Program-made: the position numbers and the translations under genes
DNA from: an uncultured bacterium
GTDB lineage: Bacteria; Verrucomicrobiota; Kiritimatiellia; CAIKKV01; CAIJXV01
Direction of reading: 5' to 3'
Assembly (NCBI GenBank): GCA_903824675.1
Contig: CAIJXV010000086.1
Location: forward strand, 1 to 64,000
Length of the DNA stretch: 64,000 nt
The notes under the pieces: generated by a model
The model's database searches: none
What the model was told of the DNA's origin: nothing
What the model saw: only the letters and a program-made list of their open reading frames with translations
In this document: piece after piece, positions 1 through 64,000 of the stretch
Numbering within the stretch: position 1 is the stretch's first letter
Layout of the letters: each line of letters begins with the position of its first letter

Positions 1-50
1 CAAACTCAGGCAACTAATCGATGCAAAACGTACCCGTATCCTTCAAAACC

Positions 51-126
51 TTCGGTAACATTAATTATGGCGCAACGATGTGGCTATTCAGTCCTGCTTC
101 GGTAACGTTTTATTCTGGCGCAACGC
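51..126. repeat. Imperfect direct repeat, two copies about 47 bp apart
   Basis: Bases 51-77 and 98-125 share the frame TTCGGTAAC followed by an AT-rich spacer and TGGCGCAACG. It lies in a leader of about 600 bases without a credible gene. Short open frames here have no recognisable product and overlap the repeats. Function unknown. Confidence 0.55.
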
Positions 127-140
127 GCAGAGCGGGGTTA

Positions 141-478
141 CATGTTTCGGTGTAGCCGCCGTCTATGAGCGCATTTCCGTTCATGCACAGTCGGGCAGGA
201 ATGTCCAACATACTTGGCGACGACAGTCATGCAAATACTTTCGGCCATCCCATCGTTCCATTCTGTCATCCCGAGCGAAGTCGAGGGATCACAACACGGT
301 AAGTAGCCGATTCGCATTGAGATGCTTCGACTTCGCTCAGCATGACACAATAAAAGAATGAGCCCGATATTTCGGAATTTGATTTTTCATAACTTCGTAC
401 GCCTGGGTATACTGGAAGACATTGTCCCGGCGCAGTGCCCCACGTTTCGTTGTAGCCGCGTTCTATGAACGCCTTTCC
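141..478. repeat. Pair of 38-bp direct repeats exactly 300 bp apart
   Basis: Bases 141-178 and 441-478 align over 38 positions with 6 mismatches and share TGTAGCCGC and TCTATGA. The second copy contains the near-palindrome GCGTTCTATGAACGC (458-472). This looks like a dispersed intergenic element. It is not coding as far as I can see. Confidence 0.6.
264..347. repeat. Inverted repeat, about 27-bp arms, dispersed-element type
   Basis: The arms are 264-290 and 321-347. Both carry the core GAGCGAAGTCGA in opposite orientation with a few mismatches, separated by 30 bp. When translated, repeats of this type give the AERSRSI-like pseudo-peptides seen as spurious ORFs in many genomes. That is why I do not call the short ORFs over this region genes. 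Confidence 0.65.
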
Positions 479-609
479 TCTTAGATTCATAACGTGGTTC
501 GATCCCTGATTCCATTATCCTAAGATTGACGGACAAGAACGGTGTCGGTAATCTTGCCCGATGTTATTTGAAGGCTTTCGCGAGAGATAAGGCTCACAAG
601 GAGTTAGAC

Positions 610-1641
610 ATGTTGCCGAATGATCTTTTTGCCCAATTATCATGGGCGTCCGCCCTGCGTTTGCGCTATACGCCTGAGGTTCTGCCCCATTTTGAGGATT
701 GGAGCTGTCAGGTAAGAGCCAAGTTGAGTGAGCTTTTGCGGGCCGATTTATGGCCCAAGGGGCCGTTGTCTGTGAAAATTCAGGGACGGGAAGAGGGCGA
801 CGGCTTTACGCGCGACCGGATCGAATTTGAGGCTGGACCACTTTTTTCAGGGGCCGCTTACCTGTTAATCCCTAAAGAGCGAAAAGGACCGGTTCCGGGG
901 ATTTTGTGTCTGCATGGACATGGCGGATACATGGCGGGGAAGGATATGGTGGCGGCGCCGACCGAGACGCATCCGATTGCCCGGGAATGTGCCGCTGCGC
1001 TTAATTACGGGTATGGGGTTCAATTGGCCCAGGCGGGATATGTGACGTTCAGTCCGGATGCCTTCAATTTCGGCGAGCGTCTGTTAGAGAAACACCGCTG
1101 GACCGAAAAGCATGTGTGCAATGACTATTTCGTCGATTTGATGCTGTATGGATATAATCTGATGGGGATTACCGTAGGGACCAATCTGCGGCTGATCGAT
1201 TATTTGACGACCCGGCCCGAGGTGTGTGCCGACCGCATCGGGTGTGTGGGACTATCCTATGGGGGTATCCAGGCGGTGTTTACCCAGGCGATGGACCCGC
1301 GTATTCGGGCGGGAGTAGTCAGCGGGGCTTTGCACAACATGGCGACCCAGAGTTCGGAATCGGGTGGGGGGGGAATCTGCGGGGCGCAGATCGTGCCCGG
1401 ATTATTGGAATGGTTCGATTTTGATGATTTGGCGATTTCGTTGGCGCCTCGTCCGGTATTATACGAATTGATGCAGCAGGACGGTTGTTTTGATTTTCAG
1501 CGATGCCGGAAGATTCATGAAAAGGTGGCCGGGGTTTACCAGTCGCTGGGCGTTCCGGACCGTACGGGATTGGATACGCCGGACACCGATCATCGATATT
1601 CCGGGAAGGATGTACCGGCGTTTTTTGGCAAGTATTTATGA
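610..1641 (+). CDS. Alpha/beta hydrolase (acetyl-xylan esterase/dienelactone hydrolase-like)
   Basis: A 343-residue serine hydrolase of the alpha/beta fold. The oxyanion region LHGHGG is near residue 101, the nucleophile elbow GLSYGG puts the catalytic Ser near residue 216, and a C-terminal DTDHRY supplies a plausible catalytic His near 328. I chose ATG 610 because AAGGAG (598-603) lies 6 nt upstream. An in-frame TTG at 526 would add 28 residues but has no ribosome site. No signal peptide is obvious, so it is probably cytoplasmic. The closest families from motifs are acetyl-xylan esterase-like and dienelactone-hydrolase-like esterases, often used to deacylate plant glycans. The true substrate is unknown. 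It stands alone on the plus strand. Confidence 0.75.
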   Translation: MLPNDLFAQLSWASALRLRYTPEVLPHFEDWSCQVRAKLSELLRADLWPKGPLSVKIQGREEGDGFTRDRIEFEAGPLFSGAAYLLIPKERKGPVPGILCLHGHGGYMAGKDMVAAPTETHPIARECAAALNYGYGVQLAQAGYVTFSPDAFNFGERLLEKHRWTEKHVCNDYFVDLMLYGYNLMGITVGTNLRLIDYLTTRPEVCADRIGCVGLSYGGIQAVFTQAMDPRIRAGVVSGALHNMATQSSESGGGGICGAQIVPGLLEWFDFDDLAISLAPRPVLYELMQQDGCFDFQRCRKIHEKVAGVYQSLGVPDRTGLDTPDTDHRYSGKDVPAFFGKYL

Positions 1642-1644
1642 GAA

Positions 1645-1715
1645 ACGCCACCGCTGTAGTTGGGGAAGTTACCCCCTGAGCCACGATGGCTCTGATTGTT
1701 CGCTTTCGGTGGCGT
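1645..1715. other. Nested inverted repeats behind the hydrolase (possible terminator)
   Basis: The outer arms ACGCCACCG (1645-1653) and CGGTGGCGT (1707-1715) enclose a second hairpin, GAGCC-acgat-GGCTC (1679-1693). It starts 4 nt after the hydrolase stop. There is no clean T-run, so termination is inferred. The rest of 1716-1836 shows nothing recognisable. Confidence 0.45.
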
Positions 1716-1836
1716 CCGGTTCAAATGGGTCGGCGATCTTCAGGGCGATGAACTTTGCCATGATATCACCCGTTTCGGTGTTACCGTTTCTTCGTTGCAG
1801 GAGCCGACCTGGGCCTTCCGGAGCGAACAAGGGAAC

Positions 1837-1866
1837 AGCCCAGCTCAAGTGATCCCGGGCTGGGCT
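1837..1866 (-). terminator. Hairpin over the stop codon of the glycosyltransferase gene
   Basis: The arms AGCCCAG (1837-1843) and CTGGGCT (1860-1866) extend inward by a few more pairs. The minus-strand stop at 1845-1847 lies within the hairpin. There is no strong U-tract behind it, so the terminator role is tentative. Confidence 0.4.
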
Positions 1867-3044
1867 CCGATGAGGGATTCGAGGATCGTATAGGCGGCCC
1901 GCGGTTGCGCCAGTTGCTTCATCCGATCCCGCATTCCGGCAAGGCGAGGTGGCTCCTTCAACAGCAGGTCTACCTTGTAGGGAAGTGTGACGACATCCGT
2001 CGGGCTCACGGCCATGCCCTGCTCGAGAATACTGAGGGCATTGATCTCTTCCTGTCCAGGGATTGGATTCAAGAGGATCATGGGCAGGGCGCTCGCCATC
2101 GATTCCGACAGCGTAAGCCCGCCGGGCTTGCCGATAAAGAGGTCAGAGATGGCCATCCATTCGTGCATCTCAGTGGTGTAGGGCAGTGCCCTGAACTTTA
2201 GATGGGCCGGCGCTGTTTTAGTCACATGCATGACTTCTGACAGGAGATCATCGTTCTTTCCGCAAAGAGCCACGATTTGGGCGGGTAGTTGCATGTGCAT
2301 GAGGGCACGAATGGCCACGATACTCGATTCCATGCCGAAGGTTCCTGCGGACAGAAGGACGACAGGCAGGGAGGGGTCGATGTCGTATTTCTTTCGAAGT
2401 GTCTCCCGATTCATGGGCAATGAAAACGCCGGATGAATAGGGATGCCTGTAACGCTGATGCGATCCTCAGGAAACCCGATCTGGCGCAGGTAATAGGACG
2501 ATTCATCTGTGGGAACAAAATACCGTTCAAACTGATGGCATAACCACATGGCATGGACGTGCAGATCCGTCACGACAACGGCATGTCTCGTTTCGATCTG
2601 TTTCTTTTGCAGCATGTAGTAGACGATATCGGATGCCAGGAAATGCGTGCAGATAGTGATGTCGGGCTCATCGGCGCGCAGGCACTCGATGAGTGGTTGC
2701 ATTTGAGACCGTTCCATGGCCACCCGAAAATGTTCGCCCTTCCACGGCGTATCGCTTTTGTCGTACCACCATCCCCAAAGCGAAGGGGTCTTGCTGACCA
2801 TCTGCTTGTACAACTCGGCATAGAGTTCTCCGAGCAGGGCCGACGCATACTCCAACACGTCGACGTGACGGACCGAGGCGATGCCGGGAAAGTTTTGTGC
2901 GGCAGCTTCCAGTGCTTCACCTGCGCGGGTGTGCCCGCTGCCGGAACTGGCCGAGAGAATCACCAGTCGGGAACCTCGGTTTGGGGGAATTCTCGCAATG
3001 GCCTCGGGGGTCGAAGCCTGCTGTTGAGTTTCGTCACTGCTCAT
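1845..3044 (-). CDS. Processive-type lipid glycosyltransferase (MGDG synthase/UgtP family)
   Basis: 399 residues, about the usual length of monogalactosyldiacylglycerol synthase and UgtP-type enzymes. The N-terminal domain has the family signature SASSGSGHTRAGEAL near residue 30. The C-terminal half has the GT28-like donor-site motif GKPGGLTLSESMA. These enzymes transfer a sugar from a UDP-sugar to diacylglycerol (or to a polyprenyl carrier in related MurG) at the inner face of the cytoplasmic membrane. The lipid acceptor is inferred from the family. The start is ATG 3044 with AAGGGA upstream. The GH1 gene lies 49 nt upstream on the same strand, so the two probably share a transcript. Sugar and acceptor specificity cannot be read from the sequence. 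Confidence 0.8.
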   Translation of the reverse strand: MSSDETQQQASTPEAIARIPPNRGSRLVILSASSGSGHTRAGEALEAAAQNFPGIASVRHVDVLEYASALLGELYAELYKQMVSKTPSLWGWWYDKSDTPWKGEHFRVAMERSQMQPLIECLRADEPDITICTHFLASDIVYYMLQKKQIETRHAVVVTDLHVHAMWLCHQFERYFVPTDESSYYLRQIGFPEDRISVTGIPIHPAFSLPMNRETLRKKYDIDPSLPVVLLSAGTFGMESSIVAIRALMHMQLPAQIVALCGKNDDLLSEVMHVTKTAPAHLKFRALPYTTEMHEWMAISDLFIGKPGGLTLSESMASALPMILLNPIPGQEEINALSILEQGMAVSPTDVVTLPYKVDLLLKEPPRLAGMRDRMKQLAQPRAAYTILESLIGAQPGIT

Positions 3045-3093
3045 CGGTGTGTCCCTTTTCTAATGCATGGCGTCCGCTGTTTCACCGGCCGTT

Positions 3094-4452
3094 TCAAGTA
3101 CCAAAGACCATCTCAACGGCTTGGGGGGCATAGGCTTCGACGGTTTTCCTCGTTAAGGCGTTTTTTTGTGCAATTTCGGAGTACAGGTAAGCACTGGGCC
3201 GTGGGGTGCGTTTGAGACCCGGGTCGTCGTGTCGGACGGCGATCAGACCAAACCTTTTCGCAAATCCCTCCCGCCATTCGAAATTATCCACAAATGACCA
3301 GTGGTAATAACCGAGGATCGGGATGCCTTCCCGAAGGGCCCGGTGAACCTGCGCGAGATGCTCGACAATGTAACACGGCCGTTGTTCATCCGTATCGTCT
3401 GCGATGCCATTCTCGGTGATGAGGATCGGTTTTCTGAATTTTTTCCAGACCGAGCGGATCGTACGATATAACCCCTCTGGATAAATTTGCCAACCCATCT
3501 GGGTTACATCAACGCCCGGTGGCGCCTTTGTGTCATCGATCCAGTACTGGTCGCCTCTTCGCCAGTCGTATTTCAGGGACGCGCGGGTGTAATAGTTGAT
3601 TCCACAGAAGTCGTAGGAGTTTTGCACTCCGTCAATGGCGGGCCCGCCGTGAATCCAATGCGGTTTACCCGTACGGATCGTATGATCCCATCCCTCAAAG
3701 GATGCGCGTCGGGCCATGAAGGTGGCGAACCGTTCGTACCCACCCGCAGGGCCCGGCGTGTTCCATGGCTCGATCCAGGGATACGCCATGGCGACACCCA
3801 CCCTGGATCGGGTACCGTCCGGCGCCAGGGGATGCACTTCGTGGATCAGGTGGTAGGCTCCCGCATGAGCCCGAAGATAAGACCGGCATACGGCACGGTA
3901 GGCCCTGACGGAACGGCGTTGCGGTGGAAAACGTCCCAGAAGGTTTCCCATGATCGCCGGCACCATCGGTTCGTTCATCGTCACCCAGTAGTCGGGGAAA
4001 TCGCCGAGTTTCTCGATCACGAACTTCGCGTACCGGAGGAATTGGTTTACCGTGTCCGGATTCAGCCAGTCGCCCTGTTCGGCGACCCAACGCGGAATTA
4101 CCCAGTGGTGCAGGGTGAGGCAGATCTTGAAGCCGTGGTGGCGAAGGGATTGGAGAATGCGGCGATAGTGCTCGATCACATCGCGATCGAAATGGTCTTT
4201 CTGTGGTTCGACGCGGGACCACTCAATCCCGAGACGAAATCCTTTATAAGCCAGTTTCGCCATGAGGGCATGATCCTCTTCATGGCGGTTCCAGTAATCC
4301 ATGGCGCGGCCGGAGACGGTCCCGTCTTCGATCAAGCCTTTCTGTTCCCATGCCCACCAGTCAGAAAATTCATTGCCACCTTCGACCTGGTGGCCTGCGG
4401 TCGATGTGCCCCAGATGAAGTTGTCTGGAAAATTCAGGCTGTCGCTGGACAA
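3094..4452 (-). CDS. Beta-glucosidase, glycoside hydrolase family 1
   Basis: 452 residues, full length for GH1. The N-terminal signature is NFIWGTSTAGHQVEGG. The acid/base Glu is in VTMNEP (near residue 161) and the nucleophile Glu in LITENGI (near 347), so both catalytic residues are present. It should hydrolyse beta-linked glucosides or related disaccharides with retention. No signal peptide is seen, so it is probably cytoplasmic. The start is a TTG at 4452, 8 nt after a GGAGA ribosome site. An ATG 14 nt upstream is out of frame. It is followed by the lipid-type glycosyltransferase gene. Confidence 0.9.
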   Translation of the reverse strand: MSSDSLNFPDNFIWGTSTAGHQVEGGNEFSDWWAWEQKGLIEDGTVSGRAMDYWNRHEEDHALMAKLAYKGFRLGIEWSRVEPQKDHFDRDVIEHYRRILQSLRHHGFKICLTLHHWVIPRWVAEQGDWLNPDTVNQFLRYAKFVIEKLGDFPDYWVTMNEPMVPAIMGNLLGRFPPQRRSVRAYRAVCRSYLRAHAGAYHLIHEVHPLAPDGTRSRVGVAMAYPWIEPWNTPGPAGGYERFATFMARRASFEGWDHTIRTGKPHWIHGGPAIDGVQNSYDFCGINYYTRASLKYDWRRGDQYWIDDTKAPPGVDVTQMGWQIYPEGLYRTIRSVWKKFRKPILITENGIADDTDEQRPCYIVEHLAQVHRALREGIPILGYYHWSFVDNFEWREGFAKRFGLIAVRHDDPGLKRTPRPSAYLYSEIAQKNALTRKTVEAYAPQAVEMVFGT

Positions 4453-4770
4453 GGCACGGTCTCCATTATGGTTACCCTGATTCGATCCATACTACGAAGC
4501 GATTGGTCCTGTCGCTATGGGGTTTAACCCTACTGTGGAATTGCCCCCCTCACGAGTGCTAATGGCGACAAGAGCCGTCCGGTGTAATTCCAAGGTGTAG
4601 CTTCAGAACTTGTTCTTGTATCACAGCTATGCGATGGTGCGCTTTGTGGAAAAAACAGGGGTCCAGATGGACGGGACAGAGCCCCCCCAAAAAACTCTTT
4701 CAGACGGAATATTTTAGCAATTGTAGGGACGCCCCGATATATCTTCTTATGGATTCCCATTCCGCAGGGA
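4453..4770. other. Intergenic region, no gene recognised
   Basis: About 318 bases between parC (ending at 4771) and the GH1 start, both on the minus strand. It should hold the GH1 promoter, but I see no convincing -35/-10 pair. A small odd palindrome GGGTTTAACCC lies near 4519. A 76-codon minus-strand frame here has no family features and I do not call it. Confidence 0.4.
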
Positions 4771-6807
4771 TCAGGGCTTCATGATCTTTCCGGCTGGAGC
4801 GGCGGGATATTGATCCCAATCGGGCAGGGGCTTGATGTCGATAGCTTCGATGGCTTTGACCGTCATCTGGGCACCGGCATTTTTCGGGGTTTGCACCGGG
4901 GCCTGGGTGGCCAGGAAAATCTGTTGGCGGATTTTTAATTTTTCAGATGGTTGATAGCGTACATAGATCTTCTCGGCCCCGGTATCGTCCAATAGAACGA
5001 CCTGTGCCCCGTCCGGACTGCAACGGTAATCGCGCTGGGTAATGACGCCACCCGGTGTGAACCGTTTGAGATAGGTGATCCCGCTATCATTATATGCCAG
5101 CGTGAAAACTTGGTCCCGGTCATAGGGGCGGCAATAGAGCAGGTTCTTGTCCACGAACAGTTTCTCGGGCGGAGATACCACTCGATAACGGCCATCCGCC
5201 CAGACGAGAAGGAGCTTGTCATAGGATGAACAAGAGAGGAGGGGGTCGCCCTTGATGTCGCTTCCCAGATAGCCGGCCGTGCGATCGTAAACGAGAGTCA
5301 ACTCGCGAGCGGTGATAGCTTTCAGGTCGAGTCCGGCGAAGGTGGTGATTTCGGTCCGGCGGGGGAATTGCTCGGCGAATTTTCGGTGAAGCCGACGGAG
5401 AGTGGAGAGGGCGTAGGCGGTCAGATCATCGAGATTCCGCCGGGTTTCGCCGATATTCGTGCGGATCTTTTCGAGCTCTTCACGATTTTTGTCGAGGTCA
5501 AACCGGGCGATGCGGCGGATCCGTAATTCCAAGAGCTGTTCGATGTCCTTCGCAGTCAGATCGCGTTGGAGGCGGTCGCGGTAAGGGGCCAATCCATCGC
5601 GGATGGTTTGTTCCATGGCTTCGAGCGTTTCGCATTTTTCGAGATGGCGATAGATACCGTCGCCAATGAAGATTTCGATCAGGGTTTTGAAATGGAGGGC
5701 CTCGGTCAATTGGGTCAGCTCATACCGGAGTTCGCGCCGGAGCAGGGCAACCAGCGAATCGGTGCCCGCCTGGAGGATGGAGGAGACGGACATTTCGACC
5801 GGGCGCCGGTCTTGAATGACGATGGCCCGAACGCTAAGAGTGATTTCGCATTCGGTAAAGGCGAAGAGAGCCTGGATCGCCTTTTGGGCATCGGCCTCCG
5901 GGGTGAGGGCCAGTTCGATTTCCACCTGGTCTGCGGTGTAATCGGTGAGGGTCTTGACCGGAATCTTTTTGAGTTGGGCGGCCGCTTCGATCGATGCGAT
6001 CAGTTGGTCCGTCGTGGTTCCGCACGGAATTTCGCGGATCACGAGCGTGGTGGGGGAACGGATTTCGATCCGGGCCCGGAGGCGGACCCGCCCATTGCCA
6101 TCAGCGTATTCCGAGGCGTCCATCAGCCCGCCTTGCTGGAAATCCGGGAGGACGGCGAATGGTTTTTTGCGAAGAATGGACATCTGGGCTTCGAGTAATT
6201 CGCCAAAATTATGGGGAAGCAGTCGTGTGGATAGTCCAACAGCAATACCTTCCGCGCCCATCATGAGCAGGAGCGGCAGGCGCGAGGGAAGGGTGACGGG
6301 TTCCCGGTTGCGCCCGTCATAGGAGGGGATGAAATCGGTTAACGCCGTATTGAAGATTTCCTCGCGAGCCAATTCGGTGAGACGACATTCAATATAGCGG
6401 GAGGCGGCTGGCGGGTCGCCGGTGAGGACGTTGCCAAAGTTCCCCTGGCCTTCGATCAGGAATCGGCGATTGACCAAGCCGACGAGGGCTTCCGTGATGG
6501 AGGCATCGCCATGCGGGTGATACTGCATGGTATGCCCCACTATATTGGCGACCTTGACGAAGCGCCCGTCATCTTTTTCAAAGAGGGCGTGGAGGATGCG
6601 ACGTTGAACCGGTTTAAGACCATCGGCTAGATTGGGGATGGCGCGGTCGCGGATGACATAGGAGGCATATTGCAGGAAATGGCTATCGAACATCGTCCGT
6701 AAGGGCGAATCGATGGGCTCGTCAGGCACCTCGGCATCCGCCGGTGCCAGGGTGAGTTCATTGGCGGCGAAAAGTTCGGGTTGTTCGGGCGGATGATCGT
6801 CGGCCAT
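4771..6807 (-). CDS. parC: DNA topoisomerase IV subunit A (ParC-type)
   Basis: 678 residues of a type IIA topoisomerase A subunit, the DNA breakage and rejoining subunit. The winged-helix core has PVQRRILHAL and HPHGDASI, and the catalytic Tyr lies in AASRYIE (near residue 138), where most family members have AAMRYTE. A breakage-reunion core, coiled coil and shortened C-terminal domain follow. It is shorter than typical GyrA (about 850), so the beta-pinwheel is reduced, which together with the ParE partner favours topoisomerase IV. The start at 6807 has GGAGG 8 nt upstream, overlapping the end of parE. Only 3 nt separate the two genes, so they are co-translated partners of one heterotetramer that decatenates chromosomes. 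Confidence 0.88.
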   Translation of the reverse strand: MADDHPPEQPELFAANELTLAPADAEVPDEPIDSPLRTMFDSHFLQYASYVIRDRAIPNLADGLKPVQRRILHALFEKDDGRFVKVANIVGHTMQYHPHGDASITEALVGLVNRRFLIEGQGNFGNVLTGDPPAASRYIECRLTELAREEIFNTALTDFIPSYDGRNREPVTLPSRLPLLLMMGAEGIAVGLSTRLLPHNFGELLEAQMSILRKKPFAVLPDFQQGGLMDASEYADGNGRVRLRARIEIRSPTTLVIREIPCGTTTDQLIASIEAAAQLKKIPVKTLTDYTADQVEIELALTPEADAQKAIQALFAFTECEITLSVRAIVIQDRRPVEMSVSSILQAGTDSLVALLRRELRYELTQLTEALHFKTLIEIFIGDGIYRHLEKCETLEAMEQTIRDGLAPYRDRLQRDLTAKDIEQLLELRIRRIARFDLDKNREELEKIRTNIGETRRNLDDLTAYALSTLRRLHRKFAEQFPRRTEITTFAGLDLKAITARELTLVYDRTAGYLGSDIKGDPLLSCSSYDKLLLVWADGRYRVVSPPEKLFVDKNLLYCRPYDRDQVFTLAYNDSGITYLKRFTPGGVITQRDYRCSPDGAQVVLLDDTGAEKIYVRYQPSEKLKIRQQIFLATQAPVQTPKNAGAQMTVKAIEAIDIKPLPDWDQYPAAPAGKIMKP

Positions 6808-6810
6808 GGT

Positions 6811-8628
6811 TCATTCCTCCGGAGTGACGACCAAATGGTTCATGATATAGGCCCGGCGGTCGGGGGTATTGCGGCCCATGTAGAAGCGGAGAATGGGCGC
6901 CACCTGTTGGGGCCCCGGCGAGGAGACCGGGCTGAGTCGCATTTCCGGCCCGATAAAGGGCGCGAATTCAGCCGGAGAAATCTCTCCCAGTCCTTTGAAA
7001 CGGGTGATTTCGGCGCGATTCCCGAGGGTTTTTAATGCGGCATCGCGTTCTTCCTCGGCATGGCAATAAATCGTCCTGGCCTTGGTCCGAACACGGAAGA
7101 GAGGGGTTTCGAGGATGAAGAGATGGCCCTGAGCTACCAACCGCTCGAAAAAGCGAAGAAAATAGGTGATTAAGAGGTTGCGGATATGCAGACCATCCAC
7201 ATCGGCATCAGTGGCCAGGATGATTTTCTGGTACCGGAGCCCCTCAATGGATTCCTCGATATTCAGGCTTTTCATCAGGTTGTAAATTTCATCATTCTTA
7301 TAGATGGCGTCGCGAGACAATTCGGCCACGTTCAGAGGTTTGCCCTTGAGCGCAAAAATGGCTTGGGTATTGACGTCCCGGCATTGGATGATCGATCCTG
7401 CGGCCGATTGCCCTTCCGTGAGGAAGATCATCGAATCGAGCCCTGCACTGGTACGGCGGTTAAGATGCCGGCGGCAGTCCTTCAATTGGGGTACGCGGAG
7501 AGTGACTGCACGGGCGCGTTCACGGGCTAATTTGCGGACCGAGAGCAACTCGCGACGCAGACGTTGGATTTCGTCGATCCGGTCGATGAGGGTTTGGGCC
7601 CCGGCGGGGTTACGATGGAACAAATCGAGGATTCCGTCGCGGATTCGCGGAGTCAGTTCCGCTCGGAGTTCGGTATTTCCCAAGCGGTTCTTGGTTTGAG
7701 ATTCGAAGACGGGATTTTTGAGGCGGATGGCTACTGCCCCGACCATGCCTTCACGAACGTCATCGCCTTCGAATTTCTTTTTTGAAAATTCATTAACGGC
7801 CCGGAGCAACCCTTCCCGGAAAGCCGTCAGGTGGGTGCCCCCGTCGGACGTGAACTGTCCGTTGACGAAGGAATACCATTCTTCATGGGTTCGTGGGCAA
7901 TGGGTAAAAGAAAGCTCCAGATCGCGATCCCGCAGGTGGAGTGGAGGATAGAGCGCCTCGTCGCCGGCATCGGCTTTGACCAGATCACAGAGTCCGTTGC
8001 GCGAGGCTTGGGTGACGCCATTCAGAATGAGTTTCAGTCCAATATTCAGATAGGCGTAGAACCGCAGGCGTCGTTCCAGATGCTCGGAGCGGAATGCACC
8101 GGGGCCGAAAATCTCGGAATCGGGTTCAAATTCAACCAGGGTGCCGTTGGGTTCCTCGGGGCAGTCCCCCCGATTTTCCCGAAGGGGTTTACCGCGCGCA
8201 AAGGTGGCTTCGGCAAAATGGCCTTCACGATGGGAACGAACGCGAAAGGTGGAGGCGAGGGCATTGACGGCTTTTAGGCCAACCCCATTAAGCCCGACAC
8301 TGAACTGAAAAACGTCATCGTTATACTTGGCCCCGGTGTTGATTTGGGAGACGCATTCAGAGAGTTTACCGAGCGGGATTCCGCGGCCAAAATCGCGGAC
8401 AGAAACCTGCCGATTTTCGATCGAGATATGGATTTCGTTGCCATGTCCCATGATATGTTCATCGACCGCGTTATCGATGACCTCTTTGAGCAGGACATAG
8501 ATGCCGTCATCATAATCGGACCCGTCGCCGAGCCGGCCGATATACATCCCGGTTCGCAGGCGAATATGGTCGACCGATGAAAGGGTCTTGATTTTACTGT
8601 CGTCATAGGAATGCGGCGATTTAGGCAT
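6811..8628 (-). CDS. parE: DNA topoisomerase IV subunit B (ParE-type ATPase)
   Basis: 605 residues. The GHKL ATPase domain has EVIDNAVDEH (Asn near residue 53), DFGRGIPLG and GLNGVGLKAVNAL. The transducer follows, then the Toprim domain with EGQSAAGSI (Glu near 405) and DADVDG (near 476-478). The C-terminus has GRNTPDRRAYIM. The compact length fits ParE or short GyrB. It uses ATP to drive strand passage with the A subunit encoded just downstream. I prefer ATG 8628 over an in-frame start 22 codons upstream, because AGGA precedes it and family conservation begins soon after. It may be co-transcribed with the genes upstream, across an 82-nt gap. Confidence 0.88.
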   Translation of the reverse strand: MPKSPHSYDDSKIKTLSSVDHIRLRTGMYIGRLGDGSDYDDGIYVLLKEVIDNAVDEHIMGHGNEIHISIENRQVSVRDFGRGIPLGKLSECVSQINTGAKYNDDVFQFSVGLNGVGLKAVNALASTFRVRSHREGHFAEATFARGKPLRENRGDCPEEPNGTLVEFEPDSEIFGPGAFRSEHLERRLRFYAYLNIGLKLILNGVTQASRNGLCDLVKADAGDEALYPPLHLRDRDLELSFTHCPRTHEEWYSFVNGQFTSDGGTHLTAFREGLLRAVNEFSKKKFEGDDVREGMVGAVAIRLKNPVFESQTKNRLGNTELRAELTPRIRDGILDLFHRNPAGAQTLIDRIDEIQRLRRELLSVRKLARERARAVTLRVPQLKDCRRHLNRRTSAGLDSMIFLTEGQSAAGSIIQCRDVNTQAIFALKGKPLNVAELSRDAIYKNDEIYNLMKSLNIEESIEGLRYQKIILATDADVDGLHIRNLLITYFLRFFERLVAQGHLFILETPLFRVRTKARTIYCHAEEERDAALKTLGNRAEITRFKGLGEISPAEFAPFIGPEMRLSPVSSPGPQQVAPILRFYMGRNTPDRRAYIMNHLVVTPEE

Positions 8629-8710
8629 GGTTCCGGTTCCTGATAGGGCGGGCAAACGGTCTGGGAGAATAGCGGGGAAACCGCTGAAATGCAAGGCGTG
8701 AATCTGAGCG

Positions 8711-9520
8711 TTACAAATTCACTTTCATGGGCTTTTTCAGAAGTCCGGCGATGAGGAATGACGCGACCATTAGCAGGACGCCCCCATTCCAATTAATCCC
8801 AGCCAGTCGCCAGGCACGATCCGGATACCGCAATTCGACCGAACGGAGGAGTCCTTGGGCCGGCAATACGGAACCCCGTGGATTAGTGAAGCGGCTGATT
8901 CCCGTGCGCGGTGACCACTGGCTGACCAGGGGGCACCAATTGCCGGTCAGGTCCAGCGGAAATTTCCAAGCATATCCACCCCCTCGCAAAATCATTTGTG
9001 AAGGGGGCGGCCCAGGGGGAAGGGGGACCGACCAATAGACGGCTTGTTCTTCGGGAATTCTAAGCGATGCGTTGACCTGATTGGTATCCGTGTCGAATTG
9101 GAGTTGAAAGGGTGTTTCCAGGATTTGGCCCGGAGGCAGGTTGATCGTGATTTTGCAGATCATTTGATCGCGAGGTTGAGGTAGTCGATGGAGCACCCAG
9201 TATTGCGCCTGAATGAGGATCCAGACGACGGGAATGAGGGAAAGCAGAAAAGGCAAAATCAGGGCCCGCAGGTAGCGGGCCTGGGCGAAGAGGAGACGGG
9301 GGAGCGCTCGGAGGGCAATCCAGGGATCCGCCCGAAAAAGGTGGAATTCCATCAAGCCGGCAAGCATCTGGTTTTTGCGCCGGTCCAGAAGGGTCGCATT
9401 AGTTGTCCATCGAAAAATGAGCAAAATCACAACCGCGATAACGACTGCGAGCAGGAGCAGAATGCCGAGGGGCGTGATCCAGATCGCTCCGGTCATGAAG
9501 GTATCAAAGAGTTTATTCAT
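8711..9520 (-). CDS. Conserved three-segment inner-membrane protein, function unknown
   Basis: 269 residues. A hydrophobic helix lies at about 13-37, then a positively charged, probably cytoplasmic helical stretch with TTNATLLDRRKNQM. A second helix is at about 87-106, then a beta-rich probably periplasmic domain of about 130 residues (NLPPGQ, VPLPPGPPP), and a last helix near 245-262. The N-terminal arrangement recalls the EMC3/TMCO1/DUF106 branch of the Oxa1 superfamily, but this is only a resemblance of topology and charge. It starts 13 nt after the RHH gene, downstream of two alkaline-phosphatase-fold genes. From memory, such three-segment proteins do occur beside phosphatase-superfamily genes. 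No enzyme motif was seen. Confidence 0.6.
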   Translation of the reverse strand: MNKLFDTFMTGAIWITPLGILLLLAVVIAVVILLIFRWTTNATLLDRRKNQMLAGLMEFHLFRADPWIALRALPRLLFAQARYLRALILPFLLSLIPVVWILIQAQYWVLHRLPQPRDQMICKITINLPPGQILETPFQLQFDTDTNQVNASLRIPEEQAVYWSVPLPPGPPPSQMILRGGGYAWKFPLDLTGNWCPLVSQWSPRTGISRFTNPRGSVLPAQGLLRSVELRYPDRAWRLAGINWNGGVLLMVASFLIAGLLKKPMKVNL

Positions 9521-9533
9521 CGCAGAATCCGGG

Positions 9534-9725
9534 TCATTTCAAATACCCCAGGCCTTTCAGCCGTTCGCGAACTTGTTCCTCGGATAACGACTCATCCTCC
9601 TCCCGGGCGGCTTGGTCGAGAATATGCAGGACAAATTCATCAGTTGATGAATAGCCCCGCGTCTCGGCTAATTTGGCAAGACGAGCATACAACTCGCGCC
9701 GGATTTTGATTTTAGGTTCAAACAT
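9534..9725 (-). CDS. Small ribbon-helix-helix-like protein
   Basis: 63 residues. A short strand-like segment KIKIRRELYARLAK is followed by two predicted helices (STDEFVLHILDQA) and an acidic tail ending ERLKGLGYLK. The pattern of a beta strand with two helices fits a small DNA-binding ribbon-helix-helix fold. The ATG at 9725 has AGGAG 7 nt upstream. It sits between the phosphatase-fold gene and the membrane protein gene in the same direction, without a toxin partner. A regulator of this operon is therefore more likely than an antitoxin. This is inference. Confidence 0.6.
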   Translation of the reverse strand: MFEPKIKIRRELYARLAKLAETRGYSSTDEFVLHILDQAAREEDESLSEEQVRERLKGLGYLK

Positions 9726-9751
9726 TCAGGTTCTCCTGTGAAGGGTGGGGG

Positions 9752-11752
9752 TCATCCCGACTCCGTGGAAAATACCCGGCCAGTCATGCCGGGGGCCGGT
9801 TTTAGGCCGAACCAATTGAGCAGGGTTGGGGCCATATCCTCGAGTCCTGGGCGGTCGACATTCATCGGACGGTTGGCTAACATGACTCCGGACATAAAGA
9901 GCGAATCGATCGCATGATCGCCGCTCCAGGGGTCGAGGTTGTCAAGCAGGGTTTCGCGCGGATAGCCGCCTAGAATGGTGTCCCATGAGGCGCGGTAATT
10001 GGGAGCATAACAAACGAGGAGATCCGGCGCCCCGTTCAAACAGGGGCCGGAATAGATTTCGGAGGGGCGGCAAACCCTGTGGATCACCGGTTCGCCATTG
10101 TTGGGGTCCCGTATGTCCCGGAGACGTTGAGCCAGGGTTGCGGCCTCCGTCTCGATGTCACTCCGGGTCACGATGCCCGAGTGTTCGCGACCTTTGACGT
10201 TTAGGTACAGTCCGTTGATGCCGAGTCCATAGGCACGGGTGCCCGACCAGTCGATTTCTGAAAAATAGGAACCGGCCCCTCGCTCCACACCGGCAGCCGG
10301 TGCGGCATACCCGTGATCCATCAGCCAGCCATTTAGATTGAACTGGCGGCGGAACGACCCGAATCCATGATCTGAGACCGCAAGCAGAAGGGTGCGATCA
10401 TCAGCGGATTCCAATGCCCGGCCGACAACCCCATCCATTTGCTCATAGAGCCAGGGGAGGAAGTCGCCCTGTTCGCGGGCGAGTTGAGGGGAATAGAGGG
10501 GGTGATCGCGATCAAGGGTGCGCCAGAACACATGCGAATTAAGGTCGAGGGCCGAGAGATAGACAAAGAGGAATCCGTCTTGAAACCGGGTGATGGCATC
10601 TTCAAAGAGACGAAGATTTTCCTCGAGAACCAAGAGCGCCTGACGACGATAGAGCTGATCATCGAAAACGCCGGCCGAGAGCGCCCGGGTATCTTCGGGC
10701 AAGCCCTGTGTATAGAAGGGACCGAGGCGGTTGGCGAGATCGGCGGCAAATCCGGGCGGAGTCGAAATCGGCAGGGCCGACCGGGCTGGGTCCATATTGA
10801 CGGGAGTTAGATAGAGCGCAAAATCATCCCGGGCCTTCTTGAGATGGAATCGGACGATTCCGTGAACTGCCGCCATCGGAGCGAGCAAGGGGAATTTCAG
10901 GTGGATCCAATCGCTCCATTCGCCCTCGCGCAGGACGAACTCGCCCTCGGGCAGTCGGATCAATACCGAGGAATTGACCGGGTCGATGCGGATCTGGAAT
11001 GGCAGATCGGCGGGGGGGGCTCCGTGGATGAGACTATTGGCCGGCCCGGGGATGTGCGTGTCAATTCGATGATCGATAACACGGACCCGTTCGATATGGC
11101 CGCCGTGAACATCCCGGGAGGATTCACCGCCTCGGTCGGTGTAATAGGTAAAGATTCCATAACTGCCGTGGATATCCGGGGTTCCCATTCCCGAGAGCGT
11201 TCGGGCTGAATCTGCAGTGGGCGGATAATTGGAGGGGATCCGTAAGACGGTACAGGGAATACCATGATGTTCAAGATGATTCCACAGGACAGGTCCAGCG
11301 CGGAGACTGACCGGGTTGGGACTTTTCAGGGGAAGACGGAATTTGCCTAACGGTAGGTTCCAAGCCGTTCCCTCGAGGCGTGCGCCAGACAGGTAGGGTT
11401 TTTGGGTAAACGGGTCACGGGCGATAAAATCGTAAATTCCGTGGCCACCCGGATTAGTGCCGGAGATGAAATTGGCCCAGGCAACAGGGCTTTGAGGTGG
11501 ATCGCTGGTTCGCAGGGGGCTGAATAGACCGCGATCAATCAATTTGCGGATGTTTGGCAAACGCCCTTCCGCAAGAAACTTCTGGAGCAGGGAGGGGTCC
11601 ATTCCGTCAATGCCAAGGACTACCGCCCGACGCCCCCGAGGCCGTGCTTTGAGAATCGAGGGAAAGCCGCCGAAGGCTAAAGCGGTTGTGCCCATAGCCA
11701 AATTACGGCCAAAAGCCCGTCGCGAAATGAGATTACTTTGTTTGATTTGCAT
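9752..11752 (-). CDS. Tat-exported alkaline-phosphatase-superfamily phosphodiesterase/nucleotide pyrophosphatase-like protein
   Basis: About 666 residues from ATG 11752 (an in-frame TTG 12 nt upstream has no support). The N-terminus has a twin-arginine signal, SRRAFGRNLAMG, then a hydrophobic stretch, so export by Tat to the periplasm is likely. The catalytic domain begins with VVLGIDGMDP (metal Asp). SPVAWANFISG supplies the probable Ser/Thr nucleophile, NPGGHGIYDF a His, and VSDHGFGSFRR the second metal-site Asp-His pair. These are hallmarks of the type I phosphodiesterase/nucleotide pyrophosphatase branch. It starts 20 bp inside the upstream paralogue's 3' end, suggesting a duplicated, co-transcribed pair. 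The substrate is unknown. Confidence 0.75.
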   Translation of the reverse strand: MQIKQSNLISRRAFGRNLAMGTTALAFGGFPSILKARPRGRRAVVLGIDGMDPSLLQKFLAEGRLPNIRKLIDRGLFSPLRTSDPPQSPVAWANFISGTNPGGHGIYDFIARDPFTQKPYLSGARLEGTAWNLPLGKFRLPLKSPNPVSLRAGPVLWNHLEHHGIPCTVLRIPSNYPPTADSARTLSGMGTPDIHGSYGIFTYYTDRGGESSRDVHGGHIERVRVIDHRIDTHIPGPANSLIHGAPPADLPFQIRIDPVNSSVLIRLPEGEFVLREGEWSDWIHLKFPLLAPMAAVHGIVRFHLKKARDDFALYLTPVNMDPARSALPISTPPGFAADLANRLGPFYTQGLPEDTRALSAGVFDDQLYRRQALLVLEENLRLFEDAITRFQDGFLFVYLSALDLNSHVFWRTLDRDHPLYSPQLAREQGDFLPWLYEQMDGVVGRALESADDRTLLLAVSDHGFGSFRRQFNLNGWLMDHGYAAPAAGVERGAGSYFSEIDWSGTRAYGLGINGLYLNVKGREHSGIVTRSDIETEAATLAQRLRDIRDPNNGEPVIHRVCRPSEIYSGPCLNGAPDLLVCYAPNYRASWDTILGGYPRETLLDNLDPWSGDHAIDSLFMSGVMLANRPMNVDRPGLEDMAPTLLNWFGLKPAPGMTGRVFSTESG

Positions 11753-13745
11753 GGGGCAGTTCAAAACCTGTCAAAATAGTTCCATCCATATAGCCGGGAG
11801 GTGTGATACCGAAAAGATGGAGTATGGTCGGGGCAAGATCGAGAATGGAGGGGGATTTACCGTCCGGTGAATTAAACGGACGGTTACAGGCGAGAAAGGC
11901 GGGAACCAGAGAGCGATCGACACAATGATCCCCACACCAATGGCGGGTATTATCGCTGAACACCGTGGCTGAGACCGCGCCGACCGCGTTTTCCCAGGAA
12001 GCCCGATATCCGTCAGCAAAGCCCACAATCAAGTCCGGTCCATTCCCTGCATAAGGCCCCGTATAAATCGTGTGGTTGTCATAAACTTGTACGATGGCCG
12101 TTGAACCGTTCAGGGGATCGGTAAGTTGGGAGAGCCGGGTCAGGATTTTATTTTTCAGATCGGACACTTCGTCCGGGTTGACAATGCCCTGTGCTTCGCG
12201 ACCTCGCAGATTAAGATAAATTCCGCTCAAGCCGAAACTATACGCGCGTGTTCGCGACCAGTCGATGGCGCCCAGAAAATCCGCGTCAGTCGCATCCGGC
12301 TTAAGGGTAAGCCATCCGTGATCCCGGAGCCAGGCATTGAGATTGACACCTCGCCGAAAAGAGGCAAAGCCATGATCAGACATCACCCACAGCAGGGACT
12401 CTGGGTCCAATCGATCCAGTGTCTGGCCCAATAAGACATCCATTTGCCGGTAGGCCTTGGCAATGGCATTATCGGCAGTGGCCTGGTCGGCCCAAAAGAG
12501 ATGCTGAATGCGATCCGGGAGATCGAAGACACAGGTCAGGAACCCGCGAGGGATGCGGTCCAGGAGCGCAAAAAACATCGCCTCGCGTTCGGCTTGGATG
12601 GATTCAGCCTGGGCTTGAAAGCCCGCTTCGTCCAGCACCCCTTCATTGCGCGCCCAAGTATCTTCCGCGAGGCCCAGAGTGGCGAATGGCCCGATCAATT
12701 TCGCGAGGTAAATCGGGAAAGAGGCGGGATTCCCGATCGGGAGCGCGGGGTGTTCGGGGTCGATCTGGACAGGAGTAACATAGAGACGGAAGGTGGGCGA
12801 AGGCCCCGTGAACTGGAACCGGGCGATCCCGTGAATCCGCCGCCAACCGGAGCGGAAAGAGAGTCGAACCCAGGGTGAGTGGACGCCTCGTTGGAGTCGG
12901 AGCGTTTCGCCGGAGACATTGAGTAGCAGGAGATCGGGTTGGCTTGAGGCCCAGTGAAAGACGAGGGGTACGGAAAGACTTTTGTTGCCGAAACGGGGCC
13001 CTTCAAGAAGGGTGTCGGCTCGTCCGTTCTGGAAGACCACCTCGATGCGTTGCCCGCCCGTCAGCGAGCGGCCGGATCCGGCTTCCTCAAAAACGGTAAA
13101 GGTTCCCTGGCTCCCACGTAAATCCGGCACGCACATAGCGGACAGCGAGAGTCCGCCAAAAGGTTCAGGGGGAAAGGTGATGGGAACCCGTAATGCGGCG
13201 CTGAAGACCCCGTGATTCATGAGTAGATGCCAGAACGGTTGGCTTTTTCGCAGCCCCGTTATTTCGGCGGCAGGTTGTCTCCAACGGTGACGCGCCGGTG
13301 ATGAGATTCGGGCTGACGACAGTTCAGGACGTAATGAACGGAGGTCTCGATTTAAAAAATCGAAGATATTGTGTTTTCCGGGATTGACCCCGGTCATGAA
13401 TGAGGACCATGCCACCGGCGAGATGGGCGGACACGAAGACGTCATTTCGGATATCCGTCCGCTGTGACCAAGGCGTGCGAAATTGGGCAACTCACCGCGA
13501 TCCATCATGGATTGAACCCGGCGTGGGTCGAGTCCATCCATCCCGAGGACAATGATGCGTTGCGCTTTGGGGTGGGACGATCGGCGGTGGCGGAAGAGAT
13601 TCCATGCAAGCCGGAATGGCAGGGCGAGAAGGGCTAAAGCGGAAAGGGCGAGGGCGGCGATCAGGATCAGAAATGATCCCAGAAACGCAAACCCCGCACC
13701 GGGGCCGATATATGCCAATAAAGGTACCATATCAGAGAATCCCAT
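11733..13745 (-). CDS. Membrane-anchored alkaline-phosphatase-superfamily protein, paralogue of the next gene
   Basis: 670 residues. A long hydrophobic N-terminal segment (about 10-48, LLAYIGPGAGFAFLG onward) acts as an uncleaved anchor where the downstream paralogue has a Tat signal. The catalytic core then follows the same order: IIVLGMDGLDP, SPVAWSSFMTG, NPGKHNIFDFLN and MSDHGFASFRRGVN. The two proteins are closely parallel over their length, implying tandem duplication and divergence in how the enzyme is held at the membrane. It is the first gene of the minus-strand operon that runs towards parC. The start ATG 13745 has no clear ribosome site; an internal ATG at 13730 is possible. Confidence 0.72.
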   Translation of the reverse strand: MGFSDMVPLLAYIGPGAGFAFLGSFLILIAALALSALALLALPFRLAWNLFRHRRSSHPKAQRIIVLGMDGLDPRRVQSMMDRGELPNFARLGHSGRISEMTSSCPPISPVAWSSFMTGVNPGKHNIFDFLNRDLRSLRPELSSARISSPARHRWRQPAAEITGLRKSQPFWHLLMNHGVFSAALRVPITFPPEPFGGLSLSAMCVPDLRGSQGTFTVFEEAGSGRSLTGGQRIEVVFQNGRADTLLEGPRFGNKSLSVPLVFHWASSQPDLLLLNVSGETLRLQRGVHSPWVRLSFRSGWRRIHGIARFQFTGPSPTFRLYVTPVQIDPEHPALPIGNPASFPIYLAKLIGPFATLGLAEDTWARNEGVLDEAGFQAQAESIQAEREAMFFALLDRIPRGFLTCVFDLPDRIQHLFWADQATADNAIAKAYRQMDVLLGQTLDRLDPESLLWVMSDHGFASFRRGVNLNAWLRDHGWLTLKPDATDADFLGAIDWSRTRAYSFGLSGIYLNLRGREAQGIVNPDEVSDLKNKILTRLSQLTDPLNGSTAIVQVYDNHTIYTGPYAGNGPDLIVGFADGYRASWENAVGAVSATVFSDNTRHWCGDHCVDRSLVPAFLACNRPFNSPDGKSPSILDLAPTILHLFGITPPGYMDGTILTGFELPHANQTK

Positions 13746-13877
13746 GAGGGGATTTAGAATATCAAAACTTATTAAACTGTATCATTAATCGCAGACCGGA
13801 ACCAGAATAAGATATTTTACGTTTGCCACAATACGAAAATAATTGCACTTCCAACAGGGGCGGTCTATCGTAACAGC
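13746..13877. promoter_or_regulatory. AT-rich divergent promoter region
   Basis: 132 bases separate two divergently transcribed operons: phosphatase-fold/topoisomerase to the left and nucleoside salvage to the right. The stretch is much richer in A and T than its surroundings. On the minus strand TTGTGG and TATTCT are 16 nt apart. No pair is convincing for the plus strand. Promoters for both directions are inferred from gene order. Confidence 0.4.
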
Positions 13878-15185
13878 ATGATTCCTCAATGGATTATCGA
13901 AAAGAAACGAGATGGTGGCGTTTTGTCGGATAGTGAAATCCGCGAGTTTGTCGATGCTTTTACCGAAGGGACTGTGCCAGATTACCAAATGTCGGCCTTG
14001 GCGATGGCCATCTATTTCAAAGGGATGACGATTGCAGAAACAGCCGCGCTGACTTTGGCGATGCTTGAATCCGGAACCCGCCTCGACACCACCCCCTTGG
14101 GGCGCCCCACGGCGGATAAACATTCCACCGGCGGGATCGGCGATAAAATCTCGTTGATTCTGGCACCGCTGGTAGCCGCCTGCGGAGTGGCCGTGCCCAT
14201 GATCTCGGGTCGCGGTTTGGGGATTACCGGTGGAACGCTAGATAAGCTCGAAGCGATTCCCGGCTATCGCACGGATTTGACTGAGAAAGCATTTCTCAAG
14301 GTCGTTAACACTTGCGGATGTTCGATTATCGGTCAGACCCGTCGCCTCGCTCCAGCCGATCGCAAGCTCTACGCTTTGCGCGATGTCACGGGAACCGTTC
14401 CCTCCATACCTTTAATTACCGCCAGTATTTTGAGTAAGAAACTGGCCGAAGACCTGGATGCCTTGGTGCTGGACGTCAAGTGCGGCCGGGGCGCATTTAT
14501 GAAAACCCCGGCCATGGCCCGCAATCTGGCTAAAACACTGGTCCAGGTCGCAACTGCGCTGGGAACCCGAACGGCTGCTGTGATTTCCGCCATGGATCTG
14601 CCGACCGGCTGTGCCGTCGGGAATGCTCCCGAGGTGGCCGAGGCCATTGCCGCGCTCCAGGGACAAGCATCGGCCGATGTCGAGGACCTGACGTTAACCC
14701 TGGGCTGTCGGATGTTGCTTTTGACCCGTGTCTGCCGAACCCCAGCGGAAGCCCGCACCCGCCTTTGCGACGCCTGGAAATCTGGGCGAGGCCTTGATAT
14801 CTTTCGGAAAATGATAGAACTACAGCAGGGAAATTCGCGCGTCATCGATCGCCCTGAACTTCTCTTTAAGGGGGCGCAACGTCAAGTTGTGAAGGCTCCC
14901 CGCGCTGGATTTGTAACCGCGATCAATTCGGAAGACATCGGTCGAGCCTGTCTAATATTAGGAGCGGGCCGGCAACGAACCACTGATCGGGTTGATCCCA
15001 CGGCTGGGGTGGCCGATCTCAAACAAGTCGGCACATCCGTTAGCCGAGGAGAACCGCTGGCTGTGCTGGTCAGCCGTTCATCCCACGCCTTCCCCGAAGC
15101 CGTTCAATTTATCGGACGCGCCTTTGAATTGCAGGATCGTCCTCCTGCCCGCCCTGCAAAACTCATCCTGGGAGCCTGCGTATGA
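13878..15185 (+). CDS. Pyrimidine-nucleoside (thymidine) phosphorylase
   Basis: 435 residues, the family length. Signature motifs are KHSTGGIGDKISL (phosphate and nucleoside site), SGRGLGITGGTLDKLE, and LDVKCGRGAFMK. The enzyme splits thymidine, deoxyuridine or uridine with phosphate to give free base and (deoxy)ribose-1-phosphate. Whether it is DeoA-type or Pdp-type (with uridine activity) cannot be decided by eye. The start ATG 13878 has no strong ribosome site. Its stop overlaps the start of punA by 4 nt, opening a tight nucleoside-salvage operon. Confidence 0.9.
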   Translation: MIPQWIIEKKRDGGVLSDSEIREFVDAFTEGTVPDYQMSALAMAIYFKGMTIAETAALTLAMLESGTRLDTTPLGRPTADKHSTGGIGDKISLILAPLVAACGVAVPMISGRGLGITGGTLDKLEAIPGYRTDLTEKAFLKVVNTCGCSIIGQTRRLAPADRKLYALRDVTGTVPSIPLITASILSKKLAEDLDALVLDVKCGRGAFMKTPAMARNLAKTLVQVATALGTRTAAVISAMDLPTGCAVGNAPEVAEAIAALQGQASADVEDLTLTLGCRMLLLTRVCRTPAEARTRLCDAWKSGRGLDIFRKMIELQQGNSRVIDRPELLFKGAQRQVVKAPRAGFVTAINSEDIGRACLILGAGRQRTTDRVDPTAGVADLKQVGTSVSRGEPLAVLVSRSSHAFPEAVQFIGRAFELQDRPPARPAKLILGACV

Positions 15186-16024
15186 AACCGTTTCTTGATC
15201 GAAGCCTGATGGAAGAGGCCGCTCGCGCCGTGCGCGAGGCGTTTCCGGATGTACGGCCCAAGTTGGCCGTCATTCTAGGTTCCGGGTGGACGTTACCGGC
15301 GTCAGGTTGGCAGGAGAAAGGCAGTCTGCCGTATCGGAGAATTCCGGGTTTTGGAATGCCCTTGGTGGTCGGGCATCCGGGTTTACTGAAGGCGTACGGC
15401 ACATCGTCCGGTGATGTGTTGGTTTTTCAGGGGCGTCGGCATTGGTATGAAGCGGCTGATTGGAATCCGATTGCCCTCCCGATTCATATTGCGCGACGGT
15501 TGGGATGCCGGGCTGTTTTATTGACCAACGCCGCAGGGGGAATTCGCGAGGACCTGATATCGGGGCAATTAATGGTTGTCGATGATCACATCAACGTTCT
15601 GGGCTTGAACCCACTGGTCGGTAATGCCGATTGGTGGAGCGACCCGTTCTTTACCGATCTTACCGCGGTGTACGATGCTGAACTGCGTTCGATTTTACAC
15701 ACGGTGGGGGTGGAACAGGGTTTTGCGCCTTCATCAGGTGTTTATGCGGCTGTTTCAGGCCCGTCCTATGAAACGCCGGCAGAAGTCCGAGCCCTCCAAC
15801 GGATGGGTGCCGATGCCGTTGGCATGTCAACCGTTCCCGAGGCCATATTGGCACGGGCGGCCGGATTGAAGGTTGCTGCGCTCGCCCTGATCTGCAACCG
15901 GGCGGCTGGGCTGGGCGGACAGCCCTTGACTCATTCCGATGTATTGGAAACCAGTCGTCAATCCGCTGATCGAGTGGTTCACCTCTTAGCGGCGGGAATA
16001 GAAAAAATCCTGGGTGTTTTATGA
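15182..16024 (+). CDS. punA: Purine nucleoside phosphorylase (trimeric class)
   Basis: 280 residues, the size of the trimeric PNP class. Motifs are AVILGSGW (phosphate loop), VFQGRRHWYE, LTNAAGGI, VDDHINVLG and GPSYETPAEVRAL, ending with an Asn in LICNRAAG that normally reads the purine. The enzyme phosphorolyses inosine, guanosine and deoxy forms. It is translationally coupled: its ATG overlaps the pdp stop, and its own stop overlaps the cdd start (ATGA each time). The three enzymes together form a nucleoside salvage set. Confidence 0.9.
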   Translation: MKPFLDRSLMEEAARAVREAFPDVRPKLAVILGSGWTLPASGWQEKGSLPYRRIPGFGMPLVVGHPGLLKAYGTSSGDVLVFQGRRHWYEAADWNPIALPIHIARRLGCRAVLLTNAAGGIREDLISGQLMVVDDHINVLGLNPLVGNADWWSDPFFTDLTAVYDAELRSILHTVGVEQGFAPSSGVYAAVSGPSYETPAEVRALQRMGADAVGMSTVPEAILARAAGLKVAALALICNRAAGLGGQPLTHSDVLETSRQSADRVVHLLAAGIEKILGVL

Positions 16025-16434
16025 CCGATCACGAATTACTGCGACTCGCCGCCGAAGCGGCCAAGCAGGCTTATGCGCCGTATTCCAAGTATCCGGTAGG
16101 GGCAGCCCTCCTAATGTCAGATGGGACAGTTTTTACCGGCTGTAATGTCGAAAACGCGTCCTATGGGTTGACCCTTTGTGCTGAACGTGCAGCCGTTTCT
16201 GCAGCGGTGACGGGAGGACGGTTGAAAATAGTCAAGGTGGCGATCGTGGGGGGGACGGCACAACAACTCGCCTGGCCCTGCGGGGCCTGTCGGCAGGTCC
16301 TCGCCGAGTTTTGCGATCAAGATACTCCCGTCCTGGTTGCCGCGCGGGGGCGGATCAACCGCTGGTTGGCTCGAACGCTGGGCGAGTTGCTTCCAGAATC
16401 ATTCCGGCTTAAAAAGAGGTCGCATCGGGAATGA
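16021..16434 (+). CDS. cdd: Cytidine deaminase
   Basis: 137 residues, the homotetrameric short form. Zinc and catalytic residues are in NVENASYGLTLCAERAA (Cys ligand and the proton-shuttling Glu of AER) and in PCGACRQVLAEF (two Cys ligands). The enzyme converts cytidine and deoxycytidine to uridine and deoxyuridine, which the phosphorylase encoded two genes upstream can then split. ATGA overlaps at both ends couple it to punA and cca. The C-terminal tail beyond the core (GELLPESFRLKKRS) is ordinary for the family. Confidence 0.92.
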   Translation: MTDHELLRLAAEAAKQAYAPYSKYPVGAALLMSDGTVFTGCNVENASYGLTLCAERAAVSAAVTGGRLKIVKVAIVGGTAQQLAWPCGACRQVLAEFCDQDTPVLVAARGRINRWLARTLGELLPESFRLKKRSHRE

Positions 16435-17795
16435 CGATGGATTTTTCTATTGGCATCCCGGACGGGGAAGCAGCCCGGTCCGCGGTCGGTCTCGTTCACT
16501 TTTTGCACAGTGCGGGTTTTACCACCTATTGGGCAGGCGGATGTGTCCGCGATCTGCTTTTGGGCAAAATTCCGATCGACTACGATATCGCCACGTCCGC
16601 TGTTCCAGATCAAATCCAACACCTCTTTCCCCGGGCTGAATTAACGGGTAAATCATTCGGCGTTTGCCGGGTCCTGTTTGAAGGCGTGTTTTTTGAGGTC
16701 GCCACATTCCGTTCCGATCTGGCCTATACGGATGGACGGCATCCGGAGGGCATTCGTTTTGCCGATGCGCCCACCGATGCCCAACGCCGGGACTTTACCA
16801 TCAACGCGTTGTTTTACGATCCGATCGCCAAACGCTTGCTGGATTTTGTGGGAGGGCGGGCGGATCTGGATGCAGGAATCATCCGGGCCGTAGGGGATCC
16901 CAACGCCCGCTTCAAGGAGGATCATTTGCGAATCCTGCGAGCCCTGCGTTTTGCCGCGCGCTTGAATTTCACCCTCGAACCGGCGACGCTCAAGGCGGTG
17001 ATCGCAGATGCCCATCATCTTTCGCGAATCAGTCCGGAGCGGATTCGTGAGGAATTAGTGCGCTTATTTCTGGAAGCGTTACGGCCGGGTGACGCTTTCC
17101 GTCAATTGGAGGCCACGGGTGTACTGACGGTGGTTTTGCCTGAACTGGCCCGAATGCGGGGCCAGGCGCAACCGCCCGAGTTTCATCCGGAAGGGGATGT
17201 GTTTACCCACACCGCCATAATGCTGGATCGAATGTCCCGCCGGTCCGTGCGGTTGATTTTTGCGGTCCTGCTTCATGATGTCGGCAAACCGCCGACGGCC
17301 GAATATCGTGACGGCCGCTGGAGATTTGAGAATCATGCCCGGGCGGGGGCCGAGTTGGCCCGTGACATTCTCTCCCGTTTGCGCTTTTCGAATGACGATA
17401 TCGAAGCTATCACACACATGGTGGGCAACCACATGCGCTTTCAGAAGGTGTCTGAAATGCGCCGGTCAACCCTGCGTACCCTGGTCGGCCATCCCGAATT
17501 CGATGACGAATTGGAGTTGCATCGCCTGGATTGTGAGTCCAGCCATGGACTGCTGGACAATCTCGAGTTTTTGCAGAATTTCCGACTGGCCTTACAATCG
17601 GAACCGGCCCTCCCGCCCCGCTGGATCTCGGGGCATGACCTCCTGGCGATGGGGCTGCCGTCGGGGCCCCGCCTGGGCCAATGGTTGAAAACAGCCTACG
17701 AGAAACAATTGGAAGGCCAGTTCCCAGACCGCGAGAGCCTTCTCCTCTGGTTACGTGCAGCCGTGGTTTCAATCGATAACGACAGCCGCTCTTAA
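16431..17795 (+). CDS. CCA tRNA nucleotidyltransferase / poly(A) polymerase family with HD domain
   Basis: 454 residues. The class II nucleotidyltransferase head has YWAGGCVRDLLLG and the metal-binding DYDIATSA, then RRDFTINALFYDP and FKEDHLRILRALRFAARL. A C-terminal HD domain has LLHDVGKPP. Enzymes of this type add or repair the 3' CCA of tRNA; poly(A) polymerases share the same head, so the exact activity is not certain. The start at 16431 overlaps the cdd stop (ATGA). Coupling a tRNA-maturation gene to nucleoside salvage probably reflects operon packing. Confidence 0.85.
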   Translation: MTMDFSIGIPDGEAARSAVGLVHFLHSAGFTTYWAGGCVRDLLLGKIPIDYDIATSAVPDQIQHLFPRAELTGKSFGVCRVLFEGVFFEVATFRSDLAYTDGRHPEGIRFADAPTDAQRRDFTINALFYDPIAKRLLDFVGGRADLDAGIIRAVGDPNARFKEDHLRILRALRFAARLNFTLEPATLKAVIADAHHLSRISPERIREELVRLFLEALRPGDAFRQLEATGVLTVVLPELARMRGQAQPPEFHPEGDVFTHTAIMLDRMSRRSVRLIFAVLLHDVGKPPTAEYRDGRWRFENHARAGAELARDILSRLRFSNDDIEAITHMVGNHMRFQKVSEMRRSTLRTLVGHPEFDDELELHRLDCESSHGLLDNLEFLQNFRLALQSEPALPPRWISGHDLLAMGLPSGPRLGQWLKTAYEKQLEGQFPDRESLLLWLRAAVVSIDNDSRS

Positions 17796-17824
17796 TCATG
17801 GCTGAAGGGGGGCCTTGCTTTTTT

Positions 17825-17839
17825 TGCCGGCTTCCGGCA
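17825..17839 (+). terminator. Short hairpin between cca and the M16 gene
   Basis: TGCCGG-ctt-CCGGCA, a 6-bp stem with a 3-nt loop, preceded by a T-run and followed by TTTTG. It could terminate or attenuate transcription, but the stem is short. It lies only 10 nt before the M16 start codon. Confidence 0.3.
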
Positions 17840-17849
17840 TTTTGTTCAG

Positions 17850-19166
17850 ATGCAAATTACCAAAAAGAAACATCGAGCCACTCTTTTGCCGGTTGAGGTT
17901 GTGACGCTGGCGAATGGGGTTCGCTTGGTGATGGCGCCCTTGCCACATGTCGAAAGTGTGTCCCTGGGCATTTGGGCGGGGGTGGGGGGACGGTATGAAG
18001 CGCCGGCTCAATCCGGAATCAGCCACTTCATCGAGCACCTGCTGTTTAAAGGAACCCGTCATTTCTCCTGCCGCGCGATTTCCCAGGCCATCGAAGGCCG
18101 GGGTGGCTATCTGAATGCGTTCACGCAGGAAGAAAACACCTGTTATTACGCCCGTGTCGCTGCCGGACAAATGGGGCGGGCTTTTGACGTGCTGGCAGAC
18201 ATGGTTCGCCGGCCGACCCTATCGGTCGCCGATATCAATCGCGAGCGGACGGTCGTCGTCGAAGAAATCCAGATGTACCGGGATCAACCGGCTCAGTGGG
18301 TTGAGGATTTACTGGGCGCGTTGATGTGGGTTGATCATCCGTTGGGTCGTCCTATTGTAGGAACGCCCGAAACATTGCAAGGTTTTAATCGGCGGACGAT
18401 TGCTGCTTTTCATCAGTCCGCCTATTCGGCGCGCAATATGGTGTTGTCGATCAGCGGAGCGATTGATCGCGAATCGATCCTCCGCCGGTCCATTGCGGAA
18501 TTCGAACCGCATCGCCCCGCCCCGGTTCCCCGCTTTCCGCGCGTGACCGACCGGGTGAGTCAGCGGCCGATCGATATCCGCTCGCGCGACATTGAACAAG
18601 TCCATTTAGCGCTTGGAATTCGGGTGGACTTCGGCCGGTCGGACCGTCGCAGGTTCCTGTTTAAACTGTTGAATGTCATTCTGGGCGAGAACATGAGCTC
18701 CCGCTTGTTTGTCACCCTGCGCGAGCGGGAAGGGTTGGCCTATGAAATCCATTCCAGCTGTCAATTGATGGACGAGACCGGATCACTGGATATTTGCGCC
18801 GGATTGGATCAAAAACGCACATTACGCGCCGTCCAGTTGATTTTGCGGGAAATGCACAGTTTGCGGATTGACCGCGTGGGGGCCCGTGAATTTCGCAGGG
18901 CCCAAGAGTATACCGTGGGACAGATACGGCTGGGATTGGAAAGCACCTCTGCGCGTATGTTATGGGCTGGTGAAAGCCTGTTGAATCTAGGTCGGGTGAT
19001 ATCGCCGGAAGAAGTGGTCGACGGGATTGAAAACGCAACGGCGGAGGAACTACGGGCGTTGGCTGAAGAATTGTTCAATCCTCACCGGTTAAGCCTGGCA
19101 TTAGTAGTTCCTGAAAAGATGCCGGCTGATCATCAGACCTACTTGGACGCGATAGCCAGACTCTAG
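17850..19166 (+). CDS. M16 family zinc metallopeptidase (processing-peptidase-like)
   Basis: 438 residues, one full M16 unit with an active N-terminal and a structural C-terminal half. The inverted zinc motif is HFIEH at residues 59-63 within SGISHFIEHLLFKGT, and the downstream conserved Glu lies in TVVVEEIQMYRD. The C-terminal half has REREGLAYEIHSS, a usual M16B feature. No signal peptide was found, so it is probably cytoplasmic. Bacterial M16B proteins of this kind resemble the mitochondrial processing peptidase beta subunit; their substrates are mostly unknown. It lies 54 nt after cca on the same strand. No clear ribosome site precedes the ATG. Confidence 0.85.
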   Translation: MQITKKKHRATLLPVEVVTLANGVRLVMAPLPHVESVSLGIWAGVGGRYEAPAQSGISHFIEHLLFKGTRHFSCRAISQAIEGRGGYLNAFTQEENTCYYARVAAGQMGRAFDVLADMVRRPTLSVADINRERTVVVEEIQMYRDQPAQWVEDLLGALMWVDHPLGRPIVGTPETLQGFNRRTIAAFHQSAYSARNMVLSISGAIDRESILRRSIAEFEPHRPAPVPRFPRVTDRVSQRPIDIRSRDIEQVHLALGIRVDFGRSDRRRFLFKLLNVILGENMSSRLFVTLREREGLAYEIHSSCQLMDETGSLDICAGLDQKRTLRAVQLILREMHSLRIDRVGAREFRRAQEYTVGQIRLGLESTSARMLWAGESLLNLGRVISPEEVVDGIENATAEELRALAEELFNPHRLSLALVVPEKMPADHQTYLDAIARL

Positions 19167-19201
19167 GCGGTGACGTTCCCATAGCCGCTTGAGAGCCTAG
19201 A
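19162..19201. terminator. Inverted repeat between two convergent genes
   Basis: TCTAGGC (19162-19168, overlapping the M16 stop) pairs with GCCTAGA (19195-19201), and GCGG with CCGC inside. It lies where M16 (plus) and the P-type ATPase (minus) converge, so it may end both transcripts. There is no strong T-run on the plus side. Confidence 0.45.
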
Positions 19202-19217
19202 TTCCCGGTTCCGGTGT

Positions 19218-21476
19218 CTATATTTTTAATCGCTTCAACCGCAGGGCATTGGCAACTACTGAAACAGAACTGAAACTCATTGCCGCCGCTGCAAGCATCG
19301 GACTCAGCAAGATCCCGAAAAAGGGATACAAAATCCCTGCGGCCACGGGGATGCCGATAATATTGTAGATAAAGGCAAAAAAAAGGTTTTGACGGATATT
19401 GCGCATCACGCCCCGTCCAAGGGATCGCGCCTTGACGATTCCTCGCAAGTCGCCCCTCAGCAGGGTCACTCCTGCGCATTCGAGTGCCACATCGGCGCCG
19501 GTCCCCATGGCGATCCCTACGTCTGCCGCTGCCAGAGCCGGGGCATCGTTGATCCCGTCGCCCGCCATGGCTACCACGTGGCCGTTCTTTTGTAAATATT
19601 CCACGCGATCTCGTTTGCCGCCCGGCATTACTCCAGCTTCGACCGATTCGATTCCCAGTTCAGCGGCCACCCGGCGGGCTGTCGATTCGGCATCGCCGGT
19701 CACCATCTGAATCGCCAGACCGGCTTGGTGCAGAGCGACAACGGCTTCACGGGCGTTGGCTTTGATTCGATCGGAAACCGCCAGAATTCCAATGGGTTTT
19801 CCTTCGCGGGCCACCCAGATGGTCGTGTGCCCTTTGTCTTGAAGACGTTGCGCTTGAGCATCCCAATCGACGAGACCGACCACGCCTGCCATAGAGAGAA
19901 AATCCCGTCGTCCGGCCTGGATTCGCATCCCGTCGACCCATCCGTCCACACCCCCGCCTGGCGTTGACCGGAAGTTAGTGACAGCGGGTAAAGGGATCCC
20001 TTGAACTTGAGCGGCTCGGACTAATGCGGCGGCCAGTGGATGTTCGCTATGTTGCTCGACTGCGGCCGCCAGACGGAGCATTGCGGCAGGGTCCTCCCCT
20101 GCTGCAGGAAGGATATCCGCCAAGTCGGGGCGACCTTCAGTTAAGGTGCCGGTTTTGTCGACGATTACGGTATCTATTCGGTCCAATGTTTGGATCACTT
20201 CGGCATTCTTGATGAGCACTCCTGCTTGCGCCCCGCGTCCGATGCCAACCATGATCGACATGGGAGTCGCCAGACCCAAGGCGCAAGGACAGGCGATGAT
20301 CAGAACTGCCACGGCATTGATCAGGGCATGAATCAAACGGGGTTCTGGTCCCAGCCACGCCCAGACCATAAAGGTAACCAGTGCCGCGAGACCTACCGCA
20401 GGGACAAACCAGGCCGCGACCCGGTCGACCAGGCGTTGGATGGGAGCATGACTGCGCTGGGCCTCGCTCACCATTCGGATGATTTGCGCCAACACGGTAT
20501 CCCCTCCCACCCGGGTGGCCTTCATCAGGATTGTGCCATTTTGGTTCAGCGTCGCGCCGGTCACGGTCTCGCCGGTGTGTTTGTCAACCGGTGTTGATTC
20601 GCCGGTAAGCAAAGACTCGTCTACCGCGCTATTCCCTTCCAAAATGATTCCATCGACGGGGATCTTTTCGCCCGGTCTAACCCGAAGGAGGTCGCCTCCG
20701 ATGACGGCATCGAGAGGGATCATGAGTTCCTGGTCATTTCGTAGGACCCGGGCCTGGCGTGGAGAAAGTTGGAGCAACTCCCGTACGGCGGTTCGAGTCC
20801 GACGCCGGGCCTGGGTTTCCAATACCTGACCGAGGAGGACGAGTGTCAAGATGACCGCGGCGGCTTCGAAATAAAGGGGGACGCTCCCGTCGTGTTGGAG
20901 CGAGTGGGGGAAGAGGGGGGAAAAGAACAGGGCACAGAGACTGAAAAGGTAGGCGGCGCCCGTGCCCAAAAAAATGAGAGTGAACATATTCAAGTGCCCC
21001 GTCACCAAGGAAACCGCACCGCGCCGGAGAAATGGGAAACCCGCCCATAGGACAACCGGTGTGGCGAGGGCGAATTCGATCCAGCGGGATATCTCTCCCG
21101 GAAACATACGACCGACAGAGTTTCCGGGAATCATGCTCCCCATCGAGAGGATGAAAAGCGGAAGAGCAAGAATAGCCGCGACAATCAGACGACGGATCAG
21201 GTCCCTTAATTCTGATTCATCCTCCTCTGTTCCCGCGTCCATCGGTTCCAGATCCATCCCGCAAACAGGGCAGGCTTCGGGTTTCGCACGGATGATCTCC
21301 GGGTGCATGGGGCAGGTAAACTGGCAACCCCTCTTCGCAGGATGTCTTGCCGCAGCAGGCTGAAGGAATTGAAGGCGACAATGTTCTGAACAGAAAAGAA
21401 TAAGTTCACCATTCCTTTCGACCCGGTGGGGGGAATCCTCCTTAACCGTCATGTGGCAGATCGGATCTATGGACAT
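19218..21476 (-). CDS. Copper-type heavy-metal P1B ATPase with N-terminal YHS and metal-binding domains
   Basis: 752 residues. The N-terminus is a YHS-like domain ([14 protein letters not shown]), followed by a short heavy-metal-binding domain ([18 protein letters not shown]), in place of the usual HMA ferredoxin-like domain. Membrane helices then flank the TGES actuator motif ([10 protein letters not shown]), the transport motif [12 protein letters not shown], the phosphorylation site [10 protein letters not shown] and the hinge [10 protein letters not shown]. The CPC motif is that of Cu(I)/Ag(I) exporters, so efflux of copper or silver across the inner membrane is likely. The start 21476 has GGAG 7 nt upstream. 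It is a single gene; no CueR or CsoR regulator lies beside it. Confidence 0.88.
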
Positions 21477-21738
21477 GCTCGGGCTCCGTTTTTTGAATCA
21501 TCCTCTGCGGTACGGGGCGATAGTATCGCAAACCTTGCGGAGTGCGACAAAATTCATGCGCAAAGACTGCGGAGGGTGCGTGACTGTTTTTTGATTAGGC
21601 ATCGGGTTGAGGGTGTTTTCGTTACCACGGATTAGAATGCAATTTCTTCCGAGCGATAACACAAGCCTTTTGGGGCATCAGATCAAATAAAATAGTCATA
21701 CACCCCTTTCTGCGCTACCTCAGGACAAATACCGGGTA
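21477..21738. other. Intergenic region between divergent ATPase and ettA
   Basis: About 260 bases with no credible gene. It should contain the minus-strand ATPase promoter; I could not single one out, nor a clear CueR-type operator. The ettA promoter lies just to the right. Confidence 0.4.
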
Positions 21739-21766
21739 TTGACTCTGGGCATTCGCCGGGTATGCT
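21739..21766 (+). promoter_or_regulatory. Sigma70-type promoter of ettA
   Basis: TTGACT (21739-21744) and TATGCT (21761-21766) are separated by 16 nt, upstream of the AGGGAGG ribosome site of ettA. The in-frame ATG at 21762 lies inside the -10 box, which supports the downstream start at 21795. Confidence 0.65.
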
Positions 21767-21794
21767 GTGGACTTCATTTCAGGGAGGATTACGT

Positions 21795-23471
21795 ATGGCT
21801 GGTGAATATGTGTTTAATTTGCAACGAGTGACCAAGATGTACGACAAGGTCGCCGTGCTCGAGGATATTACGCTGGCGTTTTTTGCAGGCGCCAAAATCG
21901 GGGTCATTGGGTCCAACGGGTCAGGGAAATCAACTTTGTTGAAGATTATGGCTGGGCTTGATAAGGATATTCTCGGCGAGGCTCGCGTTGAACGCAATGT
22001 GCGCGTGGGATATTTGTCTCAAGAACCCCAATTAACGCAGGGCAAGACCGTAACCGAAATCGTGGAAGAGGGGGTGGCTCCCGTTCGCGGCTTGATCAAT
22101 CGCTATGACGAAATCTGTGATCAGCTCGGTCAGAATTTGCCTGCGGCAGAAACCGACCGCCTAAATGATGAAATGGGCCGGTTACAAGAACTGATCGATT
22201 CCCAGGATTTATGGGAATTAGATCACCACGTCGAAGTGGCGATGGAAGCCTTGCGCTTGCCGTCGGGCGATACCTGCGTGGATACCCTGTCCGGCGGAGA
22301 AAAACGCCGGGTCGCTCTCTGTCGTTTGCTGATTTCCAACCCCGATGTCCTGTTGCTCGATGAACCGACCAATCATCTGGATGCCGAATCGGTGGCCTGG
22401 ATCGAGACTTATCTGAAAAAATTCCAAGGAACCGTCGTGGTGGTGACCCATGATCGCTATTTTTTGAATAATATTACGGAATGGATCCTGGAGTTGGACG
22501 GCGGACGCGCCTATCCCTACAAGGGGAATTACGCCGCTTGGCTTGAACAGAAACAAGCTTTGATGGCTCGTGAGCAAAAACAATCCCAGGCCCGTCGCAA
22601 AGTCTTGGAACAGGAACTGGCCTGGGTCCGCCTTAATCCTGCCGGACGGCGGAGCCGAAATAAAGCGCGATTGAGCCGTTATGAAGAGTTGGCGGGCCAA
22701 CAGGTTGATACTCGCGAAGATTCCATCGAAATTCAGATCCCCCCAGGTCCGCGGCTGGGCGATTTGGTCGTTCGCGCCGAAAAATTGACCAAGTTTTTCG
22801 GGGATCGATTGATCATGGATGAGGTCGAATTTGATCTGCCGCGAGGGGGGATTGTTGGGGTCATCGGCGCCAATGGAGCAGGCAAGACCACGCTGTTTCG
22901 AATGATCCTCGGGTTGGAACCTGCTTCGGGTGGAAAACTGACCGTCGGACCGACAGTGAAAATTGCCTATGTGGACCAGACGCGTGACGCCCTGGATCCA
23001 GAGAAAACCGTATTTGAAGAAATCACCGGGGGACAGGAATCAGTCCAACTTGGCGGGCGGACAATGAACAGTCGCGCCTATTGCAGTCGTTTTAATTTGC
23101 GAGGGGGGGACCAGCAAAAAAAGGTGGGCCAAATCTCGGGGGGAGAACGCAATCGCGTCCATCTGGCGAAATTATTGCGGAGCGGAGGCAATCTGTTGTT
23201 ATTGGACGAACCGACCAACGATCTGGATGTGACCACCCTGCGATCTCTGGAAGACGGGTTGGCCGGCTTTGGCGGATGTGCCGTGGTGATTTCACATGAT
23301 CGCTGGTTTTTAGATCGGGTGGCGACCCATATTTTGGCGTTTGAGGGGGATAGCAAGGTGACTTGGTTTGAGGGGAATTACGAGGCCTATCATGAACAAC
23401 GTCGAAAATTGTTGGGCGATGCGGCAGATACCCCTCATCGAATCCGATTCCGTCCCATCAGCCATACTTAA
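21795..23471 (+). CDS. ettA: Energy-dependent translational throttle protein EttA (ABC-F)
   Basis: 558 residues, close to the usual 555. There are two ABC domains without membrane segments: the first has GSNGSGKST and [11 protein letters not shown], the second GANGAGKTT and [11 protein letters not shown], with Walker [12 protein letters not shown] and [11 protein letters not shown]. The linker between them ([18 protein letters not shown]) forms the tRNA-interaction arm. EttA binds the ribosomal E site and gates entry into elongation according to ATP/ADP level. The start is ATG 21795, 7 nt after AGGGAGG, with a promoter at 21739-21766. The next gene on this strand is the receiver-domain protein. 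Confidence 0.93.
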
Positions 23472-23495
23472 TGGGGTGCTTTAAATTGGAGATTG

Positions 23496-23520
23496 ATCCT
23501 GCCTTAAAATATGGCAGGAT
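23496..23520 (+). terminator. Hairpin between ettA and the receiver-domain gene
   Basis: ATCCTGCC (23496-23503) and GGCAGGAT (23513-23520) form a perfect 8-bp stem with a 9-nt AT-rich loop. No U-tract follows, so it may be a weak terminator, an attenuator or a protein-binding site ahead of the downstream gene. Confidence 0.4.
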
Positions 23521-23546
23521 ATAGACAATCTCTAAGGAGTACGTCT

Positions 23547-24344
23547 ATGCCAACTCTCTCTCACAAGAGTATTTTGTTTATTGACGATGACCCCGCCATT
23601 TTGCAAACCGTCGGCGACCGCCTTCAATTCGAAGGGTTTGCCGTTACAAAGGCGACCAGCGGTGAAGGGGCTTTAGCCGCTCTGAATAAAATGTCTCCCG
23701 ACCTGATTATTCTCGATATCAGCATGCCCGGCATGGGGGGGATCAAGTTCTTGCGGGATATTTCAGATCCCCACGGACGACCGCATCATCCGGTTCTGGT
23801 ATTTACGGCTCGGTCCAATATGGAGGAATATTTCAGTACAATCAATATGGACGGATTTGTCTCCAAATCAGATGATCCAGACAAATTGTTATTCGAAATT
23901 AAGCGGATCATCCATTCGGCGCATGTCACGATTTCCCACGCAAACCGGTCTGATATCCCTCCGACTTTGCCTCGCCGCATCATCCTGGTCGGAACTGACG
24001 ATCCGGTTTTTCATCAATCCATTTCTCATCTTTTGAAAGATGCCGGGTTCGAGGTGGTGGTGATGGAAACAGGGCCTAAAGTGGTTGAGGTCGCCCTGAC
24101 GATCCATCCGGAAGTCGTTTTGCTGAAACTCATTTTTCCGGGGATGAATGGGGGTGCCGTCGCTTCAATGTTGGCCGACATTCTAAATCATAATCTGATG
24201 CCGGTGGTGTTATTTGATGATTCCGGCCTCGAAGATCATGAACGGCTCTTCCGCGGCGTTTGGCGCTTTGTGCCGTCCGGTGTTCCGGCAACATTGGCTG
24301 CGGTTGTTCAGGAAGCCGCCCGATTACACGTTAAGCTCCCCTGA
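23547..24344 (+). CDS. Tandem receiver-domain protein without output domain
   Basis: 265 residues from ATG 23547, with AAGGAG 7 nt upstream (an earlier in-frame start runs through the hairpin). Receiver 1 (about 5-125) is complete: acidic pocket FIDDDPAIL, phospho-acceptor Asp in LIILDISMPGMGG, Thr in VFTARS and Lys in FVSKSDD. Receiver 2 (about 140-258) keeps the fold and the FPGMNGG turn, but the acceptor Asp is a Lys (VVLLKLIFPGMNGG), so it should not be phosphorylated. There is no DNA-binding or enzymatic domain, and no histidine kinase nearby. It probably works as a phosphate-relay or protein-interaction module. Confidence 0.8.
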   Translation: MPTLSHKSILFIDDDPAILQTVGDRLQFEGFAVTKATSGEGALAALNKMSPDLIILDISMPGMGGIKFLRDISDPHGRPHHPVLVFTARSNMEEYFSTINMDGFVSKSDDPDKLLFEIKRIIHSAHVTISHANRSDIPPTLPRRIILVGTDDPVFHQSISHLLKDAGFEVVVMETGPKVVEVALTIHPEVVLLKLIFPGMNGGAVASMLADILNHNLMPVVLFDDSGLEDHERLFRGVWRFVPSGVPATLAAVVQEAARLHVKLP

Positions 24345-24380
24345 TGGTTTTACTTGCTTGCCACTAAGGGTGGGGCATGG

Positions 24381-24388
24381 TACATAAT
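24381..24388 (+). promoter_or_regulatory. Possible -10 region ahead of the 18-gene block
   Basis: TACATAAT lies about 50 nt upstream of the first gene of the block. A TTGCCA at 24358-24363 is a poorly spaced (19 nt) -35 candidate. Weak evidence, given because this is the only gap in front of a long gene block. Confidence 0.3.
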
Positions 24389-24439
24389 AGCCCTTCAATT
24401 TCCCATATCAAATGCATGGGAATCAATGGAGGAGTAGGT

Positions 24440-25465
24440 ATGTCCAGTTTGCCCAAAACGATCCGGTCGGTTGAAGAACTTGATGAACTTCTCAGTCGGC
24501 CCAACCCCCATCTCGTCGAAACCTTGAAGCATCTTTCCGGGGACATCATGATCCTCGGTGCCGGGGGGAAAGTCGGCCCCACGCTGGCCCTGATGGCCAA
24601 GCGGGCGGTGGATGCCGCCGGTGTCAAAAAACGCGTGATTGCGGTCGATGTCCAGCCATTGGAAGCGCTTGCGCAAAAGGGCGTAGAAACCATTGCTTGC
24701 AACATGCTCGATCTGGATGCCATCGCGAAATTGCCCAATGTCGAAAACATTGTCTATATGGTCGGCCGTAAATTCGGGTCGACCGGCAGTGAATCCATGA
24801 CCTGGGCCATCAACGTGATTGTCCCCTACCATGTGGCACGGACCTTTACCTCCTCCCGCATCTCGGCCTTTTCCACCGGGTGTGTTTATCCCGTGGTAGA
24901 TATCAAGACCGGTGGGGCAACGGAGATCATGTCTGCGGATCCAGTGGGTGAATACGCCCAGTCCTGTCTGGGACGGGAACGCATGTTTGATTATTTTTCT
25001 GAGAATAAAGGCGAACGGGTGGCCCATGTCCGTCTCAATTACGCCATCGAATTGCGTTATGGCGTCATTCATGATATTGCCGCCAAGATTTGGAGCGGCG
25101 AGCCGGTGGATGTGACCACGGGATATGCCAATGGCATCTGGCAGGGTGACGCCTGCAACCAGGCGTTGATGGCGCTGGAATATGCGTCTTCCCCTGCGAC
25201 TATTCTGAATGTTACGGGGCCGGAAATCTTTGCCATCCGGGAAGTCGCGCTGACGCTCGGGCGCCTGATGGGGAAAGAGGTTAAGTTCTCCGGCCAGGAA
25301 AATGGCATGGGGTATCTCAATAACGCCCGCAAGGCGAACGCCCTTTTCGGCAACCCCACCGTTCCCTTGGGCCGTGTCATCGAGTGGGTCGCCCACTGGG
25401 TTAAGTCCGGCGGGGCAAGCTTGGGCAAAGCCACCCATTTCGAAACCCAGAACGGCAAATATTGA
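24440..25465 (+). CDS. NAD-dependent epimerase/dehydratase (extended SDR)
   Basis: 341 residues. The Rossmann fold begins with DIMILGAGGKVGPTLA (a Gly-rich loop of GxGGxxG form), then an acidic VDVQ that should bind the NAD ribose. An extended-SDR C-terminal domain follows with NVTGPEIFAIREVA. The classical YxxxK pair is not obvious, so the chemistry may differ from UDP-sugar epimerases. The start is ATG 24440 with GGAGGAG 5 nt upstream; an ATG at 24377 would add 21 unconserved residues. It is the first gene of a long plus-strand block and is followed by three Gfo/Idh/MocA oxidoreductases and other enzymes, so a sugar or polyol substrate is likely. The pathway is unknown. Confidence 0.75.
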   Translation: MSSLPKTIRSVEELDELLSRPNPHLVETLKHLSGDIMILGAGGKVGPTLALMAKRAVDAAGVKKRVIAVDVQPLEALAQKGVETIACNMLDLDAIAKLPNVENIVYMVGRKFGSTGSESMTWAINVIVPYHVARTFTSSRISAFSTGCVYPVVDIKTGGATEIMSADPVGEYAQSCLGRERMFDYFSENKGERVAHVRLNYAIELRYGVIHDIAAKIWSGEPVDVTTGYANGIWQGDACNQALMALEYASSPATILNVTGPEIFAIREVALTLGRLMGKEVKFSGQENGMGYLNNARKANALFGNPTVPLGRVIEWVAHWVKSGGASLGKATHFETQNGKY

Positions 25466-25496
25466 TCCGTCCGGGAGTTTTCGAGAGGGAGTCGCC

Positions 25497-26672
25497 ATGC
25501 GGAAAATTCGTGTTGGAATAGTCGGGGCCGGTATGGCCGGACGGTTCCACCTTCAATGCCTGCGTCGAGTCTATGGGGCCGAAGTGGAGGTCACGGCCGT
25601 GACCTCCCTCCGGGCTGAAAGTCGTGATGCTTTCGGTCGGGAACATGGCATTCCCGTTTATCCCGATCTCTCGTCGATGGTTCCGCATGTGGATCTGCTG
25701 GATATTTGTTCCCCTCCGTATGCCCATGAACAGGGTATTCTGCTGGCCGCCGAAGCGGGCAAAGCGATTATTTGCGAAAAACCGCTCACGGGCTATTTCG
25801 GGGATGGCCGGGAGACTTTTCGGGGAAATACGGCATCCAAAGAACGCATGTTGGAAGAGGTCTTGATCCGCTTGCGACGAATTGCTTCAGCGGTCCGTTC
25901 GAGTGGTGTTTTTTTTGGATATGCCGAAAACTTTATCTATGCACCATCGATTCAAAAGGAACGCGAGATTGTTGAAAAGTCGGGGGCCCAGATATTGAGG
26001 ATGCTCGGGGAAGAATCCCACAATGGATCGGCTTCTCCCGTGTATGGGATATGGAAATTCGCAGGAGGTGGCTCACTGATCGGGAAGGGCTGTCATCCCC
26101 TTAGTGCGTTGTTCTATTTAAAACGCATGGAAGGTTCTGCCCGTTGGGGGAAACCGATCCGACCCACCCGGGTCAGTGCCCGCACCCATGAATTAACTCG
26201 TCTCCCGGCTTATCAGGATCGGAAGCTGATCCGAACCGATTATCTCGATATCGAGGATTACGGCTGGATCCATGTTGAATTTGAGGATGGCACCATCGGA
26301 GATATCGTCACCGGCGAAGTGGTTTTAGGCGGCATATACGACTATGTTGAGGTTTTTGCCAATAACCACCGCACCCGTTGTCAGATCAGTCCGACCGGGC
26401 TGGTGGATACCTATAATCCCCGGGGCGAACAATTCAAGGATGTCTACCTGATCGAAAAAGCCAGTACCCAGGAAGGTTGGGCGCAGGCGGCGCCGGATGA
26501 AAACTTCACCATGGGCTATCAGGCTGAAGTTCAAGACTTTATGAGTAGTATAGCACAAGGACGAAAACCCCAGGCTGATTTGGATCTGGCCTTGGACACC
26601 ACGGCGGCTATTTACGCCGCCTATGTGTCACAAGAGCGGCGGGGTGCGGAAGTGGCAGTTCCCTTGATTTAA
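25497..26672 (+). CDS. Gfo/Idh/MocA family oxidoreductase 1
   Basis: 391 residues. The N-terminal NAD(P)-binding loop is VGIVGAGMAGRFHLQCL, the EKP motif is CEKPLTG, and the C-terminal alpha/beta substrate domain contains the GKGCHPLSA stretch, whose His is a catalytic candidate. The start is ATG 25497 after GAGAGGGAG; the open frame extends upstream but overlaps the previous gene. Such enzymes oxidise or reduce sugars, inositols and sugar acids. It is longer than the two other family members in this block and only distantly like them, so the three probably act on different intermediates. Confidence 0.85.
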   Translation: MRKIRVGIVGAGMAGRFHLQCLRRVYGAEVEVTAVTSLRAESRDAFGREHGIPVYPDLSSMVPHVDLLDICSPPYAHEQGILLAAEAGKAIICEKPLTGYFGDGRETFRGNTASKERMLEEVLIRLRRIASAVRSSGVFFGYAENFIYAPSIQKEREIVEKSGAQILRMLGEESHNGSASPVYGIWKFAGGGSLIGKGCHPLSALFYLKRMEGSARWGKPIRPTRVSARTHELTRLPAYQDRKLIRTDYLDIEDYGWIHVEFEDGTIGDIVTGEVVLGGIYDYVEVFANNHRTRCQISPTGLVDTYNPRGEQFKDVYLIEKASTQEGWAQAAPDENFTMGYQAEVQDFMSSIAQGRKPQADLDLALDTTAAIYAAYVSQERRGAEVAVPLI

Positions 26673-26692
26673 CCCTAAGGAGAGACACGGTT

Positions 26693-27760
26693 ATGGCGGA
26701 TCAGGTTTTAAAAGTTGCGATTATCGGGCTCGGTCATCTACACCCTCGCTCCTATATGCCACTGTTCAATATGGTTCCCCAGACGAAAGTCGTGGCTGTG
26801 ATGGAACCCGATACCTCGTTGCGAGAACCCTTTGCCAAAGAGTTCGGTCTTGCGGCATATTCCGATTTGGATGTATTGCTGAATCGGGAGGCTCCCCAGA
26901 TTGCCGCGATCTTTATGCCGCATGTCGATTGTCCCTCCGCTGCCGTCCGGTGCGCCGATAAAGGGGTAAACGTCATGGTTGAAAAACCCGTCGCGGCCAG
27001 TGCCGATGGAGCTCAATCCATCGTGACTGCCGTGCGAAAGAACAAATTAAAAATGACGACCGGTTATTGCTGGCGTCTACATCCCGTCGCCCGCGAAATC
27101 AAACGATTGATCGATGGCGGAGTGATCGGAGAGGTCATTGGCGGAGAAGGCCGGTGCGCAGCGGGACGCTTGACCCGCTATATCGATGGTCAATCCCCCT
27201 GGATGCTGGAAAAAGCCAAGTCCGGCGGTGGCCCCATCTATAATCTCGGAGTGCATTGGATCGATCTCTTTCGCTGGATGCTCAGTGATGAGGTGGCGGA
27301 AGTGTCCGGACGAAACGTCAAGGTCAATACCCGATACGATATCGAGGACAATTCGTTTGCCCACTTGCGCTTCAATAAAGGTGCATTGATGGCTTTGGAT
27401 ATCAGTTACACTGTTCCCGACTGCTTTCCTTATGGCCGGGATCTTTACATCGGAATCCGTGGTACCCGGGGGGTTATATCCTGGGCGCCAGCTTACGAAG
27501 GGCAAAAAGATATCCTGCACGTTTGCAGTGACGATCCAGCCCTGTCCGGCTCTCCCCGGCGGAATCAGGAATTCGAACTGGAAACCGTCAAAGGCTACTC
27601 CGGTTACATGGGGCGGGAATACGTTACGGCGTTTGCTAATTCGATCTTGTCCGGCGGAGAACCGCCGATCACTGGAGAAGACGGAGTGGCGGCCTTGCGT
27701 GTCGTCGAGGCGATTTACCAGGCAGGGGCAGAAAAACGATGGGTGGAGGTCAAACGATGA
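26693..27760 (+). CDS. Gfo/Idh/MocA family oxidoreductase 2
   Basis: 355 residues, the usual family length. The NAD(P) loop is VAIIGLGHLHPRSY, with the EKP motif in MVEKPVAAS. The substrate domain carries GGGPIYNLGVHWIDLF, whose Asn-x-x-x-His-x-x-Asp pattern is the usual catalytic Asp-His signature. AAGGAG precedes the ATG. Its stop overlaps the start of the D-2-hydroxyacid dehydrogenase gene (ATGA), which argues for linked function. The substrate is unknown. Confidence 0.87.
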   Translation: MADQVLKVAIIGLGHLHPRSYMPLFNMVPQTKVVAVMEPDTSLREPFAKEFGLAAYSDLDVLLNREAPQIAAIFMPHVDCPSAAVRCADKGVNVMVEKPVAASADGAQSIVTAVRKNKLKMTTGYCWRLHPVAREIKRLIDGGVIGEVIGGEGRCAAGRLTRYIDGQSPWMLEKAKSGGGPIYNLGVHWIDLFRWMLSDEVAEVSGRNVKVNTRYDIEDNSFAHLRFNKGALMALDISYTVPDCFPYGRDLYIGIRGTRGVISWAPAYEGQKDILHVCSDDPALSGSPRRNQEFELETVKGYSGYMGREYVTAFANSILSGGEPPITGEDGVAALRVVEAIYQAGAEKRWVEVKR

Positions 27761-28740
27761 AGGTTGTAGTCACCGATTATATTGAAGAAAATCTCGATTG
27801 GGAAGCGGACCAGTGCCGAAAGGCCGGTATTGACTTCGCGGCCTATCAATTAAAATTCAAGCCCGAAGCCGACGTCCTGGCCAAGATCGCAGATGCCGAT
27901 ATCGTCGTGGTCAACATGGTCAAATTTGATGCGTCGCTGGTCTCCAAGCTGACCCAGTGCAAGCTTCTGATTCGGCATGGGATAGGCTATGACAATGTGG
28001 ATGTCGAGGCCTGTACGCGCCAAGGAATCCAGTTTGCTTATCAGCCGGACTACTGCAAGGAAGATGTGGCCGAACATGCAATCGCCCTGATCTTTGCACT
28101 CGCCCGTAAGGTGGTTTGGAGTCGCCAAGTTCTCGATGACTCCAGTGCCCGGGGTCAGTGGGACTTCAAGGGGCTTTTTCCTATCTACCGGATGGACGGC
28201 AAGACCCTCGGAATCGTTGGGGTGGGGCGTATTGGGAGTCGCGTTTTTCGGAAAATGAAGCATTTCGGCATGAAAATCATTGCCTCTGATCCGTATTTAA
28301 GCGAGGCCCGTCGCGCCGAATTGGGAATTGAATTCGTGGATCGAAAAACTCTTTTCCAAACGGCTGATTTCATCACCATTCATACGCCGCTCAATCCGGA
28401 AACGCGCCACTTGGTCAATGCGGAAACCCTGAGGCTGATGAAGCCCACCGCATATCTCGTCAATACCGCTCGGGGACCGATGGTCGATGCGGAGGCATTG
28501 GCTCAGGTCCTGCGGGAAAAACGGATCGCGGGTGCGGCCATTGATGTATTCGATGTCGAGCCGCCGCCCACCTCCCATCCGTTGTTCGGATTAGACAATG
28601 TCATCTTGACGCCCCATATCGGCTGGGCCTCCGAGGAGGCCGGATGGGAAATTCGAAAAAGCATCGTGGACGATATCCTGTCCTGCGCTCAAGGCCGGGC
28701 TGCCCGGTGTGTGGTGAACAAGGAAATTCTTAAAAAGTGA
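27757..28740 (+). CDS. D-isomer-specific 2-hydroxyacid dehydrogenase (CtBP/SerA-like)
   Basis: 327 residues. The NAD loop is GKTLGIVGVGRIGSR (GxGxxG). The catalytic triad is complete: Arg in NTARGPMVD, Glu in FDVEPPP and His in LTPHIGWAS. The enzyme interconverts a D-2-hydroxy acid and its 2-oxo acid with NAD(H). There is no ACT domain, so it is not a full-length regulated SerA. ATG 27757 has GGAGGT 7 nt upstream; a start 6 codons earlier is possible but unlikely. Both neighbours overlap or nearly abut: ATGA with the oxidoreductase and a 10-nt gap to the aminotransferase. Confidence 0.87.
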   Translation: MKVVVTDYIEENLDWEADQCRKAGIDFAAYQLKFKPEADVLAKIADADIVVVNMVKFDASLVSKLTQCKLLIRHGIGYDNVDVEACTRQGIQFAYQPDYCKEDVAEHAIALIFALARKVVWSRQVLDDSSARGQWDFKGLFPIYRMDGKTLGIVGVGRIGSRVFRKMKHFGMKIIASDPYLSEARRAELGIEFVDRKTLFQTADFITIHTPLNPETRHLVNAETLRLMKPTAYLVNTARGPMVDAEALAQVLREKRIAGAAIDVFDVEPPPTSHPLFGLDNVILTPHIGWASEEAGWEIRKSIVDDILSCAQGRAARCVVNKEILKK

Positions 28741-28750
28741 GGAGTTGATC

Positions 28751-30076
28751 GTGGCTATTACAAATGTCAAAGGATCTCTTCCCGGGCCCAAGAGTAAGGC
28801 TTTGCTTGAAAAATGGCACAAGTTTGAAGCCGATGTCGTGGGATATCAGGCTCAAACTGTCTGGGAAAGCGGCGCCGGGGTTGTGGTGACCGATGTCGAT
28901 GGCAACCGATTTATTGATTGGACCTCCGGGGTTTTGGTTACCAACGTCGGCCACTGTCATCCCAAACTCGTCGCCGCCGTGCAAAAAGCAGCTGGCCAGT
29001 TATTGAACAACTATGAGTGCGCGAATGTTCAGCGCATCCAGGCAGCGGAAGCGCTGGTCAAGCACTTGCCCAAGCAACTTGATCAGTGTTTCTTCCTGTC
29101 CACGGGGGCCGAATCCACGGAAGCCGCCGCCCGCCTGATGAAACGCAAGACTGGTAAGTACGAAATTCTAGCTTTTGAAGGCGCCTTTCATGGTCGGACC
29201 TTTGGGGCCGCTTCGCTGGGTGGGATGGCCGGCCCCAAACGGATGTATGGTCCCAGCGTGCCGGGAACCATCCGCGCCGCATTCCCCAATCCGTATCGCG
29301 ATCCCAATGGCTGGTGCAACGAGGGCCCGAATTTTAACCGCTATTTCGATTACCTCGATCAGGTGATCATGGCCAACTCCACGGGAAGCCTCGCGGGCGT
29401 GATGGTCGAGCCGTATCAAGGCGCGGCTGGGTTCATCTTCCCACCCGCGGGATGGTTGAAGAAATTGGTCGAATGGGCTCATGCCCGTGACTTGCTCTTT
29501 ACCCTCGACGAAGTTCAATCCTCCTATGGGCGAACAGGGCGAATGTGGGCCGCGGATCATGAGGCTTTGGATGTCGACCTGATGACTATCGGCAAGGCGA
29601 TCGGGTGTGGCGTTCCCGTGTCTGCCGTGGCGGCACGGTCCTCGGTTTTCAGTTGCCTCAAAAAAGGGGAACTCTCCAGTACCCTGGGGGGGAACCCGAT
29701 GTCCAGCGCGGCCGTGATCGCCATTCTCGAAATCATGGATGACGAAAAACTCACGGCCAATTCAGCGCAGATCGGGGCCTACATGAAAGACCGTCTGACG
29801 GCGATGATGCCGACCTGCCCGTATCTCGGAGATGTTCGGGGTATGGGATTGGTGATGGGCCTCGAATTCGTCAAGGACAAGAAGTCGAAGGTTCCGGCCC
29901 CTGAATTGATCAAGATCGTTATCGACACCTGTGCCAATCGCGGTCTACTGGTCGGTTCGGTCGGCATGTATGGCAATGTGATCCGGGTCGCTCCGCCCCT
30001 GGTCATCAGCAAAGCTGAGGCCGATGAAAGTCTTGAGATTATGGCTGGAGTTCTAAAGGATTTAAAATTGCCATGA
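28751..30076 (+). CDS. Class III PLP aminotransferase (GABA/ornithine-type)
   Basis: 441 residues. Class III features are STGAESTEAAARL (phosphate site), FEGAFHGRTFGA, the PLP-ring Asp in FTLDEVQSSYGRTG, and the Schiff-base Lys in MTIGKAIGCG. The fold transfers an amino group from an omega-amine or amino sugar to a 2-oxo acid. The start is GTG 28751, preceded by GTGAGGAG that overlaps the stop of the upstream gene; a TTG 6 nt earlier lies too close to that site. Its stop overlaps the M20 gene start (ATGA), which suggests that deacylation and transamination act on one substrate. Confidence 0.87.
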   Translation: MAITNVKGSLPGPKSKALLEKWHKFEADVVGYQAQTVWESGAGVVVTDVDGNRFIDWTSGVLVTNVGHCHPKLVAAVQKAAGQLLNNYECANVQRIQAAEALVKHLPKQLDQCFFLSTGAESTEAAARLMKRKTGKYEILAFEGAFHGRTFGAASLGGMAGPKRMYGPSVPGTIRAAFPNPYRDPNGWCNEGPNFNRYFDYLDQVIMANSTGSLAGVMVEPYQGAAGFIFPPAGWLKKLVEWAHARDLLFTLDEVQSSYGRTGRMWAADHEALDVDLMTIGKAIGCGVPVSAVAARSSVFSCLKKGELSSTLGGNPMSSAAVIAILEIMDDEKLTANSAQIGAYMKDRLTAMMPTCPYLGDVRGMGLVMGLEFVKDKKSKVPAPELIKIVIDTCANRGLLVGSVGMYGNVIRVAPPLVISKAEADESLEIMAGVLKDLKLP

Positions 30077-31317
30077 CCTCAGATCGTATTCATGACATGG
30101 TTCGCACGCAGCTCCCGGACATCGGAAAGGTGCTGGGAGATTTGATCCGATTCCCGTCTACTTCCGGACGTGAACAGGATGCGATGGTGTTTTTGGACCG
30201 GCTTCTCAAGGCCGACGGCTTCCAGGTTGAGCAGGTAGCCTTGTCCAATGCCTTGCGTCAGGATCCGGATTACAGTAATCCCATTCCCGATATCAACTAT
30301 GACGGCCGTTTTAATTTGCGGGTGTCCTTGCCCGGTTCGGGTGGGGGAAAAACGGTCCTTTTCAACGGACATACGGATGTTGTTCCGCCCTCAGTGGATC
30401 AACCCGATCCTTGGACTCCACGGCTCGAAAACGGTGTTCTTTTCGGGCGCGGTGCCTGCGATGCCAAAGGCCAAGTGGCAACCATCCTCCTGGTTTTGCG
30501 CACGCTCAAATCGCTGAACATCAAGCTGCGCGGGTCGGTTCTTGCCCACCTGGTCAACGAGGAAGAAAATGGAGGCAATGGCACACTGGCCATGGCGCGC
30601 AAAGGCGAAAAAGCGGATGCCTGTGTGGTGCTGGAACCGACGGATCGTCGAGTGTTTACCTCGATTCGAGGGGCGGTCTGGTTCCGCCTGGTGTTCAGTG
30701 GAAGAGCCGGCCACAGCGGACAGGCGGGAGTCACCCGCAGCGCCTTGTTGATGGCCCGGGATGCGATGGCTATTCTTGAAGCCTACCATGCCGATTTGCT
30801 GAAACGCTCTCGGGGCCTGCCGCTTTTTGATGTTTACCCCAATCCGATGCCGATCACGTTTGGGCATTTGGAAGCGGGTAATTGGCCGGCATCCGCGCCC
30901 AGTCGGGCGGTCATGGAAGGCGTTTTGGGTTTGTTGCCAAATGTGACCAAAGAGCAGGTCTGTGAGGAAATGAAGGCGGCTCTGGCAAAAGGGGGGGATG
31001 AGTTTTTTGCCGCTAATACCGCCCTGACGTTCATGTATCGCCATGACAGCAGTGTCATCGATCCCCACGCTGATTTTTCGCCCGCCTTGATCCGGGCTAC
31101 CCAGGCGGCCGGAGTCCCGGCCGAAATAGCGGCGATGACCGCATCGTGTGATGCTTGGTTTTATAACAACCAGTTGGGTATTCCCACGGTTGTATATGGG
31201 CCGGGTTCTTTGAAAGTGGCCCATTCCAAGGATGAGCAAATCGCCTTGGACGAAATTGCTGGAGCGGCGGAAACCTTGGTTCGATTCATTCTCGATTATT
31301 GTGGAACATCATCATGA
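30073..31317 (+). CDS. M20 family metallo-deacylase (ArgE/DapE-like)
   Basis: 414 residues, typical for M20. The di-zinc ligands are in FNGHTDVVPP (His, Asp), GRGACDAKGQ (bridging Asp), NEEENGGNG (catalytic Glu then Glu ligand), VLEPTD and a C-terminal VAHSKDEQ (His). A dimerisation domain is inserted between. Family members remove N-acyl groups from amino acids or cleave dipeptides; some act on N-acyl amino sugars. Overlaps of 4 nt at both ends join it to the aminotransferase and the zinc dehydrogenase. Confidence 0.87.
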   Translation: MTSDRIHDMVRTQLPDIGKVLGDLIRFPSTSGREQDAMVFLDRLLKADGFQVEQVALSNALRQDPDYSNPIPDINYDGRFNLRVSLPGSGGGKTVLFNGHTDVVPPSVDQPDPWTPRLENGVLFGRGACDAKGQVATILLVLRTLKSLNIKLRGSVLAHLVNEEENGGNGTLAMARKGEKADACVVLEPTDRRVFTSIRGAVWFRLVFSGRAGHSGQAGVTRSALLMARDAMAILEAYHADLLKRSRGLPLFDVYPNPMPITFGHLEAGNWPASAPSRAVMEGVLGLLPNVTKEQVCEEMKAALAKGGDEFFAANTALTFMYRHDSSVIDPHADFSPALIRATQAAGVPAEIAAMTASCDAWFYNNQLGIPTVVYGPGSLKVAHSKDEQIALDEIAGAAETLVRFILDYCGTSS

Positions 31318-32351
31318 AAGCACTGGTTAAAACCCAAAAAGGGGTTGGCTACATCGAGGTTCGTGAGATGCCGGAACCTCAGCCCGGGCCGGGTGAAGTG
31401 AAAATCAAAGTTGCGGCCTGCGGTATTTGCGGGTCCGATATCCATGTTCGCCACGATTCATTTCCCTATTGGCCACCGGTCATTTTAGGGCATGAGTTTA
31501 CCGGTACGATTGTGGCCCTCGGGACGGACTGTACCCTTTACAAAGAAGGGGAACGGGTGGTTGCCGAGCCGCATACCAAAGCGTGTGGGGTCTGTTATCT
31601 TTGCCGCACCGGCAATATTCAGATTTGCCCCCATAAGCGTTCACCCGGGTGGGGGATCCATGGCGGCATGGCGGAATATATCTGTTATCCTGAAAAACTT
31701 TTGCATCGCTTACCGGCTACGATGACTTGGGATCAAGCCGCCGTGGTTGAACCGGTGGCCAATTGTGTGACCGATCTGATTGAGCATACGGGGGTCATTC
31801 CCGGCGATTTTGTGGTGATTTTAGGCCCCGGCCCGATCGGGTTGATGGCGGCTCTCGTGGCCCGTGCGGCAGGAGCTCGGGAAGTGGCCATCATTGGCAC
31901 CCCGGGGGATGAGGCGCTCCGCATGAAAAAGGCGCGCGAATTAGGATTTACCCAACTGATCAATCTCGCTCAGACCAATCCGGTCGAAGCCATTTTGTCC
32001 CTGACCGATGGACGAGGGGCGGATATCGTGGCCGAATGCAGTGGGGCGCCGAAGGCCATTGCTTCTACCGTCGATTTGGTTCGCAAAAAAGGAAAAATCT
32101 GCGCGATAGGATTAACCGGCAACAAGATGGTTGAGTTGCCCTGGGACAAGTTCAACTTCAAGGTGGTGGATCTGCAGTTCAATCTCTCCACGAGTTATAC
32201 CTCTTGGGATCGGACTATCAGTTTGATTAATAGCGGGGCCGTTCCCGCTGAAAAGATCATCAGCCACCGTGCCCCCTTGGAAAAATGGGAAGAGGTCTTC
32301 AACGCCATTGAAAATCTTCAGGCGTTGAAAGGATTGATGATTCCGGGCTAA
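31314..32351 (+). CDS. Zinc-dependent medium-chain dehydrogenase (sorbitol/threonine dehydrogenase-like)
   Basis: 345 residues. The catalytic zinc site is in ACGICGSD and LGHEFTGT. The structural zinc site is the four-Cys lobe CGVCYLCRTGNIQIC. The cofactor loop is ILGPGPIGLMAA. This is the polyol/threonine dehydrogenase branch of the alcohol dehydrogenases, oxidising a secondary alcohol with NAD(P). ATG 31314 overlaps the stop of the M20 gene; 5 extra residues upstream are unlikely. Substrate is unknown, though a sugar alcohol or amino-polyol fits the neighbours. Confidence 0.87.
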   Translation: MKALVKTQKGVGYIEVREMPEPQPGPGEVKIKVAACGICGSDIHVRHDSFPYWPPVILGHEFTGTIVALGTDCTLYKEGERVVAEPHTKACGVCYLCRTGNIQICPHKRSPGWGIHGGMAEYICYPEKLLHRLPATMTWDQAAVVEPVANCVTDLIEHTGVIPGDFVVILGPGPIGLMAALVARAAGAREVAIIGTPGDEALRMKKARELGFTQLINLAQTNPVEAILSLTDGRGADIVAECSGAPKAIASTVDLVRKKGKICAIGLTGNKMVELPWDKFNFKVVDLQFNLSTSYTSWDRTISLINSGAVPAEKIISHRAPLEKWEEVFNAIENLQALKGLMIPG

Positions 32352-32378
32352 GCAATTACGATCAAGAGAGGAAAAATC

Positions 32379-33455
32379 ATGGCCAAAATAATTGGATTTG
32401 GAATTTTGGGTTCGGGACTTGTTGCGCCTTTTCACGCCAAGGGAGTAAGGGATTCCCAGGGTGGGCAGTTAATCGCCGTCTGCGACATGAATCGTGAACG
32501 AGCTGATAAAATGGCGGGCGAATTCAAGGTTAAAGCCTATTACTCTCTGGCAGACATGTTGCAGGACTCCACAATCCAGGTTGTCAATGTAGCCCTGCCG
32601 AATCATCTGCATCGCGACGCGGTGTTGGATTGTGCCAGGGCGGGGCGGCATGTCCTTACGGAAAAACCCCCGGCGATGAGTCTCAAGGACACCGACGAGA
32701 TGATTGCCGCCTGTAAAAAAGCCAAGGTCAAATTCGGCTGCACGGTTCAATGCCGAGTGCGCAAGGCGATTCAAGCCATCAAGAAAGCCGTTGATTCCGG
32801 GCGCTTTGGAAAAATCTTGCATGCCGATGCTTATATGAAGTGGTTCCGTTCGTCCGATTATTATAAATCTGATGCATGGCGGATGTCCCGCAAGTCAGGC
32901 GCAGGCGTTACCATTCAGCATGCTTTTCACTATATTGATCTGCTCCAATACCTGGTCGGCCCCGCTCGTCGGGTTCAGGCCCGGATGACCAATCTGGCCC
33001 ACCCGGAGGTCCAACTGGAGGATACGGTTCTGTCTTTCGTGGACTTTATGTGTGGCGCGCAAGGTGTTGTCGAGGCATCCACCGCACTGTGGCCGGGAAC
33101 GGATATCCGGATCGAAATTAACGGAGTGGATGGAACGGCTATCATGATGGGCGAAAAGATGACCACTTGGAAATTCCGCGAAGAAAAGCCTGAGGATGCC
33201 GAAATCCGTTTATACGGAAGCGCAGCCCAGGCAACCGGAGCCGGTGGCGCCGCCGATTTCGGACATGCGGACCATAAAGTGGTCATCCAGGATATGATCG
33301 ATGCGATCAATGAGGATCGCGAAGTGGTCATCCCGGTTTCATCGGTGCGTCCCACCCTCGAAATCTGCCTGGCCATGTATCAATCGTCAGCCAGCAAGAA
33401 AGCCATTGACCTTCCTGTTCAGGATGACGAAACCGCCTGGGAGTGGAAAGGTTGA
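32379..33455 (+). CDS. Gfo/Idh/MocA family oxidoreductase 3
   Basis: 358 residues. The NAD(P) loop is FGILGSGLVAPFHAKG, the EKP motif is LTEKPPAMS, and the catalytic region is GAGVTIQHAFHYIDLL with its His-x-x-x-His/Asp pattern. It is preceded by AGAGGAAAAATC and follows the zinc dehydrogenase after 27 nt. It completes the run of eight metabolic enzymes before the polysaccharide exporter genes. Three members of this family in one operon is common for multi-step oxidation, epimerisation or reduction of an unusual sugar. Confidence 0.87.
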   Translation: MAKIIGFGILGSGLVAPFHAKGVRDSQGGQLIAVCDMNRERADKMAGEFKVKAYYSLADMLQDSTIQVVNVALPNHLHRDAVLDCARAGRHVLTEKPPAMSLKDTDEMIAACKKAKVKFGCTVQCRVRKAIQAIKKAVDSGRFGKILHADAYMKWFRSSDYYKSDAWRMSRKSGAGVTIQHAFHYIDLLQYLVGPARRVQARMTNLAHPEVQLEDTVLSFVDFMCGAQGVVEASTALWPGTDIRIEINGVDGTAIMMGEKMTTWKFREEKPEDAEIRLYGSAAQATGAGGAADFGHADHKVVIQDMIDAINEDREVVIPVSSVRPTLEICLAMYQSSASKKAIDLPVQDDETAWEWKG

Positions 33456-33465
33456 AAGGATTGCT

Positions 33466-34257
33466 GTGAATCTATTGGCGTCCTTGAAGCATCACCAGGA
33501 TCTTCTCTGGATCCTGGTGATGCGAAATATCAAAATTCGCTACAAGAATTCTTCTTTGGGATTCTTGTGGACTCTATTAAGCCCGATTTTACTGATTGTC
33601 ATTTACAAGGTGTTCCTGTCGATTCTGCGATTCAAGATTGATTTGCCAGTGTTGGTTATCGGCATCATGGGATGGAACTTCCTGAGCATGTGCATGGGGG
33701 ATTCCTTATATGCCGTACTCGGCAACGCCAATATGGTCAAGAAAAGCGCGTTTCCCCGGATTGTTCTCCCTTTGTCCATGGTTCTGGCAAATCTCGTTAA
33801 CTTCCTCCTGTTTTTGGTGGTCGTTTGTTTTTACCTGCTCATCCTGCATGTAGTTTCCGGACTGGCCTTACCGGGGGTGACCCTGATTGCCCTCCCGTTG
33901 ATTATTGTGACCCAATTAGCGCTATGTCTCGGGGTTAGTTTGATTTCATCATCATTGAACGTATATTTTCGGGATATGGAACATATTCAGGGGATTGTCA
34001 TGATGGCCTGGTTTTTCATGACTCCGGTGATCTATCCCGTCTCTCAGGTCACGAGTAAATTTGGATCCAGTTTCCAAATTCTATTCTTTCTCAACCCCAT
34101 GACCGGCTTGGTGTCGGCGTACCGGGCCATTTTACTGAATCTGCCGTTTCCCTCGGTCGGATTGCTGGCTCTGTCGGCATTCTCCGCCTGGATCATTTTA
34201 CTGGTGGGTCTCCGCTTGTTCGATAAACTTCAGGTCCGTTTTGCTGATGTGCTGTAA
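33466..34257 (+). CDS. Polysaccharide ABC exporter, permease (Wzm-type)
   Basis: 263 residues of the ABC-2 permease family, with about six membrane segments (for instance FLWTLLSPILLIVIYKVFL, VLANLVNFLLFLVVVCFYL and a last helix near the C-terminus). The N-terminus has the family motif RNIKIRYKNSSLGFLW. The start is GTG 33466 with GAAAGGA 5 nt upstream; the open frame runs back into the previous gene. With the ATPase downstream it should export a lipid-linked or other polysaccharide across the inner membrane. No glycosyltransferases lie beside it, so the polymer is unknown. Confidence 0.85.
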   Translation: MNLLASLKHHQDLLWILVMRNIKIRYKNSSLGFLWTLLSPILLIVIYKVFLSILRFKIDLPVLVIGIMGWNFLSMCMGDSLYAVLGNANMVKKSAFPRIVLPLSMVLANLVNFLLFLVVVCFYLLILHVVSGLALPGVTLIALPLIIVTQLALCLGVSLISSSLNVYFRDMEHIQGIVMMAWFFMTPVIYPVSQVTSKFGSSFQILFFLNPMTGLVSAYRAILLNLPFPSVGLLALSAFSAWIILLVGLRLFDKLQVRFADVL

Positions 34258-34268
34258 AGGATCCGTTC

Positions 34269-35477
34269 ATGGATGATGTCGTCATCAAAGTTAGCGGTTT
34301 AAGTAAAAGTTTCAATTTGAACCGCCGCGGTGCTTTGACGTTTAAAGGAATGGCCCTAGACTGCGTCAATCAACTCCGAGGTAAAACTGATCCTTCGCGC
34401 CTCTTATGGGCTCTAAAGAATATCTCATTTGAGGTTAAACAAGGAGAGGTGCTGGGGCTGATCGGCGCCAATGGCGCCGGAAAAAGCACACTCCTGGGAC
34501 TGCTTGCCGGCACAATGGCTCCCTCGACCGGGTTGATCACCACCCGTGGGTCGATATCCTCCCTGCTGGAATTGGGCGCGGGATTCCATCCGGATTTGAC
34601 GGGAAAAGAAAATATATTCCTGGCCGGCGCAACGATGGGATTGAGTCGTCGCCAAATGAGCGACCGCCTGGATGCAATTGTCGATTTTGCGGGGTTGGCC
34701 GCCTTCATCGATCAACCCGTTAAACACTATTCGTCCGGCATGTATGTCCGTCTGGGCTTCGCTGTGGCCGTCGAGGTGAATCCGGACATCCTTCTGATCG
34801 ATGAGGTGCTGGCGGTTGGCGACGCGGCGTTTCAACGCAAGTGTATGAAGCGCATGGAGGAGTTTCGCCGCCTGAAAAAAACCATGTTGATCATCTCCCA
34901 TGATCTGAATGCCATCCAGGCCGTCAGTACCCGGATTCTCTTTCTCGACGGAGGCGAGGTTAAGGGCGATGGCGCTCCCTCCGAAATCGTCGATGCCTAC
35001 GAGTCCTTCTGGCGCCGGAAAAACAGCACTGAATTTCAACGAGAGTGGGGAACTCGCGAAGTCCTTCTTGAAACCGTAGAGTTCCAGAATGACGCGAACC
35101 AGACGACCGATAAATTTGAATGGGGCCACCCCTTGACCGCCCGCATCCATTACCGGGCTGCCCAACGTATCGAAAATCCGGTTTTTGGATTTGCCATTAG
35201 CGACTCAGCCGGGCGCATAGTATACGGAAATAATACCCAGATCGAAAACTTTTCCATCCCGTCGATCGAGGGGGTGGGGGAAATTCGCCTGACTTTTCCC
35301 CAGCTCAATCTGGCCCGCGGTACCTATCTCTTCTCGTTTTCGGTGCATTCCGCTGACCACCAAATCAACTATCATCGTTTGGATCATGCCTTTCCGATTG
35401 CGGTCGAATCCTCGCGACGGTTTGAAGGATTATGCCATATGCCCTGCGTCTGGGATTCATCGCTGGAGATTCCGTGA
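34269..35477 (+). CDS. Polysaccharide ABC exporter, ATPase with C-terminal carbohydrate-binding domain (Wzt-type)
   Basis: 402 residues. The nucleotide-binding domain has Walker A GANGAGKSTL, the signature YSSGMYVRLGFAVA (SSGM in place of LSGGQ, as in TagH/Wzt proteins), and Walker B ILLIDEVLAVGD. From about residue 250 a beta-rich domain (PVFGFAISDSAGRIVYG) matches the Wzt C-terminal module, which recognises the end of the exported glycan. Such modules require a specific terminal residue, so the oxidoreductase and aminotransferase genes just upstream might make that residue. This is inference. The stop overlaps the nadC start (GTGA). Confidence 0.88.
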   Translation: MDDVVIKVSGLSKSFNLNRRGALTFKGMALDCVNQLRGKTDPSRLLWALKNISFEVKQGEVLGLIGANGAGKSTLLGLLAGTMAPSTGLITTRGSISSLLELGAGFHPDLTGKENIFLAGATMGLSRRQMSDRLDAIVDFAGLAAFIDQPVKHYSSGMYVRLGFAVAVEVNPDILLIDEVLAVGDAAFQRKCMKRMEEFRRLKKTMLIISHDLNAIQAVSTRILFLDGGEVKGDGAPSEIVDAYESFWRRKNSTEFQREWGTREVLLETVEFQNDANQTTDKFEWGHPLTARIHYRAAQRIENPVFGFAISDSAGRIVYGNNTQIENFSIPSIEGVGEIRLTFPQLNLARGTYLFSFSVHSADHQINYHRLDHAFPIAVESSRRFEGLCHMPCVWDSSLEIP

Positions 35478-36355
35478 ATCATCCCGTCATCCAATTCGAT
35501 ACGTCCATCGATGAGACGCCCCAGGTTCAGGATCTCATCCGACGCGCCTTGACGGAGGATGTCGGAACCGGGGATGTCACAACTTTGGCGCTTGTGCCGG
35601 AAGACCGTCAAGGTCAGGCCGTCCTGTTAACCCGCCAGGCCTGCTGTGTCGCCGGAGTGGCGATTGCTGCACGTGTTTTCTCAGCAGTCGATGCCCGATG
35701 CCAAATAGTGATGAATCTTCGGGATGGCCAATCTGCCGCCGCGGGGGAGGTTCTGATGACTATTTCCGGACCGGTCCGCGCATTGCTGACCGCAGAACGG
35801 ACCGCGTTGAATATCGTCCAGCGGTTAACCGGAATCGCTACCCTGACCCAGGCTTTTGTACAGGCTGTTCGACCTTATTCACCGGCCATTCTGGACACCC
35901 GTAAGACGACGCCCACCTTGCGAATTCTTGAAAAATACGCGGTGTCTTGCGGTGGGGGGACCAATCATCGCATGGGTTTGTATGACATGATCCTCATCAA
36001 GGACAATCATCGCTTTCTTTGGTCCGGATCTGCCGGAGGGTCGTTGGCCGCCGCTCTCCAAAAAGCACGGTCCGTCTATCCCTTTATCCCTTTGGAAATT
36101 GAAGTCGAATCCCTGACTGAATTACGCGATGCTCTCCAGGGAAACCCGGACTGGGTGTTGCTCGACAATATGCCTGCTGCTCTCATGCGCGAATGCGTGA
36201 CCCTGTGTAAAGGCCGGTGTCGCACGGAAGCCTCCGGGGGAATCACCCTCGCCCGGGTCGCCGAGGTTGCGGCTACCGGGGTGGATGCTATTTCGATCGG
36301 GGCGTTGACCCATTCCGCACCCGCTGCCGATCTTTCGCTGGAAATGACCTTGTGA
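35474..36355 (+). CDS. nadC: Nicotinate-nucleotide pyrophosphorylase (quinolinate phosphoribosyltransferase)
   Basis: 293 residues, family length. Motifs are LTEDVGTGDVTT at the N-terminus, the active-site ERTALNIVQRLTGIAT, LDTRKTTPTLR, HRMGLYDMILIKDNH and ASGGITL near the end. The enzyme makes nicotinate mononucleotide from quinolinate and PRPP, the last dedicated de novo NAD step. The start is GTG 35474, overlapping the stop of the ABC ATPase gene by 4 nt (GTGA); an upstream ATG would overlap more. nadA and nadB are not in the window. Confidence 0.92.
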   Translation: MNHPVIQFDTSIDETPQVQDLIRRALTEDVGTGDVTTLALVPEDRQGQAVLLTRQACCVAGVAIAARVFSAVDARCQIVMNLRDGQSAAAGEVLMTISGPVRALLTAERTALNIVQRLTGIATLTQAFVQAVRPYSPAILDTRKTTPTLRILEKYAVSCGGGTNHRMGLYDMILIKDNHRFLWSGSAGGSLAAALQKARSVYPFIPLEIEVESLTELRDALQGNPDWVLLDNMPAALMRECVTLCKGRCRTEASGGITLARVAEVAATGVDAISIGALTHSAPAADLSLEMTL

Positions 36356-37140
36356 AGGCAAAGACGTCAGACTCACCGCTGATCCTGGTAGATGTTGGAA
36401 ATACCAGTTGCACTCTGGGCCTGGCCATCAACGGACAAATTCGACGAACGAGTCGGGTGCCGACGCATGTCGCCAATCCGTTGCGTGCCTACCGGGATGC
36501 GATTTTGCAACTCCTTCAAAACCGGCAGGGAGCAGACGCGATCCTTTGTTCGGTCGTGCCAGTTAAGAACCGAACCTGGATTCGGGTTTTACGCACCTTC
36601 ACCGGACATCCCCCCTTGCAGGTGTCGCCCCGAATTGACCTCGGCATTAAGATTCGTTATCCCCGTCCTGAATCCATCGGCGCCGATCGTCTCGCCAATG
36701 CCACGGCGGTCGTCGAACGATTAGGGGCGCCGGCAATTGTGGCTGATTTCGGGACCGCCCTGACCTTTGATGTCATTGCGCCTGATGGGGCGTACGTGGG
36801 AGGCGTCATCGCACCGGGGCTGCCGCTGATGACCCATTATCTGGCGGAACGGACTGCCCTTCTGCCACAAATCACTTTAAAGGGTCGCTTTGGTCGATGC
36901 GGACGCAGTACCATTGAAGCCATGCGGATTGGCGCAATCGTCGGCTATCGGGGCATGGTTCGTGAAATCCTCGACCACCTGAAACAATCCTTTCCAGGTT
37001 CCCGTCCGCATCTGGCCGCCACCGGCGGATATGCCACCCAGGCCTTGAAAGGTTTAAAACGCTCCATTCTCATCGATCCCCATCTAACATTGAAAGGCTT
37101 GGTGCGAATCCACCGTTTAAACCGGTGCGCATCCCGATAA
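36352..37140 (+). CDS. coaX: Type III pantothenate kinase
   Basis: 262 residues. The ASKHA fold has the phosphate loop LVDVGNTSCTLGL, the pantothenate-site GADRLANATA, and the conserved DFGTALTFDV. The enzyme phosphorylates pantothenate in the first step of coenzyme A synthesis, using a monovalent cation. The start is GTG 36352, overlapping the nadC stop (GTGA), the same coupling as between wzt and nadC. This gives three cofactor and transport genes tied by translational overlap. Confidence 0.9.
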   Translation: MKAKTSDSPLILVDVGNTSCTLGLAINGQIRRTSRVPTHVANPLRAYRDAILQLLQNRQGADAILCSVVPVKNRTWIRVLRTFTGHPPLQVSPRIDLGIKIRYPRPESIGADRLANATAVVERLGAPAIVADFGTALTFDVIAPDGAYVGGVIAPGLPLMTHYLAERTALLPQITLKGRFGRCGRSTIEAMRIGAIVGYRGMVREILDHLKQSFPGSRPHLAATGGYATQALKGLKRSILIDPHLTLKGLVRIHRLNRCASR

Positions 37141-37142
37141 AC

Positions 37143-38228
37143 ATGACGACTCATCCTTACTATGCGATCATTATGGCTGGAGGGCGGGGGGAACGTTTCT
37201 GGCCGGCCAGCACCCGGACCCATCCTAAACAACTGTTGGACCTCTTCGACGGCAAGCCGTTGCTGGTCTCGGCGGTTGAACGCATTGAACCCCTGATTCC
37301 CCGCGAGCGTATCCTGATCATTACCAACGCCGACCTGGTCGAACCGATTCGCCAAGCCCTGCCCGGATTCCCGGTGCAGAATATCATCGGCGAACCTTTC
37401 GGTCGCGATACGGCCGCCGCTATAGCCTTGAGTTTGGCCATCGTCCGGGATCGTAGCCCAGATGCGGTCTTCACGGTTTTGACCGCCGACCACGTCATTC
37501 GCAAAGATGATGTATTTCGTCAAACCCTGGCACAAGGCTTGGATTATGCCTCCCGGCATCCGGTCCTGTTGACCATCGGAATTCCACCCCGTTATCCCAG
37601 CACGGGGTTTGGGTACATTGAAACCGGTGCCGCGATCCCTGATGTGGGGCCTATTCCTTGCCGACAGGCCCTCCGGTTCGTTGAAAAGCCAGATGCCGCC
37701 ACCGCCGAACGCTATCTCCAGAATGGTGCGTATTTCTGGAATTCCGGCATGTTCATCTGGTCGGTCGCCTCGATTGCTGAAGCCTTTCGCACACATCGAC
37801 CTCTGCTGGCCGCCATGGCGGATCGCCTGAGTGGGCACACGGCCGATGAAAACTTTGCCGTTCTCCTCGAACGCGAATATGCTGTTTTGGAGAAAATATC
37901 CATTGATTATGCGATCATGGAAAAAGCATCCAATATTCTGATGGCCGAATGTGCTTTCGAGTGGGATGATGTCGGTTCCTGGACTTCTCTGGCGAGTCAT
38001 TTTCCAGTGGATGAACAGGGGAATATCTCCATCGGAACGGTGGCGGCTCTGGATAGTTCAAGTTCGATCATCGTTTCGAAGAACCATATTACCGCCCTGA
38101 TGGGCGTAGACCACCTGGTGGTGGTCCAGGCTCCCGGGGTCACTTTGATCTGTGATCGTGAGAAGGCGCAGGATCTCAAGCGGCTTATCAGCCTGTTACG
38201 CGAAAAAGGTCTGGAACAATGCCTGTGA
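37143..38228 (+). CDS. manC: Mannose-1-phosphate guanylyltransferase
   Basis: 361 residues from ATG 37143, 2 nt after coaX; a GTG 6 codons upstream overlaps coaX and cannot be ruled out. The nucleotidyltransferase signature is IIMAGGRGERFWPAS, followed by TRTHPKQLLDLF, EPFGRDTAAAIAL, FVEKPD and YFWNSGMFIWS, which identify the GDP-mannose pyrophosphorylase family. It lacks the fused isomerase domain of bifunctional ManC/AlgA, so it makes GDP-mannose only. GDP-mannose feeds GDP-fucose, GDP-rhamnose or mannan glycans, in keeping with the polysaccharide exporter four genes upstream. Confidence 0.88.
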   Translation: MTTHPYYAIIMAGGRGERFWPASTRTHPKQLLDLFDGKPLLVSAVERIEPLIPRERILIITNADLVEPIRQALPGFPVQNIIGEPFGRDTAAAIALSLAIVRDRSPDAVFTVLTADHVIRKDDVFRQTLAQGLDYASRHPVLLTIGIPPRYPSTGFGYIETGAAIPDVGPIPCRQALRFVEKPDAATAERYLQNGAYFWNSGMFIWSVASIAEAFRTHRPLLAAMADRLSGHTADENFAVLLEREYAVLEKISIDYAIMEKASNILMAECAFEWDDVGSWTSLASHFPVDEQGNISIGTVAALDSSSSIIVSKNHITALMGVDHLVVVQAPGVTLICDREKAQDLKRLISLLREKGLEQCL

Positions 38229-38267
38229 CCATTCTTTTGAGGGAACTGGTTTGGAGAGTCAATCCGC

Positions 38268-38756
38268 ATGTCTAAAATTATCGGTATTGATTACGGCGAA
38301 AAACGCATCGGACTGGCTGTTTCAGATCCTTTGGGGATTTTCGCTATGCCGTTGACGACGCTGACCATCCCCGAAGCCTCGGCGGCTCCCGGCGCCGTCG
38401 CTCAAGCGCTGGCCCAAATCAACCCACCGCCCGATTTGATTATTGTCGGGTTGCCCATCAGCCTTAATGGAACGCAAGGCCCCATGTGTCAGAAGATCGT
38501 TAACTTCATCGATCGACTGAAAACCCGGGTGTCCATCCCGATTGAAACCCAGGATGAACGATTCACCACCAGCGGTGTCGAGCGAATGCTGGTCGCTGCC
38601 GATGTGCGACGTGATCGGCGAAAAGAAGTCCGTGACAAATTAGCGGCCCAATCCATTCTGCAAGCCTATCTCGATACCCGGGCCATGCGGGCGGCTGCTT
38701 CACTGAGAACTGAAGCCGAACAGACGGATGGGAGTGATGAATCTGACGCTTCCTAA
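38268..38756 (+). CDS. ruvX: Putative Holliday junction resolvase / pre-16S rRNA nuclease (RuvX/YqgF)
   Basis: 162 residues of the RNase H-like YqgF family. Motifs are IIGIDYGEKRIGLAVSD (first acidic residue), IVGLPISLNGTQG and TQDERFTT. E. coli YqgF is a nuclease that processes the 5' end of pre-16S rRNA; Holliday junction resolution was proposed from the fold. The C-terminal tail (ASLRTEAEQTDGSDES) is acidic and probably disordered. It overlaps the start of truA. Confidence 0.87.
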   Translation: MSKIIGIDYGEKRIGLAVSDPLGIFAMPLTTLTIPEASAAPGAVAQALAQINPPPDLIIVGLPISLNGTQGPMCQKIVNFIDRLKTRVSIPIETQDERFTTSGVERMLVAADVRRDRRKEVRDKLAAQSILQAYLDTRAMRAAASLRTEAEQTDGSDESDAS

Positions 38757-39510
38757 AACTGCGGGTGGGGGAGTGGTCCGTTATCGGATGATTGTCCAAT
38801 ATGACGGATTTGCCTACCACGGCTGGCAAATTCAGCCCGGGGATCTGACGGTACAGGAGGTTATTGAAAAAGTTCTGTGCCAGATTTGTTCCGAAAAGGT
38901 CAAGATCAATGGCAGTGGCCGAACGGATCAAGGGGTTCACGGCCATGGACAAGTGGCCCATTTCAACCTGTCACATCCCATCAATGTCGTTGGCATTCTG
39001 CGAGCCTTGAACGCTCTTTTGCCAGCCGATATCCGCATTCTTTCTCTCCGGAAGGCCCGACTTGATTTTCATGCCCGCCGGAGTGCGGTTAGTAAAGAGT
39101 ATCGATATTTCATTTGGAATGGTCCCTGTTTGCCGCCTTTTCTTGCGCGGTACCGGGCTCATGTGCGCAAGCCCCTGGATTTGAGCGCCATGCAGGATGC
39201 GGCCCGACGTTTGGTCGGAGAACATGATTTCGCCGCTTTCGCAGCCAACCCCAGCCGAGTGGTCGAAAGTACGGTTCGCAACCTGTCGATGCTCAAGGTC
39301 AGTCGCCGTGGATCAGAAATCGTCATTCGGGCTCGAAGCAATGGCTTTCTCTATCGCATGGTACGCAGTCTGGCTGGGTTCTTGATCAGGGTGGGGGAAG
39401 GGGAGGTGCCCCCGGAGCACGCGGACGAGATTCTCGCCTCCCGGACACGGACCGCGCGTGTTCCGACCGCCCATCCGCAGGGCCTTTTTCTCTGGAAAGT
39501 CTGGTATTGA
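38728..39510 (+). CDS. truA: tRNA pseudouridine synthase A
   Basis: 260 residues. The catalytic Asp lies in GSGRTDQGVHG, with MIVQYDGFAYHGWQ at the N-terminus and YRMVRSLAGFLI near the C-terminus. It converts U38-40 in tRNA anticodon arms to pseudouridine. The start at 38728 overlaps ruvX by 29 nt; the ATG at 38737 is an equal alternative, as neither has a well-spaced ribosome site. Conserved sequence begins around residue 20. Confidence 0.9.
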   Translation: MGVMNLTLPKTAGGGVVRYRMIVQYDGFAYHGWQIQPGDLTVQEVIEKVLCQICSEKVKINGSGRTDQGVHGHGQVAHFNLSHPINVVGILRALNALLPADIRILSLRKARLDFHARRSAVSKEYRYFIWNGPCLPPFLARYRAHVRKPLDLSAMQDAARRLVGEHDFAAFAANPSRVVESTVRNLSMLKVSRRGSEIVIRARSNGFLYRMVRSLAGFLIRVGEGEVPPEHADEILASRTRTARVPTAHPQGLFLWKVWY

Positions 39511-39556
39511 ATTGCTATAGTCACCCGTTCCAATGTGGTTCGAAAGGGATACCATC

Positions 39557-40276
39557 GTGACTAAACCCAAACCAGACATCGTGATCTTGCCGTCTCTGCT
39601 GGCAGCTGATTTCGGTCATCTTGAAGATGCCGCCCGCAAAGCCGAAGCCGCGGGTGCGGATGGGTTGCATCTGGACATCATGGATGGTCATTTCGTGCCC
39701 AATTTAAGCATGGGACCGGATGTTGTTAAAATGGCCCGGCGCTGTGTCCGCATTCCCCTGAGTGTGCACCTGATGATGTCCCGCCCCGACCGGTTCAATT
39801 TTATCGAACGATTTATAGACGCCGGTGCGGATCCCCTTCTGATCCACATCGAAGCTGAATGTGATATTCCTGATGCGCTTCGCCGGATTCGAACCGCAGG
39901 AGTCAAGCCCGGGTTGACGCTGAATCCCGATACTCCTGTTGAATCGATTGCCCAATATGTCGATTCCGTCGATGAGGTGCTTTGCATGAGTGTCCATCCG
40001 GGATACGGCGGGCAGAAATTTATGCCGTCTGTTCTCAATAAAATCCACCGACTGGCTCTTGCGGCCCATCGCCGCGAGAAACCCCAGTCTCTGTCCGTGG
40101 ATGGTGGAATCGATCTCAATACCGCAGTCCAGGTTTGTCGCCAGGGCGCGACGGTGCTGATTGCGGGAACCGCCTTGTTTGGCGCTCCCGATATGGCCCT
40201 CGCCATCCGCGAAATGCGGGATGCGGCTCGGGCAGCTTACAGCCAATTCACCCAAGAGGCCCAGACGTCGGTCTGA
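39557..40276 (+). CDS. rpe: Ribulose-phosphate 3-epimerase
   Basis: 239 residues, a TIM barrel. Motifs are ILPSLLAADFGHLED, GLHLDIMDGHFVPN with the metal-binding His and Asp, VHLMMSRPDRF, MSVHPGYGGQKF and VDGGIDLNTA. It interconverts ribulose-5-phosphate and xylulose-5-phosphate. I prefer GTG 39557, with AAAGGGA 7 nt upstream, over the ATG at 39533, which has no ribosome site. Only 4 nt separate it from lepA. Confidence 0.92.
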   Translation: MTKPKPDIVILPSLLAADFGHLEDAARKAEAAGADGLHLDIMDGHFVPNLSMGPDVVKMARRCVRIPLSVHLMMSRPDRFNFIERFIDAGADPLLIHIEAECDIPDALRRIRTAGVKPGLTLNPDTPVESIAQYVDSVDEVLCMSVHPGYGGQKFMPSVLNKIHRLALAAHRREKPQSLSVDGGIDLNTAVQVCRQGATVLIAGTALFGAPDMALAIREMRDAARAAYSQFTQEAQTSV

Positions 40277-40280
40277 TTCT

Positions 40281-42083
40281 ATGCAAACCATCGACCATAT
40301 TCGTAATTTCTGTATCATCGCTCATGTTGACCATGGCAAATCAACCCTGGCCGACCGCATGTTGCAATTAACCCATACGATTGAGGACCGCGTATTCCGG
40401 GATCAGGTCTTGGATGCCATGGATTTGGAGCGTGAGCGCGGCATAACGATCAAGTGCCACCCGGTGACCATGGTCTACAAGGCGCGCAATGGAAAAACCT
40501 ATGAGTTCAACCTGATCGATACGCCGGGACATGTGGACTTCACCTATGAGGTGTCCCGGAGCATGGCGGCCTGTGATGGCGCCATCCTGGTCGTCGATGC
40601 TGCCCAGGGCGTTGAAGCCCAGACTGTCGCCAATACGTATCTGGCCGTCGATAATAGCCTGGAAATTCTTCCCGTACTGAACAAGGTGGATCTGCCGAGC
40701 GCGGATGTCCCCGCCGTTACCCGTCAGATTGAAGAAATCCTCGCCTTGAGCATGGCCGATCACCTGGAGATCAGCGCCAAATCCGGGCTGGGGGTCGCTG
40801 AACTCCTCGAGGCGGTCGTCGTCCGTTTGCCTCCGCCGACAACGGATGAAACCAGTCCCTTGAGGGCCTTGATCTTCGATTCTATTTTTGATGCCTTTCG
40901 CGGGGTCATCACCTATATCCGGGTGGTCGATGGAACCATCAAGACCGGCGACCGGATCCGGTTGATGCGGGCGGGAATTGAAACTGAAATCAAGGAAATC
41001 GGGATTTTTAAACCCAAGCCGCTTCCGGTTCCCAGTCTTTCCGCCGGACAGGTCGGATACATTGTTGGAACGATCCGTGATCCGTCCGAAATCAAAATCG
41101 GCGACACCATCACCTCGATTCAAAAGCCTGCGAGCGTTGCCCTTCCTGGTTTCCGGGACGTCCGGCCCATGGTCTTTAGCGGAATTTATCCGGTTGATAC
41201 GAACGATTATGAGAAGTTGCGACAAAGCATCGACAAATTCCGGCTGAATGATTGCGCCTTTACCGTCCAGACCGAGTCCTCTGTGGCGCTCGGATTTGGA
41301 TTCCGTTGCGGCTTCCTCGGACTTCTACACTTGGAAATTGTCCAGGAACGCTTGCGGCGGGAATATGATGTCGACATCATCAGCACGTATCCCTCCGTGG
41401 TTTACCGGGTTTTCCTTTCGGACGGGAATATGATCGAGGTCGATAATCCCGTTAATCTGCCGGATACCACCAAGATTGACCATCTTGAGGAACCCATGAT
41501 CCGGGCTCACATCATCTGCAATAATGAACAAATTGGCGATGTAATGAAGCTGATCATGGATCGCCGCGGCGAAGTGGAAAAAACCGACACCTTAGATATC
41601 CGCCGGGTCATGCTCTCGGCCACCTTGCCGTTGAATGAGATACTGATCGATTTCCATGATTACCTCAAAAGCGTAACTCGCGGCTATGGTTCGATGGATT
41701 ACGAACTGACCGGGTATGTCAAAAGCGACTTGGTCAAAATGGATGTCCTTTTAAACGGCGAACCCGTTGATGCCTTTTCTTGTATCATCCATCGGGATAA
41801 GGCTGAATTCAAGGGGCGTCAATTGTGCAAGGCGCTTAAAGAGGTCATTCCGCCGCATATGTTTACCATCCCGGTTCAGGCCGCTATCAATAAAACCATT
41901 ATTGCGCGGGAAACCATCCGGGCCTTTCGCAAAGATGTGATCGCCAAATGTTACGGGGGTGATATCAGCCGCAAGCGCAAGTTGCTGGATCGCCAGAAAG
42001 AAGGCAAAAAACGGATGAAGCAAATCGGGAGCGTCAATGTTCCCCAGGAAGCTTTTGTTACGGTTCTGAAAGCCAACTCATGA
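40281..42083 (+). CDS. lepA: Elongation factor 4 (LepA)
   Basis: 600 residues, exactly the family size. The G domain has AHVDHGKSTLADRML, RERGITIK, DTPGHVDFTYE and the NKVD equivalent (VLNKVDLPSA). Domains II, III and V follow, then the LepA-specific C-terminal domain ending GKKRMKQIGSVNVPQ. It is a ribosome-binding GTPase that back-translocates or rescues stalled ribosomes. The start ATG 40281 has no obvious ribosome site, but conservation starts there. Its stop overlaps the lepB start (ATGA), the usual lepA-lepB pairing. Confidence 0.95.
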   Translation: MQTIDHIRNFCIIAHVDHGKSTLADRMLQLTHTIEDRVFRDQVLDAMDLERERGITIKCHPVTMVYKARNGKTYEFNLIDTPGHVDFTYEVSRSMAACDGAILVVDAAQGVEAQTVANTYLAVDNSLEILPVLNKVDLPSADVPAVTRQIEEILALSMADHLEISAKSGLGVAELLEAVVVRLPPPTTDETSPLRALIFDSIFDAFRGVITYIRVVDGTIKTGDRIRLMRAGIETEIKEIGIFKPKPLPVPSLSAGQVGYIVGTIRDPSEIKIGDTITSIQKPASVALPGFRDVRPMVFSGIYPVDTNDYEKLRQSIDKFRLNDCAFTVQTESSVALGFGFRCGFLGLLHLEIVQERLRREYDVDIISTYPSVVYRVFLSDGNMIEVDNPVNLPDTTKIDHLEEPMIRAHIICNNEQIGDVMKLIMDRRGEVEKTDTLDIRRVMLSATLPLNEILIDFHDYLKSVTRGYGSMDYELTGYVKSDLVKMDVLLNGEPVDAFSCIIHRDKAEFKGRQLCKALKEVIPPHMFTIPVQAAINKTIIARETIRAFRKDVIAKCYGGDISRKRKLLDRQKEGKKRMKQIGSVNVPQEAFVTVLKANS

Positions 42084-43192
42084 GTACACTCGGAACGGTC
42101 TGTCTTCAATGGTGGAATCGCCGGACAGCATCCAAACAGGCCCATGAGTTGTTACGTCACGCCCGCCATATTCGTGCCATGCGGTCCGATGTGGCCGCGC
42201 CGGAAGACCTTCGACTTTTATCCCAAGCCATCGCCCAACTGGCGACCTTGGATGACTCTGCGACGACCTCGGATTTCACAACTGCAGAAGAAAAAGTGAT
42301 GAGCGCCCTCAAGGCGGTCAATCCTCCGCGCTTCGCTCCCGGTTGGCGTGAAAATCTTGAAGTCTTGACCGTGGCCGTCGCCGTGGCGATGGCCTTCCGA
42401 ACCTACTTTATTCAGCCCTTCAAAATTCCGACAGGTTCAATGCAGCCCACACTCTATGGGATTCACTATCTGAAACAGGATGACGCTCAGTGGAGTGACC
42501 GGTGGCCTTTTAAAATAGTTCAGTGGATGGTTCGAGGTTCCTGGTTCCAGGAGTTTCCCGCCCGCGCAACCGGCGTTCTTCAAGGACCGTATTCCGAACC
42601 CGATAATGCGGGGAGCTGGATCTTTACGGTGGGGGGGGTGATTCACCGGATTCCACGCGACCTGCCCTTGCGCGGAATTCGCCCCGGCGATACCGTTTTT
42701 CAGGGACAAACTTTAGCCTGCGGGAAACGATATATTGGCGATCATATTTTCGTCGACAAAGTCCGCTGGAATTTTACCCAGCCCAAGCGCGGCGATGTTT
42801 CAGTTTTTAAAACCGATAACATCGATCCCATCGGCCGAGTCAAAACTCACTACATAAAACGACTCATCGGCTTGCCTGACGAAACTGTTTCAATCGAACC
42901 TCCGAGGATCCTGATTGACGGAAAGCAGGTTGAAGGGAATGCCGGTTTGGATCGGAATCAGATGCGGCTTCCAGGATACGCCGGATACGGGCTGACTGGC
43001 AATCCATCTGACCGCTTGGGACTTGCAGAACAGAAGTTGGTTCTGCATCAAGGGGAGTTCCTAATGATGGGTGACAACACCAAGAACAGCTTCGATGGCC
43101 GCTACTGGGGGCCTGTTCCACAAGACAATATGATGGGCCCGGCCGTGGTGGTTTATTGGCCGTTCTCCTCGCGCTGGGGGCGCATTCGTTAA
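42080..43192 (+). CDS. lepB: Signal peptidase I
   Basis: 370 residues. An N-terminal cytoplasmic stretch of about 90 residues precedes one transmembrane helix (LTVAVAVAMAFRTYFI) and the catalytic serine in IPTGSMQPTL. The general base Lys lies in THYIKRLIGLPDE, and the C-terminal MGDNTKNSFDGRYWGPV completes the S26 signature. An extra beta region (about residues 150-210) sits between the serine and lysine motifs. It removes signal peptides on the outer face of the inner membrane, and would serve the many exported proteins here. It ends the plus-strand block that begins at 24440. Confidence 0.93.
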   Translation: MSTLGTVCLQWWNRRTASKQAHELLRHARHIRAMRSDVAAPEDLRLLSQAIAQLATLDDSATTSDFTTAEEKVMSALKAVNPPRFAPGWRENLEVLTVAVAVAMAFRTYFIQPFKIPTGSMQPTLYGIHYLKQDDAQWSDRWPFKIVQWMVRGSWFQEFPARATGVLQGPYSEPDNAGSWIFTVGGVIHRIPRDLPLRGIRPGDTVFQGQTLACGKRYIGDHIFVDKVRWNFTQPKRGDVSVFKTDNIDPIGRVKTHYIKRLIGLPDETVSIEPPRILIDGKQVEGNAGLDRNQMRLPGYAGYGLTGNPSDRLGLAEQKLVLHQGEFLMMGDNTKNSFDGRYWGPVPQDNMMGPAVVVYWPFSSRWGRIR

Positions 43193-43501
43193 GAGGCCCA
43201 GCCCGAGTCTTTTCTCATTTCGCCCCGTTAGTTGATTAACAGCACTCCTTCTAGTAATTCATAAATCCAATAAAAAGAGCAACTTATGCCTTGTTCACAT
43301 CCCCCACCATCTTATCAACAACGTCGCATAATATATCTTATGTCAACCAGGCATTATCCCGGAATACCGGGGGGCCAAACGAATGGATTCACGCTGTCGC
43401 GCCTGTCTTGCCGATCCTGTGTCGGCCCAGCGCAAACCTGGCAAGCGTTTGAATGTTGTGAAAAACAAACTCAGGCTATACGGTGTATGGCTGACGAGCG
43501 A
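43193..43501. other. Convergent intergenic region, no gene recognised
   Basis: 309 bases between lepB (plus) and gspC (minus). The part around 43320-43350 is AT-rich (AATATATC). A small hairpin CCCGG-aata-CCGGG follows at about 43351-43364. No clear terminator T-run and no ORF with family features was seen. Confidence 0.4.
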
Positions 43502-44425
43502 CTACTGAAGCTGATAAATGAGTTTCTGATTCTGCCCGTTACGTTCAATGTCTAAGACGAAAACATTCATCCGATTATTAGTGAATTCGGAAATAAAAAA
43601 CTCTGCGCGTCGACGGTTCGACATGGACATTCCGTTGACCTTTTGAACCTGATCACTTTCCTTTAATCCAACATCGCGGAAAAACTCAGCCTCGCCTTGG
43701 GTCTCCAGCTGATATCCTTGAATCCGTTTACGGTCATCGTAAATCGGTTTGAGTGAATCAAATAATTGCGCCATGCGAATTGAATCCTCGGTAACGGACT
43801 TGGCGTAATCCATCAGCGCCTCCCGTTTAAAAACCCACCGGTAATCTGACATTTGGGAACCGAATCGATTCGTGGCGATGGCGGTCTCCGCACCCGTTGC
43901 CGAATTAGTGACTCTTCCGTCACCTTGCGCGGCTGTCGGATCGATCGAACTCGTCATTAAGCTCAACCAAATTTCTTCACGAGTTCCGCCCCGAATCAGA
44001 ACCACATGATCGGTGTAAATGGATTCCACGCGGACATCGTCCCAAACATCCCCTTCGGACACGATCCGCTGATCCCGCTTTCGAGTATCGTCCAAAACAG
44101 CATGCCGAGTCTGGCGACCATGGTCATCATCATTGAAAAAAGTTCCGGCCAGTCGGTAGGGCGAGGTCGGTGCCACCGGTGATTTGCTCTCTGTCCCCCC
44201 ACCCTCGGAGGCCAGGAAGACTCCCCACGCCATCGACGTCGAAGTTATTCCGTCCGACCAGGGGGTGGGAGTTTCAATGTTTTTTGGCAAGGGATGCAAG
44301 ACGGGCCCAGAGGATTTATGCAACTTCACGTGTTGCATCCCAAATAGAAGTGCAAGGACCATCAGGAACGCCAGGAGCGACAGGATTACATATCGGGGCC
44401 AATAAATAGGAAAGGTGGAGGTCAT
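43502..44425 (-). CDS. gspC: Type II secretion system protein C (inner-membrane clamp)
   Basis: 307 residues. A short cytoplasmic N-terminus is followed by one helix (about 12-33, VILSLLAFLMVLALLFGMQ). The periplasmic homology region has YRLAGTFFND, and a C-terminal PDZ-like domain has FFRDVGLKESDQVQKVNGM. GspC links the secretin GspD to the inner-membrane platform. The assignment rests on this domain order and on the presence of gspDEF about 12 kb away on the same strand. The ATG at 44425 lies inside the 3' end of rnpB and has no Shine-Dalgarno; the next in-frame ATG (44362) would cut the helix. Confidence 0.75.
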   Translation of the reverse strand: MTSTFPIYWPRYVILSLLAFLMVLALLFGMQHVKLHKSSGPVLHPLPKNIETPTPWSDGITSTSMAWGVFLASEGGGTESKSPVAPTSPYRLAGTFFNDDDHGRQTRHAVLDDTRKRDQRIVSEGDVWDDVRVESIYTDHVVLIRGGTREEIWLSLMTSSIDPTAAQGDGRVTNSATGAETAIATNRFGSQMSDYRWVFKREALMDYAKSVTEDSIRMAQLFDSLKPIYDDRKRIQGYQLETQGEAEFFRDVGLKESDQVQKVNGMSMSNRRRAEFFISEFTNNRMNVFVLDIERNGQNQKLIYQLQ

Positions 44426-44766
44426 AAGCCGGATTTTGTTTCTAATCGGTCATTTATCTATGCGATCAACCCGGAACTGCCCCGCTTGCGCGAGCTGAGA
44501 CGGGCCGCCTCAACAGTTCCCTATTTGATCTTGCTCCGGATGGGGTTTGCCTTGCAACGCTCATCTCTGAAACGTTCGGTGGTCTCTTGCACCGCCTTTT
44601 CACCCTTACCGCAGAGGCGAACCCCTGCGGCGGTCTGTTTCTGTGGCACTTTCCATACCCTCCGCTTACCAGAGAGCTTCCCGGAATAAACCGGGACATC
44701 CCGCCCTACGGAGTCCGGACTTTCCTCCCCGGCTTGCGCCGGAGCGACCAATCGCCTCCACCTTTC
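44410..44766 (-). ncRNA. rnpB: RNase P RNA, bacterial type A
   Basis: On the minus strand the conserved P4 block GAGGAAAGTCCGGACTCC lies at 44711-44728, and the 3' block around GAAACAAAATCCGGCTTA at about 44426-44444. The outermost 12 nt at each end, GAAAGGTGGAGG (44766-44755) and CCTCCACCTTTC (44421-44410), are perfectly complementary and form helix P1. This sets the ends within a few nt and gives about 357 nt, normal for type A. It is the catalytic RNA that trims tRNA 5' leaders. A consensus-like promoter sits immediately upstream. The 3' end overlaps the start codon of gspC. Confidence 0.93.
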
Positions 44767-44772
44767 GTTAAA

Positions 44773-44802
44773 ACTATACTGAATTAACAAGGCTGCCGTC
44801 AA
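44773..44802 (-). promoter_or_regulatory. Sigma70 promoter of rnpB
   Basis: Read on the minus strand: TTGACG (44802-44797), 18 nt, TATAGT (44778-44773), then 6 nt to the G that begins helix P1. Spacing and position agree with a start exactly at the mature 5' end. Confidence 0.75.
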
Positions 44803-44895
44803 ATTCTCTATCTTTTTTTCACAAACCATCCATCTCAGCCCGACGACGGATTTTGTCGGCTTGAGATTCTCTCCGCTTTACGGTAATTAGAAGGG

Positions 44896-47475
44896 ATGAA
44901 ACGTTCTTCGAAAAACAGTAATGACTCCTTTACAAAAGAGATGTCCATTGCCCATCGGATATGGATCGGCGACAACCTGGCCATCAATGCCACCCGTCTA
45001 TTCCGTCGGGTCTTTCAGATCCCCCACCCCGATCAGGTCCGTTCCGCAACACTTCGGCTGTTTGCGGACCAAACTTTCCATCTCTGGTTCAACGGGGTTT
45101 ATCTCGGCAGGGGGCCGACGTTCTTTCATCCCCACCGTCGGCCGGTCCACACCTTCGATCTTAAACCCCACCTCGTCGCCGGCACGAATGTGCTGGCGAT
45201 ACGAGTTCATTCTGCAGGGATTCCCCTGCACAATTATGTCGCCTCGGGTTCCCCCGGCATCGTGGCCCGTCTCGATTTGACCGATCATTCCGAGGTCACT
45301 CAAACTTTGATTTCCGATCAACAATGGCGGGTCACCGACCAGACGGGGTGGTCCAATTCCACACCCCGGCGTTCCTGGGCGATCGGGTTCATAGAAGCTT
45401 TTGATTCGCAAATTGCACCTGAGAATTGGATCGGCTCCGATTTCGACGATCATTTGTGGCCTGCGGCAGAGGAGCGCCCCCTCTTCCCTCCCGGCGTCCG
45501 GGGGATCTTCTTCCCCGCCGATCTTCCCTCTCTTCGATATGAATGGATTCCTGCGCATACCTTACTGGGAACCTATGCGATCCAGGGCGATGCCCCCCTG
45601 CTGCCGCCCGATGCCCCCACCAGCGCCTACGGGGAAGCCCTAATGGCGCAGCCCTGGTCTGCGGCGGGTGTCAAAGCGTCAATTTGGGGCAGCCTCAACG
45701 ATTCTGGGGGCGGCTTGATGATTCAAGGCGTACATCCCGATCAAACCCTTTCGTTGGTTTTTGATCTGGGGGCCCAATACACCGGCGGTTTTGGTTTCGA
45801 TTTAATGAGTGATAGTCCCGGCTTGATTGAAATCGGCTGGGGTGAATTGATCGAAAATGATCGCCCCGCCATGCTCCGAAAAGGCAATACCTACGCCGAT
45901 CGCTATCACGCCCGCCAAGGCGCCAATCATTGGCTCCCCCATGGGTTCAGTTCCGGTCGCTACCTGACTCTGATACTCCGGCAGTTTACCGGTTCGGTAA
46001 CCTTCCATCGGGTCGGCATCCTGTCGTCCGAGCCGGATCTTCATTGGGCCGCCTCATTCTCCTGCAATCGCCCCGTTCTTAACGATATCTGGAATCTCTG
46101 CGCCCGGACCCAAAAAGTCGGCACTCAGGAAGGCTTGATGGATTGTCCGACCCGCGAGCAAGCCGCTTATGTTGGAGATGGGAACCCGGTCGCACAATGG
46201 ATATACCATCTGACCGGAGATGCCCGCCACTGGCGGCACTTGATCCGCGAAACATTTGCCGTTCAAAGCGAAGAGGGGTTGATAAAGACCCAGGTTTTTT
46301 CCGGAATGCAAGGGATCCTGTTGGATTATTGTTTACTGGCCATCGTCGGCGCCCGAAACTATTGGAAAGAAACGGGTGATCGTGACCTCCTTCGGGAGAT
46401 ACTGCCCGCCGCCGATCGTCTGATTGGATGGTTCAAACAACGGACCGATGAAAACGGCCGGTTTAATGTTCCCCTTGAAACCCTGCCGCGGAACATCGGC
46501 TGGGCCGTCGCGCCGGCATCGGCAGCGGATGCTTTTACAAACTGTGGATTTCTTATTTTTATCGACCATCCGGGGACGGGATGGCATAACGTCGGTGATC
46601 CGGGAATTGAGCGTAAAGGATTGAACACCGGGATCAATGCCCTTTATGCCATTGCCTTACGCGCGCTCACGGAACTGCATCAGGCGGTCGAGTCCCCGGA
46701 TGCCTCTCGTTTTCTGGCCGAGGCGGATCGGGTGGCTGGCGCAAGTGACATCTTCTGGAGCCGCCGTCGGGGGCTCTTCAGTGATGGACTATCCGGTGAC
46801 CGGCTCCACTCCCAGTTCAGCCGACAAACCAACACGTGGTGTGTTTCTGCCGGGTTCGTGGATGCCACCCGGAGCCGCCGGATATTGAAGAAACTTATGG
46901 AGGTTGATGATCCTCAACTGGTTCGTTGTGGACCCTACTTCTGGTCCTACCTCCTCCCCGAACTGGCCCGGGCCGGACTATTAAATCTGGGTCTGGAAGC
47001 CATCGAAAAGGAATGGCAAGTCATGCTTGAGGGCGGAGCCACCACCTTGTGGGAAACCTTTGCGGGTGATGCGTTGGATTCCTATTGCCATCCCTGGTCA
47101 GGGGCACCCCTGGAGTTTCTCCTGCGCTCTATTGCCGGCATTCCATTTGAATCCATCGGCTCGGAAGACTTGGTGATCAAGCCGCGGCCTGATTTAATCA
47201 GTGAAGTCGTCGCCCGAGCTGCCACGCGACAAGGTTGGTTCCATATTGAATGGCGGGCAGATGGAGAGGCGTTCATGTTTAAAGGGACCGTTCCCGAAGG
47301 AAAAACGGCAACGGTTAACTTCCCCGATGGAACAACATTTCTTGCTGCGGACCGCTGGACACATGACTATCGACCCCGCGTCCGTCGCAAACGCAGTTCC
47401 CTGAAGATTTTTAATTTAATCGACCAACTGACGTCGAGCCCTGGAGATGAGCCCATCTCCGACCCAGACGCGTGA
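44896..47475 (+). CDS. Alpha-L-rhamnosidase, glycoside hydrolase family 78
   Basis: 859 residues. An N-terminal beta-sandwich (LWFNGVYLGRGPTFFHP; TNVLAIRVHS) is followed by a further beta domain. The catalytic (alpha/alpha)6 barrel has the GH78 signature in modified form: DCPTREQAAYVGDG where many members read DCPQRDERLGWTGD. LWETFAGD and SYCHPWSGAP occur late in the barrel. No signal peptide was seen, so it may be cytoplasmic. It removes terminal rhamnose from plant glycosides or pectin side chains. The ATG 44896 lies directly behind AGAAGGG; ATG 44941 is possible. The gene is alone on the plus strand between rnpB and the island. Confidence 0.82.
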   Translation: MKRSSKNSNDSFTKEMSIAHRIWIGDNLAINATRLFRRVFQIPHPDQVRSATLRLFADQTFHLWFNGVYLGRGPTFFHPHRRPVHTFDLKPHLVAGTNVLAIRVHSAGIPLHNYVASGSPGIVARLDLTDHSEVTQTLISDQQWRVTDQTGWSNSTPRRSWAIGFIEAFDSQIAPENWIGSDFDDHLWPAAEERPLFPPGVRGIFFPADLPSLRYEWIPAHTLLGTYAIQGDAPLLPPDAPTSAYGEALMAQPWSAAGVKASIWGSLNDSGGGLMIQGVHPDQTLSLVFDLGAQYTGGFGFDLMSDSPGLIEIGWGELIENDRPAMLRKGNTYADRYHARQGANHWLPHGFSSGRYLTLILRQFTGSVTFHRVGILSSEPDLHWAASFSCNRPVLNDIWNLCARTQKVGTQEGLMDCPTREQAAYVGDGNPVAQWIYHLTGDARHWRHLIRETFAVQSEEGLIKTQVFSGMQGILLDYCLLAIVGARNYWKETGDRDLLREILPAADRLIGWFKQRTDENGRFNVPLETLPRNIGWAVAPASAADAFTNCGFLIFIDHPGTGWHNVGDPGIERKGLNTGINALYAIALRALTELHQAVESPDASRFLAEADRVAGASDIFWSRRRGLFSDGLSGDRLHSQFSRQTNTWCVSAGFVDATRSRRILKKLMEVDDPQLVRCGPYFWSYLLPELARAGLLNLGLEAIEKEWQVMLEGGATTLWETFAGDALDSYCHPWSGAPLEFLLRSIAGIPFESIGSEDLVIKPRPDLISEVVARAATRQGWFHIEWRADGEAFMFKGTVPEGKTATVNFPDGTTFLAADRWTHDYRPRVRRKRSSLKIFNLIDQLTSSPGDEPISDPDA

Positions 47476-47481
47476 GTTGAA

Positions 47482-47658
47482 TCAGACCGCTAAGATCTTC
47501 ACGCCTTTAGAATGTCGCCCCAGCCTGATATGTGTGTAAAATCGCAGGCCCCGATCTTGCATCGGTAATGCCGGGGTATGCGTTTTTGGGCCTACGGGTT
47601 GAAAAGGGGGTGTGAGGTTTTGGCGCTGAACAGAGTGCTCTTTGAGGTAGTAGCCCAT
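47482..47658 (-). pseudogene. Degenerate RHS-type fragment (58 codons)
   Basis: A small open frame whose translation begins MGYYLKEHS and later reads PVGPKTHTPALPMQDRGLRFYT. It parallels the first 52 residues of the RHS tip at 54535 (MGYHLKIPT, PVGPITHSPDSPLQHRGHRFYN). It loses the RHS signature after RFY and stops. The DNA resemblance covers most of the frame, with gaps. It appears to be the remnant of another RHS end at the left edge of the accessory island. No function is suggested. Confidence 0.6.
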
Positions 47659-47724
47659 GGTGATTCCTATGGGCCAGATACTACTGCGAGAAGGGCGGGA
47701 TTGGAAGCCCAGAATGCCGACAAA

Positions 47725-47979
47725 TTAAGACTTTTTAGGGTCGTCCAATTTATCGTAATCGTCCGGGGGAATGTCCGGGGATTGGGACAGAATTTCCCGG
47801 AACCGTTTAACACTGCCCCGTTTTGCCCGAGCTTCCAAATAGGGATCGGGAATGGTTGAACTCAACCGTTGGATCAAGGCTAGAGTCGTGAACTCGTCGA
47901 GGGAGATATTCCCCACCCGGAGCACCTGCTCGACTTTGTCATTTACCTCATCGGGTATCATAACCTGAAGTTTGGTCAT
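47725..47979 (-). CDS. Putative antitoxin of a PIN-domain toxin module
   Basis: 84 residues from ATG 47979 (an in-frame GTG 6 nt upstream is less likely). The N-terminus, MTKLQVMIPDEVNDKVE, looks like the strand and first helix of a ribbon-helix-helix-type DNA-binding region. The rest is an acidic, probably disordered tail (PDIPPDDYDKLDD) able to wrap the toxin. Its start overlaps the PIN gene stop by 4 nt (ATGA), so the toxin is translated first, the reverse of the usual vapBC order. Confidence 0.65.
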   Translation of the reverse strand: MTKLQVMIPDEVNDKVEQVLRVGNISLDEFTTLALIQRLSSTIPDPYLEARAKRGSVKRFREILSQSPDIPPDDYDKLDDPKKS

Positions 47980-48404
47980 GGGCACCCCTCCAATATCTTT
48001 AAAAATTCACTTGGTCGAACCGCATGAATACCAAAACGATTCAATCCTTTGAAATCTTTCGTATTAAAGGTTATCACATACGCTGCCCCAGCTTCAACAG
48101 CCAATTCCAGCACAAAATCGTCTCCCGGATCTGATAAGATCGGCCGATAACGCACCGCAATGTTTTGACGACGAGCGACCGACAGCATACCATCCACGGC
48201 TTCATCAGCCAGCGCCAACGGTCGGCCTTGCTCCTTCAGGGTACGCTTTAGCGCCGACTCGTATTCCAGCAACAACGCCGTCGAGATGTTTATTTCCCAA
48301 CGGGGATCTCCAATACCTAACAACAGTTTATTGGACGCCCCGTTGCTCGACCGCACCGCCGCCACCAGCACATTGGTATCGACAACCACTTGAATCGGTT
48401 CCAT
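47976..48404 (-). CDS. PIN-domain ribonuclease toxin
   Basis: 142 residues from ATG 48404, with AAGGAG 5 nt upstream. PIN acidic residues are present: VVVDTNVLVAA (first Asp), LLEYESAL (Glu), PGDDFVLELAVEAGA (Asp) and FNTKDFKGL (last Asp). These form a metal-dependent RNase site. The sequence resembles the group annotated as 'putative toxin-antitoxin system toxin component, PIN family'. It lies between the recombinase genes and its antitoxin, at the left end of the accessory island. RNA target unknown. Confidence 0.8.
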   Translation of the reverse strand: MEPIQVVVDTNVLVAAVRSSNGASNKLLLGIGDPRWEINISTALLLEYESALKRTLKEQGRPLALADEAVDGMLSVARRQNIAVRYRPILSDPGDDFVLELAVEAGAAYVITFNTKDFKGLNRFGIHAVRPSEFLKILEGCP

Positions 48405-48455
48405 CGGTTCTCCTTGACCGCCTCTTGTAGCAGAATCCGCCGCCATGGCAAGCCT

Positions 48456-49397
48456 TCAATCCCCCTGCGCGGTCCGCTCCTCCTGCTCCCTGGGATGGCA
48501 CTTCTCGTGGGTAACCTTCAGGTCGGTGATGGTCAGCTTGGCGTAATGCTTGAGGGTCTCCAGGGACTCGTGGCCGAGCAGTTCCTTCACGTGGTACATG
48601 TTGGCGCCACCCCGCAGCAGTTCCGTGGCGCAACTTCTGCGGAAGGTATGCGGCGTCACCTCAATCGAAATCCCCGCCTTCCGGGCGCACGCCTTGATTT
48701 GACGCCGGAAGGTGTAATACGGGAACCGCCGCCCCGACGAGTCCACGAACAAGGACGGCTGATCCGGTCCCGCCGACACCGCCCGAATCGCCCGGATATA
48801 GCTCTCCAGGTATTGCAGGGCGGTCTTGCCGATCGGTACCACCCGCTCTTTCCGCCCCTTGCCCAACACCTTCGCCGTCGCGTTCTTGAAATCCACCGCC
48901 CCAATGTCCAACCCCAGGAGTTCGGCCACCCGGATGCCGCTGGAATAGAGCACCTCCAGCATCGTTCTCAAGCGGTAGCCATCCGGAGTTTCTGTGGAAA
49001 CCACCCGCAACAGCCTCGTCATCGAGTCATGCGTCAGGATGTTGCCCGGCAACAGGAAGGGCTCCTTCACGTACTGCAACACGGACGCCATTTGCTGGCT
49101 CACCACCCCGGTCTTCGCCAAGTGTTTCAATAGGCCGTTTACGGTTTCGACGTACTTGTTGATGCTCCGCGGCTTGAGCGGCCGCCCGGTGGGGTTGGTC
49201 TTTTTGGACAGTTCTTGCTGCCAGGCTTGCAGGTGCTTGGCTCGCAACCGGTCCGGCTCCCCCACCCGCTGCCGCTCATCCAGCCATCGGATGAAAACGC
49301 CCGCGCAATAGCGCGACTGCCGGATCGTATAGGCGCTGAAGTTGAGCGACCGCAAATGGTCCATATATTCCCCATGATAGTCGGCCAGCGTCTTCAT
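48456..49397 (-). CDS. Tyrosine recombinase B (second of a coupled pair)
   Basis: 313 residues. The N-terminal SAM-like domain (residues 1-95) is followed by the catalytic domain, which keeps the usual residues: Arg in SSGIRVAELLGL, Lys region KGRKERVVP, HTFRRSCATELL (His-x-x-Arg), LLGHESLETLKHY (His and the nucleophile Tyr). It therefore looks active. Its ATG overlaps the stop of the other recombinase (ATGA at 49394-49397), so the two are translated together and may act as a heteromeric integrase, as in Tn554-type or recombinase-in-trio elements. Here there are two, not three. Confidence 0.85.
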   Translation of the reverse strand: MKTLADYHGEYMDHLRSLNFSAYTIRQSRYCAGVFIRWLDERQRVGEPDRLRAKHLQAWQQELSKKTNPTGRPLKPRSINKYVETVNGLLKHLAKTGVVSQQMASVLQYVKEPFLLPGNILTHDSMTRLLRVVSTETPDGYRLRTMLEVLYSSGIRVAELLGLDIGAVDFKNATAKVLGKGRKERVVPIGKTALQYLESYIRAIRAVSAGPDQPSLFVDSSGRRFPYYTFRRQIKACARKAGISIEVTPHTFRRSCATELLRGGANMYHVKELLGHESLETLKHYAKLTITDLKVTHEKCHPREQEERTAQGD

Positions 49398-50299
49398 TGC
49401 CCCACCCGGCTATTTTCGTGCGCCCGCTTGAGATCGGCGATGGATACTTTGAGGTATTGCTCCAGATTCTCCAGGGTCGCATGCCCCAATAATTGCTGAA
49501 TGGCCACTGGACTGGCCCCCCGCCGAAGCATATGGGTCGCACAGGCCCGCCGGATCGAATGCAGTCCGATCCGCGTCTGGATATTCCCCTGGCGTTGATA
49601 CTGCCGCAGGTTGATCACAATGGCGCCGGCGCCCAATGGGCGTCCCGTCGCCGCCAACCACAGCGCCTCCCCGCTCCCTCCCGCCGCCCAATCCCCGCGT
49701 ACTTCGTCCAGATACCGCCCGACCCAGTCCAACGCCACCTGGCCGACCGGCACCATCCGTTCCTTGCCCCCCTTCCCGAAGATGCGCGCCTCGCTGGCGT
49801 CCCGCTGAATGGACGAGACCTTCAGATCGAGCAGTTCCTGCCGCCGAACCCCGGTGCTGTACACGAATTCCAGCATGGCCCGATCCCGGATTCCGACCGA
49901 CGTGGCCACCTTTGGCTGGCCGAGCAGTATCCGCATCTCCTCCTCTGTGGGCACGGGCTGCAAAAGCGTCGGCACCTTCATGACCGGCAGCCCCTCGGCC
50001 GGGTTTTCAAATATCGCCTGCTGTTCCTCCAAATGCCGGAAGAAACCCCGAATCGCCTGAAAATAGGACTGAATCGAGGCGGGCTTGAATCGGCGCTCCA
50101 ACAGATTGAGGCGATAGGCCTCCAGGTCGGGGGCGAGAATCGACCGGACATCCGGTTTCTTCACCCGCGCCACGAAATCCCCCAAGGCCCGCCGATAACA
50201 GTCCACCGTGCGCAAACTGAACCGCCTGGCTTGCAAGGTCTCGACGTAAAGCCCGACTTCTTCACCTATGCCTTTCACTTTTTTTTCGAGATTTCCCAT
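49394..50299 (-). CDS. Tyrosine recombinase A (first of a coupled pair)
   Basis: 301 residues from ATG 50299, with AAAGGA 4 nt upstream; a GTG 9 codons earlier is less likely. Core residues are STGVRRQELLDL (Arg), GKGGKERMVPVG (Lys), LHSIRRACATHML (His and Arg) and LLGHATLENLEQY (His and Tyr). It is clearly homologous to, but diverged from, its downstream partner. It follows the primase-like gene by 49 nt, an interval that also holds the edge of a palindrome/direct-repeat cluster (50361-50414). Confidence 0.85.
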   Translation of the reverse strand: MGNLEKKVKGIGEEVGLYVETLQARRFSLRTVDCYRRALGDFVARVKKPDVRSILAPDLEAYRLNLLERRFKPASIQSYFQAIRGFFRHLEEQQAIFENPAEGLPVMKVPTLLQPVPTEEEMRILLGQPKVATSVGIRDRAMLEFVYSTGVRRQELLDLKVSSIQRDASEARIFGKGGKERMVPVGQVALDWVGRYLDEVRGDWAAGGSGEALWLAATGRPLGAGAIVINLRQYQRQGNIQTRIGLHSIRRACATHMLRRGASPVAIQQLLGHATLENLEQYLKVSIADLKRAHENSRVGQ

Positions 50300-50348
50300 A
50301 CTATCCTTTCGTGGTAATCTGGTCACCCGCAGTGCAACCCGTTGTTGT

Positions 50349-52679
50349 TTAATCGGTTAAGTGGTGTTCACCACCACTGACCACCCCTGGTAAGCCCTGG
50401 TAATCCTTGGTAATCCCCGAACCCGCATTGATCCCATTTTTGCATAAAACAGGGGGATAACCGCCACCCAGGTCTCCAAAGCACACCCGATAATGGTAAC
50501 TCGACCCGATTCGGCGCGATTCCATCGCTAAAAATTCCATGTCCACCAGTTGCACGATATACCGCTTGATGCGCATGTGCGGCCACCCGGTGAATTCCCG
50601 GATTTCCCGGCGGGTAAACAGGATGTCCTCCCGGTGCGGGCCCCGGCCCGTTTCAGGGTCCGTCTCCTTCGCCACCCGCTCGTTGACCAGGCTCTCAATC
50701 TGGGCCAGCAAATCTCGACTGACCCGGTTGAGGTCGTCCAGGCTTTTACCTAAAATCTCGTCCGCCAAGTTGGTCGCGATCCGCAGGTCGTCTTCATCCA
50801 CTTCCACATAGTCCCGGCCATTGCGGCTTCGCACCGGCTTGCGCATCTGCCGTAAAAAAGCCACCGCATTGATGAGGTTGAGATATTTGGGTTGATCCCG
50901 CCGGCTCTGGAGCCGGTCATCCGTGTAGGCCAGTTGTTCCGCAAAGGGGTTCATTACCGCCAGAGGCTTCAATAGCCGTTGGTAGTTCCGGTGCTTCCGG
51001 ATCGCCGCCTCCCGTTCCGAGCCACTGCCCCGTCCTTCCCAGGTCCGACGCTTGCGCTGGCTTTCCAAGATGGCCCGCGTCTGCTCCCGGCTCTCGTCCA
51101 CGCCGGTCACGAAGAACCGGCTGCGCGTCTCGGGGTCCACGTCCGGGTTGGTCGTCGTGATGAAGACGCTCGTCGGACCCTCCACCCGGTTCTGCATCGT
51201 CGTGAGCCGGCCGCTGCCCAGGTCCTTGACCGTCGTCTCGATGACGAGTTCGCCCGCCGAGATCAGATTCCGGATGGCATAGGACGCCTGGCTGACCCCC
51301 GCCTCCTCCTCCAACGCCAGGATCTTGTGTTTCAGGCTGTTGGTGCCTTTGTAGAAGAGCGCCTTGCCCGTGAGGCTCGTGAGCTTGACTACATCTTCCG
51401 GGGGACACATCAGCAGGGTGGCGTCCTGCAGGGTGCTCTTCCCGGCTCCGGAACTGGAGAGGATCAGCACCGAAATGGGCTCGTCGGTCTTCCGGCTGAT
51501 CGCCGCCAGGTAGCACAGCAGTTTATTGGACTCCTCGCCCACCAGACCACAAGCATCGAAGTCCTGCAATATGACGGCGCAAATGTCCTCGGCCGTGCCC
51601 AAGGCGGTCGCCTCCTGCTGCTCCTCGTCGGTCATGGCGATGAGCGGCGGCGCGTTACTCGTGCGCTCCAGCGGGGAATAGTCCTCGCAAAGCTTGATGA
51701 GCTTGACCAGGTCGCCGTCGATGATGTCAGGGGATTCCTCGAAAAAACAGCACAGGTCCTGCACCAGGGTCTTGCGGGATTTGGCTGAGTACAAATCGAG
51801 CGTATCCACATGGAGCTTACCGAACCGCTCGGTCTTGATCGTCATTTTGAGTTTCCGGCCATTCTTGTCGATGCCCAGCACCTCATAGCGACGGCGGCCC
51901 AGGGAAACGACAAACCCCTGATCGTTGGATTCCGGTCGGCCTTCGCCCGTCTTGACCGATGTCGTCAGGCGCTCGATCTCGGCGACCAATTCGGCTGGCC
52001 CTTTTTGCGCCAGAAAGTCGTTGGGCGCAAGGGGGTGGAATCGGACCGAAAAACCCGCCAATTGCTCCATGACGAGCCTTGCCGCAGATGGATTTCCAAA
52101 GAGGCTGATGCGCCGCACCCCGCAATCATGGAGATAGTTGAGATCCAGCGGTTTTAGGTGATTGCCGATGACCGCGCAGGCGTGTGGAAATCCGACACGG
52201 TGCAGGCTGAGGCCGTCCGCCAGCTTCAGGGTCAGGAGCAGTTCCGGATACAGCCGGGCGACCCGGGCATTCCACAGGGCCGTCGGAGACAAAGGGGCCA
52301 GCAGATCCTCCGTTGTCCCCAGGGATATTCCGGCGAGCCCCACCAGACCGCCGTCGCCATCCGTCATCGGCACCGTGATGTGGTGCAAAAAGTATTCCTG
52401 CCCCACGACCGTCATGAGACCGATGCTTCGCAGGGCATCCTTGAGTTCTTCGCCCTCCTTCGGAAGGGTCGTGATGAGGCGGCCGTTGGCACAGCCGAGT
52501 TGGAAATGGGCGATCAGTTCCGGGTCGTCAAGCCGGTGGCGCTGGAGCCAGCTTCGCGCCTTTTGGGCGCTGGGCATGGCTTTTTGATAGAACCGGGCCA
52601 CTTTTTCGATGAGCCCGGCCGGCACCCTGGGCTCTTCCGGCTGGGGCCGCTCGTCCTGTTCCTGGTTTTCGTCCGACAT
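50349..52679 (-). CDS. Primase/P-loop ATPase-like protein of a mobile element
   Basis: 776 residues from ATG 52679, with GGGAG 7 nt upstream. The first 260 residues resemble the DnaG-type core: YQKAM near residue 31, LQRHRLDDPELIAHFQLG, and a degenerate Toprim (RRISLFGNPSAARLV then PNDFLAQKGPAELV) in which the expected acidic DxD is missing. No CHC2 zinc finger is present. From about residue 400 a P-loop ATPase follows: Walker A SSSGAGKST near 408-416, Walker B-like ILALEEEAG, and ITTTNPDVDPETRSRF. The C-terminus resembles a winged helix (ILFTRREIREFTGWPH). It could serve as the element's helicase, with or without priming. Confidence 0.65.
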   Translation of the reverse strand: MSDENQEQDERPQPEEPRVPAGLIEKVARFYQKAMPSAQKARSWLQRHRLDDPELIAHFQLGCANGRLITTLPKEGEELKDALRSIGLMTVVGQEYFLHHITVPMTDGDGGLVGLAGISLGTTEDLLAPLSPTALWNARVARLYPELLLTLKLADGLSLHRVGFPHACAVIGNHLKPLDLNYLHDCGVRRISLFGNPSAARLVMEQLAGFSVRFHPLAPNDFLAQKGPAELVAEIERLTTSVKTGEGRPESNDQGFVVSLGRRRYEVLGIDKNGRKLKMTIKTERFGKLHVDTLDLYSAKSRKTLVQDLCCFFEESPDIIDGDLVKLIKLCEDYSPLERTSNAPPLIAMTDEEQQEATALGTAEDICAVILQDFDACGLVGEESNKLLCYLAAISRKTDEPISVLILSSSGAGKSTLQDATLLMCPPEDVVKLTSLTGKALFYKGTNSLKHKILALEEEAGVSQASYAIRNLISAGELVIETTVKDLGSGRLTTMQNRVEGPTSVFITTTNPDVDPETRSRFFVTGVDESREQTRAILESQRKRRTWEGRGSGSEREAAIRKHRNYQRLLKPLAVMNPFAEQLAYTDDRLQSRRDQPKYLNLINAVAFLRQMRKPVRSRNGRDYVEVDEDDLRIATNLADEILGKSLDDLNRVSRDLLAQIESLVNERVAKETDPETGRGPHREDILFTRREIREFTGWPHMRIKRYIVQLVDMEFLAMESRRIGSSYHYRVCFGDLGGGYPPVLCKNGINAGSGITKDYQGLPGVVSGGEHHLTD
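50361..50414. repeat. Palindrome and tandem 10-bp repeats ahead of the recombinase pair
   Basis: GTGGTG-tt-CACCAC (50361-50374) is followed by CCCTGGTAAG, CCCTGGTAAT and CCTTGGTAAT (50385-50414). A further TGGTAAT is at 50312-50318. All but the last lie in the final codons of the primase-like gene, upstream of recombinase A. The arrangement looks like a recombinase-binding or iteron-like site. Confidence 0.55.
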
Positions 52680-53169
52680 GGTTCCGCTCCCGCTTGCCGG
52701 GCATACACTTTTCCGGGCAAGCAGAGGCACGGTAGCACGGGCACGGGGTAGACCCTATCGAGATACGTAACGCATCGAGCAGTTCCTTCACAACGCACGA
52801 CTTTCCAGGCGCTTGGAAAAGGTTCAGAATCCGTAACGCGCCGCTCTTGGGGTGGGATACTTTCGCCCAAAAACGGGTCTTTTTGAGCGAAACCAGGGGC
52901 ACCAGCAGTTCCATGATGAACGAGCGGCGACGGTGCTTGCGCCAGTAGTTGGGATGTTGCTCCCGCCACACCCGGACCCGGGCCAGGTCGGCCTCGCCGG
53001 ACGGGAAGTGGTTATGCCGCCGCCAGGCCCGGGTAGTCTTCCGACGGCGGGCTTTCTGGCAGTCGGGGTCGGAGCAGAATTTCTGGCGGGCAGCCGACCG
53101 GGGGTTGGGTTCATACCACTCACCGCAATGGATACAGCGTCGCAGCCGAAACCGTTTCCTTATTGGCAT
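52528..53169 (-). CDS. Zinc-ribbon protein of the mobile element
   Basis: 213 residues from ATG 53169, with AAGGAGG 8 nt upstream. A zinc ribbon has Cys at about 12, 15, 32 and 37 (RCIHCGEWYE, KFCSDPDCQKARRR), followed by a basic stretch and WREQHPNYWRKHRRR (about 68-82). From memory this HP-x-YW pattern recurs in small proteins next to recombinase and primase genes. The reading frame continues 152 nt into the primase-like gene in another frame; the last 50 or so residues are Gly/Arg/Ala-rich and probably not conserved. A DNA-binding accessory role is likely but unproven. Confidence 0.6.
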   Translation of the reverse strand: MPIRKRFRLRRCIHCGEWYEPNPRSAARQKFCSDPDCQKARRRKTTRAWRRHNHFPSGEADLARVRVWREQHPNYWRKHRRRSFIMELLVPLVSLKKTRFWAKVSHPKSGALRILNLFQAPGKSCVVKELLDALRISIGSTPCPCYRASACPEKCMPGKRERNHVGRKPGTGRAAPAGRAQGAGRAHRKSGPVLSKSHAQRPKGAKLAPAPPA

Positions 53170-53296
53170 GTCCGCGCCCTCCTTGGACGCGTAGTGTAGG
53201 GGATTCAGCCGGGAACCGGAAATAGAAAGAGATTGAGGGAGAAGCGGCTGGTGGGAGAATAACAGACAACATGGCCCCATTGGCTCCGGCAGAAAC
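53170..53296. other. Gap between mobile unit and RHS immunity gene
   Basis: 127 bases. The left part holds the AAGGAGG ribosome site of the zinc-ribbon gene. No inverted repeat or att-like duplication was recognised. Base composition changes here from GC-rich (element) to AT-rich (lipoprotein gene). Confidence 0.35.
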
Positions 53297-53782
53297 CTAG
53301 TGCGCTTTTTGGTCAAAGAAAAACATATCGATGAAAGAAAAGTATTTATCTTTTAGAATAAATTCGCATTCATAATCTAGAGATTTATCCTTGGATTCAA
53401 GAATTATCCGAAGGGAATAATTACCTTCCGGAAAAGATCGATCAACACCTTCCTTTTTATTATACACCCAAAATGTTTGCCACTTGTCGTTTTGGGAATT
53501 TGCATAATTATTCGGCACAACACTGATGTTCAGAGCCCCCATTTTTGCATGTTTTATGAATGACTTTTCCAAATTAAGAGACATCGGAACATCGGATGCT
53601 TTATCAAGCGATATGCACAGTCGTTTTTTTTCGGCGGATATTACTAATCGACGTGATTCAAGATGCTGCCATTTATCTGCATATGTGATTTGTGGTATGC
53701 TTGTGCAAGAACTTCCAAGCAAGAGAATAATGCAAATCGAAATTTGCCCTGTCAATAAGAACGGATTAAAATTCATTCGCAT
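53297..53782 (-). CDS. Putative lipoprotein, candidate immunity protein for the PLA2-type RHS tip
   Basis: 161 residues. A hydrophobic N-terminus (ISICIILLLGSSC) ends in a Cys at about residue 26 within a loose lipobox, so a lipid-anchored periplasmic or outer-membrane protein is plausible. The remainder is beta-rich with no known enzyme motif. It is AT-rich, unlike the flanking mobile unit. It begins 9 nt after the toxin-tip gene on the same strand. A small secreted or anchored protein directly behind a polymorphic toxin tip is the usual place for its immunity gene. That role is inferred from position and localisation, since a phospholipase would attack membranes from the periplasm. ATG 53776 is an alternative start. 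Confidence 0.55.
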   Translation of the reverse strand: MRMNFNPFLLTGQISICIILLLGSSCTSIPQITYADKWQHLESRRLVISAEKKRLCISLDKASDVPMSLNLEKSFIKHAKMGALNISVVPNNYANSQNDKWQTFWVYNKKEGVDRSFPEGNYSLRIILESKDKSLDYECEFILKDKYFSFIDMFFFDQKAH

Positions 53783-53791
53783 GCCACGCTA

Positions 53792-54535
53792 TCAAGGGCC
53801 GGTAATCGGATCTACGGAACAGAAATAACAGATGATACCATTTCGAGCCGCACCGAAAGTGGTAGACTTTTTCGCACAAGAGCAAAGATTGTCATTACAA
53901 GCACGGGAACATCCGCCCCTCCATAATGGCGCGAGCAGTTCGGAATAATCCATAGGATTATTGATTCCTGCGCAACAGGCATCGTGTGTAAAACAGCATG
54001 AATCTAAATCATCGATGGACGGAGGATACCCACTCCCCATTAGGTACGAAAGCCAAGGGAAGTCATAACTAGCCTTAGGCATGCCACCAGTCCAATTCGG
54101 CCCGCACCAATTGCCATGTATCTCCAATAACCCCAATCCATCAACTTTATTAACACCATCATTATGTCCAAATAAATAAACCGGCACTGATTTATTTTGA
54201 TCAATTTCTAATTTTACTCGATAAGCCAGATTGCGAAGCTTTTGAAGTTTTTCTGCCACAGTACCGGTAATTTTAATGTTTGCTCCGTCAAAAAGTTGGT
54301 GCCCTTGATAGATATGATTCAATGCAAATGAAAGTTCCCCAATCGGATCCCGACTCATCCACCTCCCGGTCTCACCATTGTAAAATCGGTGGCCCCGATG
54401 TTGCAGCGGTGAGTCGGGGGAATGCGTTATTGGCCCTACGGGTGAAACAGGGGCCTGCCCTGCGAAGCTATCCGAGCGAAGCAGGTGTGTGCGTTCTGGG
54501 CCGGTCGAGGTCGGAATTTTAAGGTGATAGCCCAT
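53792..54535 (-). CDS. Orphan RHS tip with phospholipase A2-like toxin domain
   Basis: 247 residues. A short N-terminal stretch is shared with the degenerate copy at 47658. Residues 50-67 keep the RHS repeat-end signature (RFYNGETGRW then RDPIGE). The C-terminal domain has a PLA2-like calcium loop WCGPNWTGG (about 143-151) and the catalytic helix DDLDSCCFTHDACC (about 175-188, His184-Asp185). Many Cys follow, as in disulfide-rich secreted PLA2s. The large RHS core and any export domain are absent, so this looks like a displaced C-terminal cassette, possibly donated to a full RHS gene by recombination. The next gene is its candidate immunity protein. Confidence 0.72.
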   Translation of the reverse strand: MGYHLKIPTSTGPERTHLLRSDSFAGQAPVSPVGPITHSPDSPLQHRGHRFYNGETGRWMSRDPIGELSFALNHIYQGHQLFDGANIKITGTVAEKLQKLRNLAYRVKLEIDQNKSVPVYLFGHNDGVNKVDGLGLLEIHGNWCGPNWTGGMPKASYDFPWLSYLMGSGYPPSIDDLDSCCFTHDACCAGINNPMDYSELLAPLWRGGCSRACNDNLCSCAKKSTTFGAARNGIICYFCSVDPITGP

Positions 54536-54557
54536 GGATAACGCCTCTGATCACTGG

Positions 54558-54731
54558 TCAGGCGGTTCGACGGCGTAGCGCCGGCTGAGGACCGCGCACA
54601 CAGAGTCGCGATGCATGTTCTTTCTGATGAATCAGTGCATACTCAAGTAATGTCTGGCCGTGCGCCTTGACATCCTTTTCAATGGCCAGACGATGTTTGC
54701 GGATTTCCGCCACAATGGGGTCGATTTTCAT
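54558..54731 (-). CDS. Small partner of the second PIN module (candidate antitoxin)
   Basis: 57 residues, starting MKIDPIVAEIRKHRLAIE, a charged helical protein with no recognised DNA-binding motif. Its ATG overlaps the stop of the PIN gene by 4 nt (ATGA). The last 15 or so residues (GPQPALRRRTA) run into sequence near the RHS-tip border, so the original C-terminus may have been altered. The antitoxin role rests on position only. Confidence 0.5.
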   Translation of the reverse strand: MKIDPIVAEIRKHRLAIEKDVKAHGQTLLEYALIHQKEHASRLCVRGPQPALRRRTA

Positions 54732-55207
54732 GATTCCTCCATCAATTCCTCGGGCGTGCAAAGCACTGGCGTCCGAATACCTTCCTGACTGTTGATTAAA
54801 TCCAGTTGCCGCTGGACCCGCGCACTGGCAATGTGCGAGCAATTCCAACTCACCAGATAATCCATCCCATGCCAACTCGCCAACGCCATGTGATAGGCAT
54901 CGACCTCGCATTCCCCTGGAATATTCAGTTTCGCGAGATACAGCTTGGCCAACCGATCCACCTCGGGACCAAATTCCAACAAAGGCAAGTGCCCAACACT
55001 CGCAATCCGCAACTTTGCCGCCTCCGGATCGCCCCGGCCGACCTCATCCAGCACGAAGACCGAAACATAGGCATCAAAGCCAGGCAAAGCCGCATCCCAC
55101 CATTCCCGCGTAATTTGCTGATGCGCCGCAACAACCAAGTCCCGGTTCGGCCGGGAAACCAGATAACTCACGACCGATGACTCGATATACACACTGGGAC
55201 GGTTCAT
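54728..55207 (-). CDS. PIN-domain toxin, second module (VapC-like)
   Basis: 159 residues. PIN signature residues are VYIESSVVSYLVSRP (acidic Glu where most have Asp), VLDEVGRGD (Glu region), CEVDAYHMALASWHG (Asp) and LVSWNCSHIAS near the end. These support a metal-dependent ribonuclease fold. The start is ATG 55207; no strong ribosome site is seen. The gene sits between the two RHS tips. Its partner follows with a 4-nt overlap, again toxin first. Confidence 0.72.
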   Translation of the reverse strand: MNRPSVYIESSVVSYLVSRPNRDLVVAAHQQITREWWDAALPGFDAYVSVFVLDEVGRGDPEAAKLRIASVGHLPLLEFGPEVDRLAKLYLAKLNIPGECEVDAYHMALASWHGMDYLVSWNCSHIASARVQRQLDLINSQEGIRTPVLCTPEELMEES

Positions 55208-55279
55208 GGTTTGATACTACTCTGCCGCTGGCCGGAATGAAAGCGTGGAATTGAGCCGTTTTAAGGGGCAATTCCGTGT

Positions 55280-55522
55280 TCATAATCGCAATTCCGGATC
55301 ATCTTTTGTTGATTTTCGGCATGACAACCAAGACCCGATTCCACATAACGAAAAAACCGTCACCATTGTGATAATGGGGCCCACCAGAATTTCTTTGAAT
55401 GAAATTGACCCTGCATACGAAGTTGTACGCTTTAACGTGATCAAAAGGACTACACACAAGACATAAAGCCCCACAGACAAGGCCATCAATAACACTAACC
55501 GTTTTCGTATAAAAAAAATCAT
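55280..55522 (-). CDS. Two-helix small membrane protein, candidate immunity protein for the adjacent RHS tip
   Basis: 80 residues from ATG 55522, 10 nt behind the RHS tip stop; the longer frame upstream overlaps that gene. Two hydrophobic segments (about 9-30, LVLLMALSVGLYVLCVVLL, and 49-70, ILVGPIITMVTVFSLCGIG) are joined by a short polar loop, and the C-terminus is charged. Small two-helix inner-membrane proteins are a common form of immunity to membrane-acting toxins. Inference from position and topology only; no family is recognised. Confidence 0.5.
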   Translation of the reverse strand: MIFFIRKRLVLLMALSVGLYVLCVVLLITLKRTTSYAGSISFKEILVGPIITMVTVFSLCGIGSWLSCRKSTKDDPELRL

Positions 55523-55532
55523 TCGAGTTCTA

Positions 55533-56348
55533 CTAACGTGGTTTACAGTGACAGTATTTCTGCTGTGCTTCTTTTCCCGCATTGCCAATGTCAAAAACAG
55601 TATCAAGCACTACAGCCAAATCAATGATGGCGTCAGCTGTTAGGGCGCCAGCCGTAACGGTTCCGCCAACAGCACCTTTGGCGCCTGTCTTTATTGCCCA
55701 CAGACCAACGAGTCCACTTGCGCCACTCATTAATATTTTCATGGCATCCGGGCCCGACGCTACACCTATAAAGCTCGCCTGAAATTCGCCAACCTTAGCG
55801 GCTATGGCCTTTTCACATTCTGTAATGCCTTCTTCTGAAAAGTTGCCTGTTTCAAATGACTTATAGTCCTGCACCTTAAGTCCCGGCACGGACTCGAAGT
55901 ATTTGTTCCACCCATGAATCGCTGTGGATGCAATGGGAATCCACTCCCACCAAGCAGTTCCAAAATAATCAATTCTTAACAGAGGATTATTACCGACAAA
56001 TCCGTATAGGTTTAACCCACCCATCTCCCCAATCGGATCCCGTTTTTGCCACCGTCCTAACAGGGGATTGTAAAATCGGTGGCCGTAGTAATATAGGGTG
56101 GTCTCGCGATCGAGATATTTAGTGCTGAAAGCATAGGGATTTAGCGCCAGAACTTGCGCATCTCCAGCCTGGACAACGGTTTCGCCAAACGGGCTATATT
56201 CGTAATGGGCGGCGATAACCCCGGTATCTCCATTGATGATGTCCGAAACGTTCCCCTTTGCGTCATAAGAATAGATATTAACCGGTCCACCTGTCAAAAG
56301 GGTGTCGTAGTAGTACTCACAAGAGCCAGTCAAAATCTTGAAAGCCAT
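55533..56348 (-). CDS. Orphan RHS tip with uncharacterised hydrophobic C-terminal domain
   Basis: 271 residues. The first 130 are RHS core end: a YD-type repeat (YSYDAKGNVSDI, YEYSPFGE) and the signature RFYNPLLGRW...RDPIGE...NLYGFVGNNP. Beyond the IDYFG boundary, 140 residues form a variable tip with a Gly/Ala-rich hydrophobic region (LMSGASGLVGLWAIKTGAKG then GGTVTAGALTADAI), possibly membrane-active. No known toxin motif is recognised. The reading frame starts 5 nt after the gspF stop, with no upstream RHS core, so it is a displaced cassette. A candidate immunity gene follows after 10 nt. Confidence 0.7.
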   Translation of the reverse strand: MAFKILTGSCEYYYDTLLTGGPVNIYSYDAKGNVSDIINGDTGVIAAHYEYSPFGETVVQAGDAQVLALNPYAFSTKYLDRETTLYYYGHRFYNPLLGRWQKRDPIGEMGGLNLYGFVGNNPLLRIDYFGTAWWEWIPIASTAIHGWNKYFESVPGLKVQDYKSFETGNFSEEGITECEKAIAAKVGEFQASFIGVASGPDAMKILMSGASGLVGLWAIKTGAKGAVGGTVTAGALTADAIIDLAVVLDTVFDIGNAGKEAQQKYCHCKPR

Positions 56349-56353
56349 ATAAA

Positions 56354-57556
56354 TTATCTCAGCGTCTGATTAAGCGCTAAAACTGGCAATAAAACGGAAA
56401 GCACTACCAGAAGGACAAATGCGCCAATCAAGAGGATTAATGCAGGCTCCAACCAGCTCAATAAACGGGTGACCGTTCGATTCCAGCGATGTTGATAATG
56501 ATCGCCGGCAGTTTCAAGCATTCGATCCAACGCGCCGGATGCCTCGCCGGTTTGAACCCATCCCGGCAGGGATTCGCTCAAGGGAGCGATCCGACGCAAT
56601 ACTTCAGCCAAGGAGATTCCTTGTCGTAACTCTTCCAGCCCCTGTCGGGTCAATCCAGCGATCCAAACACTCCCGGTTGAGCGCCCTGCCAATTCAAGGG
56701 AGGATAACAAGGGGACCCCCCCCCTTAAGAGCAGACCCAAAGTCCGGCAAAACCGGAGATTGGCAACCAACACCCGGGCCGGTCCAATCCACGGGAGTCG
56801 AAAAGTCAAAGGATCCAACTTTCCGTGCCACGCGCCACCCGACTGAAACTTTCGACGAAGGAGCCACGCGGCCATAACCATGACACCCGCAAGTGGAATA
56901 ATCCCCCAAATCAATACCCGCCCCACCCCGATCATTACCCGTGTGAGCGTCGGCAATTGGATGCCAGCGTCTGCTGTTAAAATTCGGGCGGCAGACGGAA
57001 TGACAAATCCCAACAGGATGACGGCCATTAACAGGGCAAATCCCAGCACAATCATCGGATAGATCAAAACCGATTTGACCCGATCTCTCAGGGCTTGCTG
57101 TTCCTGAAGAAATCCCGACAACTGGATCAAAATAGGGCCCAGTGCCCCTGATTTTTCACCTGCCTCCAAAACAGCCGTTTCGAAGTCCTGGACATTCTGG
57201 AGTTCAGCCAATGCATGTGCCAGTCCGGTTCCTTCACGGACACGATCCCGCACTCCGCCTAAAAGACCATGTGCGGCACCCAAATCAGGGGACTGGATGA
57301 TCAGGGTCAGTGCTTGAACCATCGGCACTCCGGCTTCAAGCAAAACCCCTAATTCATGATAAAAAACAGCACGACCTTCGGCCCCGAAAACATTCCGATC
57401 GGATTTTCGGGGTATATCTGTTGCGGGAATGATGGAATCGGCGAGGATGCCTTTGCGGGCCAAGATTTCACGTGCGGCCTTCAGATCGAGGGATTCCATG
57501 ATTCCCCGCACCCCAGCCCCTTGTCGATCGTAACCGCGGTATTGAAAGGTCTTCAT
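56354..57556 (-). CDS. gspF: Type II secretion system inner-membrane protein F
   Basis: 400 residues, normal length. The N-terminus FQYRGYDRQGAGVRGIMES is typical of GspF/PilC. There are two homologous cytoplasmic domains and three membrane helices (IYPMIVLGFALLMAVILLGFV; LIWGIIPLAGVMVMAAWLL; the C-terminal LILLIGAFVLLVVLSVLL). The protein ends LPVLALNQTLR, as complete GspF proteins do, so the gene is intact. It is 5 nt from gspE and is followed immediately by an RHS tip where gspG would be expected. Confidence 0.9.
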   Translation of the reverse strand: MKTFQYRGYDRQGAGVRGIMESLDLKAAREILARKGILADSIIPATDIPRKSDRNVFGAEGRAVFYHELGVLLEAGVPMVQALTLIIQSPDLGAAHGLLGGVRDRVREGTGLAHALAELQNVQDFETAVLEAGEKSGALGPILIQLSGFLQEQQALRDRVKSVLIYPMIVLGFALLMAVILLGFVIPSAARILTADAGIQLPTLTRVMIGVGRVLIWGIIPLAGVMVMAAWLLRRKFQSGGAWHGKLDPLTFRLPWIGPARVLVANLRFCRTLGLLLRGGVPLLSSLELAGRSTGSVWIAGLTRQGLEELRQGISLAEVLRRIAPLSESLPGWVQTGEASGALDRMLETAGDHYQHRWNRTVTRLLSWLEPALILLIGAFVLLVVLSVLLPVLALNQTLR

Positions 57557-57561
57557 ACCCT

Positions 57562-59145
57562 TCAGCCATCATCCGTCTGGTTCAGCGCAAAAACAACCTC
57601 GTCCACAGTGGTTAAATGATGCCGGATTTTGTCGATCCCGTCGTCCAACATCGTCACCATACCCTTTTCGACGGCCATTCGTCGGAGTTCACGCACCTGT
57701 CCCTGCCCGCCCCGCAGGATATCTTGCAGGGAAGGATCCGCCGGCATCAATTCAAAAAGACCTATCCGGCCACGGAAGCCCTCCCGGCAATTGGCACAAC
57801 CCACCGGCCAGGCGATGGGAGTACCTATCAGCGAAAGTCCGCCTGGACCGAGCCGTCGAACGGTTTCGGCGTCAGCGGAAACAATCCGGCAACATTCAGG
57901 ACAGAGGCGGCGTACCAGTCTCTGCGCCAACACGCCACGGAGTGCCGCCGCGAGCAAAAACGGTTCAATCCCCATATCCGTCAACCGCAACACGGCACTG
58001 GTTGCGTCATTGGTATGGAGGGTGGTGAAGACGAGATGGCCGGTCAATGCGGCCCGCAGTGCGATATCGGCCGTCTCCCGATCCCGGGTTTCACCGACCA
58101 GGATAACATCGGGATCCTGCCGCAAGAGATGCCGCAACCCGACAGCAAAAGTCAGCCCAATCTTGGGATGAACCTGAATCTGGCCAATATGGGGGAGCTG
58201 GTATTCAATCGGGTCCTCGATGGTCAGAATGTTGCGGCGCAAGGTATCCAATCCGCTGAGGGCGGCGTAGAGTGTGGTGGTTTTTCCGCTGCCGGTGGGT
58301 CCGGAAACAATCACCAGGCCGTTGGCACATCGCAAAAGTCGGCTCCACGTTGTTTGAATGCGCTCGGGTATCCCCAATGCTTCCAAGGGAAGCAGACTGT
58401 TTTCGCGGTTCAATAAACGCAAGACCACCCGTTCGCCTTCGGCCACCGGAACCGTCGACACCCGAATATCAATCTCTCGTTCGCCAATCCGGACCCGGGT
58501 CATACCATCCTGGGGCAACCGTTTTTCGGCGATATCCATTCGAGCCATGACTTTCAACCGCGAAACCAAAGCCTTTTCCATCTGCTTGGGGGGCGAGGAT
58601 TGTTCGTACAAAATTCCATCGATGCGATATCGGATTTTCAACCGGTTTTCGAAGGGTTCAAAATGGATGTCGGAGGCACGGGCTTTGACCGCTTCAAGCA
58701 GGATCAGGTTGATTAATTGAATGACCGGTGCTTCCTCCGCCGCACGGAGAAGATCTTCACCACCACGGATGGGCGCGATCACTGCCCCATCCTTGCCGGT
58801 CGCTTGTAAGTCGCGCAAAAAGTCTTCCGCCCGATCGTCGCGTCGCACATAACACCGATCAATCGCTTCCTTCACTTGGGAGGGATCGGTTGCCACCAAA
58901 AGCAGTTCACAACCCAGCAAGACTTCGGCTTCCTGTAAACGCGTAAAATCATGGGGATCGGAGGTCAGTAAAGCCAGTCGTCCGTTATATCGGATGGGCA
59001 GCACCCCCTGCCGACGCGCCCATTCAACCGGAAATCGATCAACCAGGATCGGGTCAAGGCATTCATCGGGAATGATTTCAAGCCACGGAACACCGGCTTG
59101 ATTCGCCCGGACTTTCAAGGTCCCCTCTCCGGATGGTTCTGGCAT
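57562..59145 (-). CDS. gspE: Type II secretion system ATPase E
   Basis: 527 residues from ATG 59145, 8 nt after gspD; an in-frame GTG at 59229 would overlap gspD by 76 nt and is less likely. Domains are an N1E/MshEN-like N-terminal domain and the ATPase core: Walker A GPTGSGKTTTL, Asp box TIEDPIEYQLPHI, Walker B RQDPDVILVGETRD and His box HLVFTTLHTNDA. A tetracysteine zinc element is present (CPECC and CANC). It powers pseudopilus assembly at the inner membrane through GspF. Confidence 0.92.
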   Translation of the reverse strand: MPEPSGEGTLKVRANQAGVPWLEIIPDECLDPILVDRFPVEWARRQGVLPIRYNGRLALLTSDPHDFTRLQEAEVLLGCELLLVATDPSQVKEAIDRCYVRRDDRAEDFLRDLQATGKDGAVIAPIRGGEDLLRAAEEAPVIQLINLILLEAVKARASDIHFEPFENRLKIRYRIDGILYEQSSPPKQMEKALVSRLKVMARMDIAEKRLPQDGMTRVRIGEREIDIRVSTVPVAEGERVVLRLLNRENSLLPLEALGIPERIQTTWSRLLRCANGLVIVSGPTGSGKTTTLYAALSGLDTLRRNILTIEDPIEYQLPHIGQIQVHPKIGLTFAVGLRHLLRQDPDVILVGETRDRETADIALRAALTGHLVFTTLHTNDATSAVLRLTDMGIEPFLLAAALRGVLAQRLVRRLCPECCRIVSADAETVRRLGPGGLSLIGTPIAWPVGCANCREGFRGRIGLFELMPADPSLQDILRGGQGQVRELRRMAVEKGMVTMLDDGIDKIRHHLTTVDEVVFALNQTDDG

Positions 59146-59153
59146 GGGTTCTA

Positions 59154-61151
59154 TTACTTTGCCGACCGCCGGGGCGACGAAGCCGCCTCCTGCGCGTTGG
59201 TTGGGGATAACCCGGTGCGCTTCTGCCACTCTGCGGACAACGCCTGCGACGACGTCGATCCCTTCATCACGCGCGGGGTCACAAAGATGAGAAGATTTGT
59301 TTTTTGTTTACCATCGACGGTTCGCCGGAAAAAGAACCCCAGCAAGGGAATATCCCCGAGAAACGGAACTTTCCGGACGATTTTAGTCTGATCTTCACGC
59401 ATCAGGCCGCTGATGATAATGGTCTCTCCATCGGGAACGGTCACGGTGGTGCTGACTTCACGCTTGGCAATAGTCGGCGTGAACTGGACACTGGAACTGC
59501 CTTCGTCGATAATCGCTTCGATACTGGGATTGAGAATCATTCGCACTTGTCGATCGGGATTAATGTGGGGGGTCAACTTGAGCTTGATCCCCACATCGAT
59601 CCGGTCGATATTTTGAATGATATCCCGCGAAGATCCGGTACCGCCTTGAATGGTTGATTTCAGAATGGGAATATTGTTGACGACGCTGACGGTGGCTTCC
59701 TGGTTATTTTGAGCAATCAGGGGAACACTGGAAAGAATTTTGAATTGCTGCTTGGTGTCACTGGCATTGATATTCAGCACCGCTGGATAGCCCACCACCA
59801 TGTTGCCGTCGGCATCCAAACGGGTCCCATGGGCCAAGCCAAAAGTCAGTCCCCCCGGAAACACACCGGACTGAATGGCGTTCAAGAGGCTTTCGGATCC
59901 ATCGCTCAAGGTACTGCTGCCCTGGACTACGGTGTCTCCCACTTTGGAGGGCATATTGACCGCCGCAAAATCAACCCCCACATCCAACTCGTTATTCATG
60001 TTCTTTTCGGCAATCACCACCTCGATGACCACTTGTTCCGGTTCCTGATCAAGTTCAGTAACCAACTGGTTCACCACTTCGAAATCTCGGGGCGAAGCAT
60101 CGACCAGGAGGGCATTATTCGCCAAGCTGGGCTCGATGGCGATGCGTCGATCGGCCAGGGTGACCGTCCCCACCCCCCCTTTGGCTCGATCCTTGTCCGC
60201 CGATTGTTTTGACAACAGGGCATTGAGAGTTTTGGCCGCATCTTCCGCCGTCAGATGTTTAAGGAAAATCGCATGGAGGGATCCGCTTCCGGCGGGGGAT
60301 TCAATGTCAATTTTCGTCAGCATTTTTTGCAATTCCTGAATATCGCCGGGAGTGCCGACGACCACCAGGGCATTCGCTTGCGATGCTGCAATGAGGCTTA
60401 ATCGGAGATTATTTCCAGGAGTCGAGGCCGGAGTGGAGGCTGACGCTCCGCTTCCGCGGGTGGACGTCCGCTCCAAGGGTTGCAGAATGGGCGCCAGTTG
60501 TGCCGCCGTATCCTTGGCATCGAGAAACTTCAGGGGAATGACTTCAAACACAACGCCCGCGCCGGGGCGATCAACCTGATCAATCAATTGTTGCAGGCGG
60601 CGATGATTTTCCGGTGTGTCGGTCAGCACCAGGCAATTTACGGATTCGAGCGCACTGACACCCGGCAGTGGTTTCCCGCCGGATGAGCTTTCCAGCAAAC
60701 GGCGCATTTCCAAAGCGGATACATATTGCAACGGAATCACGCGGGTAACCCATCCAGTCGCACCCGCAAGGCTCTCTTGAAGGGGAAATCCGGATGCAGT
60801 CCGGCTCGCAAAAGGAACAATCCGGATGCCACCCTCTCCATCCACGGCGGCACATCCGGCTGATTCTAATACTCTCAGGAATAAAGGATAAACTTCCCGG
60901 ACGGGAATTTTGGGTGTGATGACGGTGACCTTGCCTTGTACCGTCTCATCGACAATAAAACCGCGACTGGTCAGATCCCCGACCAGTTTGACAAAGGTCC
61001 GCAAGTCGACCTGATCGAGGCTGAACTGAGTGGTGGCACCGACAGAGGAATCCGGGGCCGTCGACAACGGCTCCGCTTCCAGCAAGGACAGGGCAATCCA
61101 AAGGATTCCGGCCCATCGGACACAACTCCCGAAAAACCGGCTAAAAATCAT
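59154..61151 (-). CDS. gspD: Type II secretion system secretin D
   Basis: 665 residues. An N-terminal signal (CVRWAGILWIALSLLEAEP) is followed by N0-N3 domains (LVLTDTPENHRRLQQLIDQ, ANALVVVGTPGDIQELQ). A Gly/Ser-rich linker leads to the secretin barrel with VPLIAQNNQEA and TVPDGETIIISGLM. The C-terminus has GFFFRRTVDGKQKTNLLIFV. It forms the outer-membrane pore of the type II secretion machine. It starts 16 nt after lpxA and is followed by gspE and gspF, giving an operon lpxA-gspD-gspE-gspF. No pilotin or GspG-M genes are nearby. Confidence 0.92.
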   Translation of the reverse strand: MIFSRFFGSCVRWAGILWIALSLLEAEPLSTAPDSSVGATTQFSLDQVDLRTFVKLVGDLTSRGFIVDETVQGKVTVITPKIPVREVYPLFLRVLESAGCAAVDGEGGIRIVPFASRTASGFPLQESLAGATGWVTRVIPLQYVSALEMRRLLESSSGGKPLPGVSALESVNCLVLTDTPENHRRLQQLIDQVDRPGAGVVFEVIPLKFLDAKDTAAQLAPILQPLERTSTRGSGASASTPASTPGNNLRLSLIAASQANALVVVGTPGDIQELQKMLTKIDIESPAGSGSLHAIFLKHLTAEDAAKTLNALLSKQSADKDRAKGGVGTVTLADRRIAIEPSLANNALLVDASPRDFEVVNQLVTELDQEPEQVVIEVVIAEKNMNNELDVGVDFAAVNMPSKVGDTVVQGSSTLSDGSESLLNAIQSGVFPGGLTFGLAHGTRLDADGNMVVGYPAVLNINASDTKQQFKILSSVPLIAQNNQEATVSVVNNIPILKSTIQGGTGSSRDIIQNIDRIDVGIKLKLTPHINPDRQVRMILNPSIEAIIDEGSSSVQFTPTIAKREVSTTVTVPDGETIIISGLMREDQTKIVRKVPFLGDIPLLGFFFRRTVDGKQKTNLLIFVTPRVMKGSTSSQALSAEWQKRTGLSPTNAQEAASSPRRSAK

Positions 61152-61167
61152 CGACGTCCCCCACCGA

Positions 61168-61941
61168 TCAACGGGTCACCCCGCGTTGTGAATTTTCGAT
61201 GAAGGTCACCAAGTGATCGACTTCAGGAATGCCGGGCCATTCCGCACGAACCCGTGCCAGAGCATCTCGCACGGGCAGATTATCATGGAAGATACATTTC
61301 AGGGCCGCTTTCAGGCTCTTGCAGGTGTCTGCCGAAATCCCCCGCCGCTCAAGGCCGACGGAATTCAATCCAATCAGTCGGGAGGGATTGCCATCCACCA
61401 TCATGAACGGCGCCACATCCTGATTGATTTTGCTGCACCCCCCGACCATGGCCATCTTGCCAATCCGGACAAACTGATGCACCCCGGTCATTCCGCCGAT
61501 AGTCGCCTGATCTTCAACGATGACATGCCCGGAGAGCATGGCCGCATTGGCCATGATGACTCCGTTGCCGACAATACATTGGTGGGCAACATGGCAGCAG
61601 GCCATAATCAAGGCATCCGACCCCACCGCCGTTAGGTCGCCTTCATTGGTTCCGGAGTTAATGGTCACATATTCCCGGATCACCGAACGGTCGCCGATGG
61701 TCACCGTGGTCTTTGCCCCGCGGAATTTCTTGTCCTGCGTCTGACTTCCAAGACTGGCAAAGGGGAATACGGTACACTCGCGGCCGAGCGTCAGCCATCC
61801 ATCCAGATGGACCTGGGGCATGATGTGACAGTGATCCCCCAGCACGACATGGGGGCCAATGATCGTATAAGGACCAATTTCGACATCCGTCCCCAGTTGG
61901 GCGCCGGGATCAACAATCGCCGTGGGATGAATGCAAGTCAT
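61168..61941 (-). CDS. lpxA: UDP-N-acetylglucosamine O-acyltransferase
   Basis: 257 residues, family length. A left-handed beta-helix of hexapeptide repeats (IVDPGAQLGTDVEIGPYTII) is followed by the catalytic His region MACCHVAHQCIVGNG and GGMTGVHQFVRIGKMAM, and a helical C-terminus (RGISADTCKSLKAAL). It adds the first acyl chain in lipid A synthesis. Its start overlaps fabZ by 4 nt, the usual pairing. This is strong evidence for an LPS-bearing outer membrane. Confidence 0.95.
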   Translation of the reverse strand: MTCIHPTAIVDPGAQLGTDVEIGPYTIIGPHVVLGDHCHIMPQVHLDGWLTLGRECTVFPFASLGSQTQDKKFRGAKTTVTIGDRSVIREYVTINSGTNEGDLTAVGSDALIMACCHVAHQCIVGNGVIMANAAMLSGHVIVEDQATIGGMTGVHQFVRIGKMAMVGGCSKINQDVAPFMMVDGNPSRLIGLNSVGLERRGISADTCKSLKAALKCIFHDNLPVRDALARVRAEWPGIPEVDHLVTFIENSQRGVTR

Positions 61942-62390
61942 GGAGTTACCTTCTCATCCGCAACCATGCACATCATTTCAGCCTCCGACGCCAGGGCGCC
62001 ATCAACCGTCACCTTACCGGCGAATTTGGCCAGCCTCGACTTGATGGTCAGGAATTCAATTTCAATCCGCATTTGGTCGCCCGGCACCAGCACTTTACGG
62101 AACTTGGCTTTATCAATCGACATGAAATAAGGCACACGGTGCCCGTCCGCGCCGGCCAGTCGAATCATGAGAATCCCTGCCGTCTGGGCCATGGCTTCCA
62201 GTTGAAGAACCCCAGGCATAACCGGTTTCCCGGGAAAATGCCCCTGAAAAAAAGGCTCATTGAACGTTAGATTCTTGATTCCTACGATCCGTTTCTGGTC
62301 ATCGCATTCAATAATCCGGTCCACCAACAACATGGGAAATCGGTGTGGCAAAAGCCGCATGATTTGTTCGACATCAAGAATCGTGGCCAT
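61938..62390 (-). CDS. fabZ: 3-hydroxyacyl-ACP dehydratase
   Basis: 150 residues. The hot-dog fold has LLPHRFPMLLVDRI with the active-site His, FFQGHFPGKPVMPGV, and the catalytic Glu in VLQLEAMAQTAG. It dehydrates 3-hydroxyacyl-ACP in fatty acid elongation. The stop overlaps the lpxA start (ATGA). In some PVC bacteria FabZ is fused to LpxC; here it is a separate gene. Confidence 0.95.
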   Translation of the reverse strand: MATILDVEQIMRLLPHRFPMLLVDRIIECDDQKRIVGIKNLTFNEPFFQGHFPGKPVMPGVLQLEAMAQTAGILMIRLAGADGHRVPYFMSIDKAKFRKVLVPGDQMRIEIEFLTIKSRLAKFAGKVTVDGALASEAEMMCMVADEKVTP

Positions 62391-62401
62391 ATTCCATCCT
62401 T

Positions 62402-62414
62402 TGCGGGATCCCCG
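62402..62414. other. Small hairpin between metK and fabZ
   Basis: GCGGG-atc-CCCGC, 5-bp stem, in the 36-nt gap between the metK stop and the fabZ ribosome site. There is no U-tract, so it may be a processing or stability element. No riboswitch fits here. Confidence 0.3.
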
Positions 62415-62426
62415 CGGGTATGCGAT

Positions 62427-63596
62427 TTACAGGGCGTTTTTCAGGGCGGGCACTTTGTCGGTGCGCTCCCAGGTGAAAAGACCCGCCCGGGTAGGCGTAC
62501 GGCCGAAATGTCCGTAAGCTGACGTGGGCTCGTAAATCGGACGCAAGAGATCCAACGAACGGATGATTTCAGCGGGTTTGAGACCGAAAACAACCGGAAT
62601 GATTTTTTCAATCTTTCGGTCATCCACCCGACCCGTGCCAAAGGTGTCGACATGAACCGAAACCGGATCGGCATACCCGATCGCATAAGCGACCTGAATT
62701 TCGCAACGGGAGGCCAGTTTGGCCGCAACGACATTCTTGGCGATATAACGCGCCATATAGGCCGCGCTTCGGTCCACTTTCGAGGGATCCTTTCCAGAGA
62801 AGGCGCCACCCCCATGCCGTCCCATGCCGCCATACGTATCGACAATGATTTTTCGACCGGTCAACCCACTGTCCCCGTGTGGTCCACCGATGACAAACCG
62901 CCCCGTGGGGTTGATGAAGAAACGGGTGTTTTTACGCAGCATGCGGGCCGGAATTTGACGGCGAATGATTTCATCCAAGACTGCTTCGCGCAGTTTCTTG
63001 TAGGAAATCTCCGGAGAATGCTGGGTCGAAACGACGACCGTCTCCACGTATGCAGGTCGTCCGTTTTCGTAGGCCACTGTGACTTGGGATTTGCCATCGG
63101 GGCGCAAAAAAGGAAGCTTGCCGTCGCGGCGGGAAGCGGCGAGTGCCCGGGTCAAGTTATGCGCGTACATGATCGGCATGGGCATGAGTTCCGGGGTTTC
63201 ATCACAGGCATACCCGAACATCATGCCTTGATCGCCGGCGCCCTGTTCCTTGAACAGCCCCTGCCCCGCGGTAACTCCTTGGGAAATATCAGGGGATTGG
63301 GCATCAAGCGTGATCATGACGGCGCAGGCGTCAGCGGAAAAACCAAGAGACGGATCGACATAACCGATCTTGCGAATCTTTTCGCGCACCAGCCGGGTGT
63401 AGTCCACGCGAGCCTTGGATGTGATTTCGCCGGCCACCACCACCAATCCCGTGCTCACCAATGTTTCACAGGCGACCCGACACTTGGGATCCTGTGCCAG
63501 GTTGGCATCCAAAACGGCATCCGAAATGCCGTCCGCTACCTTGTCCGGATGACCTTCAGTCACAGATTCAGAAGTAAATAAATAAGTGTCCGCCAT
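62427..63596 (-). CDS. metK: S-adenosylmethionine synthetase
   Basis: 389 residues from ATG 63596, with GAGGAG 8 nt upstream; the longer frame is unlikely. Motifs are [32 protein letters not shown] and [16 protein letters not shown], the standard MAT signatures. It makes S-adenosylmethionine from methionine and ATP. It lies 54 nt downstream of the truncated ptsI and 36 nt upstream of fabZ on the same strand. The gap is too short for a full SAM riboswitch. Confidence 0.95.
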
Positions 63597-63650
63597 GACA
63601 ATATCTCCTCTTTGAATGAATATCCAACCAACCACAAGAAATACTTTTTA

Positions 63651-64000
63651 TCACATCCTGGTGACCAGTTCAAGCGTTTCTGGAGCGACCTCGCCGATCA
63701 AACTCCGGCAGAGCGTCAAAACTTCACCCCCGGACTCCAGATGCAGGGCTTTTTGCGCCAAATCACGCGCGCGGTCCAGGGTAATCCGCCGGATGACACT
63801 TTTGACGATGGGTACAGCGGAGGGCACCATGCTCAATTCGTCCACGCCCATCCCCACCAGTAACGGCGCCAATACCGCGCTCCCCCCCATTTCGCCGCAA
63901 ACCTCCACTGAAATCTTATGTTCATGGGCCGCCCGAATGGTCATGGCCATCAGGCTCAACACGGCGGGATGTGTCGGTTCATATAGAGTGGCCACCCGTT
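63651..64000 (-). CDS. ptsI: PTS enzyme I C-terminal part (gene runs off the window)
   Basis: At least 114 residues of the PEP-binding C-terminal domain of phosphoenolpyruvate-protein phosphotransferase: ATLYEPTHPAVLSL, the conserved VEVCGEMGGSA and DELSMVPSAVPIVKSVI. The upstream part, with the phospho-His domain, is beyond base 64000. The protein would start the PTS phosphorelay. A PpsA or nitrogen-PTS homologue (PtsP) with the same C-terminal domain cannot be excluded from this fragment. Confidence 0.78.
   Translation of the reverse strand, partial: RVATLYEPTHPAVLSLMAMTIRAAHEHKISVEVCGEMGGSAVLAPLLVGMGVDELSMVPSAVPIVKSVIRRITLDRARDLAQKALHLESGGEVLTLCRSLIGEVAPETLELVTRM

Follow-up and report, generated by a model that had tools for sequence, protein, structure and literature searches.

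The window, a 64,000-nucleotide stretch of DNA, carries a run of eight enzyme genes (g1–g8, Table 1), and the locus raises the question of which compound these enzymes act on and whether they build it or break it down. The sequence-only reading had placed eight enzyme genes here, mostly with overlaps or gaps under 32 nt, and all eight ORFs are found where it put them, on the + strand, with 4-nt overlaps at g3/g4, g5/g6 and g6/g7 and gaps that do not exceed 31 nt. Pfam matches over cut-off support the families it assigned to g2–g8: three Gfo/Idh/MocA proteins, a D-2-hydroxyacid dehydrogenase, an Aminotran_3 protein, a Peptidase_M20 protein and an ADH_N/ADH_zinc_N protein. Terminator-like sites are no commoner in the operon region than chance (13 found, 14.9 expected from shuffles), and scans of this region for repeats, promoters and terminators gave nothing notable. 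The operon transcript need not stop at 33455, given that g8 overlaps at its end with the Wzm ORF. A literature search, with most subscription papers outside its reach, found no description of this gene set.

Table 1. The eight operon genes and the adjoining transporter pair, in coordinates of the window.
Feature	Position	Strand	Remarks
g1, extended SDR-fold protein	24440..25465	+	atypical, without the YxxxK lysine; longest ORF from 24377
g2, Gfo/Idh/MocA oxidoreductase	25491..26672	+	ATG at 25497; PF01408
g3, Gfo/Idh/MocA oxidoreductase	26693..27760	+	PF01408, PF22725, PF02894
g4, D-2-hydroxyacid dehydrogenase (PGDH / glyoxylate reductase-like)	27757..28740	+	PF02826, PF00389
g5, class III aminotransferase-fold PLP enzyme	28745..30076	+	TTG start; PF00202; proposed deaminating step
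g6, M20 (ArgE/DapE-type) deacylase	30073..31317	+	PF01546; proposed deacetylating step
g7, zinc-dependent medium-chain dehydrogenase (Tdh / IolM-like)	31314..32351	+	PF08240, PF00107
g8, Gfo/Idh/MocA oxidoreductase	32379..33455	+	PF01408; nearest solved structures 3q2k, 3q2i
Wzm permease and Wzt ATPase, neighbours	33445..35477	+	probably outside the pathway; Wzm ORF overlaps g8 end, Wzm start uncertain

The eight genes form one conserved operon whose order is shared with distantly related uncultured bacteria. Among 80 relative loci, 24 hold at least three of g2–g8, 55 hold g2 alone (several of these end near g2, which leaves the absence of the cassette there uncertain), and one (L062), where g1 and g2 lie at the end of a contig, falls in neither group. 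With the window included, 25 loci therefore hold at least three of g2–g8, and 15 of them keep the complete set on one strand in unchanged order, with 52–86% identity to the window, so the gene order is not a product of chance. Homologues are co-located rather than scattered in relatives, in agreement with the sequence-only reading of a single operon. Complete cassettes occur in Lentisphaerae, in Verrucomicrobia/Opitutae and in one Planctomycetes MAG, and partial ones in Armatimonadetes and Chloroflexi MAGs; in one Chloroflexi MAG (L068) the cassette is reduced to g2-g5-g6, with g3, g4, g7 and g8 lost.

The reading we favour, tentatively and with a little less than even confidence, is that the operon serves a non-phosphorylated, dehydrogenase-initiated degradation of an N-acetylated amino sugar, for example from chitin or bacterial cell walls. 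We infer the substrate, every reaction, the order of the steps and the dehydrogenase roles from the observed gene set, its order, the enzyme families and some linkages. The Gfo/Idh/MocA and possibly the zinc dehydrogenases would turn the sugar into an N-acetyl-aldonic acid by oxidation that ends at C1; this product is chemically an N-acyl alpha-amino acid, which g6, as an ArgE/DapE-type M20 enzyme, may be able to deacylate. The PLP enzyme g5 would then strip the nitrogen: as an ammonia lyase it would yield 2-keto-3-deoxygluconate (KDG), as a transaminase a 2-ketoaldonate that g4 could reduce. A KdgK-type kinase would phosphorylate KDG, and KDPG aldolase would cleave the product; in some genomes the route may end instead in a 2,4-diketo acid hydrolysed by an FAH enzyme. 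Five oxidoreductases plus g4 exceed the needs of a simple route from GlcNAc through GlcNAc1A to KDG, which speaks against the proposal.

The two enzymes proposed to act on the nitrogen have intact family signatures. g5 matches Aminotran_3 (PF00202) at 325.6 bits over a cut-off of 30.5, and its K284 and D255, which we take to be the conserved lysine and aspartate of class III aminotransferases, are invariant in 11/11 aligned sequences. Among the matches listed it reaches no NCBIfam cut-off, the best being PRK05769 at 358 bits against 552. g6 matches Peptidase_M20 (PF01546) at 110 bits over a cut-off of 24.6, and H100, D102, D130, E164, E165, E188 and H384 (alignment numbering), presumably the M20 metal ligands, are invariant in 10/10 sequences. 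The nearest solved relatives of g5 are GABA transaminases, amino-acid racemases and dialkylglycine decarboxylase, and g6 is closest to ArgE/DapE deacylases; together with a second M20-family gene that overlaps the end of g8 at one locus (L029), these affinities would suit breakdown of an N-acyl amino compound other than a sugar (opines, N-acyl amino acids or muropeptide peptides, for instance) with g5 as an ordinary transaminase or racemase. We regard this as quite improbable, because three Gfo/Idh/MocA proteins and a linked KDG-type kinase and aldolase indicate a sugar skeleton. ArgE/DapE enzymes usually take L-substrates, whereas D-glucosaminate has a D-like configuration at C2, a mismatch that speaks against the favoured amino-sugar reading.

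The dehydrogenases show affinity to enzymes of inositol metabolism. g2, g3 and g8 match PF01408 at 69.7, 72.4 and 92 bits (cut-off 24), and the best NCBIfam model of each is IolG (61.2, 98.3 and 114.8 bits, respectively). g2 is the most cassette-specific gene of the operon; its fold neighbours are IolG, KanD2, GenD2 and levoglucosan dehydrogenase, with inositol 2-dehydrogenase as the top match, and g7 scores 232.2 bits with Tdh (NF003808) and 211.8 bits with IolM (NF041097). Such matches could reflect catabolism of inositol or an aminocyclitol of the Thermotoga IolG–IolM kind, extended with a deacylase and an aminotransferase for an N-acylated inosamine; the Thermotoga-type pathway runs into KDG, which would explain the KdgK and Eda genes. 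That this is the role of the operon seems unlikely to us, since none of g2, g3 and g8 reaches the IolG equivalog cut-off (TIGR04380, 355 bits) and g7 stays below those for L-threonine 3-dehydrogenase (NF003808, 380) and IolM (NF041097, 450). In the loci inspected, the genes recognised next to the cassette included GH20, NamZ and NagA-like ones but none specific to inositol, and M20 and class III PLP enzymes would better fit an open-chain alpha-amino acid than a ring amine. The nearest solved relatives of g8 are 3q2k (E 3e-42), titled WlbA, and 3q2i (E 3e-38), both of which we take to be WlbA, a UDP-GlcNAcA 3-dehydrogenase, though the cassette itself holds no UDP-sugar genes. IolG, KanD2, GenD2 and WlbA presumably oxidise C2 or C3, not C1, which speaks against the favoured route. 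As a key to the role of g2, the 55 solo-g2 loci were uninformative, their recurrent neighbours being URO-D-like genes (named by eye) and families without an assigned name, and plasmid relatives of g2, g6 and g8 are distant homologues only, at no more than 37% identity among the matches listed.

The first gene had been called an SDR epimerase, and its fold stands while the epimerase label is doubtful. g1 itself has no match in Pfam, NCBIfam or PDB sequence searches, and the Epimerase Pfam is matched in 14/16 members of its family (E up to 1). Its AlphaFold2 model (pLDDT 92.1) is nearest in Foldseek to TerB (E 2.3e-16) and then to UDP-sugar epimerases, so that g1, judged from its relatives and its predicted structure, is an extended SDR fold. 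The catalytic pair of classical SDR epimerases is YxxxK, and a lysine at the position four after the conserved tyrosine is absent in 16/16 family members (the tyrosine was identified from its place in the motif rather than by superposition); because this usual lysine is missing, g1 is no more than a putative epimerase.

The genes linked to the cassette bear on the direction of the pathway. A 2-keto-3-deoxygluconate-type (KdgK-type) kinase is linked in 6/25 cassette loci and in 1/55 solo-g2 loci (Fisher p 0.003), in a count whose seed genes were picked from cassette loci and which is biased in their favour; with the four Lentisphaeria loci collapsed to one, the figures are 3/22 and 1/55 (p 0.068). 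The kinase lies immediately upstream and divergent in these four loci, downstream on the same strand in L035, and upstream but separate in L029. TetR regulators are near the cassette in 6/25 loci, and Eda, KdgK and FAH genes together adjoin it in L021/L035, whereas Wzm/Wzt lie beside it in 1/25. This contrast argues for breakdown rather than synthesis. The adjoining exporter could instead mean that the operon makes an unusual amino sugar for a polysaccharide exported by Wzm/Wzt, the more so as the Wzm ORF and then Wzt follow directly on g8, WlbA is the nearest solved structure to g8, and glycosyltransferase, flippase or O-antigen-ligase-like genes (by eye) lie near the cassette in L029 and L017 (= L061). 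We judge such a role very unlikely: the cassette lacks a nucleotidyltransferase, and the genes recurrently linked to it are those for KdgK and TetR. The adjacency itself is cheap, because the + strand of the window is compact and continues into nadC-, coaX- and GMPP-like genes (named by eye). With the pair in just 1/25 loci, polysaccharide synthesis was set aside as the main reading.

Within breakdown, the neighbours favour an amino sugar over an aminocyclitol through scattered single cases; most neighbour names were first given by eye from translations, and part were then named by Pfam or NCBIfam scores. KDPG aldolase, FAH hydrolase, NamZ, GH20 and RidA genes are found singly in relatives, and each linked amino-sugar gene occurs in just 1–2 of the 25 loci. 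A GH20 hexosaminidase gene is divergent from the reduced Chloroflexi cassette of L068, and a second locus of that genome (L140) holds an unbroken run of g5, g6, a KduD-like SDR, a 2HADH and RidA, while the opposite strand carries NagA-like and NanA-like genes. NamZ adjoins the cassette in L045 and L069, and an AmpG-like MFS gene with weak scores occurs at L033 and L100. The sequence-only reading had allowed an N-acylated amino sugar or aminocyclitol, handled in either direction; co-location upholds the operon it was built on, breakdown is now favoured, and these scattered neighbours tip the substrate towards an amino sugar. RhaA, fucosidase, heparinase II/III-like and GH2 genes are also among the neighbours, a point against the favoured reading. 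The first three, with FAH, KdgK and Eda and a match of g8 to a glucuronide 3-dehydrogenase structure, would suit carbohydrate breakdown to a 2-keto-3-deoxy sugar acid from a substrate without N-acetyl on its main chain, as in a uronate or 3-keto-glycoside route, with g5 and g6 acting on a side substituent. This, too, we hold to be improbable, as it leaves unexplained why the minimal Chloroflexi cassette, which lacks g3, g4, g7 and g8, retains g5 and g6.

Genome-level tests of the amino-sugar reading are weak or null. For KdgK and Eda, 24 cassette genomes (G710 and G711 dropped as repeats of G264 and G071, the genomes of L045 and L069; G204 and G380 counted as positive on g2 score only) were compared with 19 of 20 listed controls, G051 being left out; a control is any genome that lacks a g2 match at E up to 1e-60. 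A KdgK relative (E up to 1e-150) is present in 16/24 cassette genomes against 5/19 controls (p 0.014), Eda in 21/24 against 13/19 (p 0.15) and GH20 in 15/24 against 6/19 (p 0.067). The genome of the window carries its KdgK and Eda genes on contigs other than that of the cassette. Cassette genomes are not short of canonical nagA over cut-off (11/24, against 3/19 controls). MurNAc recycling without MurQ was rejected as the main claim, as NamZ is no different between the groups (15/21 against 12/19, p 0.74) and MurQ over cut-off is rare anyway (4/40 genomes overall). A LarA gene near L100 was likewise dropped as support for lactate release, the LarA at L140 scoring over the malate-racemase cut-off.

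If the amino-sugar reading is true, it would give a testable function to a cassette whose gene order is conserved across the PVC group and which also occurs in a few distant phyla, and would help to assign Gfo/Idh/MocA and class III PLP subfamilies as well as the widespread g1 SDR family. Relatives of g1 elsewhere (45–59% identity) belong to an SDR and dihydrodipicolinate-synthase-family (DHDPS) pair, often with TetR; this pair shares a g1-family SDR with the window, but the partner is a DHDPS-family aldolase, sometimes with a GNAT or M20 gene, and the g2–g8 cassette is absent. The Thermotoga-type IolG/IolM pathway shares Gfo/Idh/MocA and zinc dehydrogenases (named from NCBIfam models), whereas the window scores far below the equivalog cut-offs and adds a PLP enzyme, an M20 enzyme, a 2HADH and an SDR.

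The ong cluster of Pseudoalteromonas prydzensis shares its logic with the proposed route. It encodes an oxidative chitin (GlcNAc1A) pathway (Jiang et al. 2022, PMC9537276) in which GH20, an SSS transporter, a deacetylase, a PLP deaminase, RidA and KdgK lead from GlcNAc1A to KDG-6-P (PMC9537276, PMC12017989). Both schemes would pass from an N-acetyl-aldonate through deacetylation and PLP deamination to KDG and KdgK, and accessory genes of the ong kinds (GH20, SSS-type symporter, RidA) occur at individual cassette relatives. A KDG kinase is linked in the 6/25 cassette loci and lies on another contig in the window's genome, and GH20 and RidA each stand beside a reduced Chloroflexi cassette only (at L068 and L140, respectively). 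The enzymes differ. OngB is a D-aminoacylase-type amidohydrolase-barrel GlcNAc1A deacetylase (PMC12017989), while the sole deacylase of the cassette is the Peptidase_M20 protein g6, of an unrelated family; OngC is a fold-type III PLP deaminase (PMC9537276), again unrelated to the Aminotran_3 protein g5. The ong acid comes from an LPMO, whereas in the cassette it would come from dehydrogenases, and several further oxidoreductases are present. In its most specific form, which we consider rather unlikely, our proposal is that uncultured PVC-group bacteria degrade GlcNAc, MurNAc or both, as amino sugars of cell walls, by an oxygen-independent, non-phosphorylated pathway begun by dehydrogenases, where the parts of OngB and OngC would have been taken independently by an M20 deacetylase and a PLP lyase of class III fold. 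If MurNAc were the substrate, PLP elimination would also free D-lactate for g4, opening the lactyl ether without MurQ. If the amino-sugar reading is right, the operon would show that the catabolism of amino-sugar acids has been solved a second time with non-homologous enzymes, and without molecular oxygen or an LPMO.

The eight genes g1 to g8 constitute a real, strongly conserved operon. Their open reading frames bear out the positions and common strand that a sequence-only reading had assigned, three of the junctions being overlaps of 4 nt and the remainder gaps no longer than 31 nt, and Pfam confirms the enzyme families proposed there for g2–g8, hereafter the cassette. None of g1–g8 reaches an NCBIfam cut-off among the matches listed (the best 25 models for g5 and g6). 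The expected metal-ligand residues of g6 are kept in 10/10 sequences, and the conserved Lys and Asp of g5 in 11/11.

Features of the operon, its surroundings and related loci (L, loci in relatives' contigs)
Feature	Position	Strand	Assignment	Basis
g1–g8, window	24440-33455	+	eight-enzyme operon	ORFs
g2, g3, g8		+	Gfo/Idh/MocA	Pfam
g4		+	D-2-hydroxyacid dehydrogenase	Pfam
g5		+	Aminotran_3	Pfam
g6		+	Peptidase_M20	Pfam
g7		+	zinc medium-chain dehydrogenase	Pfam
Wzm/Wzt, window	33445-35477		ABC exporter pair between operon and nadC/coaX/GMPP-like genes	
Glycosidase, window	44896-47475		alpha-L-rhamnosidase type; only glycosidase noted among window genes scanned	PF17389, 85 bits
L018	3022-6844		TetR, g1-like SDR, FAH-family gene, g3-like Gfo/Idh/MocA, in this order; rest of cassette absent	
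L140 g2	11714-11923		remnant only, 69 residues called	
L142 (genome G708)	6963-8294		lone g5 relative	51% identity

An alignment search of GTDB contigs with g2 gave 305 loci, and among the best 80 retained plus the window, 25 hold at least three of g2–g8 (cassette loci) and 55 hold g2 alone (solo loci). The cassette is complete, in the same order and on one strand, in 15 of the 25, and thus the possibility that the homologues are scattered and never co-located is itself refuted. Adjacent gene pairs recur in 12 to 23 loci each, and their median gaps range from 4 to 33 nt. In the sequence surrounding g1 relatives (at most 20 kb each), L016 and L017 preserve the full g1–g8 order, and L021 has ordered g2–g8 with g1 elsewhere. 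The carriers are Lentisphaerae, Verrucomicrobia/Opitutae, two planctomycete MAGs (L057 and L059, the latter sequence stopping after g5), an Armatimonadetes with a partial cassette at the end of its contig, a Chloroflexi with a reduced one, and a few other bacteria. The cassette is rare in wider genome samples: g2 is found at E up to 1e-60 in 16/387 genomes of the window's phylum, and g5 (E threshold 1e-150) in 1/294 and 1/301 genomes from the phyla to which L057 and L068 belong, the single match being the starting genome each time.

L056 lacks only g3, and L036 has g1–g7 without g8 on a contig that runs on. The Chloroflexi MAG locus L068 retains g2-g5-g6 only; a second locus of that genome (L140, G706) carries g5 and g6 at 56% and 46% identity to the window together with the g2 remnant, and then genes for a KduD-like SDR, a 2-hydroxyacid dehydrogenase and RidA. 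What persists is the PLP enzyme g5 paired with the deacylase g6. Separately, g2 occurs alone at 45-50% identity in Pirellulales and other planctomycetes (L063-L067, L070-L099), and a URO-D-like neighbour, named by eye, is common to 12/55 solo loci.

Searches of Pfam, NCBIfam and PDB sequences with g1 gave no match. The Epimerase Pfam is matched, at E up to 1, by 14/16 members of its family, PDB structures matched by the AlphaFold2 model (pLDDT 92.1) include TerB and UDP-sugar epimerases, and the residue at +4 from the conserved Tyr is not Lys in 16/16. Therefore, of the earlier label "SDR epimerase", the SDR fold stands, by relatives and model, while epimerase activity is unproven. Relatives of g1 at E up to 1e-10 occur in 11/58 genomes searched, the window's own among the matches listed. 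Across PVC bacteria, Alphaproteobacteria, Bacilli and Streptomyces, members of the family commonly have a dihydrodipicolinate-synthase-family gene as partner, in many cases accompanied by a TetR or GNAT gene (L020, L022-L026, L125-L128, L130, L131); this partner is absent from the genes listed at a haloarchaeal relative (L129).

Clustering of flanking genes leaves two non-cassette families in more than 2/25 loci, a PfkB kinase of the 2-keto-3-deoxygluconate (KDG) kinase type and TetR regulators (6 each). By direct count, with seeds from cassette loci and hence a bias in their favour, the kinase is linked in 6/25 cassette versus 1/55 solo loci and TetR in 6/25 versus 0/55; NamZ, AmpG-like MFS and FAH (2 each) and GH20, NahK-like kinase, LarA and Wzm (1 each) are at 0/55, and Wzt (1) has one 28%-identity solo match. 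The AmpG-like proteins score weakly against the AmpG model (72 and 46 bits, cut-off 350). L021 and L035 share the order g1 / Eda (KDPG aldolase), KdgK (KDG kinase), FAH, g8 to g2 on the opposite strand / TetR. Pfam confirms NamZ (L045), KDPG aldolase (L021), FAA_hydrolase (L035), Lar_N (L100), GH20 (L068), RhaA (L043), fucosidase and heparinase II/III (L036) and a sodium:solute symporter (L057). No glycosyltransferase was recognised directly beside the window's Wzm/Wzt pair.

Genome-level support is modest. A comparison of 24 cassette with 19 control genomes, its p values uncorrected for multiple testing or relatedness, covered KdgK relatives at E up to 1e-150 (16/24 versus 5/19, p 0.014), Eda (21/24 versus 13/19, p 0.15), GH20 (15/24 versus 6/19, p 0.067) and NagA over cut-off (11/24 versus 3/19, p 0.052); NamZ is no different (15/21 versus 12/19, p 0.74; 21 versus 19 genomes, as for MurQ). 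MurQ exceeds its cut-off in 4/40 genomes, three of them cassette genomes. Collapsing four Lentisphaeria loci to one brings the KdgK linkage to p 0.068. NagA is not replaced by the cassette.

The sequence-only reading proposed an N-acylated amino sugar or aminocyclitol handled in either direction; of the two, catabolism is more likely than biosynthesis. Oxidative amino-sugar catabolism is the best single reading, which we put a little below an even chance. Oxidation of an N-acetylhexosamine to its aldonic acid would give an N-acetyl alpha-amino acid, the type of substrate deacylated by M20 ArgE/DapE enzymes, and the resulting 2-amino-3-hydroxy acid could serve the PLP enzyme. This enzyme might act by elimination with ammonia loss to KDG, which would account for KdgK and Eda and also for the RidA protein at L140, or by transamination to a 2-ketoaldonate, with g4 as a putative 2-ketoaldonate reductase. 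Fold neighbours of g2 (model pLDDT 79) are inositol 2-dehydrogenase, KanD2, GenD2 and levoglucosan dehydrogenase, and the solved structures nearest to g8 are WlbA. The site of action of IolG, KanD2, GenD2 and WlbA is C2 or C3, so that ring oxidation or epimerisation ahead of C1 oxidation is possible, and the dehydrogenase roles are the least supported part of the scheme.

No description of the g1–g8 set was found in the literature searched. In the Pseudoalteromonas prydzensis ong cluster, N-acetylglucosamine aldonate (GlcNAc1A) is converted to KDG-6-P via OngB, OngC and KdgK, alongside a GH20 (OngA), an SSS transporter (OngIT) and a RidA protein (OngD) (PMC9537276). If our catabolic reading is right, the cassette therefore works like ong while departing from it in two features that define membership: its deacylase is a Peptidase_M20, whereas OngB is D-aminoacylase-like (PMC12017989), and its PLP enzyme is an Aminotran_3, whereas OngC is of fold-type III (PMC9537276).

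What the first reader, a model, noticed from the sequence alone, without database searches (positions are those of the whole stretch)
53297..54535. Orphan RHS tip with a phospholipase A2-like toxin domain and an adjacent lipoprotein-like candidate immunity gene
Seen: RHS end signature (RFYN...GRW, RDPIGE) followed by a calcium-loop-like WCGPNWTGG and the PLA2 catalytic pattern CCFTHDACC; 9 nt later a 161-residue protein with a signal and a Cys near residue 26. Known: PLA2-like domains occur among polymorphic toxin tips, and immunity genes normally follow. Inference: a membrane-attacking effector whose immunity protein is anchored in the periplasm or outer membrane, a pairing I cannot match to a named system.
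Basis: partly seen in the sequence, partly recalled or inferred. Interest (0 to 1): 0.75.

Follow-up and report, generated by a model that had tools for sequence, protein, structure and literature searches.

The report
RHS toxin tip with plant-type phospholipase
A bacterial genome carries a spare toxin tip that resembles the small secreted phospholipase A2 enzymes of plants and venoms, followed by a gene for a membrane-anchored protein that probably protects the owner. The toxin type was already known in outline, but this enzyme variant and its likely protector have not been described.

Summary
On the minus strand, 53792-54535 encodes a 247-aa orphan RHS tip and 53297-53782, 9 nt later, a 161-aa lipoprotein-like protein. 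Residues 135-247 are a PLA2-superfamily domain: Ca-loop HGNWCGPNWTGG (140-151), DSCCFTHDAC (178-187), CNDNLCSC (213-220). No Pfam PLA2 model reaches its cut-off. However, a family profile finds rice secretory PLA2 (E=1e-4), and the window domain aligns directly with the printed rice fragment (z=9.2). The third active-site position is Asn214, as in many plant enzymes, and not Asp. Four bacterial MAG loci fuse the same domain to full RHS cores. In three of them the downstream gene is membrane-anchored (one lipoprotein, two multi-TM); in the fourth it is a transposase. So envelope-anchored immunity recurs, but the immunity proteins are unrelated. The 161-aa protein has no detectable homologue, so its role rests on position and signal sequence. 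Structure prediction was inconclusive. The RHS part is only about 20-25 residues behind a repeat-derived leader, and the genome lacks a T6SS sheath gene, so the ORF is probably a stored cassette. RHS-PLA2 tips are already catalogued (Tox-PLA2, no immunity listed); lipase/lipoprotein pairs are known (Tle/Tli, TslA/TilA). Verdict: real; a new variant of a known kind.

The parts
53792..54535 (-). Orphan RHS tip ORF, 247 aa, with C-terminal PLA2-superfamily domain
   Evidence: ORF; TIGR03696 E=2.5e-6; PLA2 hits in PDB
54398..54535 (-). Leader (residues 1-46), not RHS-derived; includes a 33-bp dispersed genomic repeat; related copies at 47535-47660 and at C88:20606-20693
54329..54397 (-). RHS core remnant (GHRFYNGETGRWMSRDPIGE and flanking residues)
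   Evidence: TIGR03696 match at 54329-54418; motif positions
53795..54133 (-). PLA2-superfamily domain (residues 135-247), 11 cysteines in 113 aa
   Evidence: alignment A2; profile hit to rice sPLA2 E=1e-4; direct alignment z=9.2
54083..54118 (-). Calcium-loop motif HGNWCGPNWTGG (residues 140-151)
   Evidence: GNWCGPNW and a following G invariant in 14 aligned members
53975..54004 (-). Active-site helix DSCCFTHDAC (residues 178-187; His184/Asp185)
   Evidence: fits DxCCxxHDxC of plant sPLA2 (PMC9995887); HD invariant
53876..53899 (-). CNDNLCSC (residues 213-220): Asn214 where relatives mostly have Asp; rice sPLA2 has CNENLLSC
53297..53782 (-). 161-aa lipoprotein-like protein, candidate immunity gene; GC 0.36
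   Evidence: lipobox-pattern match ICIILLLGSSC, Cys26; no homologue found; GC
55533..56348 (-). Second RHS tip in the same island, 271 aa, C-terminal domain unknown
   Evidence: TIGR03696 E=1.2e-22
55280..55606 (-). 108-aa membrane protein with two hydrophobic stretches overlapping the second tip: candidate immunity gene

Best explanation
This is a stored (orphan) RHS toxin-immunity cassette. Shown by sequence: the toxin half is a cysteine-rich PLA2-superfamily domain with Ca-loop, His/Asp pair and a third active-site position of plant (group XI) type (Asn), joined to a very short RHS remnant. Inferred: once carried into a target cell's envelope by a full-length RHS protein, it would fold with disulfides in the periplasm, bind Ca2+ and cut membrane phospholipids at sn-2. 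The downstream lipoprotein would sit in the owner's periplasm and block the domain. In its present form the ORF lacks an export signal and most of the RHS cage, so it is more likely a reservoir or remnant than an active weapon, while the lipoprotein may still protect against the same toxin from neighbours.
For: PLA2: profile to rice sPLA2 E=1e-4; window domain directly z=9.2; weak bovine PLA2 hits over residues 165-237. The domain occurs at the end of intact RHS cores in four MAG loci. Downstream genes in three of those loci are one lipoprotein and two multi-TM proteins. The window gene has a lipobox match. Both window genes are low in GC (0.43 and 0.36 against 0.55), as expected of an acquired cassette. 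11 Cys in 113 aa suits an oxidising compartment. The genome has full-length RHS genes on C20 and C5 with signal-like N-termini, and the C20 one is also followed by a lipoprotein-like gene. Plant sPLA2s use Asn, Ser or His at the third position (PMC6635587). Lipoprotein immunity to envelope phospholipases is established.
Against: No curated PLA2 family reaches its cut-off. The AlphaFold model has mean pLDDT 59 and no Foldseek match. The 161-aa protein has no homologue, so association cannot be tested, and it is unrelated to the L026 lipoprotein. The ORF lacks most of the RHS core. The genome has no VipB, so apparently no T6SS. No activity or binding is shown.
Confidence: 0.6

Rival explanations
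1. A decaying relic: a fragment of an RHS gene whose toxin half happens still to be open. Neither gene works as a weapon; at most the lipoprotein is kept as orphan immunity.
For: RHS remnant of about 20-25 residues; altered DPxGL end; leader built partly of dispersed repeats; related leaders at 47.5 kb and on C88 run into stops soon after.
Against: 247 open codons; all invariant PLA2 family positions retained, the third active-site residue (nearly invariant) being the exception; immunity candidate intact 9 nt downstream; an AGAGG lies upstream of the start.
Confidence: 0.25
2. The PLA2 toxin is real but the 161-aa lipoprotein is an unrelated neighbour.
For: No homologue and no interface evidence; lipoproteins are common genes.
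Against: 9-nt spacing, same strand, similar low GC; independent RHS-PLA2 loci also place an envelope protein next; standard toxin-then-immunity order.
Confidence: 0.2
3. The domain has the PLA2 fold but is catalytically inactive because of Asn214, and acts, if at all, by binding membranes.
For: Asp at this column in nearly all other aligned members; some animal PLA2 homologues are inactive (general knowledge).
Against: Plant sPLA2s have Asn, Ser or His there and are reported active (PMC6635587); rice sPLA2 has CNENLLSC at this place; Ca-loop and His/Asp intact.
Confidence: 0.1
4. The domain is a captured viral entry or release enzyme rather than an RHS toxin in origin.
For: 15 small circular IMG/VR contigs carry standalone close relatives.
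Against: Same domain at the tips of intact RHS proteins in several bacteria; 45% identity to one RHS tip, at least as close as to any viral copy.
Confidence: 0.05

Closest known systems
Tox-PLA2 domain of polymorphic toxins (Zhang et al. 2012, PMC3482391)
   Same: PLA2-superfamily domain at the C-terminus of polymorphic toxins, RHS repeats listed among contexts
   Different: Defined there by DxC[ST], CxxHxxxYxN, C (PDB 1kp4 type); here the site is DxCCxxHDxC with a GNWCGPNW loop. No immunity gene was listed for Tox-PLA2; here a candidate exists
Plant secretory PLA2, group XI (rice sPLA2, PDB 2wg7-2wg9)
   Same: Pattern close to YGKYCGxxxxGC; DxCCxxHDxC; CNxNLxSC with Asn at the third active-site position; rich in Cys
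   Different: No eukaryotic signal peptide, fused to RHS, only 11 Cys, different surroundings; group membership not shown by a tree
Tle/Tli T6SS lipase effector-immunity pairs (Tle1/Tli1, Tle3/Tli3; PMC9860674)
   Same: Envelope phospholipase toxin neutralised by a small lipoprotein encoded next to it
   Different: Tle1-4 are GxSxG Ser hydrolases of another fold; T6SS delivery; no T6SS sheath gene in this genome
TslA/TilA T7SS lipase and immunity lipoprotein (PMC10730906)
   Same: Phospholipase toxin with lipoprotein immunity
   Different: Different lipase domain, T7SS, Bacillota, gene order reversed
Orphan rhs tips, e.g. of Salmonella (PMC3967940, PMC7043789; abstracts)
   Same: Displaced RHS C-terminal toxin without the delivery part
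   Different: Here the conserved core is too short and diverged to show DNA identity with the full-length rhs genes of the genome

Membership tests
RHS polymorphic toxin tip | RHS-associated core domain before the toxin | tested here: inconclusive
   TIGR03696 25-28 bits, below the 32.5 cut-off; only profile positions about 26-55
RHS polymorphic toxin tip | Same toxin domain found at the end of intact RHS proteins | tested here: met
   L023, L024, L025, L026 score 71-87 bits for TIGR03696, PLA2 domain at their ends
RHS polymorphic toxin tip | Immunity gene immediately downstream | tested here: inconclusive
   ORF 9 nt downstream with lipobox; immunity not shown
Secretory PLA2 superfamily | Ca-binding loop and DxCCxxHDxC His/Asp site | tested here: met
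   Residues 140-151 and 178-187; loop and HD invariant in A2
Secretory PLA2 superfamily | Profile or sequence homology to solved PLA2s | tested here: met
   rice sPLA2 E=1e-4; z=9.2; no Pfam PLA2 model over its cut-off
Secretory PLA2 superfamily | PLA2 fold | tested here: inconclusive
   Helices 42-54 and 77-89 of the domain carry the site, but mean pLDDT 59 and no Foldseek match
Secretory PLA2 superfamily | Third active-site residue Asp (animal) or Asn/Ser/His (plant) | tested here: met
   Asn214, plant type, by alignment
Tox-PLA2 (Zhang 2012) | DxC[ST], CxxHxxxYxN motifs | tested here: not met
   Window has DSCCFTHDACC, no Tyr-x-Asn after the His; no PF09056 match
Tle/Tli | T6SS delivery | tested here: not met
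   No VipB (PF05943) in a genome about 96% complete
Tle/Tli | GxSxG Ser hydrolase or phospholipase D effector | tested here: not met
   PLA2-type His/Asp site instead; no such family match
Tle/Tli | Lipoprotein immunity neutralises the effector | not testable with these tools
   Needs binding or protection assay

The most novel reading that the evidence does not exclude
RHS tips carry an unnamed family of plant-type (GNWCGPNW / DxCCxxHDxC) PLA2 toxins, found in several bacterial phyla and neutralised by several unrelated envelope-anchored immunity proteins (lipoproteins and multi-TM proteins), with its nearest standalone relatives in tiny circular virus-like elements.
Probability: 0.4. Interest if true: 0.55.

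Novelty: new variant of a known kind. Interest (0 to 1): 0.42.

Why it matters
The main polymorphic-toxin catalogue lists PLA2 tips without any immunity partner (PMC3482391). This locus and three others suggest that partners exist and share a location (the envelope), not a fold. That gives a concrete test of where such toxins act. It also shows a PLA2 of plant-like active-site type in bacterial RHS proteins that Pfam and NCBIfam do not recognise at their curated cut-offs.

Tried and rejected
Pfam, NCBIfam, PHROGs, PDB, plasmids, viral contigs and 388 genomes of the phylum gave no homologue of the 161-aa protein. Its AlphaFold model is unusable (pLDDT 34). Foldseek with the toxin model found nothing. 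The hit in G035 (L008) is spurious, in an unrelated ORF; the phage hit H1 is E=0.3 and unannotated. The phylum search with the profile gave only G338, a standalone PLA2-like protein with GNWGGPGN and AADRAL. The plasmid and phage collections hold no relatives of the L024-L026 tips tried. T6SS delivery was rejected for this genome. The SCO1-SenC and poxvirus A51 matches are below cut-off and taken as chance. Recombination of this tip with the full-length rhs genes of the genome was considered; no DNA match to them was listed.

Full report
Observation. The upstream one, 54535-53792, encodes 247 aa; its TGA is followed by 9 nt and the ATG of a 161-aa ORF, 53782-53297. The toxin ORF has three parts. 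Residues 1-46 are a leader that is not RHS: it contains a 33-bp element dispersed in the genome on contigs C48, C105, C11, C1 and C54, and related leaders lie at 47535-47660 of the window and at C88:20606-20693. Then come about 20-25 residues of RHS core (GHRFYNGETGRWMSRDPIGE), which score 27.9 bits against TIGR03696, below its cut-off. About 50 extra residues lead to an altered RHS end, NKVDGLGL. Residues 135-247 are the putative toxin.

What the toxin domain is. Pfam gives only a sub-threshold match to PF00068 (E=2.3), and phmmer gives bovine PLA2 at E=0.014. Relatives make the case. Four are RHS proteins with RHS cores over the cut-off (71-87 bits to TIGR03696) ending in this domain: L023 (a Pseudomonadota MAG), L024 (Geothrix), L025 (Geobacteraceae) and L026 (Desulfobacteraceae). 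L027 (Burkholderiaceae) is not RHS. Scans of viral contigs gave 15 small circular contigs and one phage-like contig. In an alignment of 14 members GNWCGPNW, a later G, the Asp and Cys before the site, HisAsp and a distal Leu are invariant. The RHS relatives' Pfam matches are all weak, but most point to PLA2 families (PF08398, PF00068, PF06951). The profile's best solved relatives are rice secretory PLA2 structures 2wg7-2wg9 (E=1e-4; that the entries are rice sPLA2 is from my own knowledge, the tool names them 'putative phospholipase A2'). The window domain aligned directly with the fragment printed there scores 72 against a shuffle mean of 27.2, sd 4.9, maximum 49 in 2000 (z=9.2). So membership of the PLA2 superfamily is well supported by sequence.

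Active site. The Ca-loop HGNWCGPNWTGG is close to the plant pattern YGKYCGxxxxGC, and DSCCFTHDAC fits DxCCxxHDxC (PMC9995887). At the third position the aligned relatives nearly all have Asp, but the window has Asn214 in CNDNLCSC, where the rice enzyme has CNENLLSC. Plant secretory PLA2s carry Asn, Ser or His there, and these residues were reported able to fulfil the role of the animal Asp (PMC6635587, citing Mansfeld et al. 2006). I therefore do not read Asn214 as proof of inactivity, but activity is not shown. The alignment leaves open that Asp215 plays the part. The structure prediction is inconclusive: mean pLDDT 59, with blocks over the site helices at about 75-84, and no Foldseek match.

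The partner. The 161-aa protein begins with a hydrophobic segment ending in LLLGSSC, which satisfies the classical lipobox pattern. It is low in GC (0.36) like the toxin part (0.43), against 0.55 for the window. No library, collection or any other of 388 genomes of the phylum holds a homologue, and its structure could not be predicted from one sequence. Indirect support comes from the other RHS-PLA2 loci. L026 is followed by a protein of up to 245 aa with a lipobox match; L024 and L025 are followed by small proteins with two or three hydrophobic stretches; L023 is followed by a transposase-like ORF and is uninformative. With the window that is four of four informative loci with an envelope-anchored downstream protein. 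The number is small, the L026 and window lipoproteins show no similarity, and no formal background rate was computed. The C20 rhs gene of the same genome is also followed by a lipoprotein-like 144-aa ORF, unrelated to the 161-aa protein.

How it most likely works. Inference: delivered into the target envelope, the cysteine-rich domain would fold in the oxidising periplasm, bind Ca2+ and hydrolyse phospholipids, and the lipoprotein would shield the owner at that place. Lipase toxins with lipoprotein immunity are established: Tli1 and Tli3 (PMC9860674) and TilA (PMC10730906). The present ORF, however, has no export signal and hardly any RHS core. The genome has no VipB, so apparently no T6SS, while its full-length rhs genes on C20 and C5 begin with signal-like segments. 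I therefore favour a stored or displaced cassette over a weapon ready for use; simple decay remains a serious rival.

Comparison with the known. RHS-linked Tox-PLA2 is in the catalogue of Zhang et al. 2012 with the motifs DxC[ST] and CxxHxxxYxN and with no immunity protein listed. The window domain does not meet those motifs, so it should not be filed under that subfamily, although it is the same kind of toxin. It works like Tle/Tli but is not a member: different active site and no T6SS. My verdict is a new variant of a known kind.

Noticed in passing
L009-L022, L057: 15 circular IMG/VR contigs of 2.0-2.4 kb (direct terminal repeats of 58-144 nt) encode standalone relatives of this PLA2 domain next to a conserved ORF of about 170-205 aa without a convincing Pfam or PHROG match, and show no ORF of 110 aa or more with a Walker motif. 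Tisza et al. 2020 (PMC7000223) already mark a PLA2 cluster among 'dark matter' circles.
   Followed up: partly
window 47535-47660 and 54379-54537: Two related copies of the toxin's leader (81% over 75 nt, plus the shared start ATGGGCTA) lie 6.8 kb apart, flanking two overlapping tyrosine recombinases (48456-49397, 49394-50326) and a 793-aa primase/AAA-like ORF (50349-52730).
   Followed up: partly
window 55280-56348: Second RHS tip (271 aa) with unknown C-terminal domain and an overlapping 108-aa membrane protein, probably another toxin-immunity cassette.
   Followed up: partly
window 54558-55207: PIN-domain-like ORF (54728-55207, weak Pfam match) followed by a short ORF MKIDPIVAEIRKHR..., perhaps a VapBC-type pair between the two RHS cassettes; another PIN_3 ORF at 47976-48446.
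   Followed up: no
L035:3794-9602: Full-length 1582-aa rhs gene, then a 144-aa lipoprotein-like ORF, then a 217-aa orphan RHS tip: the same kind of parts elsewhere in the genome.
   Followed up: partly
L027:5682-8960 and L058:3-1987: Non-RHS PLA2-like proteins (YGNWCGP[NG]WSAG near the N-terminus), each preceded by an ORF that resembles a TolB-like beta-propeller protein (the one in L058 is cut at the locus edge); possibly effector-immunity pairs.
   Followed up: no
L029:1210-1932: Standalone lipoprotein-like PLA2 relative with GNWGGPGN loop and AADRAL in another genome of the phylum (G338).
   Followed up: no
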